From: Nitrospirota bacterium
Lineage (GTDB): Bacteria; Nitrospirota; Thermodesulfovibrionia; Thermodesulfovibrionales; Magnetobacteriaceae
NCBI GenBank assembly: GCA_015233015.1
Contig: JADFYO010000020.1
Span: forward strand, 1 to 55,306
DNA length: 55,306 bases
Direction: 5' to 3'
In this document: positions 1 to 55,306 of the stretch, piece by piece
Layout of the letters: each line of letters starts with the position of its first letter
Position numbering within the stretch: position 1 is the first letter of the stretch
Notes under the pieces: model-generated
Databases searched by the model: none
Seen by the model: only the letters and a program-made list of their open reading frames with translations
Told to the model about the DNA's origin: nothing
Translations under genes and position numbers: made by a program

Positions 1-315
1 GGAGGAGAAAAGGACTACTGACTTAGGACATACACCCGCCCCTTTGGGGCTTGGGCTATGAAAAATATATGGACTTGCTGTAACTTAAAAAAGGCAATTT
101 TCTGTCTTGACAAATGGGTCCACCATATTATGAGGCGAGTTATTATCCCATCATATAAAAATGTTGGCATAGACATTATACAGAGCAATCTGAGAACGGC
201 TAAGATGACAAGAGAGCGATATTTCGAGTTGTTAGATGTTTGCAAGTAGCGGGGCTAACGTTCAGGACGCCAGCACCGGCATATAAAGTTAATGAAGCGG
301 CCAGGAAAGCACTAA
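1..315. other. Window edge without a supported gene
   Basis: No recognisable coding sequence. An open frame of 63 codons runs on the plus strand from 58 to 249, but its product resembles no family I know and it has no convincing ribosome binding site. The opposite strand is also open over 15-245, which makes both frames weak. A short GC-rich inverted repeat (cgcccc/ggggc) lies near 37-51. The stretch could be the downstream region of a gene beyond the edge or a degenerate insertion. Confidence 0.4.
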
Positions 316-957
316 TTAATCCTTATCGAACAGCCTGTTTTCAATAGCGTATCGCACCAGCTCGGCGTTATTTTTCAGCTGGAGTTTCTCCATGATGTTG
401 CTTCTGTAAGTGTTTATCGTCCTTACGCTTAGGGTAAGCCGCTCGGCTATTTCTTTAGGGGTCCTTCCGGCTGCTATCATTTCCATTACGTGAAATTCCC
501 TGTTGGTAAGATATTTATACAGGGGTTTGTCTGATTTCCTGTCAAGTTCGCAGGCGAGTTTCTCTGCCAATGTAGCGGTTATGTATTTTCCTCCGGCAGC
601 TATTTTCTTTATTGCATTCAATAATTCGTCCGGCAGGGCTTTTTTGTTCAGATACCCCGATGCTCCGAGCTTTAACGACTGTATGGCGTACTCCTCCTCA
701 GGGTACATGCTTAGAATAAGAACAGGTAGCCCTGGATAGTCGTGCTTTATCTGTTCAAGCGTCAGAAGGCCGTTTTTGTCAGGCAGGGATATATCGAGGA
801 TTACAACGTTAAATTCTGATTTTTTCAGGTGCGACAGCGCCTCCTTCGAGGTCTCGGCCTCGATGATCGTTTCGATATCCGGCTGCCTGTGCAGGATCTT
901 TATTATTCCTTCCCTGACAATGGGATGGTCGTCAACTAACAGTATCTTCGTCATCAT
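316..957 (-). CDS. NarL/FixJ-family response regulator
   Basis: DNA-binding output half of a two-component pair. From the ATG at 957 the protein has 213 residues. A receiver domain fills residues 4-120: acidic pocket D9/D10 (LLVDDHP), phospho-acceptor D55 (VILDISLP) and the conserved Lys in GYLNKK near 105. A LuxR-type helix-turn-helix follows at about 148-205 (LTNREFHVMEMIAAG, then TPKEIAERL and VRTINTYRSNI). The start overlaps the 3' end of the upstream kinase gene by 26 bases, so the two are co-transcribed and almost certainly form a cognate pair. A longer in-frame start at 978 exists, but it adds residues before the first beta strand. Targets are unknown; a TAGGTAA-type inverted repeat upstream of the kinase gene is a candidate autoregulatory site. 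Confidence 0.93.
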   Translation of the reverse strand: MMTKILLVDDHPIVREGIIKILHRQPDIETIIEAETSKEALSHLKKSEFNVVILDISLPDKNGLLTLEQIKHDYPGLPVLILSMYPEEEYAIQSLKLGASGYLNKKALPDELLNAIKKIAAGGKYITATLAEKLACELDRKSDKPLYKYLTNREFHVMEMIAAGRTPKEIAERLTLSVRTINTYRSNIMEKLQLKNNAELVRYAIENRLFDKD

Positions 958-2422
958 CGCTCGTATTGGGAATAACAATTTTCACGGCCGTTCCCACTTC
1001 TGTTTTTCCTTTAATATCAATCTGCCATCCACACATGGCAACACGCTCTCTCATCCCCAGAAGCCCAAGGGAATTATGATCGAATATCTTACCCTCTTCT
1101 ATCCCAATGCCATCGTCAACTATCTTTACCATAAGTGTGCCGTCTCTATTATACATGAAGGCGTTGACTTTATTCGCGTTTGCGTGGCGGCAGACATTTG
1201 TTATCGCCTCCTGAAATATGCGAAAGAGTGTCGTAGAGGCCTCGGCGCTAAGGCTGCCGATTGCGAAAGTGGTTTTCACGTTGTACCTGATATTACACTT
1301 AATCCCTGTGCGCTTCTCGAATTTCCTTGCCTGCCACTCCATGGCTGCCAGAAGGCCAAGCTGGTCTAAAATGCTCGGACGCAGTTCTGTGGCAATGTTG
1401 TGCATACGGTCGATAATAGTGTCAATGGACTTCTCTATGTCGTGTATTTGGGATACTATGACCGTCCTGTCGGAAGAGGAGTTTGAGATGAGCATCTCGT
1501 CTATGTCTATCTTTAACGAGGTGAGGGACTGGCCTAGCTCATCGTGGAGTTCTCTGGCAATTCTGGTGCGTTCCTTCTCGATAAGTGACTGGAGGCGGGT
1601 AGCAAGACAGCGGAGCTGCCCCCTCGAGGTAATCAGCTCATCTTCGATTACCTTCCTGTGAGCCAGCGCCTCTTCCAGCCGGAAATTGGTTTCGCGCTGA
1701 AAGGTGGAAAGAATGCTGCCGATATTCAAAGCCGATATAATTATGAAAATTCCCCTGATTAAACGCACTGGAAGGTTAGTAACAGAATGGAACCATTCAA
1801 CGTTCAATATGTTTGAGGGGAAAAAACTGCCCTTTGGGACGATTAATCCCCCAAGTATTCCATAGATAAGAAAGGACATGGCCAATATCCATAACTTATG
1901 CTTCATATATGAGACCTCTTTGAGGTCTTCATCCTCCCTGTAATGATACCTGATAAATCCCGCGCCAGTAAGCAGCGCCCCGGTAAGTCCAAGAAAATAT
2001 CTCGACAGGATGTTGGAGGTGGTCAGGAAGTTGTCTGACGCCGCTGAGACTGCCGCTATCACAAACACGATGAGCAATATTAACCAGACATCATAAGAAA
2101 CTTTTCCCAAGCATTCCTGATTTACTTTACGACAACACATCCTGATCCCGAAATCCATCAGAAAACAATAGGAAACAATGAGAAATATCCACCTTGTGTA
2201 ATCCAGCACTATTGTCCTGCCCTTAATCAGCACCCACATGTCGAGCCACTCGTTTATACCGTGCAATACCCCGAACATGCCCAGCAGCCAGATTATCCTG
2301 CCTATTTTATAAATGCTGTCAGGTTTGCACTGGGTCAGAATGCTGTAGCCCATTACAAAAAATGACAGGCCATAGACGAAATATATTACGTCTAAATCAT
2401 GCTCAAAAAATATGTGCGCCAT
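932..2422 (-). CDS. Membrane sensor histidine kinase, HisKA_3 (NarX/DegS) class
   Basis: This 496-residue kinase is the partner of the NarL-type regulator it overlaps. The first 240 residues are hydrophobic and predict about seven membrane helices with little extracytoplasmic domain, so the sensor is membrane-embedded (MASE-like) and its ligand unknown. A short linker with a charged coiled segment (residues 243-285) leads to the dimerisation/H-box ARELHDELGQSLTSLKID, with H293 as the expected phosphorylated histidine. The HATPase domain follows, with an N box around N409 (EAITNVCRHA), DDGIGI at about 437 and GLLGMRERV. Length and domain order are normal for the family. The gene is divergent from the cytidylate-kinase-like gene, and about 220 bases of shared upstream DNA separate them. 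Confidence 0.93.
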   Translation of the reverse strand: MAHIFFEHDLDVIYFVYGLSFFVMGYSILTQCKPDSIYKIGRIIWLLGMFGVLHGINEWLDMWVLIKGRTIVLDYTRWIFLIVSYCFLMDFGIRMCCRKVNQECLGKVSYDVWLILLIVFVIAAVSAASDNFLTTSNILSRYFLGLTGALLTGAGFIRYHYREDEDLKEVSYMKHKLWILAMSFLIYGILGGLIVPKGSFFPSNILNVEWFHSVTNLPVRLIRGIFIIISALNIGSILSTFQRETNFRLEEALAHRKVIEDELITSRGQLRCLATRLQSLIEKERTRIARELHDELGQSLTSLKIDIDEMLISNSSSDRTVIVSQIHDIEKSIDTIIDRMHNIATELRPSILDQLGLLAAMEWQARKFEKRTGIKCNIRYNVKTTFAIGSLSAEASTTLFRIFQEAITNVCRHANANKVNAFMYNRDGTLMVKIVDDGIGIEEGKIFDHNSLGLLGMRERVAMCGWQIDIKGKTEVGTAVKIVIPNTSDDDEDTVS

Positions 2423-2643
2423 TATAAGACGCTATCCATTACAACAGGTTTTCCATAATAAGTCTATTGTAACGCATGTAAATGCAAATTGCCATAGGTA
2501 ATTTACCTAAAACTATTAGGCAATACAACTGCCGATAATATGTATTTTTGCGTGTTGATATATAGATGTTATTACTAATATCATAAATGCATAACTTGCG
2601 GTGATACCCGGACAGGGATTAATAAAGGCGTGAGGGGTGGAAA
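2423..2643. promoter_or_regulatory. Divergent intergenic region with TAGGTAA inverted repeat
   Basis: This region separates the minus-strand kinase gene from the plus-strand operon starting at 2644, so it must hold promoters for both. A near-perfect 15-base palindrome, TAGGTAATTTACCTA, lies at 2495-2509 with only the central base unpaired, and a half-site-like ATTAGGCAAT follows at 2515-2524. A similar element, GTAGGCAAATTACCTAC, lies upstream of the STAS-cheA operon at 17859-17875. It is a candidate operator; the binding protein is unknown. A purine-rich GAGGGGTGG just before 2644 serves as the ribosome binding site of the plus-strand gene. Confidence 0.5.
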
Positions 2644-3456
2644 ATGTCGGTTATAACTATTAACAGGGCGCAGTACAGCATGGGTAAAGCGGTTGCCGAA
2701 GGGGTTGCGCTTAGGACGGGTTATAAGTGTCTGGGCAGCGAAATAATTACTATAGCATCGGAGGAGTTTCATATCCCGGAGGAGGAGTTTCATAATGCCT
2801 TGGATACAGTTCCTTCCTTCTGGGGAATGCAGCTTGTCAAAAGAATAAAAATAGCGGCTTATTTCCAGGCGGCTCTTGCTAAATATCTTCTTAGGGACAA
2901 TATCATTTATTATGGGCCGGCCGGTCACGCTCTTATACAGGGAGTACCGCACGTATTTAAGGTGCGTATTGTTGCAGATGTCAGTGATATGGTACGGCTT
3001 GAGCATCTTTCAGGCGATGAAGCCATGAGAAAGCTGGTTAAACTGGATAAGAACCGGCAGAAATTAAACAGATTTCTATATCACATTGACGGCAGTGACG
3101 CCTCTCTTTACGATATGGTAATAGAGCTAAAAACGTCTGATGCTGACAACGTTATCGAGCAAATATCCTTTGAGGCGCTCTCCTCGAGATACATGGTCTC
3201 GACTTATTCGGTTAACTGCCTGAAGAACATAGAGCTGGCCAGCCGGGTCAAGGCCGCGCTCATCGATATAGATCATGACATAGCAATACGGGCCAATAGA
3301 GGCAGCGTATTTATTCACACAAAGGTCAGCGACAGCGGACGAGAAAGGCGTATAGACATGATAAATATGGCGGTGGAGAATGTCTCCGGCATCAAAAGCA
3401 TAGAAGTCACTACAACCGAGGATATATACGCAAAATACGCAGAGACATACAGGTGA
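2644..3456 (+). CDS. Cytidylate-kinase-like protein with C-terminal BON-like domain
   Basis: The 270-residue product matches the cytidylate-kinase-like family in its first 185 residues: ITINRAQYSMGKAVAEGVA, then the E/D-rich helix, then a VRIVADVSDMVRLEHL strand-helix. The phosphate-binding loop is degenerate. Family members usually carry a GSGG-type loop after ISRE, and here the segment reads AQYSMGK, so kinase activity is doubtful. Residues about 195-265 look like a BON domain (SRVKAALIDIDHDI, GSVFIHTKVSDSGRE, VSGIKSIEVTT), which usually binds phospholipid or another ligand. It is the first gene of an apparent operon with the Usp-like, TauE/SafE, receiver and PEP-synthase-like genes. A role as a nucleotide or metabolite sensor is inference. 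Confidence 0.75.
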   Translation: MSVITINRAQYSMGKAVAEGVALRTGYKCLGSEIITIASEEFHIPEEEFHNALDTVPSFWGMQLVKRIKIAAYFQAALAKYLLRDNIIYYGPAGHALIQGVPHVFKVRIVADVSDMVRLEHLSGDEAMRKLVKLDKNRQKLNRFLYHIDGSDASLYDMVIELKTSDADNVIEQISFEALSSRYMVSTYSVNCLKNIELASRVKAALIDIDHDIAIRANRGSVFIHTKVSDSGRERRIDMINMAVENVSGIKSIEVTTTEDIYAKYAETYR

Positions 3457-3524
3457 TACACGGCTTCATAAAATACAATTTACTGTGATTACTAATTCGT
3501 TGCATTTGTTTAAGGAGGTATGGC

Positions 3525-4136
3525 TTGAAAAGGATAATAGTAATTGATGACCAGTGGGATATGGACTCTCCCGTGCTCAAGTACGCGCTAAAGGCATCGA
3601 AAGCGGCCGACACTGAAATAATAGGCATTTTGCCGGTCAGGGGCGCGACGCAATCTACTAAGCTGCAGAGGCAGCTTAACGCTGCCGGACAAAAACTCGC
3701 CTCAGAAGGCGTAAGCTTTAGTTCCTACATCGTGGGTACGGAACGGGAGGAATTCATAAGCAGGATTAAGGGTCTTACTCCGGCAAGCCTTGTACTAGTA
3801 GGCGACACTGTTTTCAGTGGATTATTGAAAGGCACGATAACTATCGAGACATTGAAAAAAGAAATATCCTGTCCGGTAACAACTGCCCGTGCCCTGGATT
3901 CAGCCCCGAAAAAAATCGGCAAGGGCATAAATCTTATCAGCTTCATCGCCTATGCCATGGGGTCGATAATAATATATGGCGTTTTTTTTCCAAAAATTAT
4001 AACGCTTAACGCGAAGTTGTTTATGTCAATGACAGTCCAGGGGGCTATCGCCGTCATGGCCGTAGTTGTCGTTCATGCGTGGGTATGGGGAAATACGGTA
4101 CATGTCTTACCTAAAATGTTCAGACTTGAGAAATAA
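3525..4136 (+). CDS. Universal-stress-protein-like domain with two C-terminal membrane helices
   Basis: The 203-residue protein starts at a TTG at 3525, five bases after a strong AAGGAGGT; the ATG at 3520 in another frame stops immediately, so the TTG is favoured. Residues 1-125 have the alternating strand/helix layout of UspA (RIIVIDDQWD at the N-terminus, SLVLVGDTVFSGLLKGTITIE, then EISCPVTTA). The usual G-x2-G-x9-G(S/T) nucleotide loop is only partly recognisable. Residues about 133-190 form two hydrophobic segments, which would anchor the domain to the inner membrane. Membrane-tethered Usp domains are less common than soluble ones. It sits directly upstream of the TauE/SafE permease gene, so regulating or accompanying that transporter is a plausible inference. 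Confidence 0.7.
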   Translation: MKRIIVIDDQWDMDSPVLKYALKASKAADTEIIGILPVRGATQSTKLQRQLNAAGQKLASEGVSFSSYIVGTEREEFISRIKGLTPASLVLVGDTVFSGLLKGTITIETLKKEISCPVTTARALDSAPKKIGKGINLISFIAYAMGSIIIYGVFFPKIITLNAKLFMSMTVQGAIAVMAVVVVHAWVWGNTVHVLPKMFRLEK

Positions 4137-4177
4137 AGTTCAGTCCTTATCATAAACCGGTCAGGAGGAATTATAAG

Positions 4178-5266
4178 ATGGTGGATACACAGATAGCAGA
4201 GAGTGTGAATATAATGACGAATATCTTCGACATGCATCCATGGTACATGCTTGGTTTGGTAGTGCTTGGTTTCATTGGCGGGACAATCTCAGGCTTTATA
4301 GGCTCCGGAGGGGCATTCCTGATGACCCCGGGTATGATGAATCTGGGTGTGCCTGGCGTTATCGCGGTTTCAAGCAATATTGCCCATAAGTTTGGAAAGG
4401 CCATGATGGGCTCAAAAAAACACAGCGAGATGGGTAATGTCGATAAAAAACTTGGGTTTTTTTTACTCATTACGGCGGCAATCGGAATAAGTCTCGCAGT
4501 TTTTGTTAACAAGTACTTCTATGATAAATTAGGGAAAGACGGCTCAGACCTATACGTAAGTTTGTTTTTCGTTATCGTACTCAGTATAATCGGCTCGTTC
4601 ATGCTAAAAGACGCCCTGAGGTCAAAGAGAGAACCAGGCTCAGGACCTTCTGACAAGCTATTAAAAATATCCAGGAAATTTCAGCTCAAGCCGATAATAC
4701 ATTTTAAGACTGCCAAAGTGGACATATCCCTTGCCGCCCTTCTTGTAGTAGGATTAGCCACCGGATATATGGCGGGGACAATCGGCGTCGGAGGGTTTAT
4801 CGGCGTACCGGCGATGATTTACCTGTTCGGGGTTCCAACTGCCATAGCCGCAGGGACTGAACTTTTCCTGGCTGTGTTCACAGGGGGATGGGGTACATTT
4901 AATTATGCCCTTCATGGTTATGTCGATTTAAGAGTAGTGCTTTTGCTCTACGTTGGCTCTTTACCGGGAATATACTTAGGTGCGGTAGGTACAAAAGTTG
5001 TAAAAGAACTATATATCAGAATGGTGACGGCAGTGCTGATTCTCCTGTGTGTAGTGTCGAGATTATTTGCCATCCCCGTCAACTGCAAAAATTTAAATCT
5101 TGTAGATATGAGTAAGGACACAATCGCGATATTTGAGATGGGCAGCAAGATATTTCTCTTTGGGAGCGGACTTGTTGCCACGTTTTTAATTCTCTACTGG
5201 ACATTCAGGGCAAAGGCCAGAGAGAAAAGGCCGGTCGAAGTCAGTTATTCCGGCAGTGTGGAATAA
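4178..5266 (+). CDS. TauE/SafE family sulfite/organic anion permease
   Basis: An inner-membrane transporter of 362 residues. It has the two repeated halves typical of TauE/SafE: an N-terminal GFIGGTISGFIGSGGAFL repeat (residues 28-48) followed by SSNIAHKFGKA, and an internal copy GLATGYMAGTIGVGGFIG near 190-210 followed by the TELFLAVFTGGWGTFNY segment. About eight hydrophobic helices alternate with a charged cytoplasmic loop around residues 145-180 (RSKREPGSG). A good ribosome binding site (CAGGAGGAATTATAAG) precedes the ATG. The family exports or imports sulfite, sulfoacetate and other C1-C3 anions; the substrate cannot be read from sequence. In this operon it may act together with the downstream receiver and PEP-synthase-like proteins. 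Confidence 0.9.
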   Translation: MVDTQIAESVNIMTNIFDMHPWYMLGLVVLGFIGGTISGFIGSGGAFLMTPGMMNLGVPGVIAVSSNIAHKFGKAMMGSKKHSEMGNVDKKLGFFLLITAAIGISLAVFVNKYFYDKLGKDGSDLYVSLFFVIVLSIIGSFMLKDALRSKREPGSGPSDKLLKISRKFQLKPIIHFKTAKVDISLAALLVVGLATGYMAGTIGVGGFIGVPAMIYLFGVPTAIAAGTELFLAVFTGGWGTFNYALHGYVDLRVVLLLYVGSLPGIYLGAVGTKVVKELYIRMVTAVLILLCVVSRLFAIPVNCKNLNLVDMSKDTIAIFEMGSKIFLFGSGLVATFLILYWTFRAKAREKRPVEVSYSGSVE

Positions 5267-5288
5267 CTTTGTTAAAGGAGACAGGTGA

Positions 5289-5699
5289 ATGATGGAAAGA
5301 AAGTGCCGTTTGATGGTAGTTGACGACGAGACGATTGTGTGCAAGCGCCTCAAACAGATTATGGAAAAGGCCGGTTATGAAGTGGCTGTCTTTGGCGACG
5401 GAGCGGAGGCCATAGAGGTGATGGGCAGGACAACGTTCGATATTATCGTAACAGATATGAGAATGGACGGCATGGAGGATGGGATGAGGCTGCTTGAGGC
5501 GGCAAGAGAAAAAAATCCTGCGGCGAAGGTTATTATCCTCACCGGGTTTGCCGAGACTGAAATGGTCAGAGAGGCATTTAGAAAAGGGGTATTCGACGTC
5601 ATCTCCAAGCCCGTTGAAATCGATAGTATCAAACGGGTGATTGGCAGGGCCGAAAAGGAACTTAACGCGTCAAGACGCGAGGCGTTTGCCCAAGTGTGA
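5289..5699 (+). CDS. Single-domain response regulator (CheY-like)
   Basis: The 136-residue product is a stand-alone receiver domain. It has the acidic pair in MVVDDETIVC, the phospho-acceptor Asp in IIVTDMRMDGMEDGM, the conserved Thr in IILTGFAE and the Lys in DVISKPVEID. There is no output domain, so it presumably acts through protein-protein contact. The start may be the first or second of two adjacent ATG codons (5289 or 5292), both downstream of AAAGGAG. It lies 22 bases after the permease gene and 27 bases before the first PEP-synthase-like gene, in one operon. No histidine kinase lies in the same operon; the NarX-class kinase at 932-2422 is the nearest candidate. The link is inference. 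Confidence 0.92.
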   Translation: MMERKCRLMVVDDETIVCKRLKQIMEKAGYEVAVFGDGAEAIEVMGRTTFDIIVTDMRMDGMEDGMRLLEAAREKNPAAKVIILTGFAETEMVREAFRKGVFDVISKPVEIDSIKRVIGRAEKELNASRREAFAQV

Positions 5700-5726
5700 T
5701 AAAAACGTGATACGACAGGTGATAAA

Positions 5727-8312
5727 ATGACTAAAGTTATGCAGAAACTCTTCGGGGCCTTTTCTACTAAAAAGGAGCCGGCTCATGACGAAGTAAGACT
5801 GTCTGACGTCAGACTGTCTCTGAGGGTTGTATATAACCGTTTCCGGCAGATGTTAAACAGCAACAACCATGCCCTCGAGATTATGGCCGACATGGGGAAT
5901 AAACTTGGCGGGAATTATATCTTCGATATTAACTATATAAAGAAGTCCTATTCCGAGTTCTCAGATACATTGTTCCAATCCATCTACAACTTAAACGCCC
6001 TTTCAGAAAACAAATATTTATACCTTCACAGGGTATTCGAAAGGATTAATACCCAGGTTAACGGGATACTCCAGGATAAACCACCGATGGATGTAAAAGA
6101 AACGGTCATGTTTTACAGAAATATCACATGGGAAATGGCGGATGAGGTCGGAGGAAAAAACGCAGCCCTCGCAGAAATCGGAAACTACCTTAAACTTAAC
6201 ATTCCTGACGGCTTCGCGATAACCGCGGGTGCGTTCAGGGAGTTTATCGAATATAACCATATAGATGAAAAGATTGAATCTCTGAGGAAACAATATGTAT
6301 CTGACGATATGGGCATAGGCAGCGATTTCTTCTTGAGGGCGCAGCAAATCGTCAGAAACGGCACAGTTCCTGAGCATATGATGGAAGCCCTTGACAATGC
6401 CCTTACGCAAATGAATTGCGGTAACGGCAAGGCCAGCTTTCTGGCCGTACGCAGCAGCGCTGAGAAGGAGGACGGGGAGTTTTCCTTTGCCGGACAGTTT
6501 TCCACAGTGCTGAACGTGCCCGCCGAAATAACAAGTCTTACAGAGGCATATAAACAGGTACTGGCAAGTCTGTATCGTCCTGAGGCGTTTCAGAAACAAG
6601 ACCACGCCGCCGCTGTAATGGCTATGAGCGTTGGATGTGTCAGAATGGTTTTCTCCCGTGTAAGCGGAGTAATGTATTCAATGGACCCAAACGACATCGA
6701 CAGAGATGTGATTATTATAAGCGCAAACTGGGGGCTTGGCACAACAGTCGCAGAAGGTACCGTCGATGCGGATGTTTATGTTGTAGAGAAGAGAGATCCT
6801 TACAATATTATAGAAAGAAAAATCGGTAAAAAAGCAGTGATGGATGTAAACGATAATGCAGGAGGAACAGTAGTAACCGTATCCGTGTCTGAAGCAGACA
6901 GAAAGATTCAGTGCCTCAGCGATGCTCAAATAAAAGACCTCGCGCGCCACGCCGGGATTATCGAACATTACTTTAAAAAGCCCCAGGACATAGAATGGTC
7001 TTTCAACGACAAGGGGGAATTGTTCTTTTTGCAGTCGAGACCGCTTAAAATCTCCCGCAAGCCGGAGAAATCAGCTAAGGACATGCTTTTTTCATCCAGC
7101 CTCCCAAAATATCAGGTCATCATGGAAAGGCAGGGGATTATCGCGTGCCGCGGCATTGGGGCGGGCAAGGTATTTCACCTGAAACGTATGGAAGACCTCA
7201 AGGAATTCAAATGCGGCTCCGTGCTCGTGGCCAAACACGACTCTTCCCAGTTCATAAAGGTAATGCCAAAGGCCGCGGCAATAATTACAGAGACAGGGAC
7301 TCCTACAAGCCATATGGCAAACATCGCGCGCGAGTTCCGTGTGCCGACTATTGTGAATGCAGGCATGGCTGTCAATATGCTCCAAGACGGTGATGAGATT
7401 ACCGTTGACGCCGACGACAACAAGGTGTATGCCGGGACTGTTAAAGAGCTTCTCAGGTATAACATTACAGAGGATATTAATCTGGCTGAGGAGAAGGAAT
7501 TCAGGATTTTGAAGAAAATACTGAGATATATGGCCCCTCTGAACCTTACAGACCCGGGCAGCTTTACTGCCGAGGCTTGCCAGACTTTTCATGACATTCT
7601 CAGGTTTATACATGAAAAGGGCATAGAAGAGCTGACCACAAATACAGGCCGTTACAAGGAAATCCTGCGAGACAGCGCCGCCGTGAGGCTTGACGTCCCC
7701 ATACCGGTAGATATATGTGTAATAGACATCGGCGGCGGACTAATAAACGGCAAGGCCGCGCCTGACCATATTTCCTCTATTCCTTTTAAGGCAATAGTAG
7801 AGGGTATGAGCCACCCCGGCATATGGCACTCGCATGCGGATTCTATTGCCATACCGGCTACGCCAAGAAGGCGCGGAATCGCTGCTTTATGTTATCATGG
7901 AGATAATGTTGCGGTGGTTTCACATGAATATGTTAATCTTACTATGAGGTTGGGGAATAATTTTAATATGCTGGATTGTTACTGCGGCGAAAATATAGAG
8001 GACAACCATGTCTATTTCAGATTTAGCGGGGCAGTGCCTGATTATATGCCGGTGCCTGTAAAAAATTCAGGCAGAGGCGGGCTTATTGCGGCAATATTGA
8101 GAGAGTTAGACATGAGAGTTGACACAAAGGGCGGGCTAGTCATCGCCCGTGCCGACAATATTTCCCGCATGGAGATGGAAGTGCTGCTTAACTATTTAGG
8201 CCGATTGGCCGCCTGCGCCCCCCAATTCGACGCCGTCGAGTGTAATGAACAGACAATAAGGCACTATGCTACAAACTTCCTCGAAGGAAAATACGATTTA
8301 AAAGAAGCATGA
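5727..8312 (+). CDS. PEP/pyruvate-binding domain protein 1, without PEP-synthase barrel
   Basis: The 861-residue protein has the catalytic parts of the PEP synthase/dikinase superfamily. Residues about 1-115 are a helical N-terminal domain with no match I recognise. Residues 130-440 form the ATP-grasp-like PEP/pyruvate-binding domain: GGKNAALAEIG near 143, AVRSSAEKEDGEFSFAGQF at 240-258, and DIEWSFNDKG then LQSRPL at 421-440. The phosphohistidine swivel domain is at about 465-575, with H529 in TGTPTSHMANIARE as the expected phospho-carrier. The large PEP/pyruvate TIM barrel expected next is absent. About 280 residues of an unfamiliar domain replace it, including VDICVIDIGGG and SIPFKAIVEGM. 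This layout recalls rifampin phosphotransferase-type enzymes, but the acceptor is unknown. The stop overlaps the start of the next gene by four bases (ATGA). Confidence 0.85.
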   Translation: MTKVMQKLFGAFSTKKEPAHDEVRLSDVRLSLRVVYNRFRQMLNSNNHALEIMADMGNKLGGNYIFDINYIKKSYSEFSDTLFQSIYNLNALSENKYLYLHRVFERINTQVNGILQDKPPMDVKETVMFYRNITWEMADEVGGKNAALAEIGNYLKLNIPDGFAITAGAFREFIEYNHIDEKIESLRKQYVSDDMGIGSDFFLRAQQIVRNGTVPEHMMEALDNALTQMNCGNGKASFLAVRSSAEKEDGEFSFAGQFSTVLNVPAEITSLTEAYKQVLASLYRPEAFQKQDHAAAVMAMSVGCVRMVFSRVSGVMYSMDPNDIDRDVIIISANWGLGTTVAEGTVDADVYVVEKRDPYNIIERKIGKKAVMDVNDNAGGTVVTVSVSEADRKIQCLSDAQIKDLARHAGIIEHYFKKPQDIEWSFNDKGELFFLQSRPLKISRKPEKSAKDMLFSSSLPKYQVIMERQGIIACRGIGAGKVFHLKRMEDLKEFKCGSVLVAKHDSSQFIKVMPKAAAIITETGTPTSHMANIAREFRVPTIVNAGMAVNMLQDGDEITVDADDNKVYAGTVKELLRYNITEDINLAEEKEFRILKKILRYMAPLNLTDPGSFTAEACQTFHDILRFIHEKGIEELTTNTGRYKEILRDSAAVRLDVPIPVDICVIDIGGGLINGKAAPDHISSIPFKAIVEGMSHPGIWHSHADSIAIPATPRRRGIAALCYHGDNVAVVSHEYVNLTMRLGNNFNMLDCYCGENIEDNHVYFRFSGAVPDYMPVPVKNSGRGGLIAAILRELDMRVDTKGGLVIARADNISRMEMEVLLNYLGRLAACAPQFDAVECNEQTIRHYATNFLEGKYDLKEA

Positions 8313-10894
8313 GATTTGGGTATCTTATCGGCAAGGCCAAATCGTTACTTCAGAAGTTCAGCAATAATAATGAGGATTTCCCGGACGAGCTTCTTATCCC
8401 TGACGACGACTATCTGGTTCTCAGGAGCAGGTACTATAGTTATAAAGATTTGCTTCTGAAAAACAACGAGCTTCTAAACACCCTTTCGATAATAGAAGAG
8501 GAAATAGAAAAAAAAACTATAACTATACCCGCCCTAAAATCATACATGGCAAGGATTTTTAGCACCTCCTTCAGTTTCATACAGAGTTTGAACGATATGA
8601 CAGATAAGCGTTATATGTTTCTCTTTGGGATACTTGAGCAAATCAGGGAAAATACCACGGCAATTGTCGATGAGAAGGGCGGGCTGCCGTCAAGCGGGTT
8701 TGTTATGCCTATCGATAAAATAACCGCGAAGGATATAAGAGATACCGGCGGCAAGGCCGCAAACCTTGGAGAGATTCATAACGTACTTTATTTGCCCACC
8801 CCACGGGGGTTTTCAATAATGGTGCCGGCGTATAAAGAGTTCATGTCTGTTAATGGTCTCAATCGAAAGATAGACGCTCTGCTGGCCCCTCTTTCCATGG
8901 ATTCCTATGATGGAATTGATTCGGCGGCGGAGGAGATAGAGCAGCTGATTATGGGTTCTGATGTGCCTGCTGAGATAGTGGACCAGATTATGGCCGGTAT
9001 AATGAAGATAGGCGGCGATAAGAGGTTTTCAGTCAGGTCGAGCGCTGTAGGTGAAGATGGGAGGGTCTCATTTGCCGGACAGTTTAAGAGCATATTGAAT
9101 GTTCAGGCAGATGCCGTTATAGACGCATATAAACAGGTCATCGCGAGCAAGTATGGAAAGACGGCGTTGTTTTACCGCCTTGCGAAGAATATCAGGGATA
9201 AGGATATGCCGATGGCCGCATTGGTGCTGGAAATGGTTAACTCCCGCTCTGCCGGTGTGCTTTATACGCTGAACCCCGGCAGTCCCGATAAAGACGAGGC
9301 CATTTTGAGTTCGATATGGGGACAGGGCAGATATGCCGTCGATGGAACAATCACCCCGGACACATATATTTTAGACCGCAAGCAAGACGGCACAATAATC
9401 AGTAAGAGCATCTCCAATAAAAATATAGAGCTGGTGTTGGACGAGGGCGGCAGTGTAAAAGAGGTTGCAGTCCCCGAGAACTTACGTACAATCCCAACGC
9501 TTTCAGAAGACGAAATTGAAATGTTGTACGATTTCGGCTGCATGATAGAAAGACACTTTCAAACGCCTCAGGACATAGAATGGGCTATCGACGGAAAGGG
9601 CAGGGCGGTTATACTTCAGGCTCGTCCGTTGCAAACGAAGAGGGTTATCTCTGCGGCATATCAGCAGGCAGCGCCTCCGGTAAAGAATTGTTTGGCAGAG
9701 GGTGAGGCGGCAAGCCACGGTGTTGCGTACGGGCCGGTATATTTTATTGACAGGTTTGAACAGCTTACGGCATTTCCCAAAGGAGCGGTGGCAGCGGCCA
9801 GAAATTCCTCGAATGACTATGTAAGGCTGATGTCCCTGGCCTCGGCCCTCGTAATAGAAACCGGAAGCAGGACAAGCCACCTTGCCACAGTAGCGCGGGA
9901 GTTCGGCATCCCTATGGTGATAAACGTCAAAGACATAAAAGATAAGTTCAGAAATATCGGGGCTGTAACTGTCGATGGCAATACGGGGCGTATCTATGAG
10001 GGACGTGTCGGCAGACAGACCCTCATCGCTCCTGAGAGGGTTATCCCGGAGGAGTATTTTCAATCGGCGGCCATTATCAAGACTGTCATGAGCAATATTA
10101 CGCATCTCAATCTGGCCACAATAAGCGAGGCGGGGGTCTCTGCCGGGGACATTCGGACTGTCCACGATATAATCAGATTTGTACATGAGATATCGGTTAA
10201 GGAGATGTTCCGCATCGGGAAGCTGGCAGAAAGCGGCAGTTCTACCCAGATACTCGTATCGGAACGCGTGCCGTTGCAGTTCTATGTTATAGACCTTGAC
10301 GGCGGGATTGTTGACGAGGCTAAGTTTCTGAAACGGTTATCCATAGGGCGTATATGTTCTGTACCGTTTAACGCGTTATGGCGCGGCATGGCCCATGAAG
10401 GCGTCTGCTGGTCAGGGGCGGTGGCTATCGATATAGGTGGGCTGGCCTCGGTAATGGCGCGTTCATTTGTGAATACCGGCGTCTCGGAAAAAGGTGGAAA
10501 GGTCTATGTCATCATAACTGACAGCTATGTTAATTTCAGCGTTAAGCTGGCGTACCACTACTCTATAATAGACGCGTTTTGCGGTGAGAGCTATATCAAC
10601 AATTACATTAACTTTCGTTTTAACGGCGGAGGGGCCGGCATCGATGGAAGAACAAGGCGCGCCCTGTTTATCAAGGAAGTAACAGAGGCTTATGGGTTTA
10701 AAGTTGAAGTAAAGGGTGACCTTGTGATAGCCGTGCTTAATGGGGCTTCAAAAGTGGAGACAGAGGAAAAACTCGAAATGCTTGGACGGCTGCTCGGCTG
10801 CTCCCGTCAGCTTGACATGGCGATAAGCAGCCTTGAGGCAAAGGACTGGTATGTGAAGGCCTTTCTGGAAGGGAATTACTCATTTGCCGTATGA
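8309..10894 (+). CDS. PEP/pyruvate-binding domain protein 2, paralogue of its neighbour
   Basis: The product is 861 residues, the same length as the upstream paralogue and with the same domain order, so this is a tandem duplication that has since diverged. The ATP-binding domain (about 135-440) shows TGGKAANLGEIH, SVRSSAVGEDGRVSFAGQF and DIEWAIDGKG with LQARPL. The swivel domain carries H524 in TGSRTSHLATVAREFG. The C-terminal 280 residues again lack the PEP-synthase barrel and match the neighbour's C-terminal domain (FYVIDLDGGIVDEAKF, SVPFNALWRGM, VNFSVKLAYHYSIIDAF). The start codon lies inside the stop of the previous gene, implying translational coupling and possibly a heteromeric complex. 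The phosphorylated substrate is not predictable. Confidence 0.85.
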   Translation: MRFGYLIGKAKSLLQKFSNNNEDFPDELLIPDDDYLVLRSRYYSYKDLLLKNNELLNTLSIIEEEIEKKTITIPALKSYMARIFSTSFSFIQSLNDMTDKRYMFLFGILEQIRENTTAIVDEKGGLPSSGFVMPIDKITAKDIRDTGGKAANLGEIHNVLYLPTPRGFSIMVPAYKEFMSVNGLNRKIDALLAPLSMDSYDGIDSAAEEIEQLIMGSDVPAEIVDQIMAGIMKIGGDKRFSVRSSAVGEDGRVSFAGQFKSILNVQADAVIDAYKQVIASKYGKTALFYRLAKNIRDKDMPMAALVLEMVNSRSAGVLYTLNPGSPDKDEAILSSIWGQGRYAVDGTITPDTYILDRKQDGTIISKSISNKNIELVLDEGGSVKEVAVPENLRTIPTLSEDEIEMLYDFGCMIERHFQTPQDIEWAIDGKGRAVILQARPLQTKRVISAAYQQAAPPVKNCLAEGEAASHGVAYGPVYFIDRFEQLTAFPKGAVAAARNSSNDYVRLMSLASALVIETGSRTSHLATVAREFGIPMVINVKDIKDKFRNIGAVTVDGNTGRIYEGRVGRQTLIAPERVIPEEYFQSAAIIKTVMSNITHLNLATISEAGVSAGDIRTVHDIIRFVHEISVKEMFRIGKLAESGSSTQILVSERVPLQFYVIDLDGGIVDEAKFLKRLSIGRICSVPFNALWRGMAHEGVCWSGAVAIDIGGLASVMARSFVNTGVSEKGGKVYVIITDSYVNFSVKLAYHYSIIDAFCGESYINNYINFRFNGGGAGIDGRTRRALFIKEVTEAYGFKVEVKGDLVIAVLNGASKVETEEKLEMLGRLLGCSRQLDMAISSLEAKDWYVKAFLEGNYSFAV

Positions 10895-10897
10895 CGG

Positions 10898-11830
10898 TTA
10901 GAAATTATATGTCAGATTAAGGCCATAAATGAAATGCTGACCAATCCAGCCGCTTGGATTATACGATTCGCCGTCAACCTTTCTCATTGCATCACCAGAA
11001 AGTGGAAATGTGAACATCGCAACCGGCTGTACGGTAAATCCTTGTGCTATTGGTATAGTCAACCCGACCATTAACATGCCGTCGTGAAAGGCACTGTATT
11101 TTTTGCCAGTACAGCCGCCTGTAATGCAGTCCGTTGAACCCGGCGGACACGAATATTTCTCATATATTCGCCAGTAGTCGGAACTGCCGGTCATATAGCC
11201 AAAGCTCGCGCCGAGGTCAAGCGTCATATCCTTTACATCCGGCACTGGAATCGAGTGGCTGAATGCCAGGTTAAAATATGTCCCCGGGTAACTGTCGAAG
11301 TCCCTGTAAACCGTAAGCACGGGCTTTGTAATAATGTCAAATGCCCCGGCTATATACACCTCCTGCGTCGGTTTGGAATAATGGGTTGCATAATAAATAT
11401 ACCCGCCTGTCAGATTGAAGATGCCCCATGTGCGTGTGTAGCTAAGTTTTATATCCACTTCGTTAAAAGCAACACTGCCTGGTCTTTCGGGGACAGAGCT
11501 TTGAGTCGCAGTCTCGTGCGTATCTATATTGCCCCATATGTTTGCCCCAAACCCCTTGTAAGCAAACGTTATGGCCGGCTGAATAACCATACTTTGGGAG
11601 CTATAGACATACCCTCTGCTGACATACTTGTTAAAAAGGCCAAAAGTTATGGAAGCCGTGGCGTTATCAGGCCCGGCAGTGCCTTCAAGGGGAATCTCCT
11701 CCTCTGCTCGAGGCTCTTGAGGTACACCCTTTTCCTCCTCCGCATAGGCAGGTGCGCCGTACATAATAACAATAAGCGCCATGAATGCTGAAACCATTTC
11801 CAGAAGCAGCTTGCTCTTTTTCATCGACAA
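10898..11830 (-). CDS. Outer-membrane beta-barrel protein, TorF-like porin type
   Basis: A 310-residue exported protein. A signal peptide covers roughly residues 1-30 (charged start, then AFMALIVIMYGAPAYA, cut after AYA). An acidic linker follows (EEEKGVPQEPRAEEE), then alternating amphipathic strands from residue 55 (ASITFGLFNKYVSRGYVYSS, and later FNLTGGYIYYATHYS). The protein ends in the terminal-aromatic strand YGLNLTYNF, as expected for Bam-dependent insertion. The FNKYVSRGY-type opening strand is typical of TorF/gcw_chp putative porins. A CPPGSTDCITGGC loop near 228-240 contains three cysteines. The gene converges with the PEP-synthase-like operon, with only three bases between the stop codons. 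Transport substrate unknown. Confidence 0.72.
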   Translation of the reverse strand: MSMKKSKLLLEMVSAFMALIVIMYGAPAYAEEEKGVPQEPRAEEEIPLEGTAGPDNATASITFGLFNKYVSRGYVYSSQSMVIQPAITFAYKGFGANIWGNIDTHETATQSSVPERPGSVAFNEVDIKLSYTRTWGIFNLTGGYIYYATHYSKPTQEVYIAGAFDIITKPVLTVYRDFDSYPGTYFNLAFSHSIPVPDVKDMTLDLGASFGYMTGSSDYWRIYEKYSCPPGSTDCITGGCTGKKYSAFHDGMLMVGLTIPIAQGFTVQPVAMFTFPLSGDAMRKVDGESYNPSGWIGQHFIYGLNLTYNF

Positions 11831-12093
11831 ATCCCTCCGATATGTTGAAAAATATTATGGGATAATTGAGGCTGTGCACATAAGGCGCTACATCTATTTT
11901 AGTTCATTCTTATCCTCTGAAAAGACCTCTGCATGACCTCACGCAAAGGCATTGCCGTGCAAATTAAACCAAATTGACTGTTTTTGCATCTACGGGCACA
12001 TCTGCACTGAACTACACTTAAGCATACAGTCTGTCTGCCTTAGATATAGCCCCTCTTTGTTATCTACTCAAATATTATCAATTTGTAGAGCGT
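11831..12093. other. Intergenic region upstream of the porin gene, nothing recognised
   Basis: This stretch lies between cheW and the outer-membrane protein gene, both on the minus strand. It should contain the promoter of the porin gene and the 3' end of the chemotaxis transcript. A ribosome binding site (GGAGGGAT) precedes the porin ATG. I see no gene, repeat or strong terminator hairpin here. Confidence 0.5.
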
Positions 12094-12609
12094 TCAGTTT
12101 TCCATCCCTAAAAAGTTGTTTTCAGCCTGAGCGATATCAGATAATTCTGCCGCCTCCGTGTCGGAAAACACCTTGTCTATATCCAGAATGATCACAAACT
12201 CGTTGTTTCGTTTTCCCATTCCTTTTATAAACGCTACGTTCATTTGGCTTCCTATTTGAGGGGCCGGTTCTATGTTCTTAGGCTCCATCTCAAACACCTC
12301 CGAGACCGAATCCGTCAATGCCCCGATTACTGTACTTGCCCCGTTTACCTTTACTTCCACGATAATAATACACGTGTTTATCGTCTTTTCCGTAGCATCC
12401 ATGCCAAACTTGTATTTTAAATCCACAACGGGAACAACGCTGCCTCGTATATTTATAACGCCCCTCATGTACGGGGGTGTTTGCGGCACTTTCGTCAGAG
12501 ATACAAACTCCAGTACCTCCCGCACCTTGGATATCTCTATCGCGAATACCTCAGTATCGAGCTTAAACGAAAGATATTGAGTTGATTCTATTTCAGTTAA
12601 ATTGACCAT
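12094..12609 (-). CDS. cheW: CheW chemotaxis coupling protein
   Basis: A scaffold protein linking the methyl-accepting receptor to CheA in the signalling array. The 171-residue product has the CheW fold: the first strands QYLSFKLDTEVFAIEISKVREVL, the PYMRGVINIRGSVVPVVDLK signature, and a C-terminal half with IIVEVKVNG and ALTDSVSEVFEM. I chose the ATG at 12609 because GGAGGGG lies just upstream; a longer frame reaching 12699 would start inside the hairpin-bearing intergenic DNA and adds no conserved sequence. It is the last gene of the STAS-cheA-mcp-cheW operon. No cheY, cheR or cheB is present in the window, so adaptation and motor output must be encoded elsewhere, or this array drives a non-flagellar output. 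Confidence 0.95.
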   Translation of the reverse strand: MVNLTEIESTQYLSFKLDTEVFAIEISKVREVLEFVSLTKVPQTPPYMRGVINIRGSVVPVVDLKYKFGMDATEKTINTCIIIVEVKVNGASTVIGALTDSVSEVFEMEPKNIEPAPQIGSQMNVAFIKGMGKRNNEFVIILDIDKVFSDTEAAELSDIAQAENNFLGMEN

Positions 12610-12634
12610 TGTCCCCTCCATCGCATTTATTAAA

Positions 12635-12656
12635 CAGCCCCCCGCATGGGGGGCTG
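12635..12656. terminator. GC-rich hairpin between mcp and cheW
   Basis: An inverted repeat with nine-base-pair arms (CAGCCCCCC and GGGGGGCTG) around a GCAT loop lies in the 61-base gap between the mcp stop and the cheW start. No long U-tract follows on the transcribed minus strand (only GTTTAAT), so it is more likely an RNA-stability element or a partial attenuator that sets the mcp:cheW ratio than a full terminator. Confidence 0.55.
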
Positions 12657-12670
12657 CCCGGTTAATGCCC

Positions 12671-15151
12671 TTAGTATGAGGTGAATTTATCGTCTCCATC
12701 GGTATCCGCTAAAGTTATAGTCTTACCGCCGCCTTTTTTACCGTTTGGCACTACGGCCTTACCTTTGGCGGCTTGAGGAGTGACCGCCTGATGGGCTATT
12801 TGAAACCTTTTGACCCTTTTCTGTTCGTCGTGAGAAAGAGAGCTTCTCTGCCTGCCTTTACCTTCGTCCTCGATTTTGAAAAACGAAATGGTATCCTGTA
12901 ACTGCTCCGACTGACCCGAAAGCTCCTCGGAAGTCGAGGCCATCTCCTCGGAGGCCGAAGCGTTTTGTTGAATCACCTGGTCAAGCTGCTGCATCGCCTT
13001 GTTTATCTGTTCCGCTCCAACGCTTTGTTCCCTGCTTGATGCGTTTATTTCCTGAACGAGTTGTGCAGTCTTTTGAATTTCAGGAAGCATGGCTGTAAGC
13101 ATCTGGCCGGCCTTTTCAGCAACCTCAACGCTTCTAGTGGCAAGGCCGGTTATCTCGCCGGCCGCCATCTGACTGCGTTCGGCCAGCTTTCTTACCTCCG
13201 AGGCCACTACTGCAAACCCCTTACCGTGTTCACCTGCACGCGCAGCCTCTATTGCGGCGTTAAGGGCAAGCAGATTGGTCTGCCTGGCAATCTCCTCGAT
13301 AATGGAAATCTTACCGGCTATTTCTTTCATAGCAGCCACTGTTTCCGTTACCGACTTGCCGCTTTCACGCGCTTTTTCTGCGGCATTTCTCGCAATTGAT
13401 TCCGTCTGCATGGCGTTATCGGAATTCTGTTTTATGTTAGCCGTCATCTGTTCCATCGAAGAGGACGACTGCTCGGCGGCCGCGGCCTGTTCCGTTGCCC
13501 CCTGTGAAAGCTGCTGAGAGCTGGAGCTTAATTCAGTGCTGCCAGAAGCCACGTAATCCGCGGCCGACGTTACGGCACCGACAACCTCGGTTAATTTTGC
13601 TATCATCGCCGACAGCGCTCGCATCAACTCGTCCTCACCTGAACGTTCCTTTGCCTTTACAATCAAATTACCTGTAGCTATCTGTTGGGCTATATCGGTG
13701 ATGTTTCTCTCTGCCTCTATCATTAGATTCAGGTTGCCTTTGATTACGTTGAAATCGCCGTTGTATGTATCCGTAATCGTGGGCGGGATTATCCCCTTGC
13801 TTATCTTATCTACATAGTCTGCCGCAACATTCAGCGGCCCAATAACGGCGTCCAGCGTCTGATTGACCCCGTCCACGATCTTGCGATAGTCGCCCTGGTG
13901 CTTAGTGGCGTCAGCGCGTGTTGCCAGCTTGCCCTCAACCGCGGCCTTAGCCAGCATATCGGCGTCAGAAATCAGTGCCTGAAGGTTCTTAATCACCGCG
14001 TTCAGATTGCCTTTGACTACATTGAAATCGCCGTTATATGTATCCGTAATCATAGGCGGGATTACTCCCTTACTGATTTTATCTACATAGTCTGCCGCTA
14101 CGTTCAACGGCCCGATGACGGCGTCCAGCGTCTTATTAACACCTTCTACTATCTTACGATAGTCGCCTTCATGCTTAGTGGCGTCGGCGCGAGTAGCGAG
14201 CTTGCCCTCAACAGCGGCCTTGACCAGCATATCGGCGTCAGAAATCAGAGCCTGAAGGTTCTTAATAACCGCGTTGATACTTTTACCCATAACGTCTTTT
14301 TCCGACTTTTGCTCTATACTTGCCGTAAGGTCGCCCTTGGCTATCCTCAATGCCGCAAGGGCAGTTTCCTTTATGTTTCCAATGACCAACTTGAGTGAAT
14401 TGCCCAGCTGCCCTATCTCCTCCTTTGTATTTACCTCCATATCTACCTCAATATCTCCCACGGCCAATCTCTCGGCGGCAGTTAGTATGTTCCTAAGTGG
14501 CCTGGTGATCATTCTTGCGATAAAAATGCCCAATAATATCGCAAGAATCACGGCTATCGATGTAAACGTTATAATCAAATTCGATGTAGCATTCGCATCT
14601 TTGGCGTTTTTATTGGTAACATCGTCGGCTGATTTTTCATTGTATTTAATGACCTTATCTATTGCCGTCGACACTTCGAGGCCTTTCTTAGCAGCTGTGG
14701 TGGTCATAAACGACATAGCCTCAGAGTGTTTACCTGCTGAGGCAAGCTCAACTATCTTATCTATCATTGGCCAATATGCCGCCTGAAGATCTGCGTACTC
14801 TTTGAAATTAGCCTTGTCTGTGTCGTCAAGGAATGTGTCTGCATATAGTTTAGCCGATTTCTCTATGTCTTCTCTTCTCGCCTTGATTTTATCGACAGAT
14901 TTCTGGATATCCTCCGCTTTGTCGCTTAGTAAAACATCTCTCACGTCGGAACGGACCCTCTGGAAATGTTCGTTGATATCTGCCATATGGACAATCGATG
15001 TAAGCATATCATCGTGCATGTATTTGCTTTGTGCGGCAAGCTTGTGAACGGAAGTAATACCTAAATATCCTACAACACCTGAAGCCAAAGCCACCAAAAT
15101 AAAACATGTCAGCAGTTTTGACCTTATTTTCATGTTATAGAACCAGTTCAT
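12671..15151 (-). CDS. Methyl-accepting chemotaxis protein with duplicated HAMP-like segment
   Basis: An inner-membrane receptor of 826 residues. TM1 lies at about residues 11-30 and TM2 at about 192-212. Between them is a four-helix-bundle periplasmic sensor domain. A HAMP domain follows ([20 protein letters not shown]). Then come two consecutive 91-residue units (each starting [17 protein letters not shown] and ending in KGNL) that look like poly-HAMP modules. The signalling domain has the canonical tip [22 protein letters not shown] near residue 645, flanked by coiled coils and methylation-type Gln/Glu pairs. The C-terminal tail is Lys/Gly rich and does not end in an NWETF-type pentapeptide. 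The sensor half strongly resembles the N-terminus of the PAS kinase at 19744-22785. It sits 74 bases after cheA. Confidence 0.95.
13730..14275 (-). repeat. Tandem 273-bp duplication inside the mcp gene
   Basis: Two adjacent in-frame copies of a 273-base unit (91 codons) occupy 14003-14275 and 13730-14002. They differ by few substitutions at the protein level (for example VKAA/AKAA, KHEGDY/KHQGDY, GVIPPM/GIIPPT). Such high identity indicates recent duplication or gene conversion. The insert adds one poly-HAMP module to the receptor stalk without breaking the frame. Confidence 0.9.
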
Positions 15152-15225
15152 GACAGCCTCCTCATATGTTGATTGTTAGTAGTAGTTTACGATAACCTTA
15201 AAGCTATCGTTGTACATAAAATAAA

Positions 15226-17412
15226 TCACTCACATGCCGACATCTCCGCCGTCGCGTTGAGTCTTTTGACAGCATCCCTCTCTATTCCTTCGACAAGGGT
15301 TATCAGCCTGTTTACATCCAAAATCAGGGCTACCGAACCATCCCCTAAGATAGTTGCCCCGGAAAGTATCTCGACATTTTTATATATACCGCCAAGATTT
15401 TTAATTACTGTCTGATGTTCGCCAATCACCTGGTCCACTAACACCCCAACCCTGCGGCCGCTTACCTCGCAGATTATTATCTGCTGATTAGCGGGCGTTC
15501 CGCCGTTTATGAAAAAATGTTCCCTTAAAGAGATATAAGGTATTATCTGCCCGCGCACAATGGTGAGCGCCCTGCCGTGGTTTTTGTCAATATCGTCTTT
15601 GCCTATCGCAATACACTCGAGAACAGACGTCAGTGGAAGCACATAGGAGCCTGCGCCTGCCTTTACCAACAGGCCGTCAATTATGGCAAGCGTCAGGGGG
15701 AGTTTTACGGTTATCGTCGTCCCGGCCCCTTTTACGCTTTCTATGCCGATAGAGCCTCTCAGAGATTCTATCCCACGCTTAACCACATCCATGCCAACCC
15801 CTCTGCCTGAGACGCTGGTCACCTCCTTTGCGGTTGAAAACCCGGGGGCAAATATAAACGAAAAGATTTCGTTGTCCGAAAGTTCGGCAGAAGGGGAAAT
15901 TAATCCTCTCTCTATCGCCTTGTGTTTTATGGCCTCGGTATCCAGCCCCTTGCCGTCGTCCTTTATTCGTATCAGCACGTGTGAGCCTGAGTGTATAGCC
16001 GACAACGTAATCGTTCCTTTAGGCGGTTTGCCGGCATTCTTACGTTGCTCCGGGGTTTCCACGCCGTGGTCTATGCTGTTTCTTATTATATGAACAAGCG
16101 GGTCGTTGAGCTTTTCGATAACGGTTTTATCCAGTTCCGTCTGGGCGCCCTCGGTCACTAAATCGATCTCTTTCTTTAGTTCTTTTGATAAATCCCGCAC
16201 CAGCCGTTTGAATTTATTAAAAGTAGTGCCTATGGGAAGCATTCTGATATTCATTGTGTTGTCCCTGAGTTCGCACGTCAGTCTTTCTACTTCCTCGGCA
16301 ACATTTAACAATTCGTAATCTATTCGTCTTACGGCCATCTGGGTAAGATGGGCCTGAACGGTTACGAGTTCTCCAACCAGATTTACGAGGACATCCAGCC
16401 TGTCGGCTGGCACCCGAATTGTAGCCATTTCGTCTGCCGCTTCTGGCCGGCTTTTTCTCTCGTTTCTGATGTGTTCCTGTTCAAGGAGTGCCGCCTCAAC
16501 TGTATCGGCGTTGACAACGCCTTTTTCGACAAGCAGTTCACCAAGTTTTATGTGCAGGCCAAGGATCGGATCGAGGTCATCCTGGGTCAAATCTCCTTTG
16601 TCTAATAGAATTTCACCAAGTCTTTTGTAGTGGTCACCTTCTTCCAGCTCACCGCTTACGTCTATTACTTCGATTCTTACTACAGAGGATTCGTCTTCAA
16701 ACGCGAAAACATCTCTTATCGTATCGATTTCCTTTTCAGTTGTAAGTATAATGTCCCAGTAGGCATAACATACCTCAGGGTCATACTCATCGAGAAACGG
16801 GATATCATCCGTGTAGGCAACTATCGAAGATCTGCCAAACCCCGCCAGCTCATCGATATTAAGGAGAGGGTTGGCTCCGTGTAGAAAACAATTTGCAGAG
16901 GGTTTGTATCTTATACGGTAAGTATATCGCTTGGATTCTGTTTCTTCTATAACCTTTTTTTCATCAGGCTCTTGTTTTTGAACTTCTTTAGCCGCACCAT
17001 TGCCGCCCTCTCCAACGTGTGCTATTAAATCCTTGAACGATTTTGTGAGTTCGTCTTTCTTTTTCTGGTTCGCAGGGATTTGATCATAATCAACTTTCAA
17101 CATACATAGGATTTCGTCTTTGGCGCTGAACGTAAGGTCTAACAATTCTTGTGTTATTTTCATTTTGCCGTTTCGAACCAAATCGAAGGCAGTCTCTATA
17201 TCGTGAGTAAAACTGGATAGCACGTCAAAACCAAACATAGCGCCTGAGCCTTTTAGCGTGTGCATAGAACGAAACGCCAGATCTATCAGCTCCGCAGCGT
17301 CAGGTCTTTCTTCAAGCTCCATAAGCGCATTCTCAAGCCCCGTAAGGTGCTCAAGCGCCTCTTGTCTGAATGCATTCTTAAACTCTTCTGTAAACTCTTC
17401 TGTCTCGTCCAA
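15226..17412 (-). CDS. cheA: Chemotaxis histidine kinase CheA
   Basis: This is the kinase of the chemosensory array, 728 residues. The N-terminal Hpt domain carries H51 in FRSMHTLKGSGAMFGFD. A central region of about residues 150-330 includes a strand-rich segment (YTYRIRYKPSANCFL) and a helical stretch with repeated LGELLVEKG/LGEILLDKG motifs. These are followed by the dimerisation helices (RVPADRLDVLVNLVGELV), the HATPase (NDPLVHIIRNSIDHGVE; DDGKGLD; GRGVGMDVVKRGIESL) and a C-terminal CheW-like domain. The start is a TTG at 17412, preceded by GGAGG at a spacing of seven bases. The STAS gene lies 36 bases upstream and mcp 74 bases downstream, so the four genes form one unit. Kinase output partners are not in the window. 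Confidence 0.96.
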   Translation of the reverse strand: MDETEEFTEEFKNAFRQEALEHLTGLENALMELEERPDAAELIDLAFRSMHTLKGSGAMFGFDVLSSFTHDIETAFDLVRNGKMKITQELLDLTFSAKDEILCMLKVDYDQIPANQKKKDELTKSFKDLIAHVGEGGNGAAKEVQKQEPDEKKVIEETESKRYTYRIRYKPSANCFLHGANPLLNIDELAGFGRSSIVAYTDDIPFLDEYDPEVCYAYWDIILTTEKEIDTIRDVFAFEDESSVVRIEVIDVSGELEEGDHYKRLGEILLDKGDLTQDDLDPILGLHIKLGELLVEKGVVNADTVEAALLEQEHIRNERKSRPEAADEMATIRVPADRLDVLVNLVGELVTVQAHLTQMAVRRIDYELLNVAEEVERLTCELRDNTMNIRMLPIGTTFNKFKRLVRDLSKELKKEIDLVTEGAQTELDKTVIEKLNDPLVHIIRNSIDHGVETPEQRKNAGKPPKGTITLSAIHSGSHVLIRIKDDGKGLDTEAIKHKAIERGLISPSAELSDNEIFSFIFAPGFSTAKEVTSVSGRGVGMDVVKRGIESLRGSIGIESVKGAGTTITVKLPLTLAIIDGLLVKAGAGSYVLPLTSVLECIAIGKDDIDKNHGRALTIVRGQIIPYISLREHFFINGGTPANQQIIICEVSGRRVGVLVDQVIGEHQTVIKNLGGIYKNVEILSGATILGDGSVALILDVNRLITLVEGIERDAVKRLNATAEMSACE

Positions 17413-17448
17413 TCTGAGTCCTCCACAGACGCATAGATTGTTTTCAGT

Positions 17449-17835
17449 TCAGATTCGCATCCAGATACAAGTATCGCCGCTATCGAGAGCACATCCCTTG
17501 TGGCGCTTAAAGCCAGATTTTATTGCCAGTGTCCTGATATTTTCTGGTATTTCTCCATCCAAAGATAAATTTTTATTCATTCTACTATAGAACCTGTGTG
17601 CCGAACAGATGATCTGAAAACATGAAAGATCCACCTGAGTAACATTCGATATGTTTATTGACAAATCATCCGCGTCTTCCATATGGCGCATTAGCAGGTC
17701 TTTGAACTGTGCCGCGTCCTCAATCCGGATGTCCCCTTCTAACGATAAGACACCGACGTTTTTCAAGTCACCCGCGTTTTGCATGACACCCGCCGGTTGC
17801 TCTTTTTTGAAGGACGATCCAAGCATTTCTACCAC
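17449..17835 (-). CDS. STAS-domain protein (anti-sigma-antagonist type)
   Basis: The 128-residue protein is a single STAS domain. LSLEGDIRIEDAAQFKDLLMR and DDLSINISNVTQVDLSCFQIICSAHRF correspond to the first strands and to the loop that in SpoIIAA-like proteins holds a phosphorylatable Ser before Cys/Ser. Here the motif reads DLSCFQ, with S and C at that site. Proteins of this type often precede cheA in chemosensory operons and are thought to modulate the array or to be phosphorylated by a serine kinase. It is first in the STAS-cheA-mcp-cheW operon. A CheX/YpmB-like alternative is unlikely given the motif. Confidence 0.85.
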   Translation of the reverse strand: MVEMLGSSFKKEQPAGVMQNAGDLKNVGVLSLEGDIRIEDAAQFKDLLMRHMEDADDLSINISNVTQVDLSCFQIICSAHRFYSRMNKNLSLDGEIPENIRTLAIKSGFKRHKGCALDSGDTCIWMRI

Positions 17836-18005
17836 TCCCTATACATGCACAGATCTTTGTAGGCAAATTACCTACTCGCTGTAGGTAAACTGATTACTTA
17901 ATTCTGCCACAATCGGAAATGCCTGGTCAAGATAAATTGACAAGACAGATTGTCAAAATAAATTGACATGTCTGCCCCCGTACTATCCGTATGTATTAAC
18001 CAAAG
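17836..18005. promoter_or_regulatory. Upstream region of the chemotaxis operon with repeated elements
   Basis: The chemotaxis operon promoter should lie here. An imperfect palindrome, GTAGGCAAATTACCTAC, covers 17859-17875, with a further half-site GTAGGTAAAC at 17881-17890; the same core occurs at 2495-2509. Further out, ATAAATTGACA is repeated directly at 17932-17942 and 17958-17968, with an inverted TTGACA/TGTCAA between them. The second set could be protein-binding sites or the scar of an insertion-sequence end. Confidence 0.45.
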
Positions 18006-18674
18006 CTAGTACAGATACAACTCCCTGCCCTTAGCCTCTCTGTTTGGGTGATATGTGTCGCGGTTAAGCACGTTGAAGTCGAGGGTCATCTTTCCTGTCG
18101 TTAGGTCATAGATGCAATACCACGGCTCAAGTGCCTTAAGGGAGTCGTCGTCGTGACCATAGATTTGAATCATGACAGATTTGGAGTCGCTCGACCAGAG
18201 TACTGCCTCCGCATAACTATGGCCAAATTGAGGAATTTGATATTGTTTATGTGTCTTTCTGAATAAGTCCCAAGCCATGTCATTCAGCATTTTTGTTTCT
18301 TTATATTCTAATCCCTTAACTTTTTGAAATAAAAGAGCATCTGTGTCGGTGGTTCCAGCTCTATAATTTATAATAAGCCATTTCTCGTCCGGTGAAATAA
18401 TCACGTCCGCGTCACGCTCGTAAGAGAAAAGGAGTGTCTTCTTCGATGGATCCTTTTTTGAATAAAGCCATATATCCCCAGAAAAACCATCGTAACCATC
18501 TACATAATGTCTTACGATTATATCTCCATTTACTTCTGGTGAAAGGTACTCCTTTAGCAGATGGTTTTTAAGTGCTTTATCTTCTCCATAACATTGCCTT
18601 ACGCCTAAGACATGCAATAATACACAAATGGTGATAATTACACATAAGAAAGATACGTTAACAGTTCTGTTCAT
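18006..18674 (-). CDS. Exported hypothetical protein
   Basis: The family is not recognised. The 222-residue product starts with a clear signal peptide (MNRTVNVSFLCVIITICVLL through about residue 29, likely cut after YG). The mature part contains short strand-rich segments resembling propeller-like repeats: FSGDIWLYSKKDPSKKTLLF, ADVIISPDEKWLIINY and EAVLWSSDSKSVMIQIYG. The latter two echo the SPDGKWL motif of TolB/WD40-like propeller blades, so a small periplasmic propeller-like fold is possible. A ribosome binding site (CAGGAGGAGATGACT) lies just upstream of the ATG. The gene stands alone, between the chemotaxis operon promoter and transposon debris. Confidence 0.6.
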   Translation of the reverse strand: MNRTVNVSFLCVIITICVLLHVLGVRQCYGEDKALKNHLLKEYLSPEVNGDIIVRHYVDGYDGFSGDIWLYSKKDPSKKTLLFSYERDADVIISPDEKWLIINYRAGTTDTDALLFQKVKGLEYKETKMLNDMAWDLFRKTHKQYQIPQFGHSYAEAVLWSSDSKSVMIQIYGHDDDSLKALEPWYCIYDLTTGKMTLDFNVLNRDTYHPNREAKGRELYLY

Positions 18675-18730
18675 ATAGTCATCTCCTCCTGAGCTATTGT
18701 ATCATAAATCTTAATCAATAGTATATGAAA

Positions 18731-18770
18731 AGACCTTTAGCCCCACAAGCTAAAGTGAGGCTAAAGGTCT
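18731..18770. repeat. Inverted repeat flanking the transposase remnant
   Basis: Twelve-base arms, AGACCTTTAGCC at 18731-18742 and GGCTAAAGGTCT at 18759-18770, are exact inverse complements around a 16-base loop. The element lies upstream of the secreted-protein gene and just before the transposase remnants. It could be a bidirectional transcription terminator or part of a decayed mobile element. Confidence 0.6.
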
Positions 18771-18922
18771 CAGCTAAAACGACATCAGCAATTCTCGGTG
18801 AAGTAAAAATGCAAGTAAGGAAGGGGGAAAAGAGAGGGAGTAAGAAATATTTTTCGCGCAGCGGGAGTATATACATATATATAGTCTAGATTTTTTTAAT
18901 GATGTATGTTTAGAATATAAAT

Positions 18923-19420
18923 ATGCATACAAAGAAACATTTATCTTTCGAAGCGCTGTGCGATACAATGAGAAAGCGCATAGGCGATATAGAGGATTAT
19001 CGTGAAATAGGGAAAGTAGAGCATTGTCTGCATGACGTATGTATGTCTGGATTTGCGATGATGTATTTTCAGGATCCATCGCTTTTGGAATTCCAGCAGC
19101 GCCTTGAAGATAGAGCAAGAAGTAATAATTTGAAGACATTGTTTGGTGTAAAGACAATTCCCAAAGACAGTCAGATGAGAGATGTCATAGACAAGTTAGA
19201 CAGCGAGAAGCTAAAGCCAATATTTAATGATTTTGTAGAGAATTTGCGCCGTGGAAAACAGCTTGACAGGTTTCTGTTTATGAAGGAGCATTATTTAGTG
19301 TCGATTGACGGCTCGGAGTATTTTGGTTCGGACAAGATAAAGTGTCCCGGCTGTTTGACCAAAGAGAGCAAAAGCGGCAAAATCCATTACACACACCAGA
19401 TATTGCAAAGTGTGATAATC
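18923..19420 (+). pseudogene. Truncated IS4-type DDE transposase (first remnant)
   Basis: The first ~165 residues of a DDE transposase are present: the N-terminal helical DNA-binding part (CDTMRKRIGDIEDYRE), the PKDSQMRDVIDKLD segment, and the first catalytic strand with the Asp in YLVSIDGSEYFGS, followed by CPGCLTKESKSGK. The rest of the catalytic core, including the second Asp and the Glu, is missing. Similarity ends at about 19420 (after QSVII), where unrelated sequence belonging to the second transposase remnant begins. The stop at 19442-19444 belongs to that other sequence. This copy cannot be active. Confidence 0.8.
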
Positions 19421-19478
19421 CTAGAAAAAGCAGTTGAATTATGAAGTGGGATAAAAATAATATATAAGACAAGGAGTT

Positions 19479-19750
19479 ATGTCAAAAAAGAGAAGAAGGA
19501 GAACTCACCCAATGGGAGAAGGTCAAAATAAAGGAGAATTGAAGAAAAACTATGAAGTAAGTGTAGACACATATGGAGGGAAAGTACACGTAGAATGGAA
19601 TCCTGAAGCGGCGGTAACGCCATTAGGGCAGCTACCATTTTTCATAAATTTTATAAAGGTAAGCGGGTTGTATGATGCGTTCATAGAGGAATGTCCGCTT
19701 CAGTACGGCAGCTCCAATGCACCGACAAAGGAGGATGTTCTGGGTACATT
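19479..19750 (+). pseudogene. Truncated transposase N-terminus (second remnant, IS4/IS1380-like)
   Basis: A second transposase starts with a good ribosome binding site (CAAGGAG) and an ATG. It reads DTYGGKVHVEWNPEAAVTPL, LPFFINFIKVSG and NAPTKEDVLGTL, a pattern typical of the N-terminus of IS4/IS1380-superfamily transposases. Similarity stops at about 19750, where the complement of the sensor-kinase gene begins; the remaining codons to 19811 are antisense kinase sequence. About 90 residues of a normally ~450-residue protein survive. Its left part appears to interrupt the first transposase, so the remnants are nested. Confidence 0.78.
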
Positions 19751-22700
19751 GCGAGTAGTTCATCTATGGCAGTTTTTACATCGAAGCATACTTTCTCCTT
19801 TGACGGATTGAAGAAGTTCCTGAAATCATCTATTGTCTTTGACATAAAAAATACCTGGCTCTTTGCTGTTTCAACGATCATGTTTATGTACTTCTCGTTG
19901 AGTTCTCCGTATTGATAAGCCTCTTTTATGTCCTGCACGGTTATGCCTATAATATTTAAAGGCTGTCTCCACTGGTGGGCAATTAATCCAATCATCTCAC
20001 CCATCGCTGCCATCTTGGATTGCTGGATAAGTATCTGCTCATGAGTTCGTCTCTTTTCTGTCTCTTCTATTACCATTGCTTGAAGATTTGCATTTAATTT
20101 TTTCAACTGCAATTCCATTCCCTTGCGTTGCGTAATGTCCCGGATAATACTGAACATTGCTTTCTTTCCATCAAAATCAATCATCATGGCATTTATCTCA
20201 ACGAACATAACAGAGCCATCTTTTTTTACATGTGCCGATTCAAACACTCCCTCTCCGTGTTTTTGCATATACGCTATTCGTTGTGACAACATAGCCGCAA
20301 ACTCAGGTGTGTCAAGTTCGGATAAGCGAATTGACATCATTTCTTCCTTCGTATAGCCGAGACGCTCATGAGCGGTCTTATTAAAGTCTATAAAGTTACC
20401 GTTTACATCGACGATGAAAAGTGCATCGAGTGAGGCATCAAAGAGGTTCCGGAATTTTTCCTCACTCTGCCGCAGTGCCACCTCCGTCTGCTTGCGTTGC
20501 GTGATGTCCCGTACAGCCGCCAGTCTAATTCTGTGACCGTTATATTCCAGGGTCTTGCCGCAGGCTTCGACAGTCATTATCGTACCATCTTTTTTAAGGC
20601 ATTCCAATTCGTATGGTTTATCATATCCCTCAGAAATATGCTTCATGAGTATCTCACGGTATTGCGGTGTGATAGTGTCAACCACCGGCATGCCGATTAC
20701 CTCTTCGTAATCGTAACCATACATTTCGGCAAGCCGTTTATTGGCGGCTATAATTCGTCCATTTTCGGAGACGGAGACCCCTTCAAACGTAGCATCTAAT
20801 AATAGACTCAACCTTTTCTCAACCATACGGCGAGCGTCGATCTCGATGCGGAGTGCCTCTGCCGTCTTCCTGCTCTCTGTCACGTCCTCAAGCATAGCTA
20901 TACAGTAATCCACCTTGCCGTTTTCACAACGTTTGCAATTTACCCAGAGCATCGTGTAAACAACCTCGCCGTCCTTGCGGATAAGGCGTTTTTCCAATTT
21001 GTATCCATCGGTCTCACCGGCAAGTATGCGGTTAAACTCTATGGTTTCGGGTTGCAGGTCTTCAGTATGCGTTAGCTCAGCCCATGTCATTCCGGTCAGT
21101 TCCTCATGACTATATCCCGTTATCCTGCAAATCTCGTCGTTTACTTTAATCCAGCCCTTTTCAGGAGACGTTATAGCTATGCCTATTGTGCTGAATTCAA
21201 ATGTGGCGCGAAAGCGCTCCTCGTTTTCTCGCAGCTGCATTTCCATACGCTTGTGCTCAGTAATATCATTATGAACTGAAATCCACACGGTCCCGTAGAT
21301 ATTGTGTGTGAATGGAAATACGATGGCGTGACACCAAAACAGAGTGCCATCTTTTTTAACATTTAAGATTTCCCCTTGCCAGCTGCCGGTTTGTCTAAGC
21401 TGCGAATGTATTTGATCAGCCATATCTTCGGGCGATACATCGGTGGGTGCATTAACAATGGAGATGTTTTTGCCCGTCAACTCACCCTCTTCATAACCGA
21501 ACATATCGTTAAACTTTGGGGTGGCGTAAACAATGCTGCCGTCGCTGATTTTTATAAGTACTACCCCTTCCGCCATGTTCATTAACATTTCACTTTGCAG
21601 GCGAAAATCTTGATTCATTGCATGATAGTCTGTCATATCCCGTAAAGCCCATAATTTTATCCTGTGGCCTTTATATTCCATGGTGTGTCCGTTTACCTCG
21701 ACTATTATTGCCATACCGTCTTTTTTCAGGCAATCAATTTCGTGTGAACACTTACACCCCTCTGACATATGCTTAATGACAATCTCATGGTATTGCGGCG
21801 TTACAATATCAAATACCGGCCTATTTAACATCTCTCCGGGAGCGTAACCAAACATCTCGGCAGACCGTTTATTATAATCGATTATCCGTCCATCATCGTT
21901 AATCACGAGAATCCCTTCAAAGGATGCCTCCGATAACAACTCGAATCTTTGATTGCTCGCGTTAAGCTCATCGATGGATTCGTTGAGTGTCCTTTGTGAC
22001 GCGGCAATGTCGTCTGCCATTTTATTAAAAGACGCTGTTAAAATGCCGGCTTCATCTCTCCTTTGCTCTCCGGCAATTCTTTCGAAATTACCTTCGCCTA
22101 TCCTTTTTGTGGCATCCGCCAATTTCTTGATCGGTCTGGATACTATCACAGCAATGAAAACGCCAAGGGATAGAGCAAGGGATAGGCCTATAACCGAAAA
22201 TGAGATGATTATTGTGGTTATAGTTCGAGCTTTACGGTTGTTTTTATGGCACATATCATCGGCCACTTTCAAATTATAGCCAACTATCTTTGTTATCGAT
22301 GCTGAGCCTGCTCTGCCAGCCTTATAAGCGTCTCCTCTCATTAGGGTCTCCGCTTCATCGCGTTTACCGGCTGCCGATAGTTCAATTATCCTATCGACAA
22401 GCAGCATATACGCTGTCTTTGCCCCGATAAATTCCTTTAGATTAGCCTTATCTGTTTCATCGAAAATAATACCCTCGTATAGTTTAGCCGATTTATCTAT
22501 TTCTTCACTGAGGCTCTTAATTTTATCGGCATATTTCAGCTTATCCTCTGCCTTTTCGCTCAGCTGGACGTCTCTCATAGCGATACGGATCCTTTGGAAA
22601 TTCCGGGTGATATCATTCATGTAGATGAGAGGCACTACCATATTGTCATGCGTATATCTGGCAGATGCCGCCAAATCTGAAACACCGGCAATACCCGCGT

Positions 22701-22785
22701 AGCCTATTGCGGCTGAGAGAAACGTTATCAAGATAAAACTGGATAGAAGCTTTGTTCTGATTGTCATGTCATAAAACCATTTCAT
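19681..22785 (-). pseudogene. Five-PAS sensor kinase lacking its ATPase domain
   Basis: The frame encodes 1034 residues. TM1 lies near 12-31 and TM2 near 190-212, with a four-helix-bundle periplasmic domain between them. A HAMP segment follows, then five PAS domains between about residues 265 and 890; the first and fourth are closely similar (ASFEGILVINDDGRII and ATFEGVSVSENGRII). The dimerisation domain with the phospho-acceptor His in GEMIGLIAHQWRQPLNIIG follows. The HATPase domain should begin after FDVKTAIDELL, but the frame crosses into the complement of a transposase at about 19750 and ends with 20 unrelated residues. No N, G1 or G2 box exists, so autophosphorylation is impossible without a partner kinase. 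The sensor half matches that of the nearby chemoreceptor. I treat it as a disrupted gene, although it could still be expressed as a phospho-relay or dominant-negative protein. Confidence 0.85.
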
Positions 22786-23165
22786 GTCAGATCCTATGTG
22801 CGTTCAGGTTTTTATCTTTGTTTTTTGATTCTTTGTACTATTCCGTCTTAATGGCATCAGCCTCTTAGTCTGGGACGTCCACCCCATCCATTATCTTACT
22901 TCCAACAATAACATAAGGGTTGTTACATATCAGTTACATATTATGGGGAAATGACAAATAAATGAGCATCCTTCGACAGGCTCAGGATGATTCAAGTCTC
23001 TTGCTTCTATGATTCAAGGCTTCTGCTTCTATGATTCAAGTCTCTTGCTTCTATGATTCAAGTCTCTTGCTTCTATGATTCAAGTCTTCTGCTTCTATGA
23101 TTCAAGGCTCTTACTTCTATGAACTCATTTTCGGGATGACGATGATTATGCGGCTTTACGGCTCG
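22786..23165. other. Gene-free stretch with tandem repeat
   Basis: This 380-base region between the PAS kinase and the metallophosphoesterase has no credible gene. It includes the six-copy 22-base tandem repeat described separately. Directly before the repeat is CCTTCGACAGGCTCAGGATG, and after it TTTTCGGGATGACGATGA; both resemble the dispersed intergenic REP-like sequences of many environmental genomes. The kinase promoter should lie near its upper end at 22786-22900. Confidence 0.6.
22989..23120. repeat. Six-copy 22-bp tandem repeat
   Basis: Six head-to-tail units of 22 bases begin at 22989, 23011, 23033, 23055, 23077 and 23099. The unit starts gattcaagtctcttgcttct and ends at. Variation is limited to the GTCTCTTG segment (GTCTCTTG, GGCTTCTG, GTCTTCTG, GGCTCTTA). 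There are no spacers, so it is not a CRISPR array. It probably expands and contracts by slippage. Confidence 0.95.
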
Positions 23166-24401
23166 CTATTTCACATCCTCGGGAACAAGTTCGATAATGG
23201 CAACTTCGGGAGGGCTGAGGACGCGGATTGGCGGGCCCCATGTGCCTACACCTCTGTTAACGTATAAAAACCCCCGCCCATCAACCTTCAGCAGCCCGCC
23301 CTTGTTTGGCACATAAACCCATGTCGTTAAATCACTCAGTCCGGTTTGTTTGGAGTAGTAAAGCCACGTTAAAACCCCAAAGGGGAATATCTGTCCCTTA
23401 TGCGTATGTCCAGAGAGTTGCAAGTCAAAAAGACCCTCTTCATGTTCATTCAGCTCAGGCCGGTGTTTCAATAGAATTGTATATTTGTCTGGAGGTATGC
23501 CGGTTAATAGTTCTTTTTCCATTAATCCACGCTCTTTAGCAGCGGCAAGTCTTTCTTTTGCCTCAAGCGTTACTCTTAAATGAGACGGTACTTTAAAGTT
23601 ACTTACTTCAGGGTCATCAACGCCAGCAATAACTATAGTGTTTCCAATTGTGACCGCCTCGTTCCTTAATACCTTAAATCCACAGCGCTCAGTAAACTCG
23701 ATGGTCTGAGTAAGCCCCGCGTAAAATTCGTGATTGCCGGTAACGGCATATTTGCCTAAAGGCGGGTGAAGCGCCTCGAAATATTTGGCAAGACCGTCTA
23801 TGTTGTCCAGTTGTCCGTCCACAAGGTCACCGGTTGAGACCAGTATGTCGGGGGCTTCGCTGTCTATTGCCTCGGCAATTGCCTTTATCCTCTTATCGGC
23901 AATTATGAGACCGACATGCACGTCCGTAATTTGCGCGATTTTAACAGCCGATGTTACCTTGTTTGTCCTGATTACCACCTTTTCGATACGAATGGCCCTG
24001 GCCTCGAAATACCCATAGACACATATACTTATAGAAAATAAGACAGACAGATAAAACGATGCGGCGGCCTTTACTTTAAGAAACTCAAGATCATGACCGG
24101 CTACTCTGCCTGTTATATAAATAAGAAACTTGTACAGATCAAACGCAAATAAAAACATCACAACATAAAGCAGAAACCCCATCCAGTAATATCCCGTATA
24201 GGCCGCCGCCTTCGCAACCAACTGATGTCCGGTTCTTTCGGAGTATCTGACAATGAATGGAAACATAGTCATGATGAGCATAGCGGCGGCAACACAGACC
24301 TTAGCGCTCAGCTTGAGGTTAAATGCCGAACCAGCCGCAGTCAGGGCATAGAAGTGCATCGATGCGTATATGAGTATAAAAAGAAGTAAAAATAGTCTCA
24401 T
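23166..24401 (-). CDS. Membrane-anchored metallophosphoesterase (YaeI-like)
   Basis: The 411-residue protein has four or so hydrophobic helices in its first 140 residues, then a calcineurin-like phosphoesterase domain facing one side of the inner membrane. All five metal-ligand blocks are visible in order: the D-x-H in AQITDVHVGLI, GDLVDG in LVSTGDLVDGQL, GNHE in YAVTGNHEFYAG, the His in ILLKHRPELN, and GHTHKGQ in LQLSGHTHKGQIFPFG. The C-terminus is conserved in this subfamily (LYVNRGVGTWGPPIRV). Relatives include YaeI, a phosphodiesterase, and enzymes acting on lipid-linked substrates such as UDP-diacylglucosamine. The exact substrate is unknown. It lies just upstream of a tRNA-Arg on the same strand and appears monocistronic. 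Confidence 0.88.
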   Translation of the reverse strand: MRLFLLLFILIYASMHFYALTAAGSAFNLKLSAKVCVAAAMLIMTMFPFIVRYSERTGHQLVAKAAAYTGYYWMGFLLYVVMFLFAFDLYKFLIYITGRVAGHDLEFLKVKAAASFYLSVLFSISICVYGYFEARAIRIEKVVIRTNKVTSAVKIAQITDVHVGLIIADKRIKAIAEAIDSEAPDILVSTGDLVDGQLDNIDGLAKYFEALHPPLGKYAVTGNHEFYAGLTQTIEFTERCGFKVLRNEAVTIGNTIVIAGVDDPEVSNFKVPSHLRVTLEAKERLAAAKERGLMEKELLTGIPPDKYTILLKHRPELNEHEEGLFDLQLSGHTHKGQIFPFGVLTWLYYSKQTGLSDLTTWVYVPNKGGLLKVDGRGFLYVNRGVGTWGPPIRVLSPPEVAIIELVPEDVK

Positions 24402-24445
24402 TCAGTTCTGGTTTGCCGGCATAATATCAGCGCAAGTTTTTTAAA

Positions 24446-24519
24446 CGCGCCCAGGAGGAGTTGAACCCCCAACCTTCGGATCCGTAGTCCAACGCTCTAT
24501 CCAATTGAGCCATGGGCGC
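24446..24519 (-). tRNA. tRNA-Arg (anticodon ACG)
   Basis: On the minus strand a full cloverleaf can be read: acceptor arms GCGCCCA/TGGGCGC, a D arm with GCTC/GAGC, an anticodon stem TTGGA/TCCGA around loop CTACGGA (anticodon ACG, read as ICG after deamination), and a T arm GGGGG/CCTCC with loop TTCAACT. The discriminator base is G and CCA is not encoded. It reads CGU/CGC/CGA codons. Confidence 0.95.
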
Positions 24520-24615
24520 ATATGTTGATAGTACACGGTTTTATGCGAAATTGTCAAATAAACCAATCTGCTTATTCCACCAGACCCTCGTATATCAATA
24601 AATATTTGTCTGTGT

Positions 24616-25161
24616 TTATTTGGATGGCTGACCGATTAATTTATTGACCGCGTCTATAAACTCCTCCGGCTCCACGGGTTTGTCAAGGAATATGTCAGGA
24701 AGCGACGGCATTCCCCCAAGTTTTAACTCTCCCTTGCGGAACTGGTCTATCATCAATTCCCTGTCAATGAGCAGCATTTTCCGGTAAGACTTGAAACGTA
24801 AAAAAAACTTTTGCATCTTGCTGTCCGGTTCATCGAGTAAGGTCTCCATCTGCCTTATGATATCTACATTGTCGAGTTCTTTGTATGACTGTTCAATAAA
24901 ACTCTTCAACGACGTTAACATGATTATGGGCACGTTTCCCAGTGCGCTGTCTCTTCTTAACTCGCCCAATACGTCTATTCCCGTCTTTTTGGGCATCATC
25001 ACGTCGAGGGTTATCAGGTCGGGTTTCATTTCCCTTGCCTTGTTTAATCCCTCCTCACCGTCCACTGCCTCTACAACATCATAACCGCTTTGACTGAGAA
25101 CTGTAGAAAGATACTCCCTTATGGACTTTTCGTCATCGACGACCAGTACCCGCTTCTTCAT
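24616..25161 (-). CDS. Response regulator receiver with ~50-residue insertion
   Basis: The 181-residue protein has the normal receiver start (RVLVVDDEKSIREYL), the phospho-acceptor in PDLITLDVMMPKKTGIDVL and the conserved Thr in IIMLTSL. The expected Lys-Pro pair (DIFLDKPVEPEEFIDAVNKL) comes about 50 residues later than usual. The insertion (from about residue 105 to 155) is helical and charged, with SKMQKFFLRFKSYRKMLL in its middle. There is no separate output domain, so the insertion may be the partner-binding surface. The gene is near an orphan HicB gene and two soluble kinases on the same strand; the GAF kinase at 26857-28791 or the hybrid at 25568-26830 could phosphorylate it. That is inference. 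Confidence 0.88.
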   Translation of the reverse strand: MKKRVLVVDDEKSIREYLSTVLSQSGYDVVEAVDGEEGLNKAREMKPDLITLDVMMPKKTGIDVLGELRRDSALGNVPIIMLTSLKSFIEQSYKELDNVDIIRQMETLLDEPDSKMQKFFLRFKSYRKMLLIDRELMIDQFRKGELKLGGMPSLPDIFLDKPVEPEEFIDAVNKLIGQPSK

Positions 25162-25262
25162 TATGTTCCTCCTTTTGGTCTTACGTCCGAATACACACGG
25201 ACTCCACCTTTTTCCAAACCATTTATGTCATTTGAAACCTGTACCATTTCAAGCATTTGAAT

Positions 25263-25526
25263 CTATATGCTGACTAATTCAGCTGCTAATATTTTTGATG
25301 GTATCCATTTGCCGCTATCATCTTTACTATAATTGCACTCCATTAATATCTCCCCGAGGGTGCCCATCCTCTCAGCCTCATCTATAAATAGTTTTACTGC
25401 TGTTTTTAACATTTCCCTTGAATGCTCCACGCTATCTCCGCAGCTTGATATGTCCAGTTCAGGACAATATGCTATAAAAGCATCTCCTTCTTTAAACACT
25501 ATCATGTCATAATCAATGTTCACCAT
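25263..25526 (-). CDS. Orphan HicB-like antitoxin (UPF0150 type)
   Basis: The 87-residue product matches the small HicB/UPF0150 fold: an N-terminal strand YDMIVFKEGDAFIAYCPELD, then CGDSVEHSREMLKTAVKLFIDEAERMG, followed by a short C-terminal extension without an obvious DNA-binding helix-turn-helix or ribbon domain. HicB partners neutralise HicA mRNA interferases. I find no hicA-like frame on either side (25162-25262 and 25527-25567 are too short), so this is either an orphan or acts on a HicA from elsewhere, such as the one at 54491-54676. It lies between two receiver/kinase genes on the same strand. Confidence 0.8.
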   Translation of the reverse strand: MVNIDYDMIVFKEGDAFIAYCPELDISSCGDSVEHSREMLKTAVKLFIDEAERMGTLGEILMECNYSKDDSGKWIPSKILAAELVSI

Positions 25527-25567
25527 TGCGGTCTCCCAACAGGTATCATCAATTTATACGAGGATTA

Positions 25568-26830
25568 TTATCTCTTCATGGGAAGTCTTATCCGGAACAT
25601 CGTGCCTTTTCCCTTTTGCGATGTAACTTCCAGTGTTCCCCCATGTCCTTCGACTACTTTTTTGGTTATTGGCAGCCCAAGTCCATTGCCTCTGAAATTC
25701 TTTGTGGAGAAAAACAGCACGAATATCTTGTCCAGCTCATCCTCCCCTATCCCGTAACCATTATCCTCTACGTCCAGATTTACAAAACCGCTTTCAATAT
25801 CGGCATGTACGCGTATTACTACCCTGGCCCTTTCATCACCAGCGTATTGCTTACCCGTGCAGGCGTCTATCGCGTTAGACACAAGGTTCATCAGCGCGGT
25901 GTGAATTGCCTCATAATCAAAATAGAGCGAAGGGACAGACCTGTCTATTTCCCCGGATACCTCAACCTGCGCGCCTCCAGTGTCCTGAAACATCCCGGCA
26001 ACCTCCTCTGCGAGAATGGTTATTGAGCCATATTTAAAATCGATTTGATTGAACCTGGAGATATCGAGGAGATCGCGTGTCAGCGCCGACATTCGCGATA
26101 TGCCTGTTTGGGCGGCATCCCAGCCCTTGATGAGCAGTTCGTGATCGTTGCTTTTTAAGGCGGTATTGATCATATATTCGCCGCCCTTAAGCGCGTTAAG
26201 AATATTTTTCGCCCCGTGGACTATCTGTGTTATGGCTATGCCGATTGCCGCCTGATATTCCTTTTCTGCCAGTTGTTTTTCTATAAGGATGCGCTCTTCG
26301 GCCTCTTTTTCTAATTTCTTATAGGCCTCGTCCAGTCTTATCAGGTCGTTATATGACCGTAAACACGTTACTATCGATGTGTAGAGCCGTTGAATAGTCA
26401 GCTCGCTTTTTGTCTTGTAGTCGTTGATGTCGTAATTTACAATCACATCATTTTCCGGGGCCATGCCGGGCTGCCCGGTCCGCAGTATAATTCTCATAAA
26501 TTTATTGTTCAGGACTTCACGTATATATTTTACGACATCCAGGCCCGCGTACTCGGTCTCCATAACCACATCGAGGATAATCAACGCCGTGTCAGGGTGG
26601 GCATTAAGCGCGGACTTTGCCTCTTGTGCCGATGAGGCAAAGATAAGGTCGAGACATCTGCCGTTGAATGTAAAATCCCTCAGGGCAGCCCTTGTCATCC
26701 TGTGGACTTCATCCTCGTCGTCAACAACCATAACCTTCCAGTTTGGCTCACCGGAGCTATCCTTAGACGGGACTTCCACTTTTTCCCGCAGAAAACTATC
26801 GTCGCAAAAAAGATTATCTGAATCCTTCAT
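25568..26830 (-). CDS. Soluble hybrid protein: receiver followed by histidine kinase
   Basis: This 420-residue cytoplasmic protein has an N-terminal receiver (residues about 30-150: VMVVDDEDEVHRMTRAALRD, phospho-acceptor in LIILDVVMETEYAGLDVV, and the RIILRTGQPG variant where a Thr is usual). The receiver is of the type often found fused to HD-GYP or kinase domains. A coiled-coil linker (residues 158-195) leads to a divergent dimerisation domain with the likely phospho-His in ITQIVHGAKNILNAL. The HATPase follows: NLVSNAIDA, DNGYGIGEDELDKIF, GNGLGLPITKKVVEGHGG. With no transmembrane segment, it must be regulated by phosphorylation of its own receiver. It lies 26 bases downstream of the GAF kinase gene, in an apparent operon, which makes that kinase a candidate donor. 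Confidence 0.9.
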   Translation of the reverse strand: MKDSDNLFCDDSFLREKVEVPSKDSSGEPNWKVMVVDDEDEVHRMTRAALRDFTFNGRCLDLIFASSAQEAKSALNAHPDTALIILDVVMETEYAGLDVVKYIREVLNNKFMRIILRTGQPGMAPENDVIVNYDINDYKTKSELTIQRLYTSIVTCLRSYNDLIRLDEAYKKLEKEAEERILIEKQLAEKEYQAAIGIAITQIVHGAKNILNALKGGEYMINTALKSNDHELLIKGWDAAQTGISRMSALTRDLLDISRFNQIDFKYGSITILAEEVAGMFQDTGGAQVEVSGEIDRSVPSLYFDYEAIHTALMNLVSNAIDACTGKQYAGDERARVVIRVHADIESGFVNLDVEDNGYGIGEDELDKIFVLFFSTKNFRGNGLGLPITKKVVEGHGGTLEVTSQKGKGTMFRIRLPMKR

Positions 26831-26856
26831 CTTTGTTCACCTGTGGACATATTATA

Positions 26857-28791
26857 CTATACCGTGCAAGGTAATGTAACTGTAAATGTCGTCATACCAG
26901 CTTCGCTTTCGCATATAATTGTGCCTTTGAGAGTTTGGGTAACGATGTTAAATGTAATATACAGACCGAGACCTGACCCACCCTGCCCGCGCTTTGTCGT
27001 AAAAAATGGATCAAATATCTTTTTTATATTCGCCTCGTGGATGCCCTTGCCGTCGTCTCTGTACCGAAGGACGATTTCATCGTCCTGCGGGACGGCCTCT
27101 ATCAGAATTTGTCCTGCCGAGCCTTCGTCATAGGCGTGAAGCATGGAGTTCATCAGCAGGTTTGTGATAATTTGGGCAAACGCCCCCGGATAGCTGTTAA
27201 GCTCGAGGGCGTCGTCACAGTTTATCGTGATGACATGGGGTGTCCTCCTTAGCTGCGGCCTCAGGCTCATCACTATATCGTTTAAATATGACTTCAGATT
27301 AAATTTCCTCTTTTCCCAGCTCGTCTGGTCTGCCGAGACCATTTTAAAACTCCTTATCAAATCCCCCGCGCGAAACAGGTTCTTGACGATGAGGTCTGAG
27401 TCCTCGGCGGCGACGAATATATACTTTTCAAGGTCTGTCCTGGTTATCTGTTTATCATAGAACATAGCGGCGATTTTCTTTGTAGCAAGCTCAAGATGAG
27501 ACGCACTGGTTACGGCAATCCCTATGGGGGTATTTATCTCATGGGCCACACCGGCTACAAGCTGCCCCAGCGAGGCCATCTTTTCTGAATGTATCAACAT
27601 CTCCTGGCTTTGCTTGAGCTCGTCGTTAGCGTCTATCGCCTGTTTGCAGGCTATGACCAGCTCATCTGTCCGCTCCTTTACTATCTCCTCAAGCTGGTCG
27701 TGGTGTTTTTTTAACTCGTCCTCCGTTCTTTTTCGCTCTACGATACCAGCAAGCGTGTTGGCTATGGACACAAGAAATTCCTCCTCTTCCTGAGTCCTCT
27801 TGTGCCCCCTCCTGATATAGAGGTTGATTACGCCCAACACCCTTCCTTTTGATTTTATAGGAATGCAATAATGCCCGTGGTCGGGCATCCCGTCGTATCG
27901 TACCACATGGTCGCCGTCTATCGTTGACTTGAATATGATTTCCCCTGTCAGGGCGCATTGCCCGCAGAGACATTTCCCCAGGGGCAGCACCGAGCAGACG
28001 TTGTGCAGGTTTAAGGGAAAACCCCTGTGAACCTTCATAACAAGGATATCTGTCCTGCCTTCTATAAGGAATATGCTGCCCGTGTATTTGTTTGAGAGCC
28101 ATGACACGGTGCTTATAATGTCGAGGGTCTTTTGCAGGTGTTCTGTAAGAGATATAGGCTCAAGCGAAAGGTGCAGGATTTTATTTATCACATCCTGTAT
28201 CAGGTAATTGTGCGTCAGGTTTTCGTTTGCCTCTTTACGCAGCACTATGCCGGCTATTGTGTTTGCGGCAATTCTCAGGAACATTTCTCTTATGCGTGAG
28301 TTGGGCATGACCGCCGCCGCAGGAACCTCCCGCCCGCTGCCCGTATCCTCCCCTACATAGAGGTCAATAAGGCCAAGCAGCCTGTCATTAGATTTAATCG
28401 GGACATAATAGTGGCCGCCCGGCTGCGACTTACCTCCAGAACCGGCCGTAGGCATAAACATAAATATTATATCTGTCGTGCTGACTGAACTTTCACCAAG
28501 GCATTCGGGTGAAATCGGCTGGCAGGCATCCAGCTCTTCCGTAGTATAATTATAATAAGAGCTGTGCTCCAGCATAGTCGTTTTTCTGTCATAAAGATAT
28601 ATACATCCCTTTGCGGAGGGTAAAATCCACGGCGCCGACATCAGGAGCTTCAAAATTTGGGTTAACTGCTCCTGCGTGGAAATCTGCGAGAGCGAGACCT
28701 TCAGCATTGAGTTGATAATGCTCTCGATATGCAGATGGGCATTCTGCATCCCTGCGTCTTTGACCGTTAACTCTTCATTACTATCGTTCAC
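26857..28791 (-). CDS. Soluble GAF-domain sensor histidine kinase
   Basis: The 644-residue protein starts at GTG 28791. It has two GAF domains (about residues 20-195 and 205-365). Both share the pattern of a Cys-rich strand (PISPECLGESS; LPLGKCLCGQCALTGE) followed by a HYYVPIK/HYCIPIKSKGR strand; the second has C-x-C-x2-C, which could bind a metal or sense redox state or small molecules. A coiled coil (DELKKHHDQLEEIVKERTDE) leads to the H-box GQLVAGVAHEINTPIGIAV and a HATPase with NLLMNSMLHAYDE, DDGKGIHEANIKKIFDPFF and GSGLGLYITFNIV. There is no membrane segment. The hybrid receiver-kinase gene follows at a 26-base gap. Confidence 0.92.
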   Translation of the reverse strand: MNDSNEELTVKDAGMQNAHLHIESIINSMLKVSLSQISTQEQLTQILKLLMSAPWILPSAKGCIYLYDRKTTMLEHSSYYNYTTEELDACQPISPECLGESSVSTTDIIFMFMPTAGSGGKSQPGGHYYVPIKSNDRLLGLIDLYVGEDTGSGREVPAAAVMPNSRIREMFLRIAANTIAGIVLRKEANENLTHNYLIQDVINKILHLSLEPISLTEHLQKTLDIISTVSWLSNKYTGSIFLIEGRTDILVMKVHRGFPLNLHNVCSVLPLGKCLCGQCALTGEIIFKSTIDGDHVVRYDGMPDHGHYCIPIKSKGRVLGVINLYIRRGHKRTQEEEEFLVSIANTLAGIVERKRTEDELKKHHDQLEEIVKERTDELVIACKQAIDANDELKQSQEMLIHSEKMASLGQLVAGVAHEINTPIGIAVTSASHLELATKKIAAMFYDKQITRTDLEKYIFVAAEDSDLIVKNLFRAGDLIRSFKMVSADQTSWEKRKFNLKSYLNDIVMSLRPQLRRTPHVITINCDDALELNSYPGAFAQIITNLLMNSMLHAYDEGSAGQILIEAVPQDDEIVLRYRDDGKGIHEANIKKIFDPFFTTKRGQGGSGLGLYITFNIVTQTLKGTIICESEAGMTTFTVTLPCTV

Positions 28792-29149
28792 GCGCTATTT
28801 TACAACAACTCATGCCATTATTACAAAGCAGATTGCATCAGACAAACGCATTAGAGCGGTAAAAAGCCACTAAACAATAGAAATGGAGCTTCTGTATCGT
28901 TTTCGTTTTGTACCCGAGGCAACGTATCTCATTCCTATTGTTTTTTCGTGAGGCAATTCGCCCTACCCGCCTCACCCCATACTATATCGCCTATCTCCGG
29001 CCTATGAAGGGCGCCTATAGCTTCGCCTTCTCTTGTTTTCAGAAGATGGTCAATGGCCTCGCATGGTTTTCTCTTAAACTACGTGTATATCGGTCAAAAT
29101 CTCCTTCCTTCACTTTTCCCTTATAATCTCGTAATTAGTAACCCCGTAA
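28792..29149. other. Intergenic stretch between kinase and polysaccharide genes
   Basis: This 358-base region contains the promoter side of the GAF kinase gene and the 3' end of the polysaccharide operon. The only coding signal is the nuclease-like fragment described separately at 28935-29078. A plus-strand open frame at 28908-29126 is its antisense shadow. No clear terminator hairpin is seen after the last polysaccharide gene. Confidence 0.55.
28935..29078 (-). pseudogene. Fragment of a phage-type BECR (barnase/EndoU/RelE-fold) nuclease
   Basis: The minus strand reads 47 codons between two stops without a plausible start: PCEAIDHLLKTREGEAIGAL then HRPEIGDIVWGEAG. This matches the conserved centre of the PBECR nuclease domain of phage MuF-type proteins, in which a strand with an IGDI(D)xVWG motif follows a helix. 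The domain's C-terminal catalytic half, which usually continues after VWG with a GLAHI segment, is missing; the frame ends at LTKKQ. The fragment is a decayed remnant and indicates past phage or toxin DNA at this junction. The family assignment rests on motif memory only. Confidence 0.5.
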
Positions 29150-30100
29150 TTATCTTAGAAAATGCTCTACCGTGGCAGCAATTCCTTTTTTGAGGTCGTA
29201 CTCAGGGTGCCAGTTTAGTAACTTTGCCGCCTTTGAGTTATCCAGACAGCTTCGTCTGATGTCTCCGGCGCGGGCTGGGCCTTTGTGTGGATTGTCAAAT
29301 TTAGCGTCTTTGGCGATTCCCCTTTCTCTTAGTGATTCGAGAATTGTTCTGTAGAGCTGGACTGTACTGGTTTCAACGCAGGTACTTATGTTAATAATCT
29401 GTTGCTCGCCGGCCATTAGGGCATGCGTGTTTGCCCTGACTACATCTTTCACGCAGCAATAATCGCGCGTCATACCATCGGGCTTATCATCAAAATGGTA
29501 TATCGTAGGAAGGCCCTCCGATATTAGTTTTTCCATAAAAATCGCTACTACCCCTGCCTCGGCGTGAGGTACCTGGCGCGGGCCATAGACATTTGCATAT
29601 CGCAGCACCGTATATTGCAGGCCATAGTGCGCGGCATAGAAATGAAGATATGATTCGGTCGTCTGTTTCGTTATCGCGTAAGGCGACAGCGGATTTCCCG
29701 GATATGTCTCTGTGGTAGGAATAACGCTTGCCTCGCCGTATATTGCGCCGCCTGTCGAGGAGAATATAATCTTTTTTGTGCCATATTTAACGGCACACTG
29801 AAGTATATTAACCGCCCCAAGCACATTGACCTCAGCGTCGAAATGCGGGTTAGCTACTGATGCCGGTACTGACATCTGGGCGGCGTGATGGTCAACCACA
29901 TCTGGTCTTTCTATCTCAAAAACCTTTTTCAGCTCCTCTGCCCGCACATCCATGATGTATAGTTTGGCCTTTTTATTTATATTTTCCAGCTTGCCTGTAA
30001 AGAAATTATCCACAATTACTACATCATGTCCGGCGCTGACAAATCCATCCACCACGTTTGAACCTATAAAGCCTGCCCCGCCTGTGACTATTATCTTCAT
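29150..30100 (-). CDS. galE: NAD-dependent epimerase, UDP-glucose 4-epimerase type
   Basis: An extended short-chain dehydrogenase of 316 residues. It has the Rossmann GGAGFIGSNVV loop at residues 7-17, the acidic VDNF that selects NAD, the SSTGGAIYGE segment and the catalytic YAITK (Tyr/Lys pair). YANVYGPRQ follows, then the substrate-binding DGMTRDYCCVKDV. This fits a UDP-glucose/UDP-galactose or UDP-GlcNAc 4-epimerase; the exact sugar cannot be settled by sequence. Because UDP-galactopyranose mutase is encoded immediately upstream with a four-base overlap, supplying UDP-galactose to it is the most natural role. It is the last gene of the rfbA-rfbB-rfbD-glf-galE unit. Confidence 0.85.
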   Translation of the reverse strand: MKIIVTGGAGFIGSNVVDGFVSAGHDVVIVDNFFTGKLENINKKAKLYIMDVRAEELKKVFEIERPDVVDHHAAQMSVPASVANPHFDAEVNVLGAVNILQCAVKYGTKKIIFSSTGGAIYGEASVIPTTETYPGNPLSPYAITKQTTESYLHFYAAHYGLQYTVLRYANVYGPRQVPHAEAGVVAIFMEKLISEGLPTIYHFDDKPDGMTRDYCCVKDVVRANTHALMAGEQQIINISTCVETSTVQLYRTILESLRERGIAKDAKFDNPHKGPARAGDIRRSCLDNSKAAKLLNWHPEYDLKKGIAATVEHFLR

Positions 30101-31209
30101 CTGTCCCCCTTTTCAGCGGCGATAGAGTTAAACAACTCCAGAGATCTCTTTACCGCCTGGTCCATGTTGTAGTATTTATATTCCGCAAGGCGGCCAGCGA
30201 AATAAACGGTTTTAAGCTTATCCGCCTCTTTTTTGTATTTCTCGTATATCGCAGCGGCACTCTCCATTGGAACCGGATAGTAGGGTTCCCCTGAGGCCTC
30301 AGGATATTCGCGAACTATTGTTGTGCGAGAATGCCTTTGCTTAGTAAAATGCTTGCTTTCGGTTATCTTCGTGAACTGGTAATCGTTTGGATAGTTGACG
30401 ACGGCCGCTTCCTGATAGTATTCAATGTCCAGTGTCTCAAACTCAAAACGCTGGCTCCGGTATGGGAGTTCACCGTGCATGTTATCAAAAAAATAGTCTA
30501 TCGGGCCGGTATATATCAGATAGTCAAACTTCACGTCGTCTATTATTGTTTTGTAATCGGTGTTGAGCGCTATGGTTATGTTCTTATGGGAAAGCATCCT
30601 GTCAAAGAGCTTATGAAATCCATCCACCGGAAGCCCTTCAAACTTATCGCCAAAATACCTGTCATCGGTGTTGAACCTCAGAGGGATTCTCCTGGTTACT
30701 TCAGGGGAGAGCGCCTCAGGATAGACCCCCCATTGTTTGAACGTGTAGTTTTTGAAAAATTTTTCGTAGAAAAACTCCCCAACCTGCGACAGGACAACAT
30801 CCCTCGAATTTTTAATCTCAGCGATGTTCAGGCGCACCGATGCCAGATAGTCCCTGAGGCCCTGCTCGTCAAAGTTTTTATTAAGAAGCGTATTTACCGT
30901 GGTTAGATTAATCGGGATGGGGAGTTTCAGGCCATCCACATACGCCAGCACCCTGTGGACATAACCGTTCCATTTGGCAAACTTATTTACATACTGCCAG
31001 ACATCTTCATGGTTCGTATGAAATATATGCGCCCCGTACTTATGAATGAGAATACCGGCGTCGTCATAGCAATCATAGGAATTGCCTCCGATGTGAGGGC
31101 GCTTCTCAACAAGGAGGACCTTCTTGTTCAGCTCACTGGCAAGTCGCTCACTTATTACTGCCCCTGCAAAACCTGCCCCAACTACCATATAGTCATAATG
31201 AGCTGACAT
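30097..31209 (-). CDS. glf: UDP-galactopyranose mutase
   Basis: A flavoenzyme that converts UDP-galactopyranose to UDP-galactofuranose for surface glycans. The 370-residue protein has the FAD-binding GAGFAGAVISERLA motif at the N-terminus, EKRPHIGGNSYD, and the family signature KYGAHIFHTNHEDVWQYV. YTFKQWGVYPEAL and RIPLRFNTDDRYF follow in the substrate lid region, then VYFAGRLAEYKYYNMDQAV near the C-terminus, which carries active-site residues. Length and motifs are complete, so it should be active. It overlaps galE by four bases and lies six bases after rfbD, in one operon. Galactofuranose is therefore probably part of the O-antigen or exopolysaccharide. Confidence 0.96.
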   Translation of the reverse strand: MSAHYDYMVVGAGFAGAVISERLASELNKKVLLVEKRPHIGGNSYDCYDDAGILIHKYGAHIFHTNHEDVWQYVNKFAKWNGYVHRVLAYVDGLKLPIPINLTTVNTLLNKNFDEQGLRDYLASVRLNIAEIKNSRDVVLSQVGEFFYEKFFKNYTFKQWGVYPEALSPEVTRRIPLRFNTDDRYFGDKFEGLPVDGFHKLFDRMLSHKNITIALNTDYKTIIDDVKFDYLIYTGPIDYFFDNMHGELPYRSQRFEFETLDIEYYQEAAVVNYPNDYQFTKITESKHFTKQRHSRTTIVREYPEASGEPYYPVPMESAAAIYEKYKKEADKLKTVYFAGRLAEYKYYNMDQAVKRSLELFNSIAAEKGDR

Positions 31210-31215
31210 TATGAC

Positions 31216-32073
31216 CTATAATATACCTTTATCAGAAGACTTTAAGTATTCGGCCAGGGCCTCGTCCCATGGGCGCGGCTTAAACGGCGTCGAATATTTC
31301 GTCACAGACAGGTCAAGGACAGAATATGCCGGCCTCTTCGCCGGGCGCGGGAACTCATCCGTCGTAACCGGGATAACATTGTTGGTCTTGCCGCTTAGTC
31401 TCAGGATTTCAACCGTGAAATCATACCAGCTGAGTGTGCCGTCTGTGGCGTCGGTAACATGGTAAATCCCGTACTTGCCGCTTTCCACAATGGCCTTGAT
31501 GCCGTGTGAGATGCTTACCGTCCATGTTGGAGAGCCTATCTGGTCGTTAACTACCCTGAGTGTGTCCATCCTGCCGCTTAAATCAAGGATTGTCTTTACA
31601 AAGTTCTTGCCAAAGCGGCCATATAGCCAACTGGTTCGCACAATGTAGAATTTCCTTAATAACCATTGGACATATTTCTCGCCGGCGAGCTTGCTGTACC
31701 CGTAGAAATTGACAGGGTCGGGGTTGTCAAACGGCGTATATGGGACGGTGCTATTGCCGTCGAAGACATAATCGGTGCTCACGTGGCACAGGGGTATGTC
31801 GCGCTCGGCACATATCATGGCAAGGTGCTGGGTGCCAGTGGCGTTAACAAGCATTGCAATGTCGCGGTCTTTTTCTGCAGCGTCAACGTTTGTGTATGCC
31901 GCGCAGTTAATGATTATATCCGGGGAGTGTTTATCGACAACGCTGGCAACGGAGTCAACAGAGGTTATATCCATATCGTCAATCGTCGCCCCGACACACG
32001 TGTGCCCCTGAGATAGTACCGGTATTATGTCAGTCGATAACATCCCGCCGGCTCCTGCTACAAATATTTTCAT
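31216..32073 (-). CDS. rfbD: dTDP-4-dehydrorhamnose reductase
   Basis: Last step of dTDP-L-rhamnose synthesis (RmlD). The 285-residue protein has the NAD(P)-binding GAGGMLSTDI motif (GxxGxxG form), VINCAAYTNVDAAEKD, the STDYVFDG strand, the catalytic YGYSKLAGEKYV, and RTSWLYGRFGKNFV. All are RmlD hallmarks. It overlaps rfbB by four bases. RmlC, the 3,5-epimerase that must precede this step, is not encoded in the window. Confidence 0.95.
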   Translation of the reverse strand: MKIFVAGAGGMLSTDIIPVLSQGHTCVGATIDDMDITSVDSVASVVDKHSPDIIINCAAYTNVDAAEKDRDIAMLVNATGTQHLAMICAERDIPLCHVSTDYVFDGNSTVPYTPFDNPDPVNFYGYSKLAGEKYVQWLLRKFYIVRTSWLYGRFGKNFVKTILDLSGRMDTLRVVNDQIGSPTWTVSISHGIKAIVESGKYGIYHVTDATDGTLSWYDFTVEILRLSGKTNNVIPVTTDEFPRPAKRPAYSVLDLSVTKYSTPFKPRPWDEALAEYLKSSDKGIL

Positions 32074-33086
32074 TTCCAGAATCCCTCGCTTTCAGCGGCA
32101 AGCCGTTTTTTCAGTGACTGCCACCACCATTCGTTATCAATATACCACTTTATCGTATTGGCAAGCCCGTCCTCTATTCTTTTTTCGGGCCTCCAGCCAA
32201 GCTCAGTCGTGATCTTCGCGTTATCGAGGGCATACCTAAAGTCGTGCCCAGGACGGTCTTTTACATACTTAAATGCGGCCTCACCTGTGAGTTTAGCTGC
32301 CCCTGATTTGCTCATTATATCTAAGACCATATGTAATATTTCAAGATTCCTTCGTTCGCTGTCGCCCCCGATGTTATAGGCCTGCCCTTCCCTGCCCTTG
32401 TGAAAAACTACATCTATGGCCTTACAGTTGTCCCCGACATAGAGCCAGTCCCTGACGTTAGTTCCCTGTCCATATACCGGTACGGGCTTACCGGTAAGCA
32501 GATTGGTTATCATCAGGGGGATAAATTTCTCAGGGAACTGGTAAGGACCATAGTTATTCGACGGCCTTACGGTGATAACAGGAAAACCGTATGTTTTAAA
32601 AAATGCCTTTATCAGCAAATCCCCGGCGGCCTTCGAGGCGGCATATGGGGAGTTCGGGTCAAACGGTGTGGTCTCGGTAAATTTACCGTCGCCTGTCTCG
32701 AGGCTTCCATATACCTCGTCAGTGGAGACATGGACAAACCTCCCGATTTTAGCCTTCAGAGCGGCATCGAGGAGTACTTGCAGACCTATGACATTAGTTT
32801 CGAGAAAAGGACGGGAATTTTCTATCGAGCGGTCAACATGGCTCTCGGCGGCAAAGTTAATAACGCCGTCAACCACTTTTAGAAGCCTGACTACCGCTTC
32901 CTCATCCCCAATTGAGCCTTGTACGAAATGGTACCGCTCTGAGTCAATTCCCTTCAGGTTATCTGAATTACCGGCATACGTCATGCAGTCCAGATTATAC
33001 AGCTCATAATCCGGGTACTTATTAAGCATATATCTGACAAAATTAGAGCCTATAAAACCACAACAGCCTGTGACGAGAATCTTCAC
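32070..33086 (-). CDS. rfbB: dTDP-glucose 4,6-dehydratase
   Basis: The second enzyme of dTDP-rhamnose synthesis (RmlB), an NAD-dependent dehydratase of 338 residues. Motifs: GCCGFIGSNFVRYML at the N-terminus, VINFAAESHVDRSIEN, HVSTDEVYGSLE (the T-D-E active-site triad), SPYAASKAAGDLLI (Tyr/Lys), TVRPSNNYGPYQFPEK, GTNVRDWLYVGDNCKAI and RPGHDFRYALD. The family's usual length is 340-360, so it is complete. The gap to the upstream thymidylyltransferase gene is about 40 bases. Confidence 0.97.
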   Translation of the reverse strand: MKILVTGCCGFIGSNFVRYMLNKYPDYELYNLDCMTYAGNSDNLKGIDSERYHFVQGSIGDEEAVVRLLKVVDGVINFAAESHVDRSIENSRPFLETNVIGLQVLLDAALKAKIGRFVHVSTDEVYGSLETGDGKFTETTPFDPNSPYAASKAAGDLLIKAFFKTYGFPVITVRPSNNYGPYQFPEKFIPLMITNLLTGKPVPVYGQGTNVRDWLYVGDNCKAIDVVFHKGREGQAYNIGGDSERRNLEILHMVLDIMSKSGAAKLTGEAAFKYVKDRPGHDFRYALDNAKITTELGWRPEKRIEDGLANTIKWYIDNEWWWQSLKKRLAAESEGFWK

Positions 33087-33125
33087 CGCAGTCTCCTATA
33101 AGTAATATAATGTCTCGTTAACACT

Positions 33126-34193
33126 TCATACTTCGACAATAGAATCGTCGCTTATCATCAGCCTCAGGGCCGTGTGTTGATGTGCGTTTTTTACTACTTC
33201 CGCCCCTCTGCCGATAAGGCTGTCCTCGAGGCGTTCAATACCCTCAATTCGGGCATTGTCCAATATCACGGAGTGCTCGATAGCGGAGTGTTTTATCGTA
33301 ACGTTATTGCCTATGCTCGTGAAAGAACCTATAAAGGTATTTTCAATAATCGAGTTCTTTCCTATTTTAACAGGACCGCGAATATTGCTGTTTGTTACTA
33401 TCGAACCTGGCTCTATTGTAACCCTGCCCATTATGCGGCTGTCTATTATTTTCCCTTTGATGTCATTCTTAATATACTCATCGAGGACGATGCTGTTCGC
33501 CTGAAGGAGGTCGTCTTTTTTACCTGTGTCAAGCCACCAGCCGTCGAGTATTTCGCTGTCCACGGCATAGCCCATGTTGATTAATTCCTGAATGGCGTCA
33601 GTTATCTCAAGTTCGCCGCGTTTGGAGGGTTTTATGCGGGCAATGGCGTCGAAAATTCTTTTTGTAAATATATAGACCCCGACAAGAGCAAGATTAGACG
33701 GCGGGTCCTGGGGCTTTTCCATAAGCTCGATGACCTTGCCATCCGAGTCCAGGCGCGCAACACCAAAACGCCGCGGGTCTTCTACCTCTTTGAGGAAAAT
33801 CATAGCATCGGACTTATTCTTCTTAAACCTCTCGATAGCGGTTCGAACCCCCGAACTCAGAAGATTGTCGCCCAGGTACATAACAAAATTGTCATCCCGC
33901 AGGAACGACCTCGCTGCGAGGACAGCGTGGGCAAGTCCAAGTGGTTTTTTCTGTACAATGTAGCGTGTCTTTATGTTCCACGGCACGCCATCCCTCAAAT
34001 AGTCTTTCACGTCCTGGCCGGTCTCAGGGGAGATAATTATGCCGGCCTTTTTTATCTTTGCCTCGCATATATGGTCAAAGACGTAGCCCAGTATAGGTTT
34101 TCCGGCTACCGGCACCAGCTGTTTTGCTATTGTATGAGTGAGAGGCCTCAATCTCGTTCCCTGTCCACCGCTTAGTATCAGTGCCTTTTTCAT
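33126..34193 (-). CDS. rfbA: Glucose-1-phosphate thymidylyltransferase, long form
   Basis: Makes dTDP-glucose from dTTP and glucose-1-phosphate. The 355-residue protein begins with the nucleotidyltransferase signature KALILSGGQGTRLRPLTHT, followed by KQLVPVAGKPILGYV. FVMYLGDNLLS holds the metal-binding Asp, and EKPQDPPSNLALVGVYIF and DGWWLDTGKKDDLLQAN follow. The last ~110 residues are left-handed beta-helix hexapeptide repeats (IKGKIIDSRIMGRVTIEPGS, then GKNSIIENTFIG), which mark the long form common in actinobacteria and archaea rather than the ~290-residue RmlA of enterobacteria. It is the first gene of the minus-strand polysaccharide operon and divergent from the initiating sugar transferase gene. 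Confidence 0.93.
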   Translation of the reverse strand: MKKALILSGGQGTRLRPLTHTIAKQLVPVAGKPILGYVFDHICEAKIKKAGIIISPETGQDVKDYLRDGVPWNIKTRYIVQKKPLGLAHAVLAARSFLRDDNFVMYLGDNLLSSGVRTAIERFKKNKSDAMIFLKEVEDPRRFGVARLDSDGKVIELMEKPQDPPSNLALVGVYIFTKRIFDAIARIKPSKRGELEITDAIQELINMGYAVDSEILDGWWLDTGKKDDLLQANSIVLDEYIKNDIKGKIIDSRIMGRVTIEPGSIVTNSNIRGPVKIGKNSIIENTFIGSFTSIGNNVTIKHSAIEHSVILDNARIEGIERLEDSLIGRGAEVVKNAHQHTALRLMISDDSIVEV

Positions 34194-34413
34194 TCAGTCC
34201 CTAACCTTTTTCATTTATTTTGTCTCTGGCATCTGTTTCTATTTCCTCACGACCCGGTCACGCCCCGGTCACAGCCACGCCCCGGCATGTTTATAAAAAA
34301 AACTTTGAACTTTATCGACGAAATGTATTATAACAGATATACTGTGTTTTTTTACAACCAGGTGGGTCATAGAAAAAGTGCCATAATGGAACCGTAATGG
34401 AAAAGATTTGGCT
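34194..34413. promoter_or_regulatory. Divergent promoter region of polysaccharide genes
   Basis: This 220-base segment separates rfbA (minus) from the sugar transferase (plus) and must contain both promoters. Direct repeats CCCGGTCAC and ACGCCCCGG cluster at about 34252-34285. AT-rich TATAACAGATATACTGTG follows at 34329-34346 and could include a promoter element. No specific operator is identified. Confidence 0.4.
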
Positions 34414-35835
34414 ATGATAAAGTTTATACAGTTTTGTTCTCTTATTACCATAGATATAGCCGCGTACTATGTCTCGCTGTATGGCGCATGGTACGTCAGA
34501 GAGATGGCAATACCCTTATTCTATACGCCGTTGACGCCGAACTATACCTTTGGGTATTACGCCGGCCTGTTGTGGATGCCTGCGATTTTCATCTTCTTCA
34601 TTGCGTATAAAAATATATACACGGGCAGAACTCCGATATGGGATGAGACAAAAAAACTTATCCACGCCAACACTTTATCTTTCATGGTACTCATGGCTGT
34701 TGTAACGCTTGGGAAGGCTCAGGGGCTGGTCTCACGCGTCGTAATTTCATCGTTGTGGCTTTGGACCATTTTTATATTCCCCGTTTTTCATCTCTATGGA
34801 AAGAAACTACTCTTTTTATTGGGTATTACAAAAGAAAAAGTCCTTGTGCTCGGAGCCGGCAAGACTGGCAAGATAATCTCCCAATGGCTTGAGAGAGAAA
34901 GACATATCGGCTATGAGGTCATAGGATATCTGGACGATGAAGCCGATAGAATCGGGACATATATCGATGGGAAAAAGGTTTTTGGCCAGGTCAGACATTA
35001 TCCCAAGTTTATTAAAGATCTCCAAATCAACACAATTATCATAGCAATGCCGTCCCTTGGCCCCGAAAAGATATCCTCCCTCGCCTTTGAGATACAGCAA
35101 CAGGTGAAAAACACGATGATTGTCCCCAATCTCTATGGGATAGCTCTCTTAAACACCGAACTGCTGCATTTGTTTTACGAGGAGATTTTCCTGCTAAAGG
35201 TCAAGAATAACCTGAAATCCCTGTACAACAGGACAATTAAAAGGGCCTTCGACCTTACGTTGGCCATCGTGCTATTACCATTTTTGCTGATAGTTATGGC
35301 CATCATAGGGATAATAACGAAACTCTCTTCACCCGGTCCGGTGATTTATAAACAGGAAAGAATTGGAATAGGCGGGCGGCCTTTTAACTGCTACAAGTTC
35401 AGGACAATGGTTGAGGACTCCGAGAGGATATTAAACGAACTCCTGCAAAGCAACAGAGACATGAAAGATGAGTGGGAGAGATACTGGAAGCTGAGCAAAG
35501 ACCCGCGCATCACTAAAATAGGGATGTTCCTGAGAAAGACATCCCTTGACGAGCTTCCTCAGATAATCAATGTGCTTAAGGGTGAGATGAGCCTCATTGG
35601 ACCGCGGCCATATCTTCAGAGAGAGATGTTCGCAATTGAGAACAACATCGGAGACATCACGAAAGTGCCACCGGGCATAACCGGCCTCTGGCAGGTCTCA
35701 GGCAGGAGCACGACGACATATGAGAACAGAATAAGACTTGACATCTGGTATATGATGAACTGGTCATTAGGACTTGACCTGTTTATCTTATTGAGAACCA
35801 TTAAGGTAGTATTATTCATGAAGGGGGTACGTTAA
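34414..35835 (+). CDS. Polyprenyl-phosphate sugar-1-phosphate transferase (WbaP/WcaJ type)
   Basis: An inner-membrane enzyme that starts glycan assembly by moving a hexose-1-phosphate (usually galactose or glucose) to undecaprenyl phosphate. The 473-residue protein has four membrane helices in the first 140 residues, a Rossmann-like CoA-binding domain (VLVLGAGKTGKIISQWLER), a fifth helix (FDLTLAIVLLPFLLIVMAI) and the C-terminal catalytic domain: GPVIYKQERIGIGGRPFNCYKFRTM, KDPRITKIGMFLRKTSLDELPQ (shown here as two abutting motifs KDPRITKIG and LRKTSLDELPQ), MSLIGPRPY, and PPGITGLWQVSGRS. I chose the ATG at 34414; a TTG at 34408 in frame would add two residues. lolA follows after one base, in the same operon. 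Confidence 0.94.
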   Translation: MIKFIQFCSLITIDIAAYYVSLYGAWYVREMAIPLFYTPLTPNYTFGYYAGLLWMPAIFIFFIAYKNIYTGRTPIWDETKKLIHANTLSFMVLMAVVTLGKAQGLVSRVVISSLWLWTIFIFPVFHLYGKKLLFLLGITKEKVLVLGAGKTGKIISQWLERERHIGYEVIGYLDDEADRIGTYIDGKKVFGQVRHYPKFIKDLQINTIIIAMPSLGPEKISSLAFEIQQQVKNTMIVPNLYGIALLNTELLHLFYEEIFLLKVKNNLKSLYNRTIKRAFDLTLAIVLLPFLLIVMAIIGIITKLSSPGPVIYKQERIGIGGRPFNCYKFRTMVEDSERILNELLQSNRDMKDEWERYWKLSKDPRITKIGMFLRKTSLDELPQIINVLKGEMSLIGPRPYLQREMFAIENNIGDITKVPPGITGLWQVSGRSTTTYENRIRLDIWYMMNWSLGLDLFILLRTIKVVLFMKGVR

Positions 35836-35836
35836 A

Positions 35837-36469
35837 GTGAAAAAAAACATTTTTGTGAGCGCTATAATAGTGATGTCGGTACTATATATTCTTTTAGCGT
35901 CTGTATCTAACGCCTCAGGGCCGATTTTTATGAGAATGAAGTCTGCCTATAGCTCGTTCAAAGACATAAGCGGCAGGTTCTCACAGGTAAGCAGCATCAG
36001 GGAGCTGAACAAGGAATTGTCTTTCGATGGGACGTTTCGCATCAAGCCGCCGTTAAAAATGTCATGGAAATACGAGGGTGAAGACGAGCAGGAGGTTTAC
36101 ATCAACGACAATGATCTTACGGTATATAAAAAGAAGCACAATCAGGCCATGCGCTCAAAAATTGACGATGCGGCCATAGCCCAAACACCACTTGCGCTGT
36201 TACGTGATATGAAAGATATTGAAAATAACTACGATATCACAGAAAAAAATAACGTTATACGTCTTACGCCTAAAGACAACGCTGTCAAAGTCAAATACTT
36301 CGATGTTTATCCATCGAAGGACGCCTTTCCGATAAAGAAGATAGTCCTCTTCGACAAAAACGATAACACCGTTGAAATCACTATAAAGGATGTGAAGGTA
36401 AACACCGGCCTTACTGACGAGATATTTCAGTTTACCCTGCCTGATGGCGCTACAATAGTTAACAACTAA
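35837..36469 (+). CDS. lolA: Outer-membrane lipoprotein carrier LolA
   Basis: A periplasmic chaperone that carries lipoproteins from the LolCDE complex to the outer membrane. The 210-residue protein starts at GTG, one base after the stop of the sugar transferase gene. It has a signal peptide (AIIVMSVLYILLASVSNAS, cut near residue 27), then YSSFKDISGRFSQVSSI and the LSFDGTFRIKPPLKMSWKYE strand typical of LolA. LTVYKKKHNQA, TPLALLRDM and FPIKKIVLFDKNDNTVEITI follow. Size is standard. Coupling to the glycan gene and tsaD probably reflects an envelope/housekeeping operon. Confidence 0.92.
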   Translation: MKKNIFVSAIIVMSVLYILLASVSNASGPIFMRMKSAYSSFKDISGRFSQVSSIRELNKELSFDGTFRIKPPLKMSWKYEGEDEQEVYINDNDLTVYKKKHNQAMRSKIDDAAIAQTPLALLRDMKDIENNYDITEKNNVIRLTPKDNAVKVKYFDVYPSKDAFPIKKIVLFDKNDNTVEITIKDVKVNTGLTDEIFQFTLPDGATIVNN

Positions 36470-36484
36470 GGGCAGCTGAGCGCA

Positions 36485-37501
36485 ATGAATGATGCAATAC
36501 TTGCCATTGACACGTCATGCGACGACACCTCGGCCGCTGTTGTACGCGGTGGAAACCAAATACTTTCAAACATAGTATCGGGGCAGACACTGGTTCACGA
36601 GCGGTTTGGGGGCATAGTGCCGGAGCTAGCCTCAAGAAGGCACATAGAAATCATAGAAAGCGTAGTTGACGAGGCGATGAGAGCGGCCTCCATTGCCTTT
36701 GCCTCTGTCAGCGCGATAGCCGTGTGCAAAGGTCCCGGCCTCATAGGTTCTCTAATCGTAGGGACGGCATTTGCCAAGGCTCTCGCCTATGTCCATAAGC
36801 TCCCATATATAGGTGTAAACCACCTTGAAGGACATATCTGTTCGGCCTTTTTAAAAGAAGATGGGCCGCCTACCCTGCCATTTATCTCCCTCGTAGTCTC
36901 AGGGGGCCACACAAGCCTCTACAGGGTGGATGGGCGCGCCCAATACAGAGAGCTTGGCAGGAGCCGCGACGATGCCGCAGGGGAGGCCTACGACAAAGTG
37001 GCCAAGATGCTTGGACTGGGATTTCCAGGAGGCCCTATTATTGACAGGCTTGCAAAGGCGGGCAATCCACGGGCGGTTTCATTTCCGAGGGCGTATATGC
37101 CGCAAACCCTGGACTTCAGCTTCAGCGGCCTGAAGACATCGGTAAGGAGTTTCCTCACCCAAAACACAAAACAAATTCCAATAGAAGACATCTGTGCCTC
37201 CTTTCAGGCTGCGGTCATAGATGTCCTTATAAAAAAAATCGAATGGTCAGCCGCAAAAGAGAACATCACATCAGTCGCACTATCGGGCGGAGTGGCGGCT
37301 AACGATGCCCTGCGCCAAAGGATAACACAGCTAAAGGGAATCGAGACCTACGTACCGCCTAAATCACTCTGCACGGACAACGCCGCCATGATAGGGGCTG
37401 CCGCCTACGAACAATTTCTGAAAGGCGAATTTGCTGACATGAGACTAAACCCAAAGGCGTATCTGCCGGTGGGGAAAATAGCCGAAACAAAAAGAAGCTA
37501 A
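36485..37501 (+). CDS. tsaD: tRNA threonylcarbamoyladenosine synthase subunit TsaD
   Basis: Transfers the threonylcarbamoyl group to A37 of ANN-decoding tRNAs, with TsaB and TsaE. The 338-residue protein has the ASKHA fold. It starts ILAIDTSCDDTSAAVV, then has SRRHIEIIESVV, CKGPGLIGSLIVGTAFAK, the metal-binding VNHLEGHICSAF (H113, E115, H117), VSGGHTSLY, the DDAAGEAYDKVAKMLGLGFPG signature in two parts (DDAAGEAYDKVAK and MLGLGFPGG), and ALSGGVAANDALR. It is essential in most bacteria. It lies 15 bases after lolA on the same strand, and its last bases overlap tail-to-tail with the HEPN-like gene on the other strand. Confidence 0.97.
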   Translation: MNDAILAIDTSCDDTSAAVVRGGNQILSNIVSGQTLVHERFGGIVPELASRRHIEIIESVVDEAMRAASIAFASVSAIAVCKGPGLIGSLIVGTAFAKALAYVHKLPYIGVNHLEGHICSAFLKEDGPPTLPFISLVVSGGHTSLYRVDGRAQYRELGRSRDDAAGEAYDKVAKMLGLGFPGGPIIDRLAKAGNPRAVSFPRAYMPQTLDFSFSGLKTSVRSFLTQNTKQIPIEDICASFQAAVIDVLIKKIEWSAAKENITSVALSGGVAANDALRQRITQLKGIETYVPPKSLCTDNAAMIGAAAYEQFLKGEFADMRLNPKAYLPVGKIAETKRS

Positions 37502-37944
37502 CTGATGGCCTTATATACTTTTATCTTACTTAGCGCTTTATTGAATGCATTGTCTAATTTTTCGCTTGGTATTATTGCAGTTAATTGACGATCCAAGATA
37601 GATACTATGTGTTTAGCATAATTAACATGATCTTCGTCAATAATTCCATATGCTTCATAATCACAATCGTTACGTAATCTTCGTAACCTGTGAAGTAGTT
37701 CAGCCATGTCAGGTTTACCATAATACGTCATAATTTTTTGTATTAACACGTGACTGTAACTCTTATACAAAGCATCTCCATTTTCATGGAGTGAAGAATA
37801 TATTGTTTCTCTATATTTAAGAAATATGTAATAATAATATCTTCCTATTGTTGTCCTACTAACAGCAGTCATAATATCTTTATTTTTATAATTAAGGCCG
37901 GGAAGCTCATCGGCTATAGTTTTGAAATAATCAATTTGAAACAT
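37498..37944 (-). CDS. HEPN-like small helical protein
   Basis: The 148-residue, all-helical, lysine- and tyrosine-rich product resembles HEPN-type proteins. Its first half contains MTAVSRTTIGRYYYYIFLKY, which has the layout of the ISRAYYAAFH helix of that fold. Near residue 90 is LLHRLRRLRNDCDYEAYG, equivalent to the R-x-x-R-N/x-(A/C)DY segment of HEPN-like families; the classical Rx4-6H ribonuclease dyad is not intact because the His position is Asp-Tyr. It could be a toxin, an anti-phage nuclease subunit or a nonenzymatic HEPN. It lies one base downstream of a 272-residue helical-repeat gene (TAAtATG), and both are AT-rich relative to their neighbours, suggesting a transferred two-gene cassette. 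Confidence 0.6.
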   Translation of the reverse strand: MFQIDYFKTIADELPGLNYKNKDIMTAVSRTTIGRYYYYIFLKYRETIYSSLHENGDALYKSYSHVLIQKIMTYYGKPDMAELLHRLRRLRNDCDYEAYGIIDEDHVNYAKHIVSILDRQLTAIIPSEKLDNAFNKALSKIKVYKAIS

Positions 37945-37945
37945 A

Positions 37946-38764
37946 TTAATTATCTATAACATCAACTATTACAAATACATATGGGTATTTATTTGCAATT
38001 AGTTCAGAAATATGAATCTCCAATTCAAACTTATCATCAACAGACAAGGGCTTTGAAACTATTTTTAAAGAAAAGTATTTTTCACTCTCGTAATCGAAAT
38101 CAACCTCTTCATACGGGATTACATCATATATTGCCGGATTATCCTTCGTAATATATTTAACATACTCATATATATCTGCATATGTTTTATCTTTTAATAA
38201 CTCCTTTCCATTTAAGTAGGACTTAAGATTATTCATTACCCCGATAAATGGCCGAGCGTCAGTGTATTGCGATATCTTGGAATAAAACGAATTATCATCA
38301 AAATTGATTTCAGCATTATTGTTTATCATATTCCACAATTTTGATACAACTCTATACATTTCTTCATAATATGCTAAATTAGAATTAAATACAGCAAGCG
38401 AAACAAGTGCAGATATTCTCTCACGTTCAATCAATTTCTTCTTTTTAAGCAACTGCCTCACTATCTCAACGGCTTCTTTCGTATTACCCTTTATATTTTT
38501 GGTCATCGCCTTTAACATCGCTAAATCAAAAGGTACCGTTCTCTTAACAAGGCTATAACATTTATTAAGTATCAATTCGGCATTCGCCGTATCATTTAAC
38601 AACATATAACATTTTATCAATAATATCATCGATGTTACTATATCTTTTGGATTGTTTTCTATATAGTCCAATATTTCTATTTCTATAGAATGCAACTCCT
38701 CTATTGAAATAGCTCGCCGTAATCTCTCAGCAAAGCCATTGCTTTTCAGTAATGCTACTGCCAT
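37946..38764 (-). CDS. Helical-repeat hypothetical protein paired with HEPN-like gene
   Basis: No family recognised. The 272-residue protein is predicted helical for its first ~190 residues, with TPR-like spacing (IEIEILDYIENNPKDIVTSM, LNDTANAELILNKCYSLV, KGNTKEAVEIVRQLLKKKK). A strand-rich C-terminus follows (EVDFDYESEKYFSLKIVSK, FELEIHISELIANKYPYVFV). It has no signal peptide. It and the downstream HEPN-like gene are one base apart and markedly AT-rich, so they probably work together. A TPR-like sensor plus HEPN effector is a recurring pattern in defence and toxin systems; that reading is inference. Upstream (38765-38876) I see a probable promoter but no further partner gene. Confidence 0.55.
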   Translation of the reverse strand: MAVALLKSNGFAERLRRAISIEELHSIEIEILDYIENNPKDIVTSMILLIKCYMLLNDTANAELILNKCYSLVKRTVPFDLAMLKAMTKNIKGNTKEAVEIVRQLLKKKKLIERERISALVSLAVFNSNLAYYEEMYRVVSKLWNMINNNAEINFDDNSFYSKISQYTDARPFIGVMNNLKSYLNGKELLKDKTYADIYEYVKYITKDNPAIYDVIPYEEVDFDYESEKYFSLKIVSKPLSVDDKFELEIHISELIANKYPYVFVIVDVIDN

Positions 38765-38876
38765 TCCCGCACCTGCCTCACATCAGTCATATATTCTGTC
38801 ATCTTCCAATCACCTGACTTACTATAACACATCTGCCCGATAACCTGTCAATATATCACTTCACGCCTTAATGGAT

Positions 38877-39566
38877 TTACTCATTAAGCGCGGTACCGGC
38901 AGAAGATTTTAGGAGGCGTTTGATGGTATCGTTATTTGTGTCTTTGACTTTTTTAAAGACCATCGGTTCGCCGTTAAATAAATGGTCGTGTTTTTTTATA
39001 AACTGCTGTAATTGTTTTGTGTCAGAGGTAAGCAGGAATTCTTCGGAGTCGGCAGCCCCTTTCGAATTTTCGTAAGTTATCTCATTGCCGCGCCCCTGAA
39101 GGTAGTCCTTTTCCAGATTAAAGATATATACATACATTGTGTTTTGGTCAATAAACTCAGCCTTTAGGAAATTGTGGGTTTTCTTACCCTTATATTCAGT
39201 TAATAGCATGTCAATATATATGGAACCGGAGATTTTAACCAGATTAAACTCCACAAATTCTCCTTTGCCGGCGTGCTCAATCCTTTCGTCCCTCTCAATT
39301 ACCCAATAATAGGATGTCTTAGTATTTGGATTATAAAATATATTATATAAGTTGGTTTCGTTAACCCACTGGCCATATAGATCTTTATTAATTACGACAT
39401 TAGACCTGTCATCTGAGACAATCCCATTTTGCGATTCAACAAGGCACCCGCTCATAGAAATTACGGCTGCCAACGCGCATACAATTACCGCTAATCGATA
39501 AACACGTCGGGTGATGCGGCTAGTGCCGGTGACAAAATTACGGGTATGTTCGGAAGCATGTATCAT
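38877..39566 (-). CDS. Putative lipoprotein of unknown function
   Basis: The family is not recognised. The 229-residue protein has an N-terminal charged stretch (to about residue 23), then RLAVIVCALAAVISMSGC, a lipoprotein signal with the lipobox Cys at residue 41. The start could be internal, but no better RBS is evident. The mature part has strand-rich segments with repeated aromatic residues: LYGQWVNETNLYNIFYNPNT, KTSYYWVIERDERIEHAG and GKKTHNFLKAEFIDQNTMYV. An early GQWVNE-type strand resembles lipocalin-like or lipid-binding small barrels. It is on the opposite strand to the CHAT operon and diverges from it across the palindromic region. Confidence 0.6.
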   Translation of the reverse strand: MIHASEHTRNFVTGTSRITRRVYRLAVIVCALAAVISMSGCLVESQNGIVSDDRSNVVINKDLYGQWVNETNLYNIFYNPNTKTSYYWVIERDERIEHAGKGEFVEFNLVKISGSIYIDMLLTEYKGKKTHNFLKAEFIDQNTMYVYIFNLEKDYLQGRGNEITYENSKGAADSEEFLLTSDTKQLQQFIKKHDHLFNGEPMVFKKVKDTNNDTIKRLLKSSAGTALNE

Positions 39567-39688
39567 TTAAAAAAAAACCTCGGGACATCGGCAATGGCCT
39601 TCGAGGCACCTTCGCCGAGCTTGAGCACATATGATATTGATTCAACTGTCACGACCTTATTATACACCCATCGGACTGTTAATGCAAC

Positions 39689-39709
39689 GCTTTCGGCCTC
39701 GTCGAAAGC
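39689..39709. repeat. Short inverted repeat upstream of CHAT gene
   Basis: Seven-base arms GCTTTCG and CGAAAGC enclose a seven-base loop (GCCTCGT). It may be a small hairpin in the leader transcript or part of a regulatory region between the divergent lipoprotein and CHAT genes. Confidence 0.45.
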
Positions 39710-39758
39710 CAACAGGTTCTATTAATCAAGCTGGAAGGGCCGAAACGCGTCATTAAGA

Positions 39759-39786
39759 TGTACAAAACATGATCATGTTTTGTACA
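39759..39786. promoter_or_regulatory. Perfect 28-bp palindrome, candidate operator
   Basis: Fourteen-base halves TGTACAAAACATGA and TCATGTTTTGTACA are exact inverse complements without a loop. The element ends 60 bases before the ATG chosen for the TPR-CHAT gene and overlaps the nearer start codon candidate. A perfect palindrome of this length is characteristic of a TetR/MarR/LysR-type operator or of an element end. No regulator gene lies adjacent, so the ligand of this site is unknown. Confidence 0.7.
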
Positions 39787-39845
39787 ATACAGGTTGGGAA
39801 TCGAAAATGAGATTTTTTAAAGAATGGCGCCAAGGACGTAACTAT

Positions 39846-42095
39846 ATGAAAGACAGTACCGTTAGGGTTGCTCTATACGTAGTTATTCTGATACTTTTAT
39901 ACACCGGCTCCTCGTGCGGAGATACACTTGGCGACGGCATGAGGGCATACGAACGCGGCGACTTCGCCGGCGCGATAGAAGCATTTGGAGATGTGCTTGC
40001 CGGTTATAAAGAACATGTGAGCGACCCTGTGGCCGAGGCAAATTGTCTGTTGTATCTATCGAAGTCATATCTACATGCCGGCCGTTTCGATAAGGCCCTC
40101 GCATTCTTAGACAGAGTTCCCCCTATCCTCGAAAAATCCGAAGATGCCGGCCTCAAGCAGGAGATGTTAAACCTTTATGGGTTGATTTATATGTCAACCG
40201 GAGATTTTAACAAGGCCAATGAGTATTATGAGAGCGCCTTGCAAATTTCTGAGAACCACGGCATCAGGGCCGAAATACTTAACAACCTTGGAACCCTCCA
40301 TGTGCTGATGAACTCCAGGGACAAGGCACTGGAATATTACGATAACGGGCTGAAGGATATTATCAGCGCCACACTGCACGCGCAAATCCTCATAAACATA
40401 GCCGTTTTAAACACAAGCCTGAAAGATGAACCTCTGGCCGATAAAAAATTAAAAGAGGCATTCAGAATATTTCAGGGCGCTGACGACAGCCATAAGAAAG
40501 TTGAGGGGCTTATTAATATCGCAAGGGCTTACATGTCTATGTCCGGCAAATCAAATAAACATAGTGCCTATGACGCGCTTGATATGGCCCAAACGACGGC
40601 CAATCAGATTGGCGACAACAAGGCCATTCCATATATTTTCATATACAAGAGCAGACTTTACGAAGAAGGAAGGGACTACAAAAGCGCCCTTGTTTTATTA
40701 AGAAAATCCCTGAGTGCCGCTGAAATGTATAATGTCAGGGAATCGGTTTATATCATATACCGGCAGATGGGACGAATTTTAAATAAAACCGGCAAGACTG
40801 ACGAAGCCGTTTCAGCCTATAGAGAGGCCGTGCGCGCAATTGAAGATGTTGGGCTGGACGCGTTTGTAAACTGTGCGCTCTGCGGAGGGATGTTTTTTAA
40901 AACCGAAGTAGAATCAGTATTTTATGAACTAGCCGAGGTCTTAATCGAAAGATCTTCGAAGGCAGGCACCGCCGCCGAACAACAAAAAGACCTTTATGAG
41001 GCCATAGACACGATAGAACAGCTCCGTGCGGCTGAGCTTAAGGATTACTTTAAGGATACCTGCATAGATATTCAAAAGGCCAAAGAATCCCGGCTTGACA
41101 CGGTTGCTAAAAATACCGCCATCCTCTATGTGGTATCTTTTCCTGAGAAGTTGTACGTCTTAGTTAGTTTTCCTTCAGGCATAAAAAAATATACGGTTAA
41201 CATATCTGCCGACGATTACACCAAAGAGGTAGTAACCTTTCGTAAATTTCTTGAAAAACGCACCACTATGCAGTATTTAACACATGGGCAGCGGCTATAT
41301 GACATATTAATAAGGCCTGCGGAGCAGGACTTAGCGCTCAATGAAACAGATACTATTGTGTACATACCTGACAGGGCATTGAGGATGATTCCCCTTGGGG
41401 CATTACATGACGGCAAGGATTTTTTGATAAGAAAATATGCCGTTGCCGGCACAGTCGGGATGTTTTTGACAGACGCGCGTGGTTTCGCAGGAAAAGACTC
41501 AAAAATGCTCGTAACCGCATTAACCGAACCGAGGCAGGGCTACGTGCCGCTGCCCTTTATTTCGGACGAGGTTAAGGGGATAGGACAGGCCTATAATTCA
41601 GATTTACTTATGAATAAGGATTTTGTGGTTCCAAATCTTAAAAATGAATTTAAGGACAAACAATACACGATGCTTCATATGGCGTCTCATGGGGAGGTTA
41701 CGGGAGACGCGGCTAAGGCGTTTATTGTTACATGGGATGGTAAGATGACGATAAACGATCTGGAAACCCAGATAAAAGAGGGGCGCTACAGCGCCAAACC
41801 CATAGAGATACTGGCATTGAGCGCATGTGAGACTGCCGCTGGGGATGAGAAGGCGGCCCTGGGGCTTGCCGGTCTGTCTGTAAAAATGGGGGTCAAGAGC
41901 ACCATTGCATCCCTTTGGAGCGTAAATGACGAGGCGACATCCATGCTGCTGGTGGATTTTTATAAGGAACTGAAAACAGGCGGAGGATTTAAGGCAAAGG
42001 CATTGCAGAGGGCGCAGCTGAACATGCTGGACAACGATAGGTTCAGCCACCCCCTCTACTGGGCACCATTTCTTTTAATAGGGAACTGGTTGTAA
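39846..42095 (+). CDS. TPR-CHAT caspase-like protease
   Basis: The 749-residue protein (ATG at 39846, with AAGGA nine bases upstream) begins with a hydrophobic export or anchor segment ending near a GSSC site, so a lipoprotein or periplasmic location is likely. Residues 30-400 form a stack of TPR repeats (CLLYLSKSYLHAGRFDKALA, LLNLYGLIYMSTGDFNKANE-like units). The C-terminal ~190 residues are a CHAT domain, the caspase-like cysteine protease fold: H615 in LHMASHGEVTG and C661 in ALSACETAAGDEKA, followed by GVKSTIASLWSVNDEAT. Both catalytic residues are present, so it should be an active protease. An in-frame TTG at 39780 would lie inside the palindrome and is less likely. DUF928 and haemagglutinin genes follow on the same strand. 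Confidence 0.92.
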   Translation: MKDSTVRVALYVVILILLYTGSSCGDTLGDGMRAYERGDFAGAIEAFGDVLAGYKEHVSDPVAEANCLLYLSKSYLHAGRFDKALAFLDRVPPILEKSEDAGLKQEMLNLYGLIYMSTGDFNKANEYYESALQISENHGIRAEILNNLGTLHVLMNSRDKALEYYDNGLKDIISATLHAQILINIAVLNTSLKDEPLADKKLKEAFRIFQGADDSHKKVEGLINIARAYMSMSGKSNKHSAYDALDMAQTTANQIGDNKAIPYIFIYKSRLYEEGRDYKSALVLLRKSLSAAEMYNVRESVYIIYRQMGRILNKTGKTDEAVSAYREAVRAIEDVGLDAFVNCALCGGMFFKTEVESVFYELAEVLIERSSKAGTAAEQQKDLYEAIDTIEQLRAAELKDYFKDTCIDIQKAKESRLDTVAKNTAILYVVSFPEKLYVLVSFPSGIKKYTVNISADDYTKEVVTFRKFLEKRTTMQYLTHGQRLYDILIRPAEQDLALNETDTIVYIPDRALRMIPLGALHDGKDFLIRKYAVAGTVGMFLTDARGFAGKDSKMLVTALTEPRQGYVPLPFISDEVKGIGQAYNSDLLMNKDFVVPNLKNEFKDKQYTMLHMASHGEVTGDAAKAFIVTWDGKMTINDLETQIKEGRYSAKPIEILALSACETAAGDEKAALGLAGLSVKMGVKSTIASLWSVNDEATSMLLVDFYKELKTGGGFKAKALQRAQLNMLDNDRFSHPLYWAPFLLIGNWL

Positions 42096-42165
42096 TATCT
42101 ACTGTGCATATATAATAACATCGGTTTAACTTAGCAGCCGAAAATTAATTCTTTGGGAGGCCCAT

Positions 42166-42882
42166 ATGAAAAGTATAGTGATGAGAAAGAGTATATTCGC
42201 ACTGGTTTTGCTGACAGCTGTTATATGTTCACCGTTAATTCTGAATGCCGCGGACGAAGCGAAGGATAAGTCCACCACAGTAATCAAATATAAACCGCCC
42301 ATGCTTGGAGCGCCGAATGTGCGTACAGGGGGTGGAACAAGGGGAAGCAGTGGAGACGCGCTTGAGTTAACGGTTCTCGCACCGGAGCATACGGGACTAA
42401 GTTCAAAGGCTCAGCCCTCTCTTTGCTGGTATATATCGAAGGCGTCAAAATTAAAGATAGAAATCAGTATAAGTGAGACAAAGGCAGCTGTGCCACTTTT
42501 GGAGAAGAACGTAGAAAATCAGGCAAGTGGAATTAACTGTATAAATCTGAAAGAGTTCGGAGTAACGCTTGCAAAGGGAACTGAATATAAGTGGTTTATA
42601 TCTGCGATTGGCAATGAAGGAAACAGGTCGAAGGACATCGTAAGCGGCGGGGCAGTAATGGTTGCCGAACCGTCTAAAGAGCTGGCAGGTAAGCTGTCAA
42701 CTTCAAAAGGCGTAGAGAAAGTTGCCCTGTATGCAGAGGAAGGGTTTTGGTACGACGCGATAGAGGGTATCTCAGATTTAATTAAAGAAGCCCCGGCTGA
42801 TAAAAGTCTAAGAGAAGTAAGGGCGACTTTGTTAGAGCAGGCAGGGTTGAAAGAAGCCGCCAATATCGATAGAAAGATGTAA
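42166..42882 (+). CDS. Secreted DUF928-family protein
   Basis: The 238-residue protein has a signal peptide (KSIFALVLLTAVICSPLILN, cut near AADEA). The mature part begins with the DUF928 hallmark of a basic Pro-rich strand and a Gly-rich turn, IKYKPPMLGAPNVRTGGGTR, followed by LTVLAPEHTGLSSKAQPSLCWYIS and the strand IEISISETKAAVPLLEKNVE. A C-terminal half of helices follows (KGVEKVALYAEEGFWYDAIE). DUF928 genes typically sit beside CHAT-TPR, TpsA haemagglutinin and TpsB genes in cyanobacteria and other phyla. The function is unknown; the protein is probably periplasmic. The start (GTATAGTG context) follows GGGAGG by eight bases. Confidence 0.87.
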   Translation: MKSIVMRKSIFALVLLTAVICSPLILNAADEAKDKSTTVIKYKPPMLGAPNVRTGGGTRGSSGDALELTVLAPEHTGLSSKAQPSLCWYISKASKLKIEISISETKAAVPLLEKNVENQASGINCINLKEFGVTLAKGTEYKWFISAIGNEGNRSKDIVSGGAVMVAEPSKELAGKLSTSKGVEKVALYAEEGFWYDAIEGISDLIKEAPADKSLREVRATLLEQAGLKEAANIDRKM

Positions 42883-42907
42883 ATTTAAACTTGCAGGGAG
42901 GGTGGAT

Positions 42908-43171
42908 ATGTTAACGATAAAAAAGAGCGATGTTGCTGATAGTCTGCTTTTGGAATTGATGGCAGATATGCATGTTGTTAAAGATAAGCTTGCTTATTTT
43001 GAGAAAAAATGCAATATGTCATATGAAGTATTCGAGCAGGCAGTTAAAACCCGAAATGAGGATTATCGGCAGTGGGACGATTATATTGAATGGAAGGCAT
43101 ACAGGCACTTGTTTGAAGATATAAATCGTAAAGTAAGTGATATAAAAAATGCTGATTTTGAAATTAATTAA
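42908..43171 (+). CDS. Small antitoxin-like partner of TumE-type toxin
   Basis: The product, 87 residues from ATG 42908, is entirely helical: LTIKKSDVADSLLLELMADM, KLAYFEKKCNMSYEVFEQAV, then RQWDDYIEWKAYRHLFEDIN. The GMSFEEFE/DYIEWKAY pattern is that of small proteins found next to TumE (DUF6516) toxins, so I call it the antitoxin. GGGAGG lies just upstream; the GTG at 42902 is too close to it. It overlaps the toxin gene by 23 bases, with translational coupling likely. DNA binding is not evident from the sequence. Confidence 0.75.
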   Translation: MLTIKKSDVADSLLLELMADMHVVKDKLAYFEKKCNMSYEVFEQAVKTRNEDYRQWDDYIEWKAYRHLFEDINRKVSDIKNADFEIN

Positions 43172-43499
43172 TGACGCTGACTTTGTAGTATCTTATGAAG
43201 TCCTGGATTACAAGCAATGGGACAGGGGTATGTACTACAAACTCAGTATCGTTTTTAATGACAGCTCTGTGTTGATAGCACGGGAGTATGTCGATGAGCT
43301 TCAACGTGACTATTCTTTTCATTGGCAAGGTTCGGACAATAATATGATCATAAGGTGGGATAACGCTCCTCACTATAAGGAACTTCTGACTTTTCCGCAC
43401 CACAAGCACATGGCGGGCAGGGTTATTGAGAGCCGGGTGGTATCTTTAGAAGACATTTTAAACCAGATCAAAGGGATGTTAAAGGATAACAAGCCATGA
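43149..43499 (+). CDS. TumE-family (DUF6516) toxin
   Basis: The 116-residue product has the family layout: DADFVVSYEVLDYKQWDRGM and YKLSIVFNDSSVLIAREYVD as strands, then YSFHWQGSDNNMIIRWDNAP, followed by the Pro/His-rich LTFPHHKHMAG and a C-terminal helix SLEDILNQIKGML. The WDNAPH...FPHHKH segment is the family signature. TumE-type toxins are small proteins that inhibit growth when expressed without the antitoxin. Its stop overlaps the start of the haemagglutinin gene by four bases (ATGA), so this toxin pair is built into the secretion operon rather than beside it. Confidence 0.82.
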   Translation: MLILKLINDADFVVSYEVLDYKQWDRGMYYKLSIVFNDSSVLIAREYVDELQRDYSFHWQGSDNNMIIRWDNAPHYKELLTFPHHKHMAGRVIESRVVSLEDILNQIKGMLKDNKP

Positions 43500-46400
43500 A
43501 CGGTTTCAGCAAATACGTGATAGGGTTACTATCCTTCTGTCTGATCTCACTGTTTAGCTATTCCGTAGTCACCGCTGCCATCGTAACGGACGGCACTGTG
43601 GGCCAAAGCGGTGCGCTGACCGGCCCTAAGTACATCATACCGGAGTCTTTAGGGACAAAGGCCGGCAACAACCTGTTTCAGAGTTTCAGCATGTTTAATA
43701 TAAATACCAGTGAGAGCGCCACATTTACCGGAGCGTCAACTATAGGAAACATCATAGCCCGCGTGACCGGCGGTTCGTCGTCATCCATAGACGGCATGTT
43801 GAGCTGTAGCATTTCCGGGGCTAATCTCTATTTAATGAATCCTGCGGGTGTGATGTTTGGTAAAAACGCCACACTTGACTTAAAGGGGTCTTTTTATGTG
43901 ACAACCGCCGACTATTTAAAACTCTCTGACGGGGGAAGGTATGACGCAAAGACCCCGTCGAACTCGACATTAACCTCTGCCCCGCCGTCGGCCTTTGGAT
44001 TTCTGACGGGCAATCCCGCCGGTGCAACTGTAACCGGCGCCCTTCTTCAAGTACCCACGGGGAAGACGATTTCCATAGCGGCGGGAGATATTACCATAAC
44101 AAACGGTTACCTCTACGCCCCCGGCGGGCAGATAAATATAGCAAGCGTCGCGTCAACGGGTGAGGCATTAATGTCGTCGTCCGGCATAAATGCCGATGGA
44201 TTTTCATCGCTTGGCAAAATCAGCATAACGCAAACCGACTCAACCCGAAAAACAGTAAACGGCATTACACTTGGCAATCTTGACGTCAGCAACCAGTCGG
44301 GAGGCTCCGGCAGCATTTACATAAGAGGCGGGAAATTTGTTATTGATAATGGCTACATTTTTGCCGATACGTATGGGGATACCGACGGCGGCGGGATTAA
44401 TGTCAACGTAACCGGCGATATGAGCATTACAAATAGCGGGTTGATAGAGGCGGGTACAGCAGGAAAAGGCAATGCCGGCAGTATAAATATTGAAACCAAT
44501 AATTTAAGTCTTACTAGTTCCGGTAACATTAGTACTGCATCCTCCTCAGCTGCAGGCAGCGCCGGTGATATTACTATAAAGGCGTCAGATTCTATTACTA
44601 TAGATGGTTCAAACACAGAAATATATAGTGAAACAGACTACGGTAATGGTCACGCTGGCAGTATTAATATTGAAGGAAAGAATTTAAGTCTTACGAATTC
44701 CGGTGAAATTTTTACCGCAACCTTTGATAGTCCTGGCACCGCCGGCGGCATTTCGATAAAGGCCTCTGATACTATTAAAATAGGCAGTGGAAGTGCAATG
44801 ATATATAGTGCAACAGACTACGGTACAGGCAATGCAGGCGGCATAAATATTGAGACAAATAATTTGACACTTTCTAATACTGGCAGTATTAACACTTCGT
44901 CCATGTATAGTTCAGGAGCCGCTGGTAACATTGAGATAAAGGCTTCAGATACAATTAATATAGATGGTGGAAGTACAGCAATACTTAGTGAAACATTAGG
45001 CCAGGGCAATACCGGCGGCATTAGTATTGAAACAAAAAATTTAAGTCTGACTAATTCTGGTAAGATCAGCACTTTGGTCTTGACGGGAAGCACAGGAAAA
45101 GCTGGCGGCATTACTATAAAGGCGTCTGATACTATTGATTTGGATGGTAATAATACAAGAATATATAGTGGAACATCCGGTGCCGGTAATGCCGGCAATA
45201 TTTATATTCAAACCAATATTCTAAACCTTACTAATTCCGGTCAAATTGGTACTTCGGCGCAGTCAGCAACAAGCACAGGAACCGCCGGCGACGTAGCGAT
45301 ATACTCTTCGGATACTATTAATATAGACGGTGAAAGTGGAATATATAGTCAAACATATGGTAAAGGTCATGCCGGCGATATTAATATTGAAACAAAAGAT
45401 TTAAGTCTTACTAATGACGGTCAAATTACCAATTCGTCCTTGTCGGGAAGTACAGGCAATGCTGGCAGTATTACGATAAAGGCTTCTGATACTATTAAGA
45501 TAGACGGGTATTACGATAACTACTACAGTGGAATATATAGTCGAACATACGGTAAAGGCAATGCCGGCAGTATTTATATTGAAACAAAGAATTTAAATCT
45601 TACTAATTTTGGTGAAATTGATACTTCGGCATATAGCGGAAGCACAGGAAATGCCGGTGATATTGCGATAAAGGCATCGGATACTATTAAGTTAGACACA
45701 GCGGGGATACTTAGTGAAACATTCGGTGCCGGTAGTGCGGGCAGTATTAATATTGAAACAAAGGATTTAAGTTTCACTAATTTTGGTTATATCAGCACTT
45801 CGTCGGCAGGCACAGGCAACGCCGGCAGTATTAAAATAAAGGCGTCAGATACTATTAAGGTAGATGGTTATTACAACTACGGCGTAAGTATTTATTACAG
45901 TGCAATAGACAGTGGAGCTTATGGTGCAGGCAGCGCCGGCAGTATAACAATTGAGACGAAGAATTTAAGTATTACTAATGAAAGTCAAATCAACACTTCG
46001 TCGGCAGGCGCAGGAAGCGCCGGGGACATTACGATAAAGGCATCGGATTCTATTAAGATAGACGGTGAAAGCGGGATATATAGCGGTACATACGGTAAAG
46101 GAAACGCCGGCAGCATTAATATTGAAGCAACAAATTTAAGTCTTACTAATTCTGGTCAAATCAGCACCTCTGCCGCATCGGGAAGTTCGGGGAATGCAGG
46201 CAATATTACGATAAAGGCTTCGGATACCATTAATATTGCCGGCCACTACATTATCGACAACGATGTTTATACAAGTGAGATAGCAAGTCAAACAGCCGGT
46301 ACAGGAAATGCAGGCAATATAAATATTGAAACAAAAAATTTAAGCCTTAATGATGACGCTAAAATTAATACATCTGCTGTGCAGGGAAGCGCGGGTAATG

Positions 46401-47533
46401 CTGGCAGTATTACAATAAAGGCTTCGGATACTGTTAATATATCAGGCTACTACGCCGGCAGCGATGGTCTTTATGCAAGTGAGATAGTTAGTCAAACATA
46501 CGGCAAAGGTGATGCCGGCAGTATTAATATCGACACAAAATATTTAAGTATTACCAATATTGGTGGAATTAATACCTCTGCCCGCGAGGGAAGCACGGGC
46601 AATGGAGGAAGTATTACTATAAAGGCATCGGATTCTATTAATATCTCAGGCTATTACGCTGTCAGTGAGGGTGTTTATTCAACCGGAATACTTAGTGAGA
46701 CATCCGGTAAAGGAAACGCCGGCAGTATTAATATCGAAACAAATAATTTAAGTATTACTAATGACGGGTCAATTAGTACCTCCGCCCGCCTGGGAAGCAA
46801 GGGCAGCGGCGGCAATATTTCAATAAGGGCGTCAGATACTATTAATATTTCCGGTTATTACGACGCCGGCAACAATGGTATCTATCATAGTGGGGTAAGC
46901 AGCGAAACCGCTGGAAGCGGCAATGCCGGAGATATTACGGTTCAGAGCCGTAATCTTTATATTAGTGATTATGGATTAGTTACGGCTCAAAGCAGCGGCA
47001 CAGGCAGCGCCGGCAACATTACGGTTAAAGCATCTGACCTGCTTCAGATGAACAGCGGTTATATAGCGACATCCTCGAAATATACAACAGGGGGCAACAT
47101 TGATATAACCGCTAATGACATACGCCTTTACAATGACAGCGCCATAACCTCAAACGTAAGCAAGGGAAAGGACAAGGGCGGCAACATCACGATTTCGTCT
47201 GGTCTGCTCTGCGTCCTTGACGATAGCGCAATCTCCGCCGATGCGGACATCGGGTATGGCGGTGATATTACAATCAATGCCAGCACAGTGTTCCTCTGGA
47301 ATTTGGATAGGGCGCTGCACGCCTCCTCAACAATCAGCGGGCAAAGTGGGACAATCACTATACACTCACCGCTAACGGACATCTCCGGCTCTATGGTTGC
47401 TCTCACTCCAAGGTACCTGAACGCGGATAAGCTGCTTCCCGAAAGCTGTCAGGCCAGGAGGAAAAGCAAAGGTTCGTTTGTTATCAGAGGCTTGGGAAAT
47501 CTTCCCACGCACAACAGCATGTTTTCGTTTTGA
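43496..47533 (+). CDS. TpsA filamentous haemagglutinin-like exoprotein
   Basis: A 1345-residue two-partner-secretion exoprotein. A signal peptide (LLSFCLISLFSYSVVTAA) is followed by the TPS domain: IVTDGTVGQSGALTGPKYII, SFSMFNINTSESATFTG, and NPAGVMFG, the NPNGI-type motif. Residues about 320-1140 contain thirteen imperfect 57-70-residue repeats of the form GNAGSINIETKNLSLTNSG...GSAGDITIKASDTI, each predicting turns of a right-handed beta-helix. A fourteenth partial copy follows. The C-terminus ends with the conserved cyanobacteria-like cap ESCQARRKSKGSFVIRGLG. No toxin (CdiA-CT), anchor or protease domain is present. TpsB is encoded on the opposite strand at 50401-52116, with the subtilisin between them. 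Confidence 0.93.
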   Translation: MNGFSKYVIGLLSFCLISLFSYSVVTAAIVTDGTVGQSGALTGPKYIIPESLGTKAGNNLFQSFSMFNINTSESATFTGASTIGNIIARVTGGSSSSIDGMLSCSISGANLYLMNPAGVMFGKNATLDLKGSFYVTTADYLKLSDGGRYDAKTPSNSTLTSAPPSAFGFLTGNPAGATVTGALLQVPTGKTISIAAGDITITNGYLYAPGGQINIASVASTGEALMSSSGINADGFSSLGKISITQTDSTRKTVNGITLGNLDVSNQSGGSGSIYIRGGKFVIDNGYIFADTYGDTDGGGINVNVTGDMSITNSGLIEAGTAGKGNAGSINIETNNLSLTSSGNISTASSSAAGSAGDITIKASDSITIDGSNTEIYSETDYGNGHAGSINIEGKNLSLTNSGEIFTATFDSPGTAGGISIKASDTIKIGSGSAMIYSATDYGTGNAGGINIETNNLTLSNTGSINTSSMYSSGAAGNIEIKASDTINIDGGSTAILSETLGQGNTGGISIETKNLSLTNSGKISTLVLTGSTGKAGGITIKASDTIDLDGNNTRIYSGTSGAGNAGNIYIQTNILNLTNSGQIGTSAQSATSTGTAGDVAIYSSDTINIDGESGIYSQTYGKGHAGDINIETKDLSLTNDGQITNSSLSGSTGNAGSITIKASDTIKIDGYYDNYYSGIYSRTYGKGNAGSIYIETKNLNLTNFGEIDTSAYSGSTGNAGDIAIKASDTIKLDTAGILSETFGAGSAGSINIETKDLSFTNFGYISTSSAGTGNAGSIKIKASDTIKVDGYYNYGVSIYYSAIDSGAYGAGSAGSITIETKNLSITNESQINTSSAGAGSAGDITIKASDSIKIDGESGIYSGTYGKGNAGSINIEATNLSLTNSGQISTSAASGSSGNAGNITIKASDTINIAGHYIIDNDVYTSEIASQTAGTGNAGNINIETKNLSLNDDAKINTSAVQGSAGNAGSITIKASDTVNISGYYAGSDGLYASEIVSQTYGKGDAGSINIDTKYLSITNIGGINTSAREGSTGNGGSITIKASDSINISGYYAVSEGVYSTGILSETSGKGNAGSINIETNNLSITNDGSISTSARLGSKGSGGNISIRASDTINISGYYDAGNNGIYHSGVSSETAGSGNAGDITVQSRNLYISDYGLVTAQSSGTGSAGNITVKASDLLQMNSGYIATSSKYTTGGNIDITANDIRLYNDSAITSNVSKGKDKGGNITISSGLLCVLDDSAISADADIGYGGDITINASTVFLWNLDRALHASSTISGQSGTITIHSPLTDISGSMVALTPRYLNADKLLPESCQARRKSKGSFVIRGLGNLPTHNSMFSF
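44461..46920 (+). repeat. Thirteen tandem repeats in the TpsA gene
   Basis: Thirteen consecutive, in-frame units of about 174-205 bases encode the beta-helix repeats. Each begins near GGCAATGCCGGCAGTATTAA and contains ATAAAGGCGTCAGATACTAT-like stretches. Conserved codons are nearly identical between units, while the loop between repeats changes (for example YYDNYYSG, YYAGSDGLYA, YYAVSEGVYS). Identity at DNA level invites recombination and variation in copy number. Confidence 0.85.
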
Positions 47534-47574
47534 TTATGATGATGTGTAATGACCAAAGAAGTATTGAAACTATT

Positions 47575-47790
47575 TCATCTGCCCTGAAGTGCTAAGTCCT
47601 CTAAAGTTATTTTCCTGAACACTTCTTTGTTCCCAACACGCGTTACAGCATCTAAAATCTCTATCCCGGCAATGCGCCCCTCCATGTCGTAATCAACGGC
47701 AATACCCTCTGCCACATGTTCCGTTGTGACCGTAGTCTCTATAAAACGTATATAAAGGGCATCTACTTCCGAATCATAAGTTATTCTCAT
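47575..47790 (-). CDS. DUF2283 family small protein
   Basis: The 71-residue product has the complete DUF2283 pattern: ITYDSEVDALYIRF at the start, TEHVAEGIAVDYDMEGRIAG in the middle, and IEILDAVTRVG near the C-terminus. DUF2283 genes usually travel with DUF4258 genes as a putative toxin-antitoxin pair in which this protein would be the antitoxin; biochemical proof is limited. It shares one base with the upstream DUF4258 stop (TAATG). Confidence 0.88.
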   Translation of the reverse strand: MRITYDSEVDALYIRFIETTVTTEHVAEGIAVDYDMEGRIAGIEILDAVTRVGNKEVFRKITLEDLALQGR

Positions 47791-48059
47791 TACTTCACCT
47801 CTTCGTTAAAATAATAAGCATAGACAGTGATAACAACTATTTCAGTTTCTTCTTCAACGAATACCGGTTTTACCTGCTTATATGAATAATACTTCTTATT
47901 CCATTCGTTCTGGAAATAAAAATTCTTAGTTGCCTGAAGTCTTCCTTTCTTAGCGAATTCCCATGATGAGGCGATAATGGCCTCAAATACCTCTCCCTCT
48001 TCGATCCCTCTATAATACAACTGTTCCCTGGCGTGCATTGATAGTCTAATCGGCTTCAT
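47790..48059 (-). CDS. DUF4258 family protein (RelE-like fold suspected)
   Basis: The 89-residue protein begins IRLSMHAREQLYYRGIEEGE, the DUF4258 start in which a His precedes an arginine-rich helix. EVFEAIIASSWEFAKKGRLQ, VKPVFVEEETEIVVITVYAYYF and a C-terminal acidic tail follow. The strand order resembles RelE/ParE-like toxins, and the partner DUF2283 gene follows with a one-base overlap. It is probably a translation-targeting or related small toxin. It lies between the TpsA gene end and the subtilisin gene, both of which converge on it. Confidence 0.82.
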   Translation of the reverse strand: MKPIRLSMHAREQLYYRGIEEGEVFEAIIASSWEFAKKGRLQATKNFYFQNEWNKKYYSYKQVKPVFVEEETEIVVITVYAYYFNEEVK

Positions 48060-48218
48060 GGTTACTATCTCTATTATAATCGGAAATACATATTTTTGTC
48101 TGAATTAAATTTTCGTACTCTATCCCACAGCATAAAGAACTCTCTGTCGATACACTCCGGGCCTTGATACGAAACGCTGGTTTGACTATTGATGATTTCC
48201 TGAAAATACTGTGATACT

Positions 48219-50351
48219 TTATCTCCAGCTTACCCCGAAAGGGTACCAAGTGCCGTTATAATAAGTGTACATATAACCATCAGTCCAGGCCACAAGAGCT
48301 GCTCCGTTGTTATACCACTGGTAGTAGTACGTTACTGAGCCGGATGTTCCTGCGCCTATGCCGCCGGATGCTGAGCCAAACCATGAAGCATATTGATTAT
48401 AGATGGAGGTAATCTTCGTAGCTGCATAACCAAAAGTTTTCCATGTTATATTTAAACTGGACAACTGGCCATTATAATACACGTACAGATTTCCATCTGT
48501 TCCGGTTACAAGATAAGCGCCATTGGTATATAATTGGTAATAGGCTACCCATGATGTTCCCGTCTGTATGCTCCCTGAAGTGGAGCCGAACCACGAGGCA
48601 TATTGGCTGTAGATTGCGTTAAATGCCGCAGCGGCGGCGTCACTGTCCGGCATGATTGATGATGTAAATGTTACGGTTACGCTTTTTGCGGCTGACATCG
48701 TGATAGTACATTGAGAACCGCTTGTCGAATCACACCCCGACCAACTCGAAAAAGAAGAACCGGAGGTGGCCGCCGCGGTCAGCGTTACAGACGTTCCCGA
48801 TGTATATGATGCCGTGCCGGTGCTGCCGCTCCAGCTGAGGGTTCCGCTTGACGCCGTTACGGTACCGGAACCAGTGCCGGATTTTGTTACACTTAAACTA
48901 TAGGAGGTAACTGTTAACGCGCTTAACGCCGCGTCCACCTGAATCCGGGATTTCGTTATATTATCACGGGCGTCCGTTATTGAAACTCCGGTGCTTGACA
49001 AGGCACTCAGAATATTCGTAACAGACGCTGTTGGCTTCGACTGCTTCAGCACTGCCCAGGCGCCGGTCACATGCGGGGCAGCCATCGAGGTTCCATCCCA
49101 TGTAGCATATTGGCCGTTAGGTACTGACGAAAGAATTGAGGACCCCGGGGCCAGCAAACTTAAAAAACTCGCACTGTTCGAATATGATGCGACCACGTCC
49201 GAACTGTCCGTTGCGCCAACGCTGACAGCCGACGAAATACATCCCGGAAAGGCTATCCCATTTGTATAACCATCATTACCCGAGGAAATAACCGTTGCAA
49301 TGCCGGCGGAACGAAGGTTATCTACAGCCGACTTATAACTGGAATTCTCGTTGTCACAATTAGAAGTGTACTTACCACCGCCAATGCTCATGTTTATGGA
49401 AGCAATCGAATAGGTACTCTTTAAAGCGTAAACCCTTTCCAGCCCTTTGATTTGATCGGAGTCATAAGACAGCACGCAAGGAGTTTTTCCACTGCAACCG
49501 TTCGTACTGTTGTCGTCAAATCGTGAAAACACCTGAATAGCTATAATATTTGCCCCTTTGGCAACACCGGATGATTGGCCGGTATTTTGCCCTGCCGCAA
49601 TACCTGCCACATGCGTTCCATGGTCGCATTTTCCAGATGGACAATTCCCCACATATGGCATCGCACAACCGCTCGATGTTAAGTCAGTTCCTGCGCCCGC
49701 ACAAATAGAAGAGGCGTACGATGCCGGATAGTAAGACGAGTAGCAAGCCTCGGAGACAACCTTACCTGTGAGAATTGGATGCGTTTTATCAACTCCGGTG
49801 TCAAGTATCGCCACTGTGTAACCTGTGCCATCATACCCGCTTGACCATGCGGTAGGGGCGCCGACTTTTGTGATATTCCAATTGACCTGTGTAGGGCGAG
49901 ATAGTTTATCTTCCTCGACAGAGATTACCTCCGCAATGGAAATCAAGGTGTCAAGAGCGTCCCTGTCAACCGTCATTGCGATATGAGGTATGTACTTGTA
50001 CTTGTAATAAGAGATGATATTGACCTGGGAGAGCTGCCCAATTACGGCTTCCTGCGCCCGTGAAATCGCTCTCGTCTGCTCATCGGACTCCACGGAGGAT
50101 AAGCTTCCCATCGGACGAAACGAGACGTCAAGTTTTACGATAACCCTGACAGAACCTTTACTATCTGCCTGCGAGGCCAGTTTTTCATATCCACCCCCGG
50201 ATACTATCTTGCTTTTCGGCGAAGACCGCAGCTCACCCGCAGATACACTTATAGGCACTATCGCGCTAAAGCAAAGGACAGCCAAAAACAACACTGAGAC
50301 TACATGCTTAAACAGTCCCCTACTCCTCATATTCGACATTACTGACACCAT
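48219..50351 (-). CDS. Secreted subtilisin-like serine protease (S8) with C-terminal repeats
   Basis: The 710-residue preproenzyme has a signal peptide (residues 16-38, ending VSVSAG). An inhibitor-I9-type propeptide follows (VRVIVKLDVSFRP; IPHIAMTVDRDALDTLIS), then a full S8 catalytic domain: D184 in AILDTGVDKTHP, H244 in DHGTHVAGIAAG, oxyanion N359 in ISSGNDG and S422 in DGTSMAAPHVTGAW. The tail has an InlB/Listeria-type divergent repeat (SGTGSGTVTASSG to CTITMSAAKSVTVTF) and two ~65-residue repeats starting YNQYASWFGSASG and IYSQYASWFGST. It is probably exported and active. It lies between the TpsA and TpsB genes and could process TpsA or CHAT-linked substrates; that is inference. Confidence 0.93.
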   Translation of the reverse strand: MVSVMSNMRSRGLFKHVVSVLFLAVLCFSAIVPISVSAGELRSSPKSKIVSGGGYEKLASQADSKGSVRVIVKLDVSFRPMGSLSSVESDEQTRAISRAQEAVIGQLSQVNIISYYKYKYIPHIAMTVDRDALDTLISIAEVISVEEDKLSRPTQVNWNITKVGAPTAWSSGYDGTGYTVAILDTGVDKTHPILTGKVVSEACYSSYYPASYASSICAGAGTDLTSSGCAMPYVGNCPSGKCDHGTHVAGIAAGQNTGQSSGVAKGANIIAIQVFSRFDDNSTNGCSGKTPCVLSYDSDQIKGLERVYALKSTYSIASINMSIGGGKYTSNCDNENSSYKSAVDNLRSAGIATVISSGNDGYTNGIAFPGCISSAVSVGATDSSDVVASYSNSASFLSLLAPGSSILSSVPNGQYATWDGTSMAAPHVTGAWAVLKQSKPTASVTNILSALSSTGVSITDARDNITKSRIQVDAALSALTVTSYSLSVTKSGTGSGTVTASSGTLSWSGSTGTASYTSGTSVTLTAAATSGSSFSSWSGCDSTSGSQCTITMSAAKSVTVTFTSSIMPDSDAAAAAFNAIYSQYASWFGSTSGSIQTGTSWVAYYQLYTNGAYLVTGTDGNLYVYYNGQLSSLNITWKTFGYAATKITSIYNQYASWFGSASGGIGAGTSGSVTYYYQWYNNGAALVAWTDGYMYTYYNGTWYPFGVSWR

Positions 50352-50400
50352 GCTACCCCCAACAAAAAAAAATACAAAATCGTGAAACGATTTAACATTT

Positions 50401-52116
50401 TTAAAACACCTGCGTGGTTAACTTGAAATATATGCTTTTGTCCTGCAGGTCTTTATCTGTGACACTTATGTTTCTGAATGGGTGGGCACCGTAGATTTGA
50501 AATAGTATCTTATCAGTTACCGCCCATCTTATTCCAACTCCCGTGCCCGCTATGCCTCTTGGGTCTGGCGTTTCACTTTTTGTATTCCATGAATAGCCAT
50601 AATCAAAAAACGGTACAAGCTGCACTATCTCCGGCCTTGCCCCTGAGCCGTAAACAGGGACGCGAAACTCTAACGAGGAAAAAATACCGTTATCCCTGAC
50701 CAGTACGTTTTGCCTGTATCCCCTGACGCTGTCCATGCCGCCAACTGAGAATTTCTCTAACGGCAACAGGGGGTCTTTCGAATACTGAGCGTCTGTGCGG
50801 AAAACTACCTGGTTTAACGTACCAAAGAGCCGCTCTATCCACTGAAACTGCCCAAGCCACGAGATAAACTTACCGTCCGGGCCGCTTTCGGTCATTGTCG
50901 AGTTAAACGCGTCCACACCCGCGCTTATCGTTGAACGGGCGGCTATCACACGGGTCTGGCTCCTCTGCGACCATTCCTGAAATGCCCTCAGCACGAATAT
51001 ATTTGTCCTGCCGTCGCTTATCCCCTCGGTAAAGGAAAAACTCCGGCCAAGCAGAAATGTCTCAGAAAACCTCAAATCAGCAGTTACCCCAAGGTTGTAC
51101 TCCGTAGCCGTAGTCTTATAAAACGGGCGGAACAGGGTCATGCCTAATGACCTCGCCCGGCTCTTTATATCAAGGTTCTTAAACGGGTCTTCCAGAACGA
51201 TTGTCTCGTTTTGCCTGTAATTTACCTTTAACGTGGTATCGTCAACACTCAGCGGTATCGAATACTCCGCCAACCCGTCCATCAATCCCTTTGTGTATGT
51301 AAAACTCCCGCGTATAACGTCCCCACGTCCGGTCAGGTTCCTGTAGGCGGCAAAGACATCACCGCCGAATGAGCCTATGCTTGGTGAATGGTCATTGCTG
51401 CCTTCGATGATTAGTGTAAATGGAGAGGCCTCCTCCATTGAAACCTTTAACGTGCTTTCACCAGCCCTCAAGCCGGGGATAAGTTCGGCATTCAGCCTCT
51501 GAATCATCGGGTTTTGAAGCATTATTTGAAGGCCCTGCTGAAGTTCGTTCACATTTAAATACGTACCGGTGTAATGTCTCAGCTTATTTCTTATATAGTC
51601 CGGGCTGAATCCTTTATTGCCCTCGACTTCTATGTCCGTAAGCCTGCCCTCGACGGCCACAAGGACTAATTCGCCGTTTTCTACTTTCTGGTCGGGAATT
51701 ACCACGCCGGAATTAATGAAGCCGTGCTTGATGTAATATTCAGTCAGGGCGCGCCGGAGCTGCTCCAGTTCCATATAGCTTATCTCTCTGCCGGTATAAT
51801 TACTTGTTATCTCGCGCAGCTCATCGTCTTTAAAGACCGTATTGCCGGTGATTGTAATCTTATTAATATACACGGTAACCGCTAAACTCAGGCCTTCCTC
51901 TTTTACCTCTGGCAGTTCCAGAAGTGTGATATCCGGGGTGGTCTTTTCAGGTCTCAGTTCGGGGAGAGGAGCTAACTGCATATTTTGTTGAGTTGACGGG
52001 TCAACACTATGTAGAAAATGGTCTGAGTATGTCTCTGCAAATACTATATGCGGCATCATAACAGCTGAAATGAATGAAGATACAACTGCCGCTATTATAG
52101 CTCTTCCCGCTGCCAT
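50401..52116 (-). CDS. TpsB/ShlB-FhaC family outer-membrane transporter
   Basis: The 571-residue protein is the two-partner secretion pore. A signal peptide (residues 4-26) and a linker precede POTRA domains: VYINKITITGNTVFKDDELR, then YIKHGFINSGVVIPDQKVEN and LVAVEGRLTDIEVEGNKGF. A 16-strand barrel follows, ending QIYGAHPFRNIS and FKLTTQVF, with an aromatic C-terminal residue. The barrel carries the VRGY motif in GGMDSVRGYRQN, which marks lid loop L6 and the TPS secretion site. It should export the TpsA protein encoded at 43496-47533. It diverges from the CHASE2 cyclase gene, sharing a 133-base promoter region. Confidence 0.95.
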   Translation of the reverse strand: MAAGRAIIAAVVSSFISAVMMPHIVFAETYSDHFLHSVDPSTQQNMQLAPLPELRPEKTTPDITLLELPEVKEEGLSLAVTVYINKITITGNTVFKDDELREITSNYTGREISYMELEQLRRALTEYYIKHGFINSGVVIPDQKVENGELVLVAVEGRLTDIEVEGNKGFSPDYIRNKLRHYTGTYLNVNELQQGLQIMLQNPMIQRLNAELIPGLRAGESTLKVSMEEASPFTLIIEGSNDHSPSIGSFGGDVFAAYRNLTGRGDVIRGSFTYTKGLMDGLAEYSIPLSVDDTTLKVNYRQNETIVLEDPFKNLDIKSRARSLGMTLFRPFYKTTATEYNLGVTADLRFSETFLLGRSFSFTEGISDGRTNIFVLRAFQEWSQRSQTRVIAARSTISAGVDAFNSTMTESGPDGKFISWLGQFQWIERLFGTLNQVVFRTDAQYSKDPLLPLEKFSVGGMDSVRGYRQNVLVRDNGIFSSLEFRVPVYGSGARPEIVQLVPFFDYGYSWNTKSETPDPRGIAGTGVGIRWAVTDKILFQIYGAHPFRNISVTDKDLQDKSIYFKLTTQVF

Positions 52117-52249
52117 CAGAAACGCCAGACCCCTTTCATGTGTGATAGTATAAAATATAACTCGTGTTCAATACAATATTTATTCGAATTAGGATGGGTT
52201 TAACACCCTGGTCTGGCAGTTTAATTAGTGTTTTATGATATAATCTTCC

Positions 52250-54184
52250 ATGAAACCGATGTTAAAAAGAGCGAAATCGCCGTGTTTAGTCTGCCTTGCC
52301 ATAACGATACTGATATGCGCAACCGTCGTTACCGTACGCAATTACGGGTATCTGCAAATAATCGAACTAGCCGGCGGGGAGTTGGCCGCGTATGACAGAT
52401 TTTTAAAGTTCTCTGTACATGGCTCAAAACCGGACGAAAACGTAATCATCATCTCGATGACTGAAGCGGATATTCACCGCTATGGAAAGTGGCCGATTAC
52501 TGACCAGACAATGGCGGAGCTTATTGAAGGCTTAAGCCAATACAATCCCGGCGTAATTGCAGTGGATATATACAGGGATATCCCCATCACACCCGGCAGC
52601 GATAATCTTACAAATGTTCTCAGAACACTAAACAATGTCGTCATGGTTAAGAAAATCGGAATAGATTCAGAGAATGAAGTATCGGGGCCGTATATGATAG
52701 ACGATCCCGACAGGGTAGGCTTTACTGACTTTCCCGTTGACCCTGACGGTGTAATAAGACGAGGGCTGCTGTTTGCCGACAACGGGACGACGATGTCAAC
52801 ATCGTTTTCGATGCTTATTGCCCAGATGTTTTTAAAGAGTAAGGATATAATGCCACAGCCTGGAACCCCGAATCCCGCTCACATGCGGCTTGGCAATACA
52901 ACCTTCATACCACTTAGAGCTAATGACGGCGGCTATGTCGGCGGCGATATGGCCGGTTATCAATTCCTGCTGAACTTCAGAGGAGGGCAGTTTAACAGAT
53001 ATTCTCTTTACGATATACTGGAGAAAAGGATACCCCCGAACGCCCTGAGCGGAAGGGCTGTTATCATAGGAGTAGAGGCTGTAAGCGTTAAAGACTATTT
53101 CAGTACGCCGGTTAAATCCATACCAGCCACATCTGGTGTAGAGCTTCATGCCTTAGCTGCGAGCCAAATCATCAGGGCAGCCCTTGGGGGAGAGAAACCA
53201 ATGTCCTTTATAGATGAGCGATATAAGTGGACATGGATTTTTATATGGGGAATAGTTGGAGGGGCACTGGGGTTGCGAATACGTTCTTTTGCGAGATTTC
53301 TTGCCCTTTCCGCGGGTGCGGCAGTGATGTTAGTATCGTCGGCCTATGCGGCATTCTCCAGTGGACTATGGATACCGGTTGTGCCGCCTGCCTTGTCGCT
53401 GCTTTTTTCGGCGTCTCTGGTGACGGCATATAAATCATATACTGAGGGCGCTGACAGGGCACAGATTATGCAGCTATTCTCAAGGCACGTTTCAAAAGAT
53501 GTAGCCGAGGCGATATGGAATGACCGTGACAGTTTCCTCTTCAATGGCCGCCCTCGTCCTCTGAAACTTACTGCAACCGTGTTGTTCACCGATTTAAAGG
53601 GTTTTACATCTGTCTCGGAGACGCTTCAACCTCAGCCGTTGATGGACTGGCTTAACGAGTACATGGAGGCGATGGCAAGCATCATAATCAGACACGGAGG
53701 GGTTATAAATAAATACATCGGCGACGCCGTAATGGCCGTATTTGGCGTTCCCATAGCAAGGCAAACGCAGGAGGATATAAGCAAAGATGCGATAAACGCC
53801 GTCACATGCGCCATTGAGATGGGCAGTAAACTCTCACGTCTAAAGGCCGAATGGGCAGCGCGCGGTATGCCCGTTATCGATATGCGGGTTGGAATATATA
53901 CAGGGGAGTTAGTAGCCGGTTCTTTAGGCAGTGCGGAGCGCCTTGAATATACTGTTATTGGCGATACAGTAAATATCGCATCGCGTCTGGAGAGTTTTGA
54001 CAAGCACTACTGCGACCCTGAATTTGCAGACCCAGCCTGCCGCATATTAATCGGCGCCACTACATTTACATACCTCTCCGGGAGGTTCAGGGCAAAAGAG
54101 GCCGGCACAGTGGCTCTAAAGGGCAAAGAGGAGAAGATAACCATCTATCTGATCGGGGGATTTACGCAGCCGCAGCATGGTTAG
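52250..54184 (+). CDS. CHASE2-domain adenylate/guanylate cyclase
   Basis: The 644-residue inner-membrane enzyme has one N-terminal helix (LVCLAITILICATVVTV), a periplasmic CHASE2 sensor domain (about residues 35-320, with VIIISMTEADIHRYGKWPI and LNNVVMVKKIG), and three further helices (328-395). The class III cyclase domain follows, with the ATP/GTP-binding VLFTDLKGFTSVSETLQ and NKYIGDAVMAVFGVP; D448 and D492 are the expected metal ligands. Substrate specificity (cAMP or cGMP) is not certain from the motifs. In cyanobacterial genomes CHASE2 cyclases accompany CHAT/DUF928/TPS genes, as here. The ATG at 52250 has only a weak ribosome binding site; 52259 is an alternative. hicB lies 86 bases downstream on the same strand. 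Confidence 0.93.
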   Translation: MKPMLKRAKSPCLVCLAITILICATVVTVRNYGYLQIIELAGGELAAYDRFLKFSVHGSKPDENVIIISMTEADIHRYGKWPITDQTMAELIEGLSQYNPGVIAVDIYRDIPITPGSDNLTNVLRTLNNVVMVKKIGIDSENEVSGPYMIDDPDRVGFTDFPVDPDGVIRRGLLFADNGTTMSTSFSMLIAQMFLKSKDIMPQPGTPNPAHMRLGNTTFIPLRANDGGYVGGDMAGYQFLLNFRGGQFNRYSLYDILEKRIPPNALSGRAVIIGVEAVSVKDYFSTPVKSIPATSGVELHALAASQIIRAALGGEKPMSFIDERYKWTWIFIWGIVGGALGLRIRSFARFLALSAGAAVMLVSSAYAAFSSGLWIPVVPPALSLLFSASLVTAYKSYTEGADRAQIMQLFSRHVSKDVAEAIWNDRDSFLFNGRPRPLKLTATVLFTDLKGFTSVSETLQPQPLMDWLNEYMEAMASIIIRHGGVINKYIGDAVMAVFGVPIARQTQEDISKDAINAVTCAIEMGSKLSRLKAEWAARGMPVIDMRVGIYTGELVAGSLGSAERLEYTVIGDTVNIASRLESFDKHYCDPEFADPACRILIGATTFTYLSGRFRAKEAGTVALKGKEEKITIYLIGGFTQPQHG

Positions 54185-54269
54185 CGTCAGCCTTTACATG
54201 CTCTTTTCCCACTACAAAGTTACAAATATGCTACACTATACTGATGATCAACAGAGGACAGGAGATGAT

Positions 54270-54494
54270 ATGCGAGAAAAACTGACGGCGGTCTTTCAAA
54301 AATCACCATATGGCTATATTGGATATGTGGAGGAACTCCCGGGCGCCAACACTCAGGGGGCAACACTGGAAGGAGCAAAAACTAATTTTGTTGAGGCTGT
54401 TCAATTGATTCTGGAAACTAACCGTCTAATTGCTGAAAGAGACATTTCAGGCAAAGAAATCATAAAAGAAGATTTTGGTATTGTTACAGTGTGA
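54270..54494 (+). CDS. hicB: HicB antitoxin
   Basis: The 74-residue protein is the partner of the downstream HicA. The start at ATG 54270 has AGGAG four to eight bases before it; the in-frame ATG at 54177 would overlap the cyclase gene. The product has the HicB core: TAVFQKSPYGYIGYVEELPG, then ANTQGATLEGAKTNFVEAV, and a short C-terminal tail without an added DNA-binding domain. The stop overlaps the hicA GTG by four bases. Here the antitoxin precedes the toxin, the reverse of the classic hicAB order. Confidence 0.92.
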   Translation: MREKLTAVFQKSPYGYIGYVEELPGANTQGATLEGAKTNFVEAVQLILETNRLIAERDISGKEIIKEDFGIVTV

Positions 54495-54676
54495 AGCGGC
54501 GGGATTTAATACGCTATGTCGAAAGAAACCGATGTGAGCTTCTGCGAGAGGACAGCAATCACTCTGTTTATATAAACGTTGTTGAAAAGAAATTAAGTAC
54601 AATCTCCCGACATAGGGAAATTGACGAAAACCTCGTAAGGAAAATATGTAAGGATCTCGGTATTCCACAACCATAA
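54491..54676 (+). CDS. hicA: HicA toxin (mRNA interferase)
   Basis: A 61-residue protein with the double-stranded-RNA-binding-like fold: KRRDLIRYVERNRCELLRE, then SNHSVYINVVEKKLSTISRH with the catalytic His in the GSHxx(Y/F)-type strand (here SNHSVY), and ENLVRKICKDLGIP at the C-terminus. Its GTG start overlaps the hicB stop. It should cleave mRNA when free of HicB. The orphan HicB at 25263-25526 could in principle also bind it. Confidence 0.92.
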   Translation: MKRRDLIRYVERNRCELLREDSNHSVYINVVEKKLSTISRHREIDENLVRKICKDLGIPQP

Positions 54677-54717
54677 TTGCGGCAATAGACCCTAGAGCTT
54701 CCTATGATTTACCGTCT

Positions 54718-55142
54718 CTATTTTTCATTAGGGAATTCAATACGCTCCCATAAGTCTTTTCTGAGTTCTTTAAACGCAGGACATTTTACGCTGACAGTAT
54801 CAGGATTTACTTCTTTGAGTAGCTGGACACCTTCTATCGTTTTTCTATATCTTAAGGCACAACTCCTCGCAAATTTCTCTAAATGTTCCGATATCTTGGG
54901 GTGACAGCTAATTTTTTCCGGCACCGAGATGTATTGAATTTTAGAAATTAATCTGGTGAGACATTCGTGCTTATTATATTTATAAACTTTTTTAAAGCAA
55001 TCAATGTCGGCTACCATCCAGGCCTCTATTTCTTGTATAGCGAAATGATTGCTGTACAAGCCTTTATATTTTAACAGTTTCATGTTTATTTCATTTTCGA
55101 TTGTTTCTTTATTCTCACAATCTAAATCCCTGATAATGAAGG
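54718..55142 (-). pseudogene. DUF4276 family protein, 5' end removed by IS66 element
   Basis: The frame from 55142 to 54718 encodes the C-terminal ~140 residues of a DUF4276 (TOPRIM/OLD-like) protein: PFIIRDLDCENKETIEN with the acidic strand, then HFAIQEIEAWMVADIDCFKK and a helical C-terminal half. The N-terminal glutamate-bearing strand and start codon are missing. Upstream sequence is the end of an IS66-family element, so the native N-terminus was lost or lies beyond the window. The longer open frame to 55257 begins inside the transposon. DUF4276 proteins are often encoded with ATPases in possible defence modules; the partner is not visible. Confidence 0.75.
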
Positions 55143-55306
55143 GTAAGCGTCTAAATAACCCCACCCATATATTTGACGCCAAGGGCATCCCTATCGACAG
55201 ATTGCGGGAGCAGGGATTTGTAATCGTCTTCAGTCTTGGAATATGGCAGTCGTTCAAAGATATAGCGTAAGTATTTATAAGGCTCCAGCCCGTTTGACTT
55301 GGCTGT
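55143..55306. mobile_element. Right end of an IS66-family insertion sequence
   Basis: The element end is GTAAGCGT at 55143-55150, matching the GTAAGCG terminus of IS66 elements. It is followed on the minus strand by the transposase C-terminus. The 8 bases before it (AATGAAGG, 55135-55142) are a candidate target duplication; the other end lies beyond the window and cannot be checked. The insertion interrupts a DUF4276 gene. Confidence 0.8.
55151..55306 (-). CDS. IS66 transposase C-terminus, cut by window edge
   Basis: The last 51 residues of an IS66-family DDE transposase are visible, reading leftward from the window edge to the stop TAG at 55153-55151. The conserved C-terminal element TAKSNGLEPYKYLRYIFERL is present, followed by DDYKSLLPQSV and a short tail. 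It is partial only because the window ends; the remainder of the gene cannot be assessed. Confidence 0.88.
   Translation of the reverse strand, partial: TAKSNGLEPYKYLRYIFERLPYSKTEDDYKSLLPQSVDRDALGVKYMGGVI

Follow-up and report, generated by a model that had tools for sequence, protein, structure and literature searches.

Tandem dikinase-like proteins with an unrecognised C-terminal domain in place of the PEP-synthase barrel, encoded among permease and two-component genes

Phosphorylation of a histidine by ATP, with release of AMP and phosphate, is established chemistry for PEP synthase and for rifampin phosphotransferase (RPH) (PMC4844700), and dikinases with exchanged acceptor domains are already known. 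The nearest analogue described so far of the proteins analysed here is VadK, a barrel-less relative of PPDK that autophosphorylates on its swivel histidine and reportedly regulates metabolism (PMC12636432, preprint). Regarding genomic setting, a D. vulgaris cluster of sensor, regulator, Usp and sulfate-exporter-like genes responds to molybdate and was described without such a dikinase gene (PMC10102598); by analogy, this case shows solely that sensor-permease-Usp clusters can matter for oxyanions.

We analysed a stretch of 55,306 nucleotides from a Nitrospirota bacterium (hereafter the window), in which two genes on the + strand, P1 (5727-8312) and P2 (8309-10894), each encode a protein of 861 amino acids. 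An earlier note made from the sequence had described them as a translationally coupled tandem pair of PEP-synthase-like proteins carrying an ATP-grasp-like domain and a swivel domain with its histidine (H529, H524), and the open reading frames and Pfam matches agree with this description. The stop codon of P1 and the start codon of P2 share the bases ATGA (4-base overlap), and the two proteins are 31% identical across the 805 columns of their pairwise alignment, in which H529 of P1 corresponds to H524 of P2. P1 consists of an unrecognised N-terminus (residues 1 to ~125), a PPDK_N ATP-binding domain (139-450, E-value 7e-79), a PEP-utilizers swivel domain (496-563, containing H529, E-value 2e-19) and an unrecognised C-terminal domain (~586-861). 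The architecture of P2 is the same, with PPDK_N at 146-445 (2e-84), the swivel with H524 at 489-560 (4e-18) and then the C-terminal domain. The ATP-binding domain and the swivel with its catalytic histidine are of the PEP-synthase type. The helical N-terminal domain of the earlier note stands as an unrecognised region, the profile search of these ~120 residues giving weak coiled-coil-like matches at best (E-value 0.08); its helical character is that note's own reading. The best sequence relatives in the PDB were PEP synthases (2ols, 8a8e), with alignments limited to the ATP-binding and swivel part, where the GGKNA, VRSSA, DIEW, LQxRP and swivel-histidine motifs aligned between P1/P2 and the solved enzymes.

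The pair follows a run of same-strand genes, with gaps of 68, 41, 22 and 27 bases. The run starts with a cytidylate-kinase-like protein (PF13189, 2644-3456, +), whose P-loop appears degenerate by reading (NRAQYSMGKAVA) and whose relatives occur in 7 of 76 family loci. It continues with a 203-aa protein with a membrane-like C-terminus (3525-4136, +), a TauE/SafE-family permease (4178-5266, +, Pfam E-value 2.8e-38) and a stand-alone CheY-like receiver (5289-5699, +, Pfam E-value 2e-27), which has no output domain and retains the DD/D/T/K residues by reading. The permease and receiver had been named as operon members in the earlier note. Its "Usp-like" label for the 203-aa protein is left unproven by Pfam, which returned no match of any kind; homologues of this protein are found at L038, L040 and L058, and genuine Usp genes adjoin some relatives of P1 and P2. 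Divergent to the operon lie a membrane sensor histidine kinase of the HisKA_3 type (932-2422, -) and its partner, a NarL/LuxR-type response regulator (316-978, -), both recognised by Pfam. This divergent arrangement is repeated in the related loci L058 and L049, and the sensor kinase likely regulates the operon. A promoter scan gave many matches, all weak.

To place P1 and P2 among described dikinases, their scores were compared with the cut-offs of curated families. The PEP-synthase models gave 321 and 328 bits against a cut-off of 740 (TIGR01418, under half) and 337 and 338 bits against 598 (NF005057, just above half), and covered only residues ~124-588. Other models were also far from their cut-offs, namely rifampin phosphotransferase (NF041857, 185 and 200 bits versus 999, in which the swivel would be C-terminal and not central as here), the short PPDK-like family (NF004531, 73.7 and 55.1 versus 456) and PTS enzyme I (TIGR01417, 28.5 and 24.6 versus 341.7). 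Beyond residue ~563, Pfam returned no credible domain in either protein, and PEP-utilizers_C, the PEP-synthase barrel, was absent at E-value ≤1. The architecture is therefore VadK-like in Pfam terms, combining ATP-binding and swivel histidine domains with no PEP barrel. Because the barrel is absent and the scores lie far under the PEP-synthase cut-offs, P1 and P2 are most probably not PEP synthases. PADLOC had no match for P1 or P2 and only generic matches for the receiver, so that a defence-system identity was set aside. A mobile origin was likewise rejected, no place in a plasmid collection covering 80% of P1 and the matches listed being mostly ordinary ppsA.

The C-terminal domain is encoded at 7482-8309 (+) in P1, where it carries the motif HDILRFIHE (H622, D623, R626, H629, E630), and at 10049-10891 (+) in P2. 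Searches with these ~280 residues against Pfam and the PDB gave no match, whether with the single sequence or with profiles of 35 or 88 sequences, and there was no NCBIfam or PHROGs match by sequence. AlphaFold2 models of the two C-termini (pLDDT 77 for P1 and 83 for P2) both contained helices and consecutive strands without the alternation of eight beta-alpha units of a TIM barrel, and the domain is accordingly predicted to be an alpha/beta sheet domain and not a TIM barrel. With Foldseek, the best E-values for the two models were 0.013 and 0.039, none significant, and with VIA the best Z-scores were 6.8 and 5.8 (red chlorophyll catabolite reductase, coproporphyrinogen oxidase and T4 MotA). 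We claim no fold for the domain, since these scores fall where unrelated folds score; possibly it is a known fold overlooked by these searches. A likeness to YbjN/secretion chaperones, weak in the first model, not prominent in the second and below significance, was discarded.

Conservation was counted over the 94 near-full-length family members of the tree. Identical in all 94 were K144, R242, E248, D249, E413, E423, Q436 and R438 of the ATP site, H529, R535 and E536 of the swivel, and H622, D623, R626 and H629 of the C-terminal domain, whose core reads HDxxRFxHE. The final glutamate of this core, E630, is kept in 90 of 94 members, and N760, R783 and D835 are nearly constant. As ATP-site, swivel and C-terminal residues barely vary, both halves of the protein are under strong constraint. 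H745 is substituted solely in P1 of the window (to N) and in L038, L039 and L058. All C-terminal conserved residues are present in P2 with the exception of one variable position (W700C). The C-terminal site is thus partly altered in P1 of the window's group, and the two proteins probably act as an unequal pair, with a complete site in P2 and one without H745 in P1. Members of ~1060-1090 aa at L055:7797-10985 and L061:8553-11750 have a C-terminal extension that is weakly lectin-like (PF21708, under the cut-off).

The spread of the family was surveyed with a profile of the C-terminal domain in Nitrospirota and in the Desulfovibrio-related phylum of L008 (Solidesulfovibrio). The profile matched 38 of 148 Nitrospirota genomes and 89 of 247 genomes of the L008 phylum, with a maximum of 10 copies per genome, and the P1 C-terminus was matched in 43 of the 60 closest relatives. 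The majority of matches lay within frames of 830-1090 aa, and the C-terminal domain therefore travels with the dikinase; shorter frames were also present and look like contig ends. In a FastTree tree, every P2-lineage gene adjoined a P1-lineage gene (11/11, in both groups), including the pairs L126, L127 and L139 of the L008 phylum (a receiver intervenes in L126 and L127), and P1-lineage genes were found alone too. Since the P2 lineage is always paired in both groups, the pair is either older than the lineage split or was transferred jointly. The window's genome contains a third family gene, apparently split over two contig ends (G000:C84:1-2378 and G000:C89:1-318), with CBS, SLC13 and TauE genes alongside.

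One set of profiles was then applied to the neighbourhoods of 76 family loci and, as a control, to 40 windows of 20 kb placed arbitrarily in those genomes. TauE genes were found at 49/76 loci versus 1/40 random windows, SLC13 at 19/76 versus 0/40, CitMHS at 9/76 versus 0/40 and any of these permeases at 58/76 versus 1/40, the other 18 loci having none within about 10 kb. Receivers, often immediately adjacent, were present at 60/76 loci versus 4/40, histidine kinases at 57/76 versus 11/40, and permease and two-component genes together at 53/76 versus 1/40. The significance of these enrichments is optimistic because the neighbour profiles were seeded from family loci, the loci are kin by descent and well-assembled top matches were preferred. 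An independent Pfam count found 2-10 TauE genes per genome, so that a 20-kb window would hold one at most about 5% of the time, in agreement with the random-window control. Further neighbours were Usp (27/76), CBS (18/76), Alph_Pro_TM (16/76) and MshEN (7/76), and no catabolic genes were recurrent. A ~237-aa membrane protein without a Pfam match stands alongside TauE at 24/76 loci (L054:5107-5820, L133:6871-7620). Seven of the 76 loci contain an LCIB-type carbonic anhydrase together with SLC13, CitMHS, CBS and GntR genes (L070:15279-15992), suggesting a variant of the cluster for bicarbonate or carboxylates.

A 27-aa element with the consensus FEDxMSAVAFAEAGExxTAxEI was shared between small stand-alone proteins, one receiver and three family members. 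It forms the end of the receiver adjoining the family gene in L065 (11275-11724), lies at residues 190-216 of P1 in L040, within the ATP domain, and at residues 635-661 and 642-668 of the L070 and L072 members, within the C-terminal domain; the sites recorded are L040:1529-2026, L042:123-620, L070:3066-3536, L065:11275-11724 and G000:C121:13348-13425. Sub-threshold Pfam matches make it look TPR-like. Across ten genomes, 12 of 15 stand-alone copies had a TauE gene no more than 1.5 kb away (0.13 expected), and the element was present in 39 of 60 relatives and in 11 of 118 genomes of the L008 phylum. None of the genes in the window carries the element. These occurrences hint that the receiver, the TauE-linked proteins and the dikinase may have a common partner, to which the element is the best pointer.

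We propose, with a probability of roughly 60%, that P1 and P2 belong to a large family of ATP-dependent phosphohistidine dikinases which descend from the PEP-synthase lineage, have had their acceptor domain replaced and have been recruited to permease and two-component clusters. Judging from the intact residues and known relatives, the ATP-grasp half would phosphorylate the swivel histidine (H529 or H524), yielding AMP and phosphate, in keeping with the autophosphorylation of barrel-less VadK (PMC12636432). The swivel would then pass the phosphate to the C-terminal domain instead of a pyruvate-binding barrel, and the HDxxRFxHE domain would hold or bind the putative acceptor. The family would be a regulatory part of anion-permease clusters (TauE/SafE, at times SLC13 or CitMHS) with a sensor kinase and a receiver, and a plausible output, offered as a proposal, would be phosphorylation or nucleotide-dependent gating of a partner in the permease complex according to ATP/AMP status. 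The link of the receiver to the family is one of genomic association, from which phosphate exchange does not follow. A wider formulation, in which the dikinase with its new acceptor domain, the receiver and the 27-aa element as a docking element together control TauE/SLC13 permeases as a widespread signalling system, and so amount, after two-component systems and the PTS, to a third type of phosphohistidine relay, is speculative and we consider it doubtful.

Of the other explanations, the strongest, which we nevertheless hold unlikely, is a metabolic kinase. An organic or inorganic anion would be imported, bound by the C-terminal domain and phosphorylated, much as the drug is by rifampin phosphotransferase. 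The domain could indeed bind a small metabolite instead of a protein partner, given that it is rich in invariant polar residues, that permease genes are present at 58 of 76 loci and that such dikinases have been called a large, unexplored group (PMC4844700). However, the C-terminal core is constant while the permease type differs (TauE, SLC13, CitMHS), receivers and histidine kinases equal permeases in frequency, and recurrent catabolic neighbours are absent; with up to ten paralogues per genome alongside sensors, receivers and varied anion permeases, a regulatory role is no less strongly indicated than that of a substrate-using enzyme. Less probable again is a sensor of adenylate charge with no phosphotransfer output, in which the dikinase half would read ATP/AMP and the C-terminus would dock a protein and gate the permease or receiver. 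Usp and CBS modules bind adenine nucleotides and are frequent neighbours, and the first C-terminal model had its weak chaperone-like resemblance, but that likeness is under significance, and the swivel histidine, invariant in 94/94 members, would be dispensable in a pure sensor. Very improbable is a true PEP synthase with a remodelled PEP-binding barrel, for although the ATP and swivel domains are clearly PEP-synthase kin, no gene of the window's genome reaches a PEP-synthase cut-off and Desulfotignum genes, two with consecutive locus numbers, are labelled pyruvate water dikinase (PMC4046663, by annotation alone), the barrel match is absent, both PEP-synthase scores fall far short, the predicted C-terminal fold is not one of eight beta-alpha units, the family reaches 10 copies in a genome and PEP might instead come from a PPDK-like gene at C88.

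Returning to the dikinase with a replaced acceptor domain, the earlier note had proposed a dedicated phosphotransfer system, with duplicated genes and a ~280-residue C-terminal replacement of the barrel. This interpretation is partly supported: the non-PEP-synthase identity, the unrecognised domain, the ancient tandem pair and the permease/receiver association all have support, the profile and structure searches recovering no known barrel variant, whereas a phosphotransfer system acting on a small-molecule substrate stays conjectural. A literature search, itself incomplete, found no paper describing the family or gene set, and what is new here, and apparently undescribed, is the unrecognised, putative acceptor domain with its strong permease and two-component context. 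Since the ATP and swivel domains invite the label, hundreds of genes of sulfur-cycle bacteria risk annotation as PEP synthase or pyruvate water dikinase although the PEP-making part is absent. If these proteins are regulators of anion uptake, this would explain the ten copies reached in some genomes and offer a route to studying anion transport tied to energy state in sulfur-cycle bacteria.

Compared with known systems, P1 and P2 share with PEP synthase (TIGR01418) the ATP-binding and swivel domains, their order and the catalytic histidine, but have unrecognised N- and C-terminal domains and no PEP-utilizers_C barrel, score under the family cut-off and sit among permease and two-component genes. 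PTS enzyme I has in common with them the swivel histidine domain; they lie far under its cut-off and no PEP-binding barrel domain was detected in them. RPH and the PigC/RedH ligases combine the same dikinase chemistry with an acceptor domain of another kind, but P1 and P2 score 185-217 bits against cut-offs of 999-1350, and the order in RPH is ATP, acceptor, swivel (PMC4844700) whereas here it is ATP, swivel, unrecognised domain. VadK (Rv1127c), set beside P1 and P2 by description, resembles them in its barrel-less ATP-binding and swivel histidine domains and differs in its size (~50 kDa), in having no large C-terminal domain, in its phylum and in its origin, described as PPDK and not PEP synthase.

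Follow-up and report, generated by a model that had tools for sequence, protein, structure and literature searches.

A C-terminal tail on TpsA beside a CHAT-TPR protease in a two-partner secretion locus of a Nitrospirota bacterium

The window analysed here is a stretch of 55,306 nucleotides from a Nitrospirota bacterium (assembly GCA_015233015.1, contig JADFYO010000020.1), and its positions 39780-54184 hold a cluster of six protein families: CHAT-TPR, DUF928, TpsA, S8, TpsB and CHASE2-cyclase. The first-pass annotation had these families lying side by side, and all six were found there, each above its Pfam cut-off. The core of the locus is TpsA, CHAT and DUF928, often with TpsB and CHASE2, and it is found again in several phyla. 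We put it at even chances that this locus belongs to a widespread kind of two-partner secretion module that brings along a caspase-fold protease. A search of the open-access literature found no description of such a module.

Both two-partner (type Vb) genes are present. TpsA (43496..47533, forward strand) is a 1345-aa exoprotein with a TPS domain (PF05860, 2.8e-36; TIGR01901, 1.2e-18) and a repeat region, and the linked TpsB (50401..52116, reverse strand) is an outer-membrane translocator with POTRA (POTRA_2 PF08479, 2e-23) and barrel (ShlB PF03865, 4.4e-25); the two are a predicted secretion pair. The small genes adjoining TpsA are a TumE-type toxin gene and its 89-aa partner, two overlapping ORFs (42902..43499, forward strand; PF20126 TumE, 2e-21), and a DUF2283 gene with another 89-aa partner (47575..48059, reverse strand; PF10049, 3e-17); neither partner has a Pfam match, so that three of these genes have none or a DUF2283 match only. 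These had been read as two embedded toxin pairs, which is clear for the TumE pair, while the other is a DUF2283 protein with a Pfam-unmatched partner. Both pairs look like insertions. The TumE pair is not core, because DUF928 and TpsA are just 10 bases apart at this site in loci L147 and L158, and the DUF2283 pair is not core because L158, the nearest relative, has just 21 bases at the site that this pair and S8 occupy in the window. The secreted S8 (subtilisin) protease (48219..50351, reverse strand; PF00082, 6.9e-35) is an occasional accessory outside the core, because of that same gap and because a profile seeded by the window S8 found it in eight loci including the window, and it is in 2 of 79 loci fetched on CHAT. 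We therefore give next to no probability to a general system in which S8 and the toxin pairs take part, since in L158 the gaps are too small for any of them; what speaks for such a system is that all its parts lie inside the window locus, that a few other members also have S8 next to TpsA, and that the cited passages have the Bordetella surface subtilisin SphB1 processing FhaB (PMC8263021, PMC6070651).

The CHAT-TPR protease is a 771-aa ORF (39780..42095, forward strand) with TPRs and a CHAT domain at residues 503-769 (PF12770, 2.9e-49). The ORF start at 39780 is mechanical; because of the alignment with relatives, the true start is probably within the first ~25 codons, just before a hydrophobic segment. 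His633, His637 and Cys683 are invariant in 26 aligned CHATs, across which the domain as a whole is conserved. In a 148-row alignment that includes some near-copies, 144 rows have a residue at position 637 and 143 of them keep the His, and all 144 that have a residue at position 683 keep the Cys. The catalytic His and Cys and an export signal had both been claimed for this protein from first sight of the sequence. The dyad stands, as His637 and Cys683 are present, and the export signal is likely, the N-terminus being hydrophobic with a best 12-residue Kyte-Doolittle mean of 3.0. A hydrophobic segment occurs within the first 90 residues of 89 of 105 CHATs versus 8 of 315 internal windows (some near-copies), and CHAT is probably exported. 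Because its dyad is nearly invariant, it is very unlikely that CHAT only assists the secretion of TpsA, as a TPR chaperone or scaffold whose catalysis is irrelevant, a role that would suit its large TPR part, a POTRA-POTRA-TPR-CHAT protein of Calothrix (L137) and the binding of clients at the POTRA of TpsB described in the cited part of PMC5422565.

The best fold matches of a model of one homologue (L201) are Craspase TPR-CHAT (Csx29) and separase, both of which have TPRs followed by a caspase-like His/Cys domain, as in the window CHAT. Csx29 is RNA-activated and CRISPR-linked and separase is eukaryotic, whereas the module CHAT has its ties to TpsA and is probably an exported protein. In the passages available, Csx29 cuts a loop of Csx30 in which no single residue is essential (PMC10028731). 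Pfam gave no Cas match for Cas7-11/gRAMP or Csx30 (Craspase type III-E) among 20 window proteins, including the ten locus proteins. In NCBIfam the window CHAT has matches that fall far short of their cut-offs, and PADLOC matched CHAT and S8 to models of a general kind (TPR, BovA, subtilase, IetS). HetF of Anabaena also has a CHAT domain, TPRs and a transmembrane segment (PMC8406250), but its domain order and partners differ, it is tied to the divisome and heterocysts, and the cited sections mention no link to TpsA. Separately, a CHAT-CHASE2 protein was seen in L140, with a weak CHAT part (5.9e-14). An apparent TpsB-CHAT fusion in L149 was rejected; it is most likely two genes, because the junction has an undetermined residue X, then a start and a signal-peptide-like segment.

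The DUF928 protein (42166..42882, forward strand; 238 aa; Pfam DUF928, 8.2e-32) has a hydrophobic N-terminus, a conserved linear motif, an Ig/FN3-like sandwich at residues 68-166 and TPR-like helices at 171-237. The motif, around Y-x-PP-x4-P-x8-R-G at residues 42-60 (YKPPMLGAPNVRTGGGTRG; 42289..42345, forward strand), stands out by column information in a 42-row alignment, with a mean of 2.43 bits versus 2.07 in the Ig part, 1.96 in the TPR part, 1.30 in residues 1-40 and 1.18 in the linker 61-67. In an AlphaFold2 model (mean pLDDT 86), the best solved match is the C-terminal domain of MtxA (Z 10.8, rmsd 4.2 over 153 residues; next chain 7.0), and by this model DUF928 shares the MtxA fold, Ig-like plus TPR. 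Run against PDB sequences with a limit of E 1, a profile of the 42 rows did not find any chain of MtxA. According to the cited text, MtxA of Magnetospirillum has a signal peptide and an Ig-like and TPR domain, and in magnetotactic bacteria its gene is followed by that of a CHASE2-adenylate cyclase (PMC4439547); the term CHAT occurs 0 times in that paper. The one paper in the searched open-access literature that names DUF928 mentions, as far as the cited passage goes, only that CHASE2 lies next to it and that it responds to acid stress (PMC5587647). A CHASE2-DUF928 fusion seen in L218 is weak, with a signal-peptide-like segment at the junction.

The CHASE2 sensor (52250..54184, forward strand) has a CHASE2 domain at residues 24-338 (PF05226, 7.4e-58) and a class III nucleotide cyclase at 442-634 (Guanylate_cyc PF00211, 1.8e-25). 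With the motifs FTDLKGFT, NKYIGDAVMA and GDTVNIASRL, it is classed as a CHASE2 receptor-cyclase, and the Lys in NKYIGDA presumably indicates adenylate specificity. Ten other CHASE2 proteins were scanned: five have a cyclase, four a kinase-type ATPase and one no recognised output. The second messenger is not constant, because the CHASE2 output varies.

The first-pass annotation had also raised the question of whether the families occur together across genomes, and they do so far above chance. In a phylum sample of 198 genomes, where the weakest CHAT matches were left out of the CHAT listing and CHAT-linked counts are thus lower bounds, at least 49 of 55 DUF928 matches start less than 10 kb from a listed CHAT, and this holds for at least 37 of 41 genomes with DUF928. 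In G062, G083, G094 and G129, no listed CHAT match lies less than 10 kb from DUF928. The 79 loci fetched on CHAT alone contain a tail ORF (see below) in 54, a TPS domain in 50, DUF928 in 42, TpsB in 38 and CHASE2 in 34, these pooled counts including some near-copies. At least one of these partners is present in 72 loci; of the seven without any, four are shorter than 9 kb and L175, L197 and L212 are 18-22 kb. CHASE2 is unseen in 45 of the 79, and in 27 of the 53 that are at least 14 kb long. The locus and genome counts are not summed, because the two sets overlap (e.g. L164, G055). Fourteen cyanobacterial plasmid stretches fetched on DUF928 have CHAT in 13, CHASE2 in 11, a TPS domain in 7 and TpsB, usually outside the stretch, in 1.

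New here is a dedicated C-terminal tail on the TpsA of this module. The conserved tail, C.AR...SSF...GR.gLP..P, ends module TpsA and is uncovered by any Pfam or NCBIfam match. In the window the tail (47375..47530, forward strand; ...LLPESCQARRKSKGSFVIRGLGNLPTHNSMFSF-end) matches the tail profile at 1.9e-18, the window itself being a row of that profile. This form is short and divergent, and it has a single cysteine. Against a profile of Nitrospira-like rows without the window, its match is weak (8.1 bits, E 0.013) and that of its relative L080 is -0.5 bits, both scores coming from a profile in which a chance pattern match, L115, sat and was later left out. A second cysteine is present in 97 of 98 distinct long tails, in 91 of these within the last 8 residues, versus a cysteine in the last 8 residues of 1 of 23 complete tail-less control TpsA. 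The controls were 40 genes, of which 10 ran off the stretch and 30 had a real C-terminus (7 with tail, 23 tail-less); for 19 of the 40 a TPS profile built for this analysis gave no match, so the longest ORF was taken. The second cysteine usually closes a stretch of at least 45 residues in the pooled loci, some of them near-copies.

The tail tracks CHAT. Strong tails are found in 42 of the 198 phylum genomes, and all 42 have CHAT less than 20 kb from the tail or less than 10 kb from DUF928. The 68 TPS-positive genomes divide, among the CHAT matches listed, into 42 with tail and CHAT, none with tail and without CHAT, at least 4 with CHAT and without tail, and 22 with neither. Eleven of 81 strong tail matches are more than 20 kb from any listed CHAT; their genomes still have the module, which fits one protease with several substrates. 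Two weak matches, G171:C21 (8.9e-4) and G132:C36 (0.0037), are outside the 81 counted.

Tail and CHAT are also joined physically. TPS domain, tail, TPRs and CHAT form a single protein in L135, L180, L181, L201 and L214, and such TpsA-tail-TPR-CHAT proteins occur in three phylum-level groups; L183 and L196 have tail and CHAT in one ORF in which no TPS domain was detected. By eye, no new signal peptide was found at the fusion junctions (six and that of L135). In a model of the L201 junction, the tail stretch has pLDDT 34-39 and is flanked by ordered domains, and the model's confidence and secondary structure gave no sign of the tail docking on CHAT. The position of CHAT in these fusions is that of the toxin in CdiA, as if CHAT were a protease toxin delivered to neighbouring cells in contact-dependent inhibition. 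This has little probability, as most CHATs are encoded apart from TpsA and usually begin with a hydrophobic segment, the domain is conserved and not variable, its partners are sensors, and Pfam, which leaves three of the small genes adjoining TpsA with no match or a DUF2283 match only, picked out no immunity gene in the window. A variable C-terminal toxin domain of the CdiA type is absent from the window TpsA, which has the TPS domain only in Pfam and the conserved tail at its end.

The tail could instead be a mere structural cap or disulfide anchor, with CHAT, DUF928 and CHASE2 as a separate periplasmic sensing unit, co-regulated with the adhesin and cutting nothing. C-terminal disulfide anchors of TpsA are known from HMW1/HxuA, where a loop locks TpsA in TpsB (PMC5422565), and most tails have the second cysteine. 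A sensing unit has some precedent in the MtxA-CHASE2 pair (PMC4439547, in the part cited), and in L133 CHASE2 and DUF928 occur in a stretch without CHAT. Nor is the tail better conserved than the residues before it: its pairwise identity is 0.30 versus 0.35 in the preceding 120 residues (61 rows), so the idea of an exceptionally conserved tail gets no support. We nevertheless regard the cap or anchor as rather unlikely, since phylum genomes without CHAT have no strong tail (among the CHAT matches listed), the tail is kept at TpsA-CHAT junctions, which is unexpected for a C-terminal cap or anchor, and the CHAT dyad is nearly invariant. The cited account of HMW1/HxuA mentions no dedicated protease.

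Our preferred reading, to which we give an evens chance of being right, is that the tail retains TpsA by its C-terminus and is acted on by CHAT, and that DUF928 and CHASE2 tie this action to signalling; the tail tracking CHAT suggests a hold-or-release switch for surface proteins. TpsA would pass the outer membrane N-terminus first, and its tail would stay behind where TpsB opens into the periplasm; in many members a disulfide joining the tail cysteine to the one close to the terminus would form a loop that holds it there. CHAT, whether it is exported on a signal of its own or travels behind TpsA, would recognise the tail and cut in or near it, so that the surface protein is released or re-anchored. 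The state of both protease and tail would be sensed by DUF928, acting as Ig-TPR adaptor, and by the CHASE2 domain in the periplasm, and CHASE2 would report inwards via a cyclase in the window or a kinase in other members. The tail alignment has no invariant cleavage residue; the Arg was considered and dropped because its column varies. A profile search of PDB sequences with the tail gave one chance match and no TpsA, and solved TpsA chains may stop before the C-terminus. The first-pass annotation had proposed an extracytoplasmic module linking TpsA, proteolysis and signalling. Its outline is supported by the linkage over phyla, the likely export signal of most CHATs, the fusions and the CHAT-tracking tail, and it loses S8, the toxin pairs and a constant second messenger.

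The proposed switch resembles CdrA-LapG-LapD of Pseudomonas aeruginosa, where, in the sections cited, a TpsA tail in the periplasm is cut by a signalling-tied periplasmic cysteine protease (PMC5422565, PMC4694147). The same three roles would be filled, but by unrelated parts: LapG is a transglutaminase-like protease and CHAT has a caspase fold, and LapD is an inner-membrane c-di-GMP receptor that restrains LapG on binding c-di-GMP, whereas CHASE2 is taken as a sensor with cyclase or kinase outputs. No LapG-type protease or GGDEF/EAL receptor has a Pfam match among the ten locus proteins. In Bordetella FhaB-FhaC, the C-terminal part of TpsA undergoes regulated stepwise proteolysis (DegP, CtpA, SphB1; PMC8263021), which includes a subtilisin (PMC5422565); these proteases are of other families than CHAT, and the parts of these sources consulted leave CHAT, DUF928 and CHASE2 unmentioned.

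More tentatively, module CHATs might process C-terminal signals as proteases, or possibly act as transpeptidases in the manner of sortases, for a large two-partner class that has gone unrecognised, in which the tail would be a general sorting signal for several TpsA per genome and DUF928-CHASE2 would read its processing across the membrane. The C-terminal-signal protease of another secretion system is a caspase-like enzyme of clan CD. The available description has it stripping a conserved C-terminal signal from secreted proteins with sortase action, the signal there being a folded C-terminal domain, unlike the TpsA tail. If the sorting-signal reading is true, exported bacterial caspase relatives would serve surface display rather than cell death or defence.

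With the tail, a gene association becomes a sharp and testable claim, in which a caspase relative is given a candidate substrate and a candidate site on it. Should CHAT act on the tail, this would be a third control of the retention of filamentous surface proteins, beside LapG and DegP/CtpA/SphB1, and its reach would take in nitrifying, sulfate-reducing and photosynthetic lineages. Searches of the open-access literature found nothing joining CHAT with two-partner secretion, nor CHASE2 with CHAT. DUF928 and such CHAT-TPR proteins recur in cyanobacteria and Nitrospira.

The locus at 39780-54184 carries, in order on the + strand, CHAT-TPR (39780-42095), DUF928, a TumE toxin pair and TpsA (43496-47533), then on the - strand a DUF2283 pair, an S8 protease and TpsB, and last, on the + strand, a CHASE2-cyclase; the named families all lie above the Pfam cut-offs. 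The first-pass annotation proposed that its six families form a surface proteolysis and signalling system. Across genomes their association is real and wider than stated there, exceeding chance for the core (TpsA, CHAT and DUF928, often with TpsB and CHASE2), with S8 the exception. Profile searches across 198 genomes from this phylum detected DUF928 in 41, CHAT in at least 71, the TPS domain in 68 and CHASE2 in at least 133. At least 49 of 55 DUF928 matches, in at least 37 of the 41 genomes, have a CHAT within 10 kb start to start; among the CHAT matches listed, G062, G083, G094 and G129 have DUF928 without one. Scanning named genomes with the CHAT alignment yielded 79 loci, and 72 of these have at least one partner within the stretch: an ORF with the TpsA tail described below (54), a TPS domain (50), DUF928 (42), TpsB (38) or CHASE2 (34). 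S8 occurs in 2 of the 79. The seven partner-less loci include three long stretches (L175, L197 and L212). TpsA-TpsB-CHAT-(CHASE2)-DUF928 is the commonest of several gene orders in the 60 mapped stretches, which were selected by a DUF928, CHAT or TPS match.

The CHAT tree (81 rows, midpoint root as drawn) separates 20 cyanobacterial rows from those of Nitrospirota, Thermodesulfobacteriota, Pseudomonadota, Myxococcota, Campylobacterota, Methylomirabilota, Verrucomicrobiota and SAR324. All 14 plasmid records that match DUF928 are cyanobacterial, and the stretches around it hold CHAT in 13, CHASE2 in 11, the TPS domain in seven and TpsB in one; the fullest, from Pseudanabaena sp. ABRG5-3, has consecutive genes for ShlB, CHASE2, filamentous hemagglutinin, CHAT and DUF928. 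One genome of the window's family has a DUF928 gene (L073:9453-10214) with CHAT and TPS absent nearby; its neighbours are an NlpC/P60-like gene, a 725-aa gene without a Pfam match and methyltransferase/glycosyltransferase genes, and ORF sizes are similar in a second genome (L074).

Reading the C-termini revealed that these TpsA proteins end alike, roughly LL..xC.AR.....SSF...GR.gLP..P (47375-47530 in the window), in a tail unmatched by any Pfam or NCBIfam model in the proteins scanned. TpsA proteins score either at least 36 or at most 1.7 bits against the tail profile, though many of those scored are the profile's own rows. A profile from Nitrospira-like rows alone gives outsiders 4 to 31 bits (the window 8.1) and leaves L080 undetected (-0.5 bits), and one from 11 outsiders reports, at a cut-off of E 10, 56 of 58 Nitrospira-like rows (one of the 58, L115, is spurious), whose scores range from 0.4 to 35.6 bits. 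By these scores the motif is real, though divergent. A 29-row profile matches in 43 of the 198 genomes, strongly (E 7e-11 or better) in 42, and all 42 have CHAT near the tail or DUF928 gene; a single genome, G102, has such a CHAT (on a 4.7-kb contig) and no tail. Among the 68 TPS-positive genomes, by the CHAT matches listed, 42 have tail and CHAT, none tail alone, four CHAT alone (G037, G067, G104 and G110) and 22 neither (Fisher p 3.7e-14, overstated since the genomes are related). At least 70 of 81 strong tail matches have CHAT within 20 kb, and the remaining 11 lie in module-bearing genomes. These 11 include another piece of TpsA from the window's genome (L226:3-2054, start of contig 105), whose tail is nearly identical to the window's; contig 19 holds a TpsA N-terminal part (L227:145-1476), and the two may be fragments of additional TpsA genes without an adjacent CHAT. 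A cyanobacterial TpsA gene (L136:12567-18134) is seemingly interrupted by an IS630 transposase gene, with the tail on the downstream part.

TPS domain, tail, TPR and CHAT occur in a single protein in an Acaryochloris marina plasmid (L135), in Desulfobacterales and relatives (L180, L181 and L214) and in SAR324 (L201), and in L183 and L196 one ORF holds tail and CHAT. At six junctions, 6 to 31 residues separate the tail match from the TPR-CHAT match that follows it, and none shows a signal peptide there by eye. In a Calothrix sp. 336/3 plasmid (L137), two POTRA matches lie N-terminal to TPR-CHAT. These fusions connect CHAT with TpsA and with the periplasm. Downstream of the Acaryochloris fusion (L135:21363-27184) lie two genes for toxin-activating lysine-acyltransferases and one for a large calcium-binding protein.

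The catalytic dyad of CHAT is conserved, with Cys683 in 144 and His637 in 143 of the 144 rows that are ungapped at these positions (four of the 148 aligned rows have gaps); the sole exception is Gln in L084. A hydrophobic segment lies within the N-terminal 90 residues of 89 of 105 CHATs, versus 8 of 315 internal windows, and several of the 16 CHATs without one are truncated at a contig end or apparently mis-started. CHAT is thus probably exported. In a model of the L201 junction, TPR and CHAT are high-confidence and the tail has pLDDT 34-39; among solved structures this model best matches Csx29/TPR-CHAT of Craspase, and separase appears among the matches ranked just below. The window's genome holds another CHAT match, a weaker one (5.8e-13; G000:C93:23548-24252, L002), with one in-frame TGA.

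The distinct tail-bearing C-termini number 112. In the 98 long ones at least 45 residues follow the tail Cys, and 97 of the 98 carry a second Cys, which in 91 falls within the final eight residues. None of the 14 short tails, the window's included, has one, and 1 of 23 complete tail-less control TpsA proteins has a Cys among its final eight residues. The Cys pair of long tails, a putative disulfide, resembles the C-terminal disulfide anchor known, from the excerpts of PMC5422565, for HMW1 and HxuA, and short and long tails may be two modes of retention.

The DUF928 model (mean pLDDT 86) is an Ig/FN3-like sandwich with TPR-like helices, and its closest solved fold is the C-terminal domain of MtxA (Z 10.8, next 7.0; Foldseek E 2e-5). 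MtxA, as the excerpts of PMC4439547 describe it, has a signal peptide, and a CHASE2-adenylate cyclase gene follows its gene. The most conserved of the blocks compared is a linear motif N-terminal to the sandwich (residues 42-60). Loci with DUF928 contain CHASE2 in 26 of 42 cases, those without it in 8 of 37; we infer that DUF928 partners CHASE2 in the periplasm. In a Planktothrix DUF928 (L142:9074-9919), a GGGTR motif is repeated at the extreme C-terminus (...PGREQGGGTR). CHASE2 outputs in ten proteins are cyclase (5), kinase-type ATPase (4) or unrecognised (1). The L139 protein is of the kinase type, and the L140 protein has a weak CHAT part. The window's CHASE2 protein has all three cyclase motifs, and 10 of 59 CHASE2 ORFs match the motif patterns fully.

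These parts fit a retention-and-release circuit, in which TpsA would be retained through its C-terminal tail, probably located in the periplasm, CHAT would act as a dedicated exported cysteine protease that cuts retained TpsA, and DUF928 as adaptor and CHASE2 as inner-membrane sensor would complete the circuit. The nearest described logic, going by excerpts of PMC4694147 and PMC5422565, is CdrA-LapG-LapD, of which a variant built from different parts has been described in Desulfovibrio (PMC13090378). We file the module under two-partner secretion, as a variant new to the papers searched and having a protease of its own, and not under Lap, Craspase or CDI, none of which showed its defining genes within the locus. 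The earlier idea of linked proteolysis and signalling is plausible once altered to tail retention and release, with S8 and the toxin pairs dropped as parts.

The window corresponds to contig 62 in a draft genome of 3.78 Mb, and its closest named relatives are the Nitrospirae bins nDJH8bin13 (L147) and nDJH13bin15 (L158), at 81% identity across CHAT. L158 has the full locus, with gaps of 10 bases between DUF928 and TpsA and 21 bases between TpsA and TpsB. Because the window's TumE pair, DUF2283 pair and S8 gene are located in these two places, we take them for insertions. A profile with the window's S8 as seed found S8 in eight loci, the window included; L158 has no place for the gene. Outside the locus, 54718-55257 encodes a DUF4276 protein (PF14103, 2.8e-14), next to a short ORF (54177-54494) with a sub-threshold UPF0150 match.
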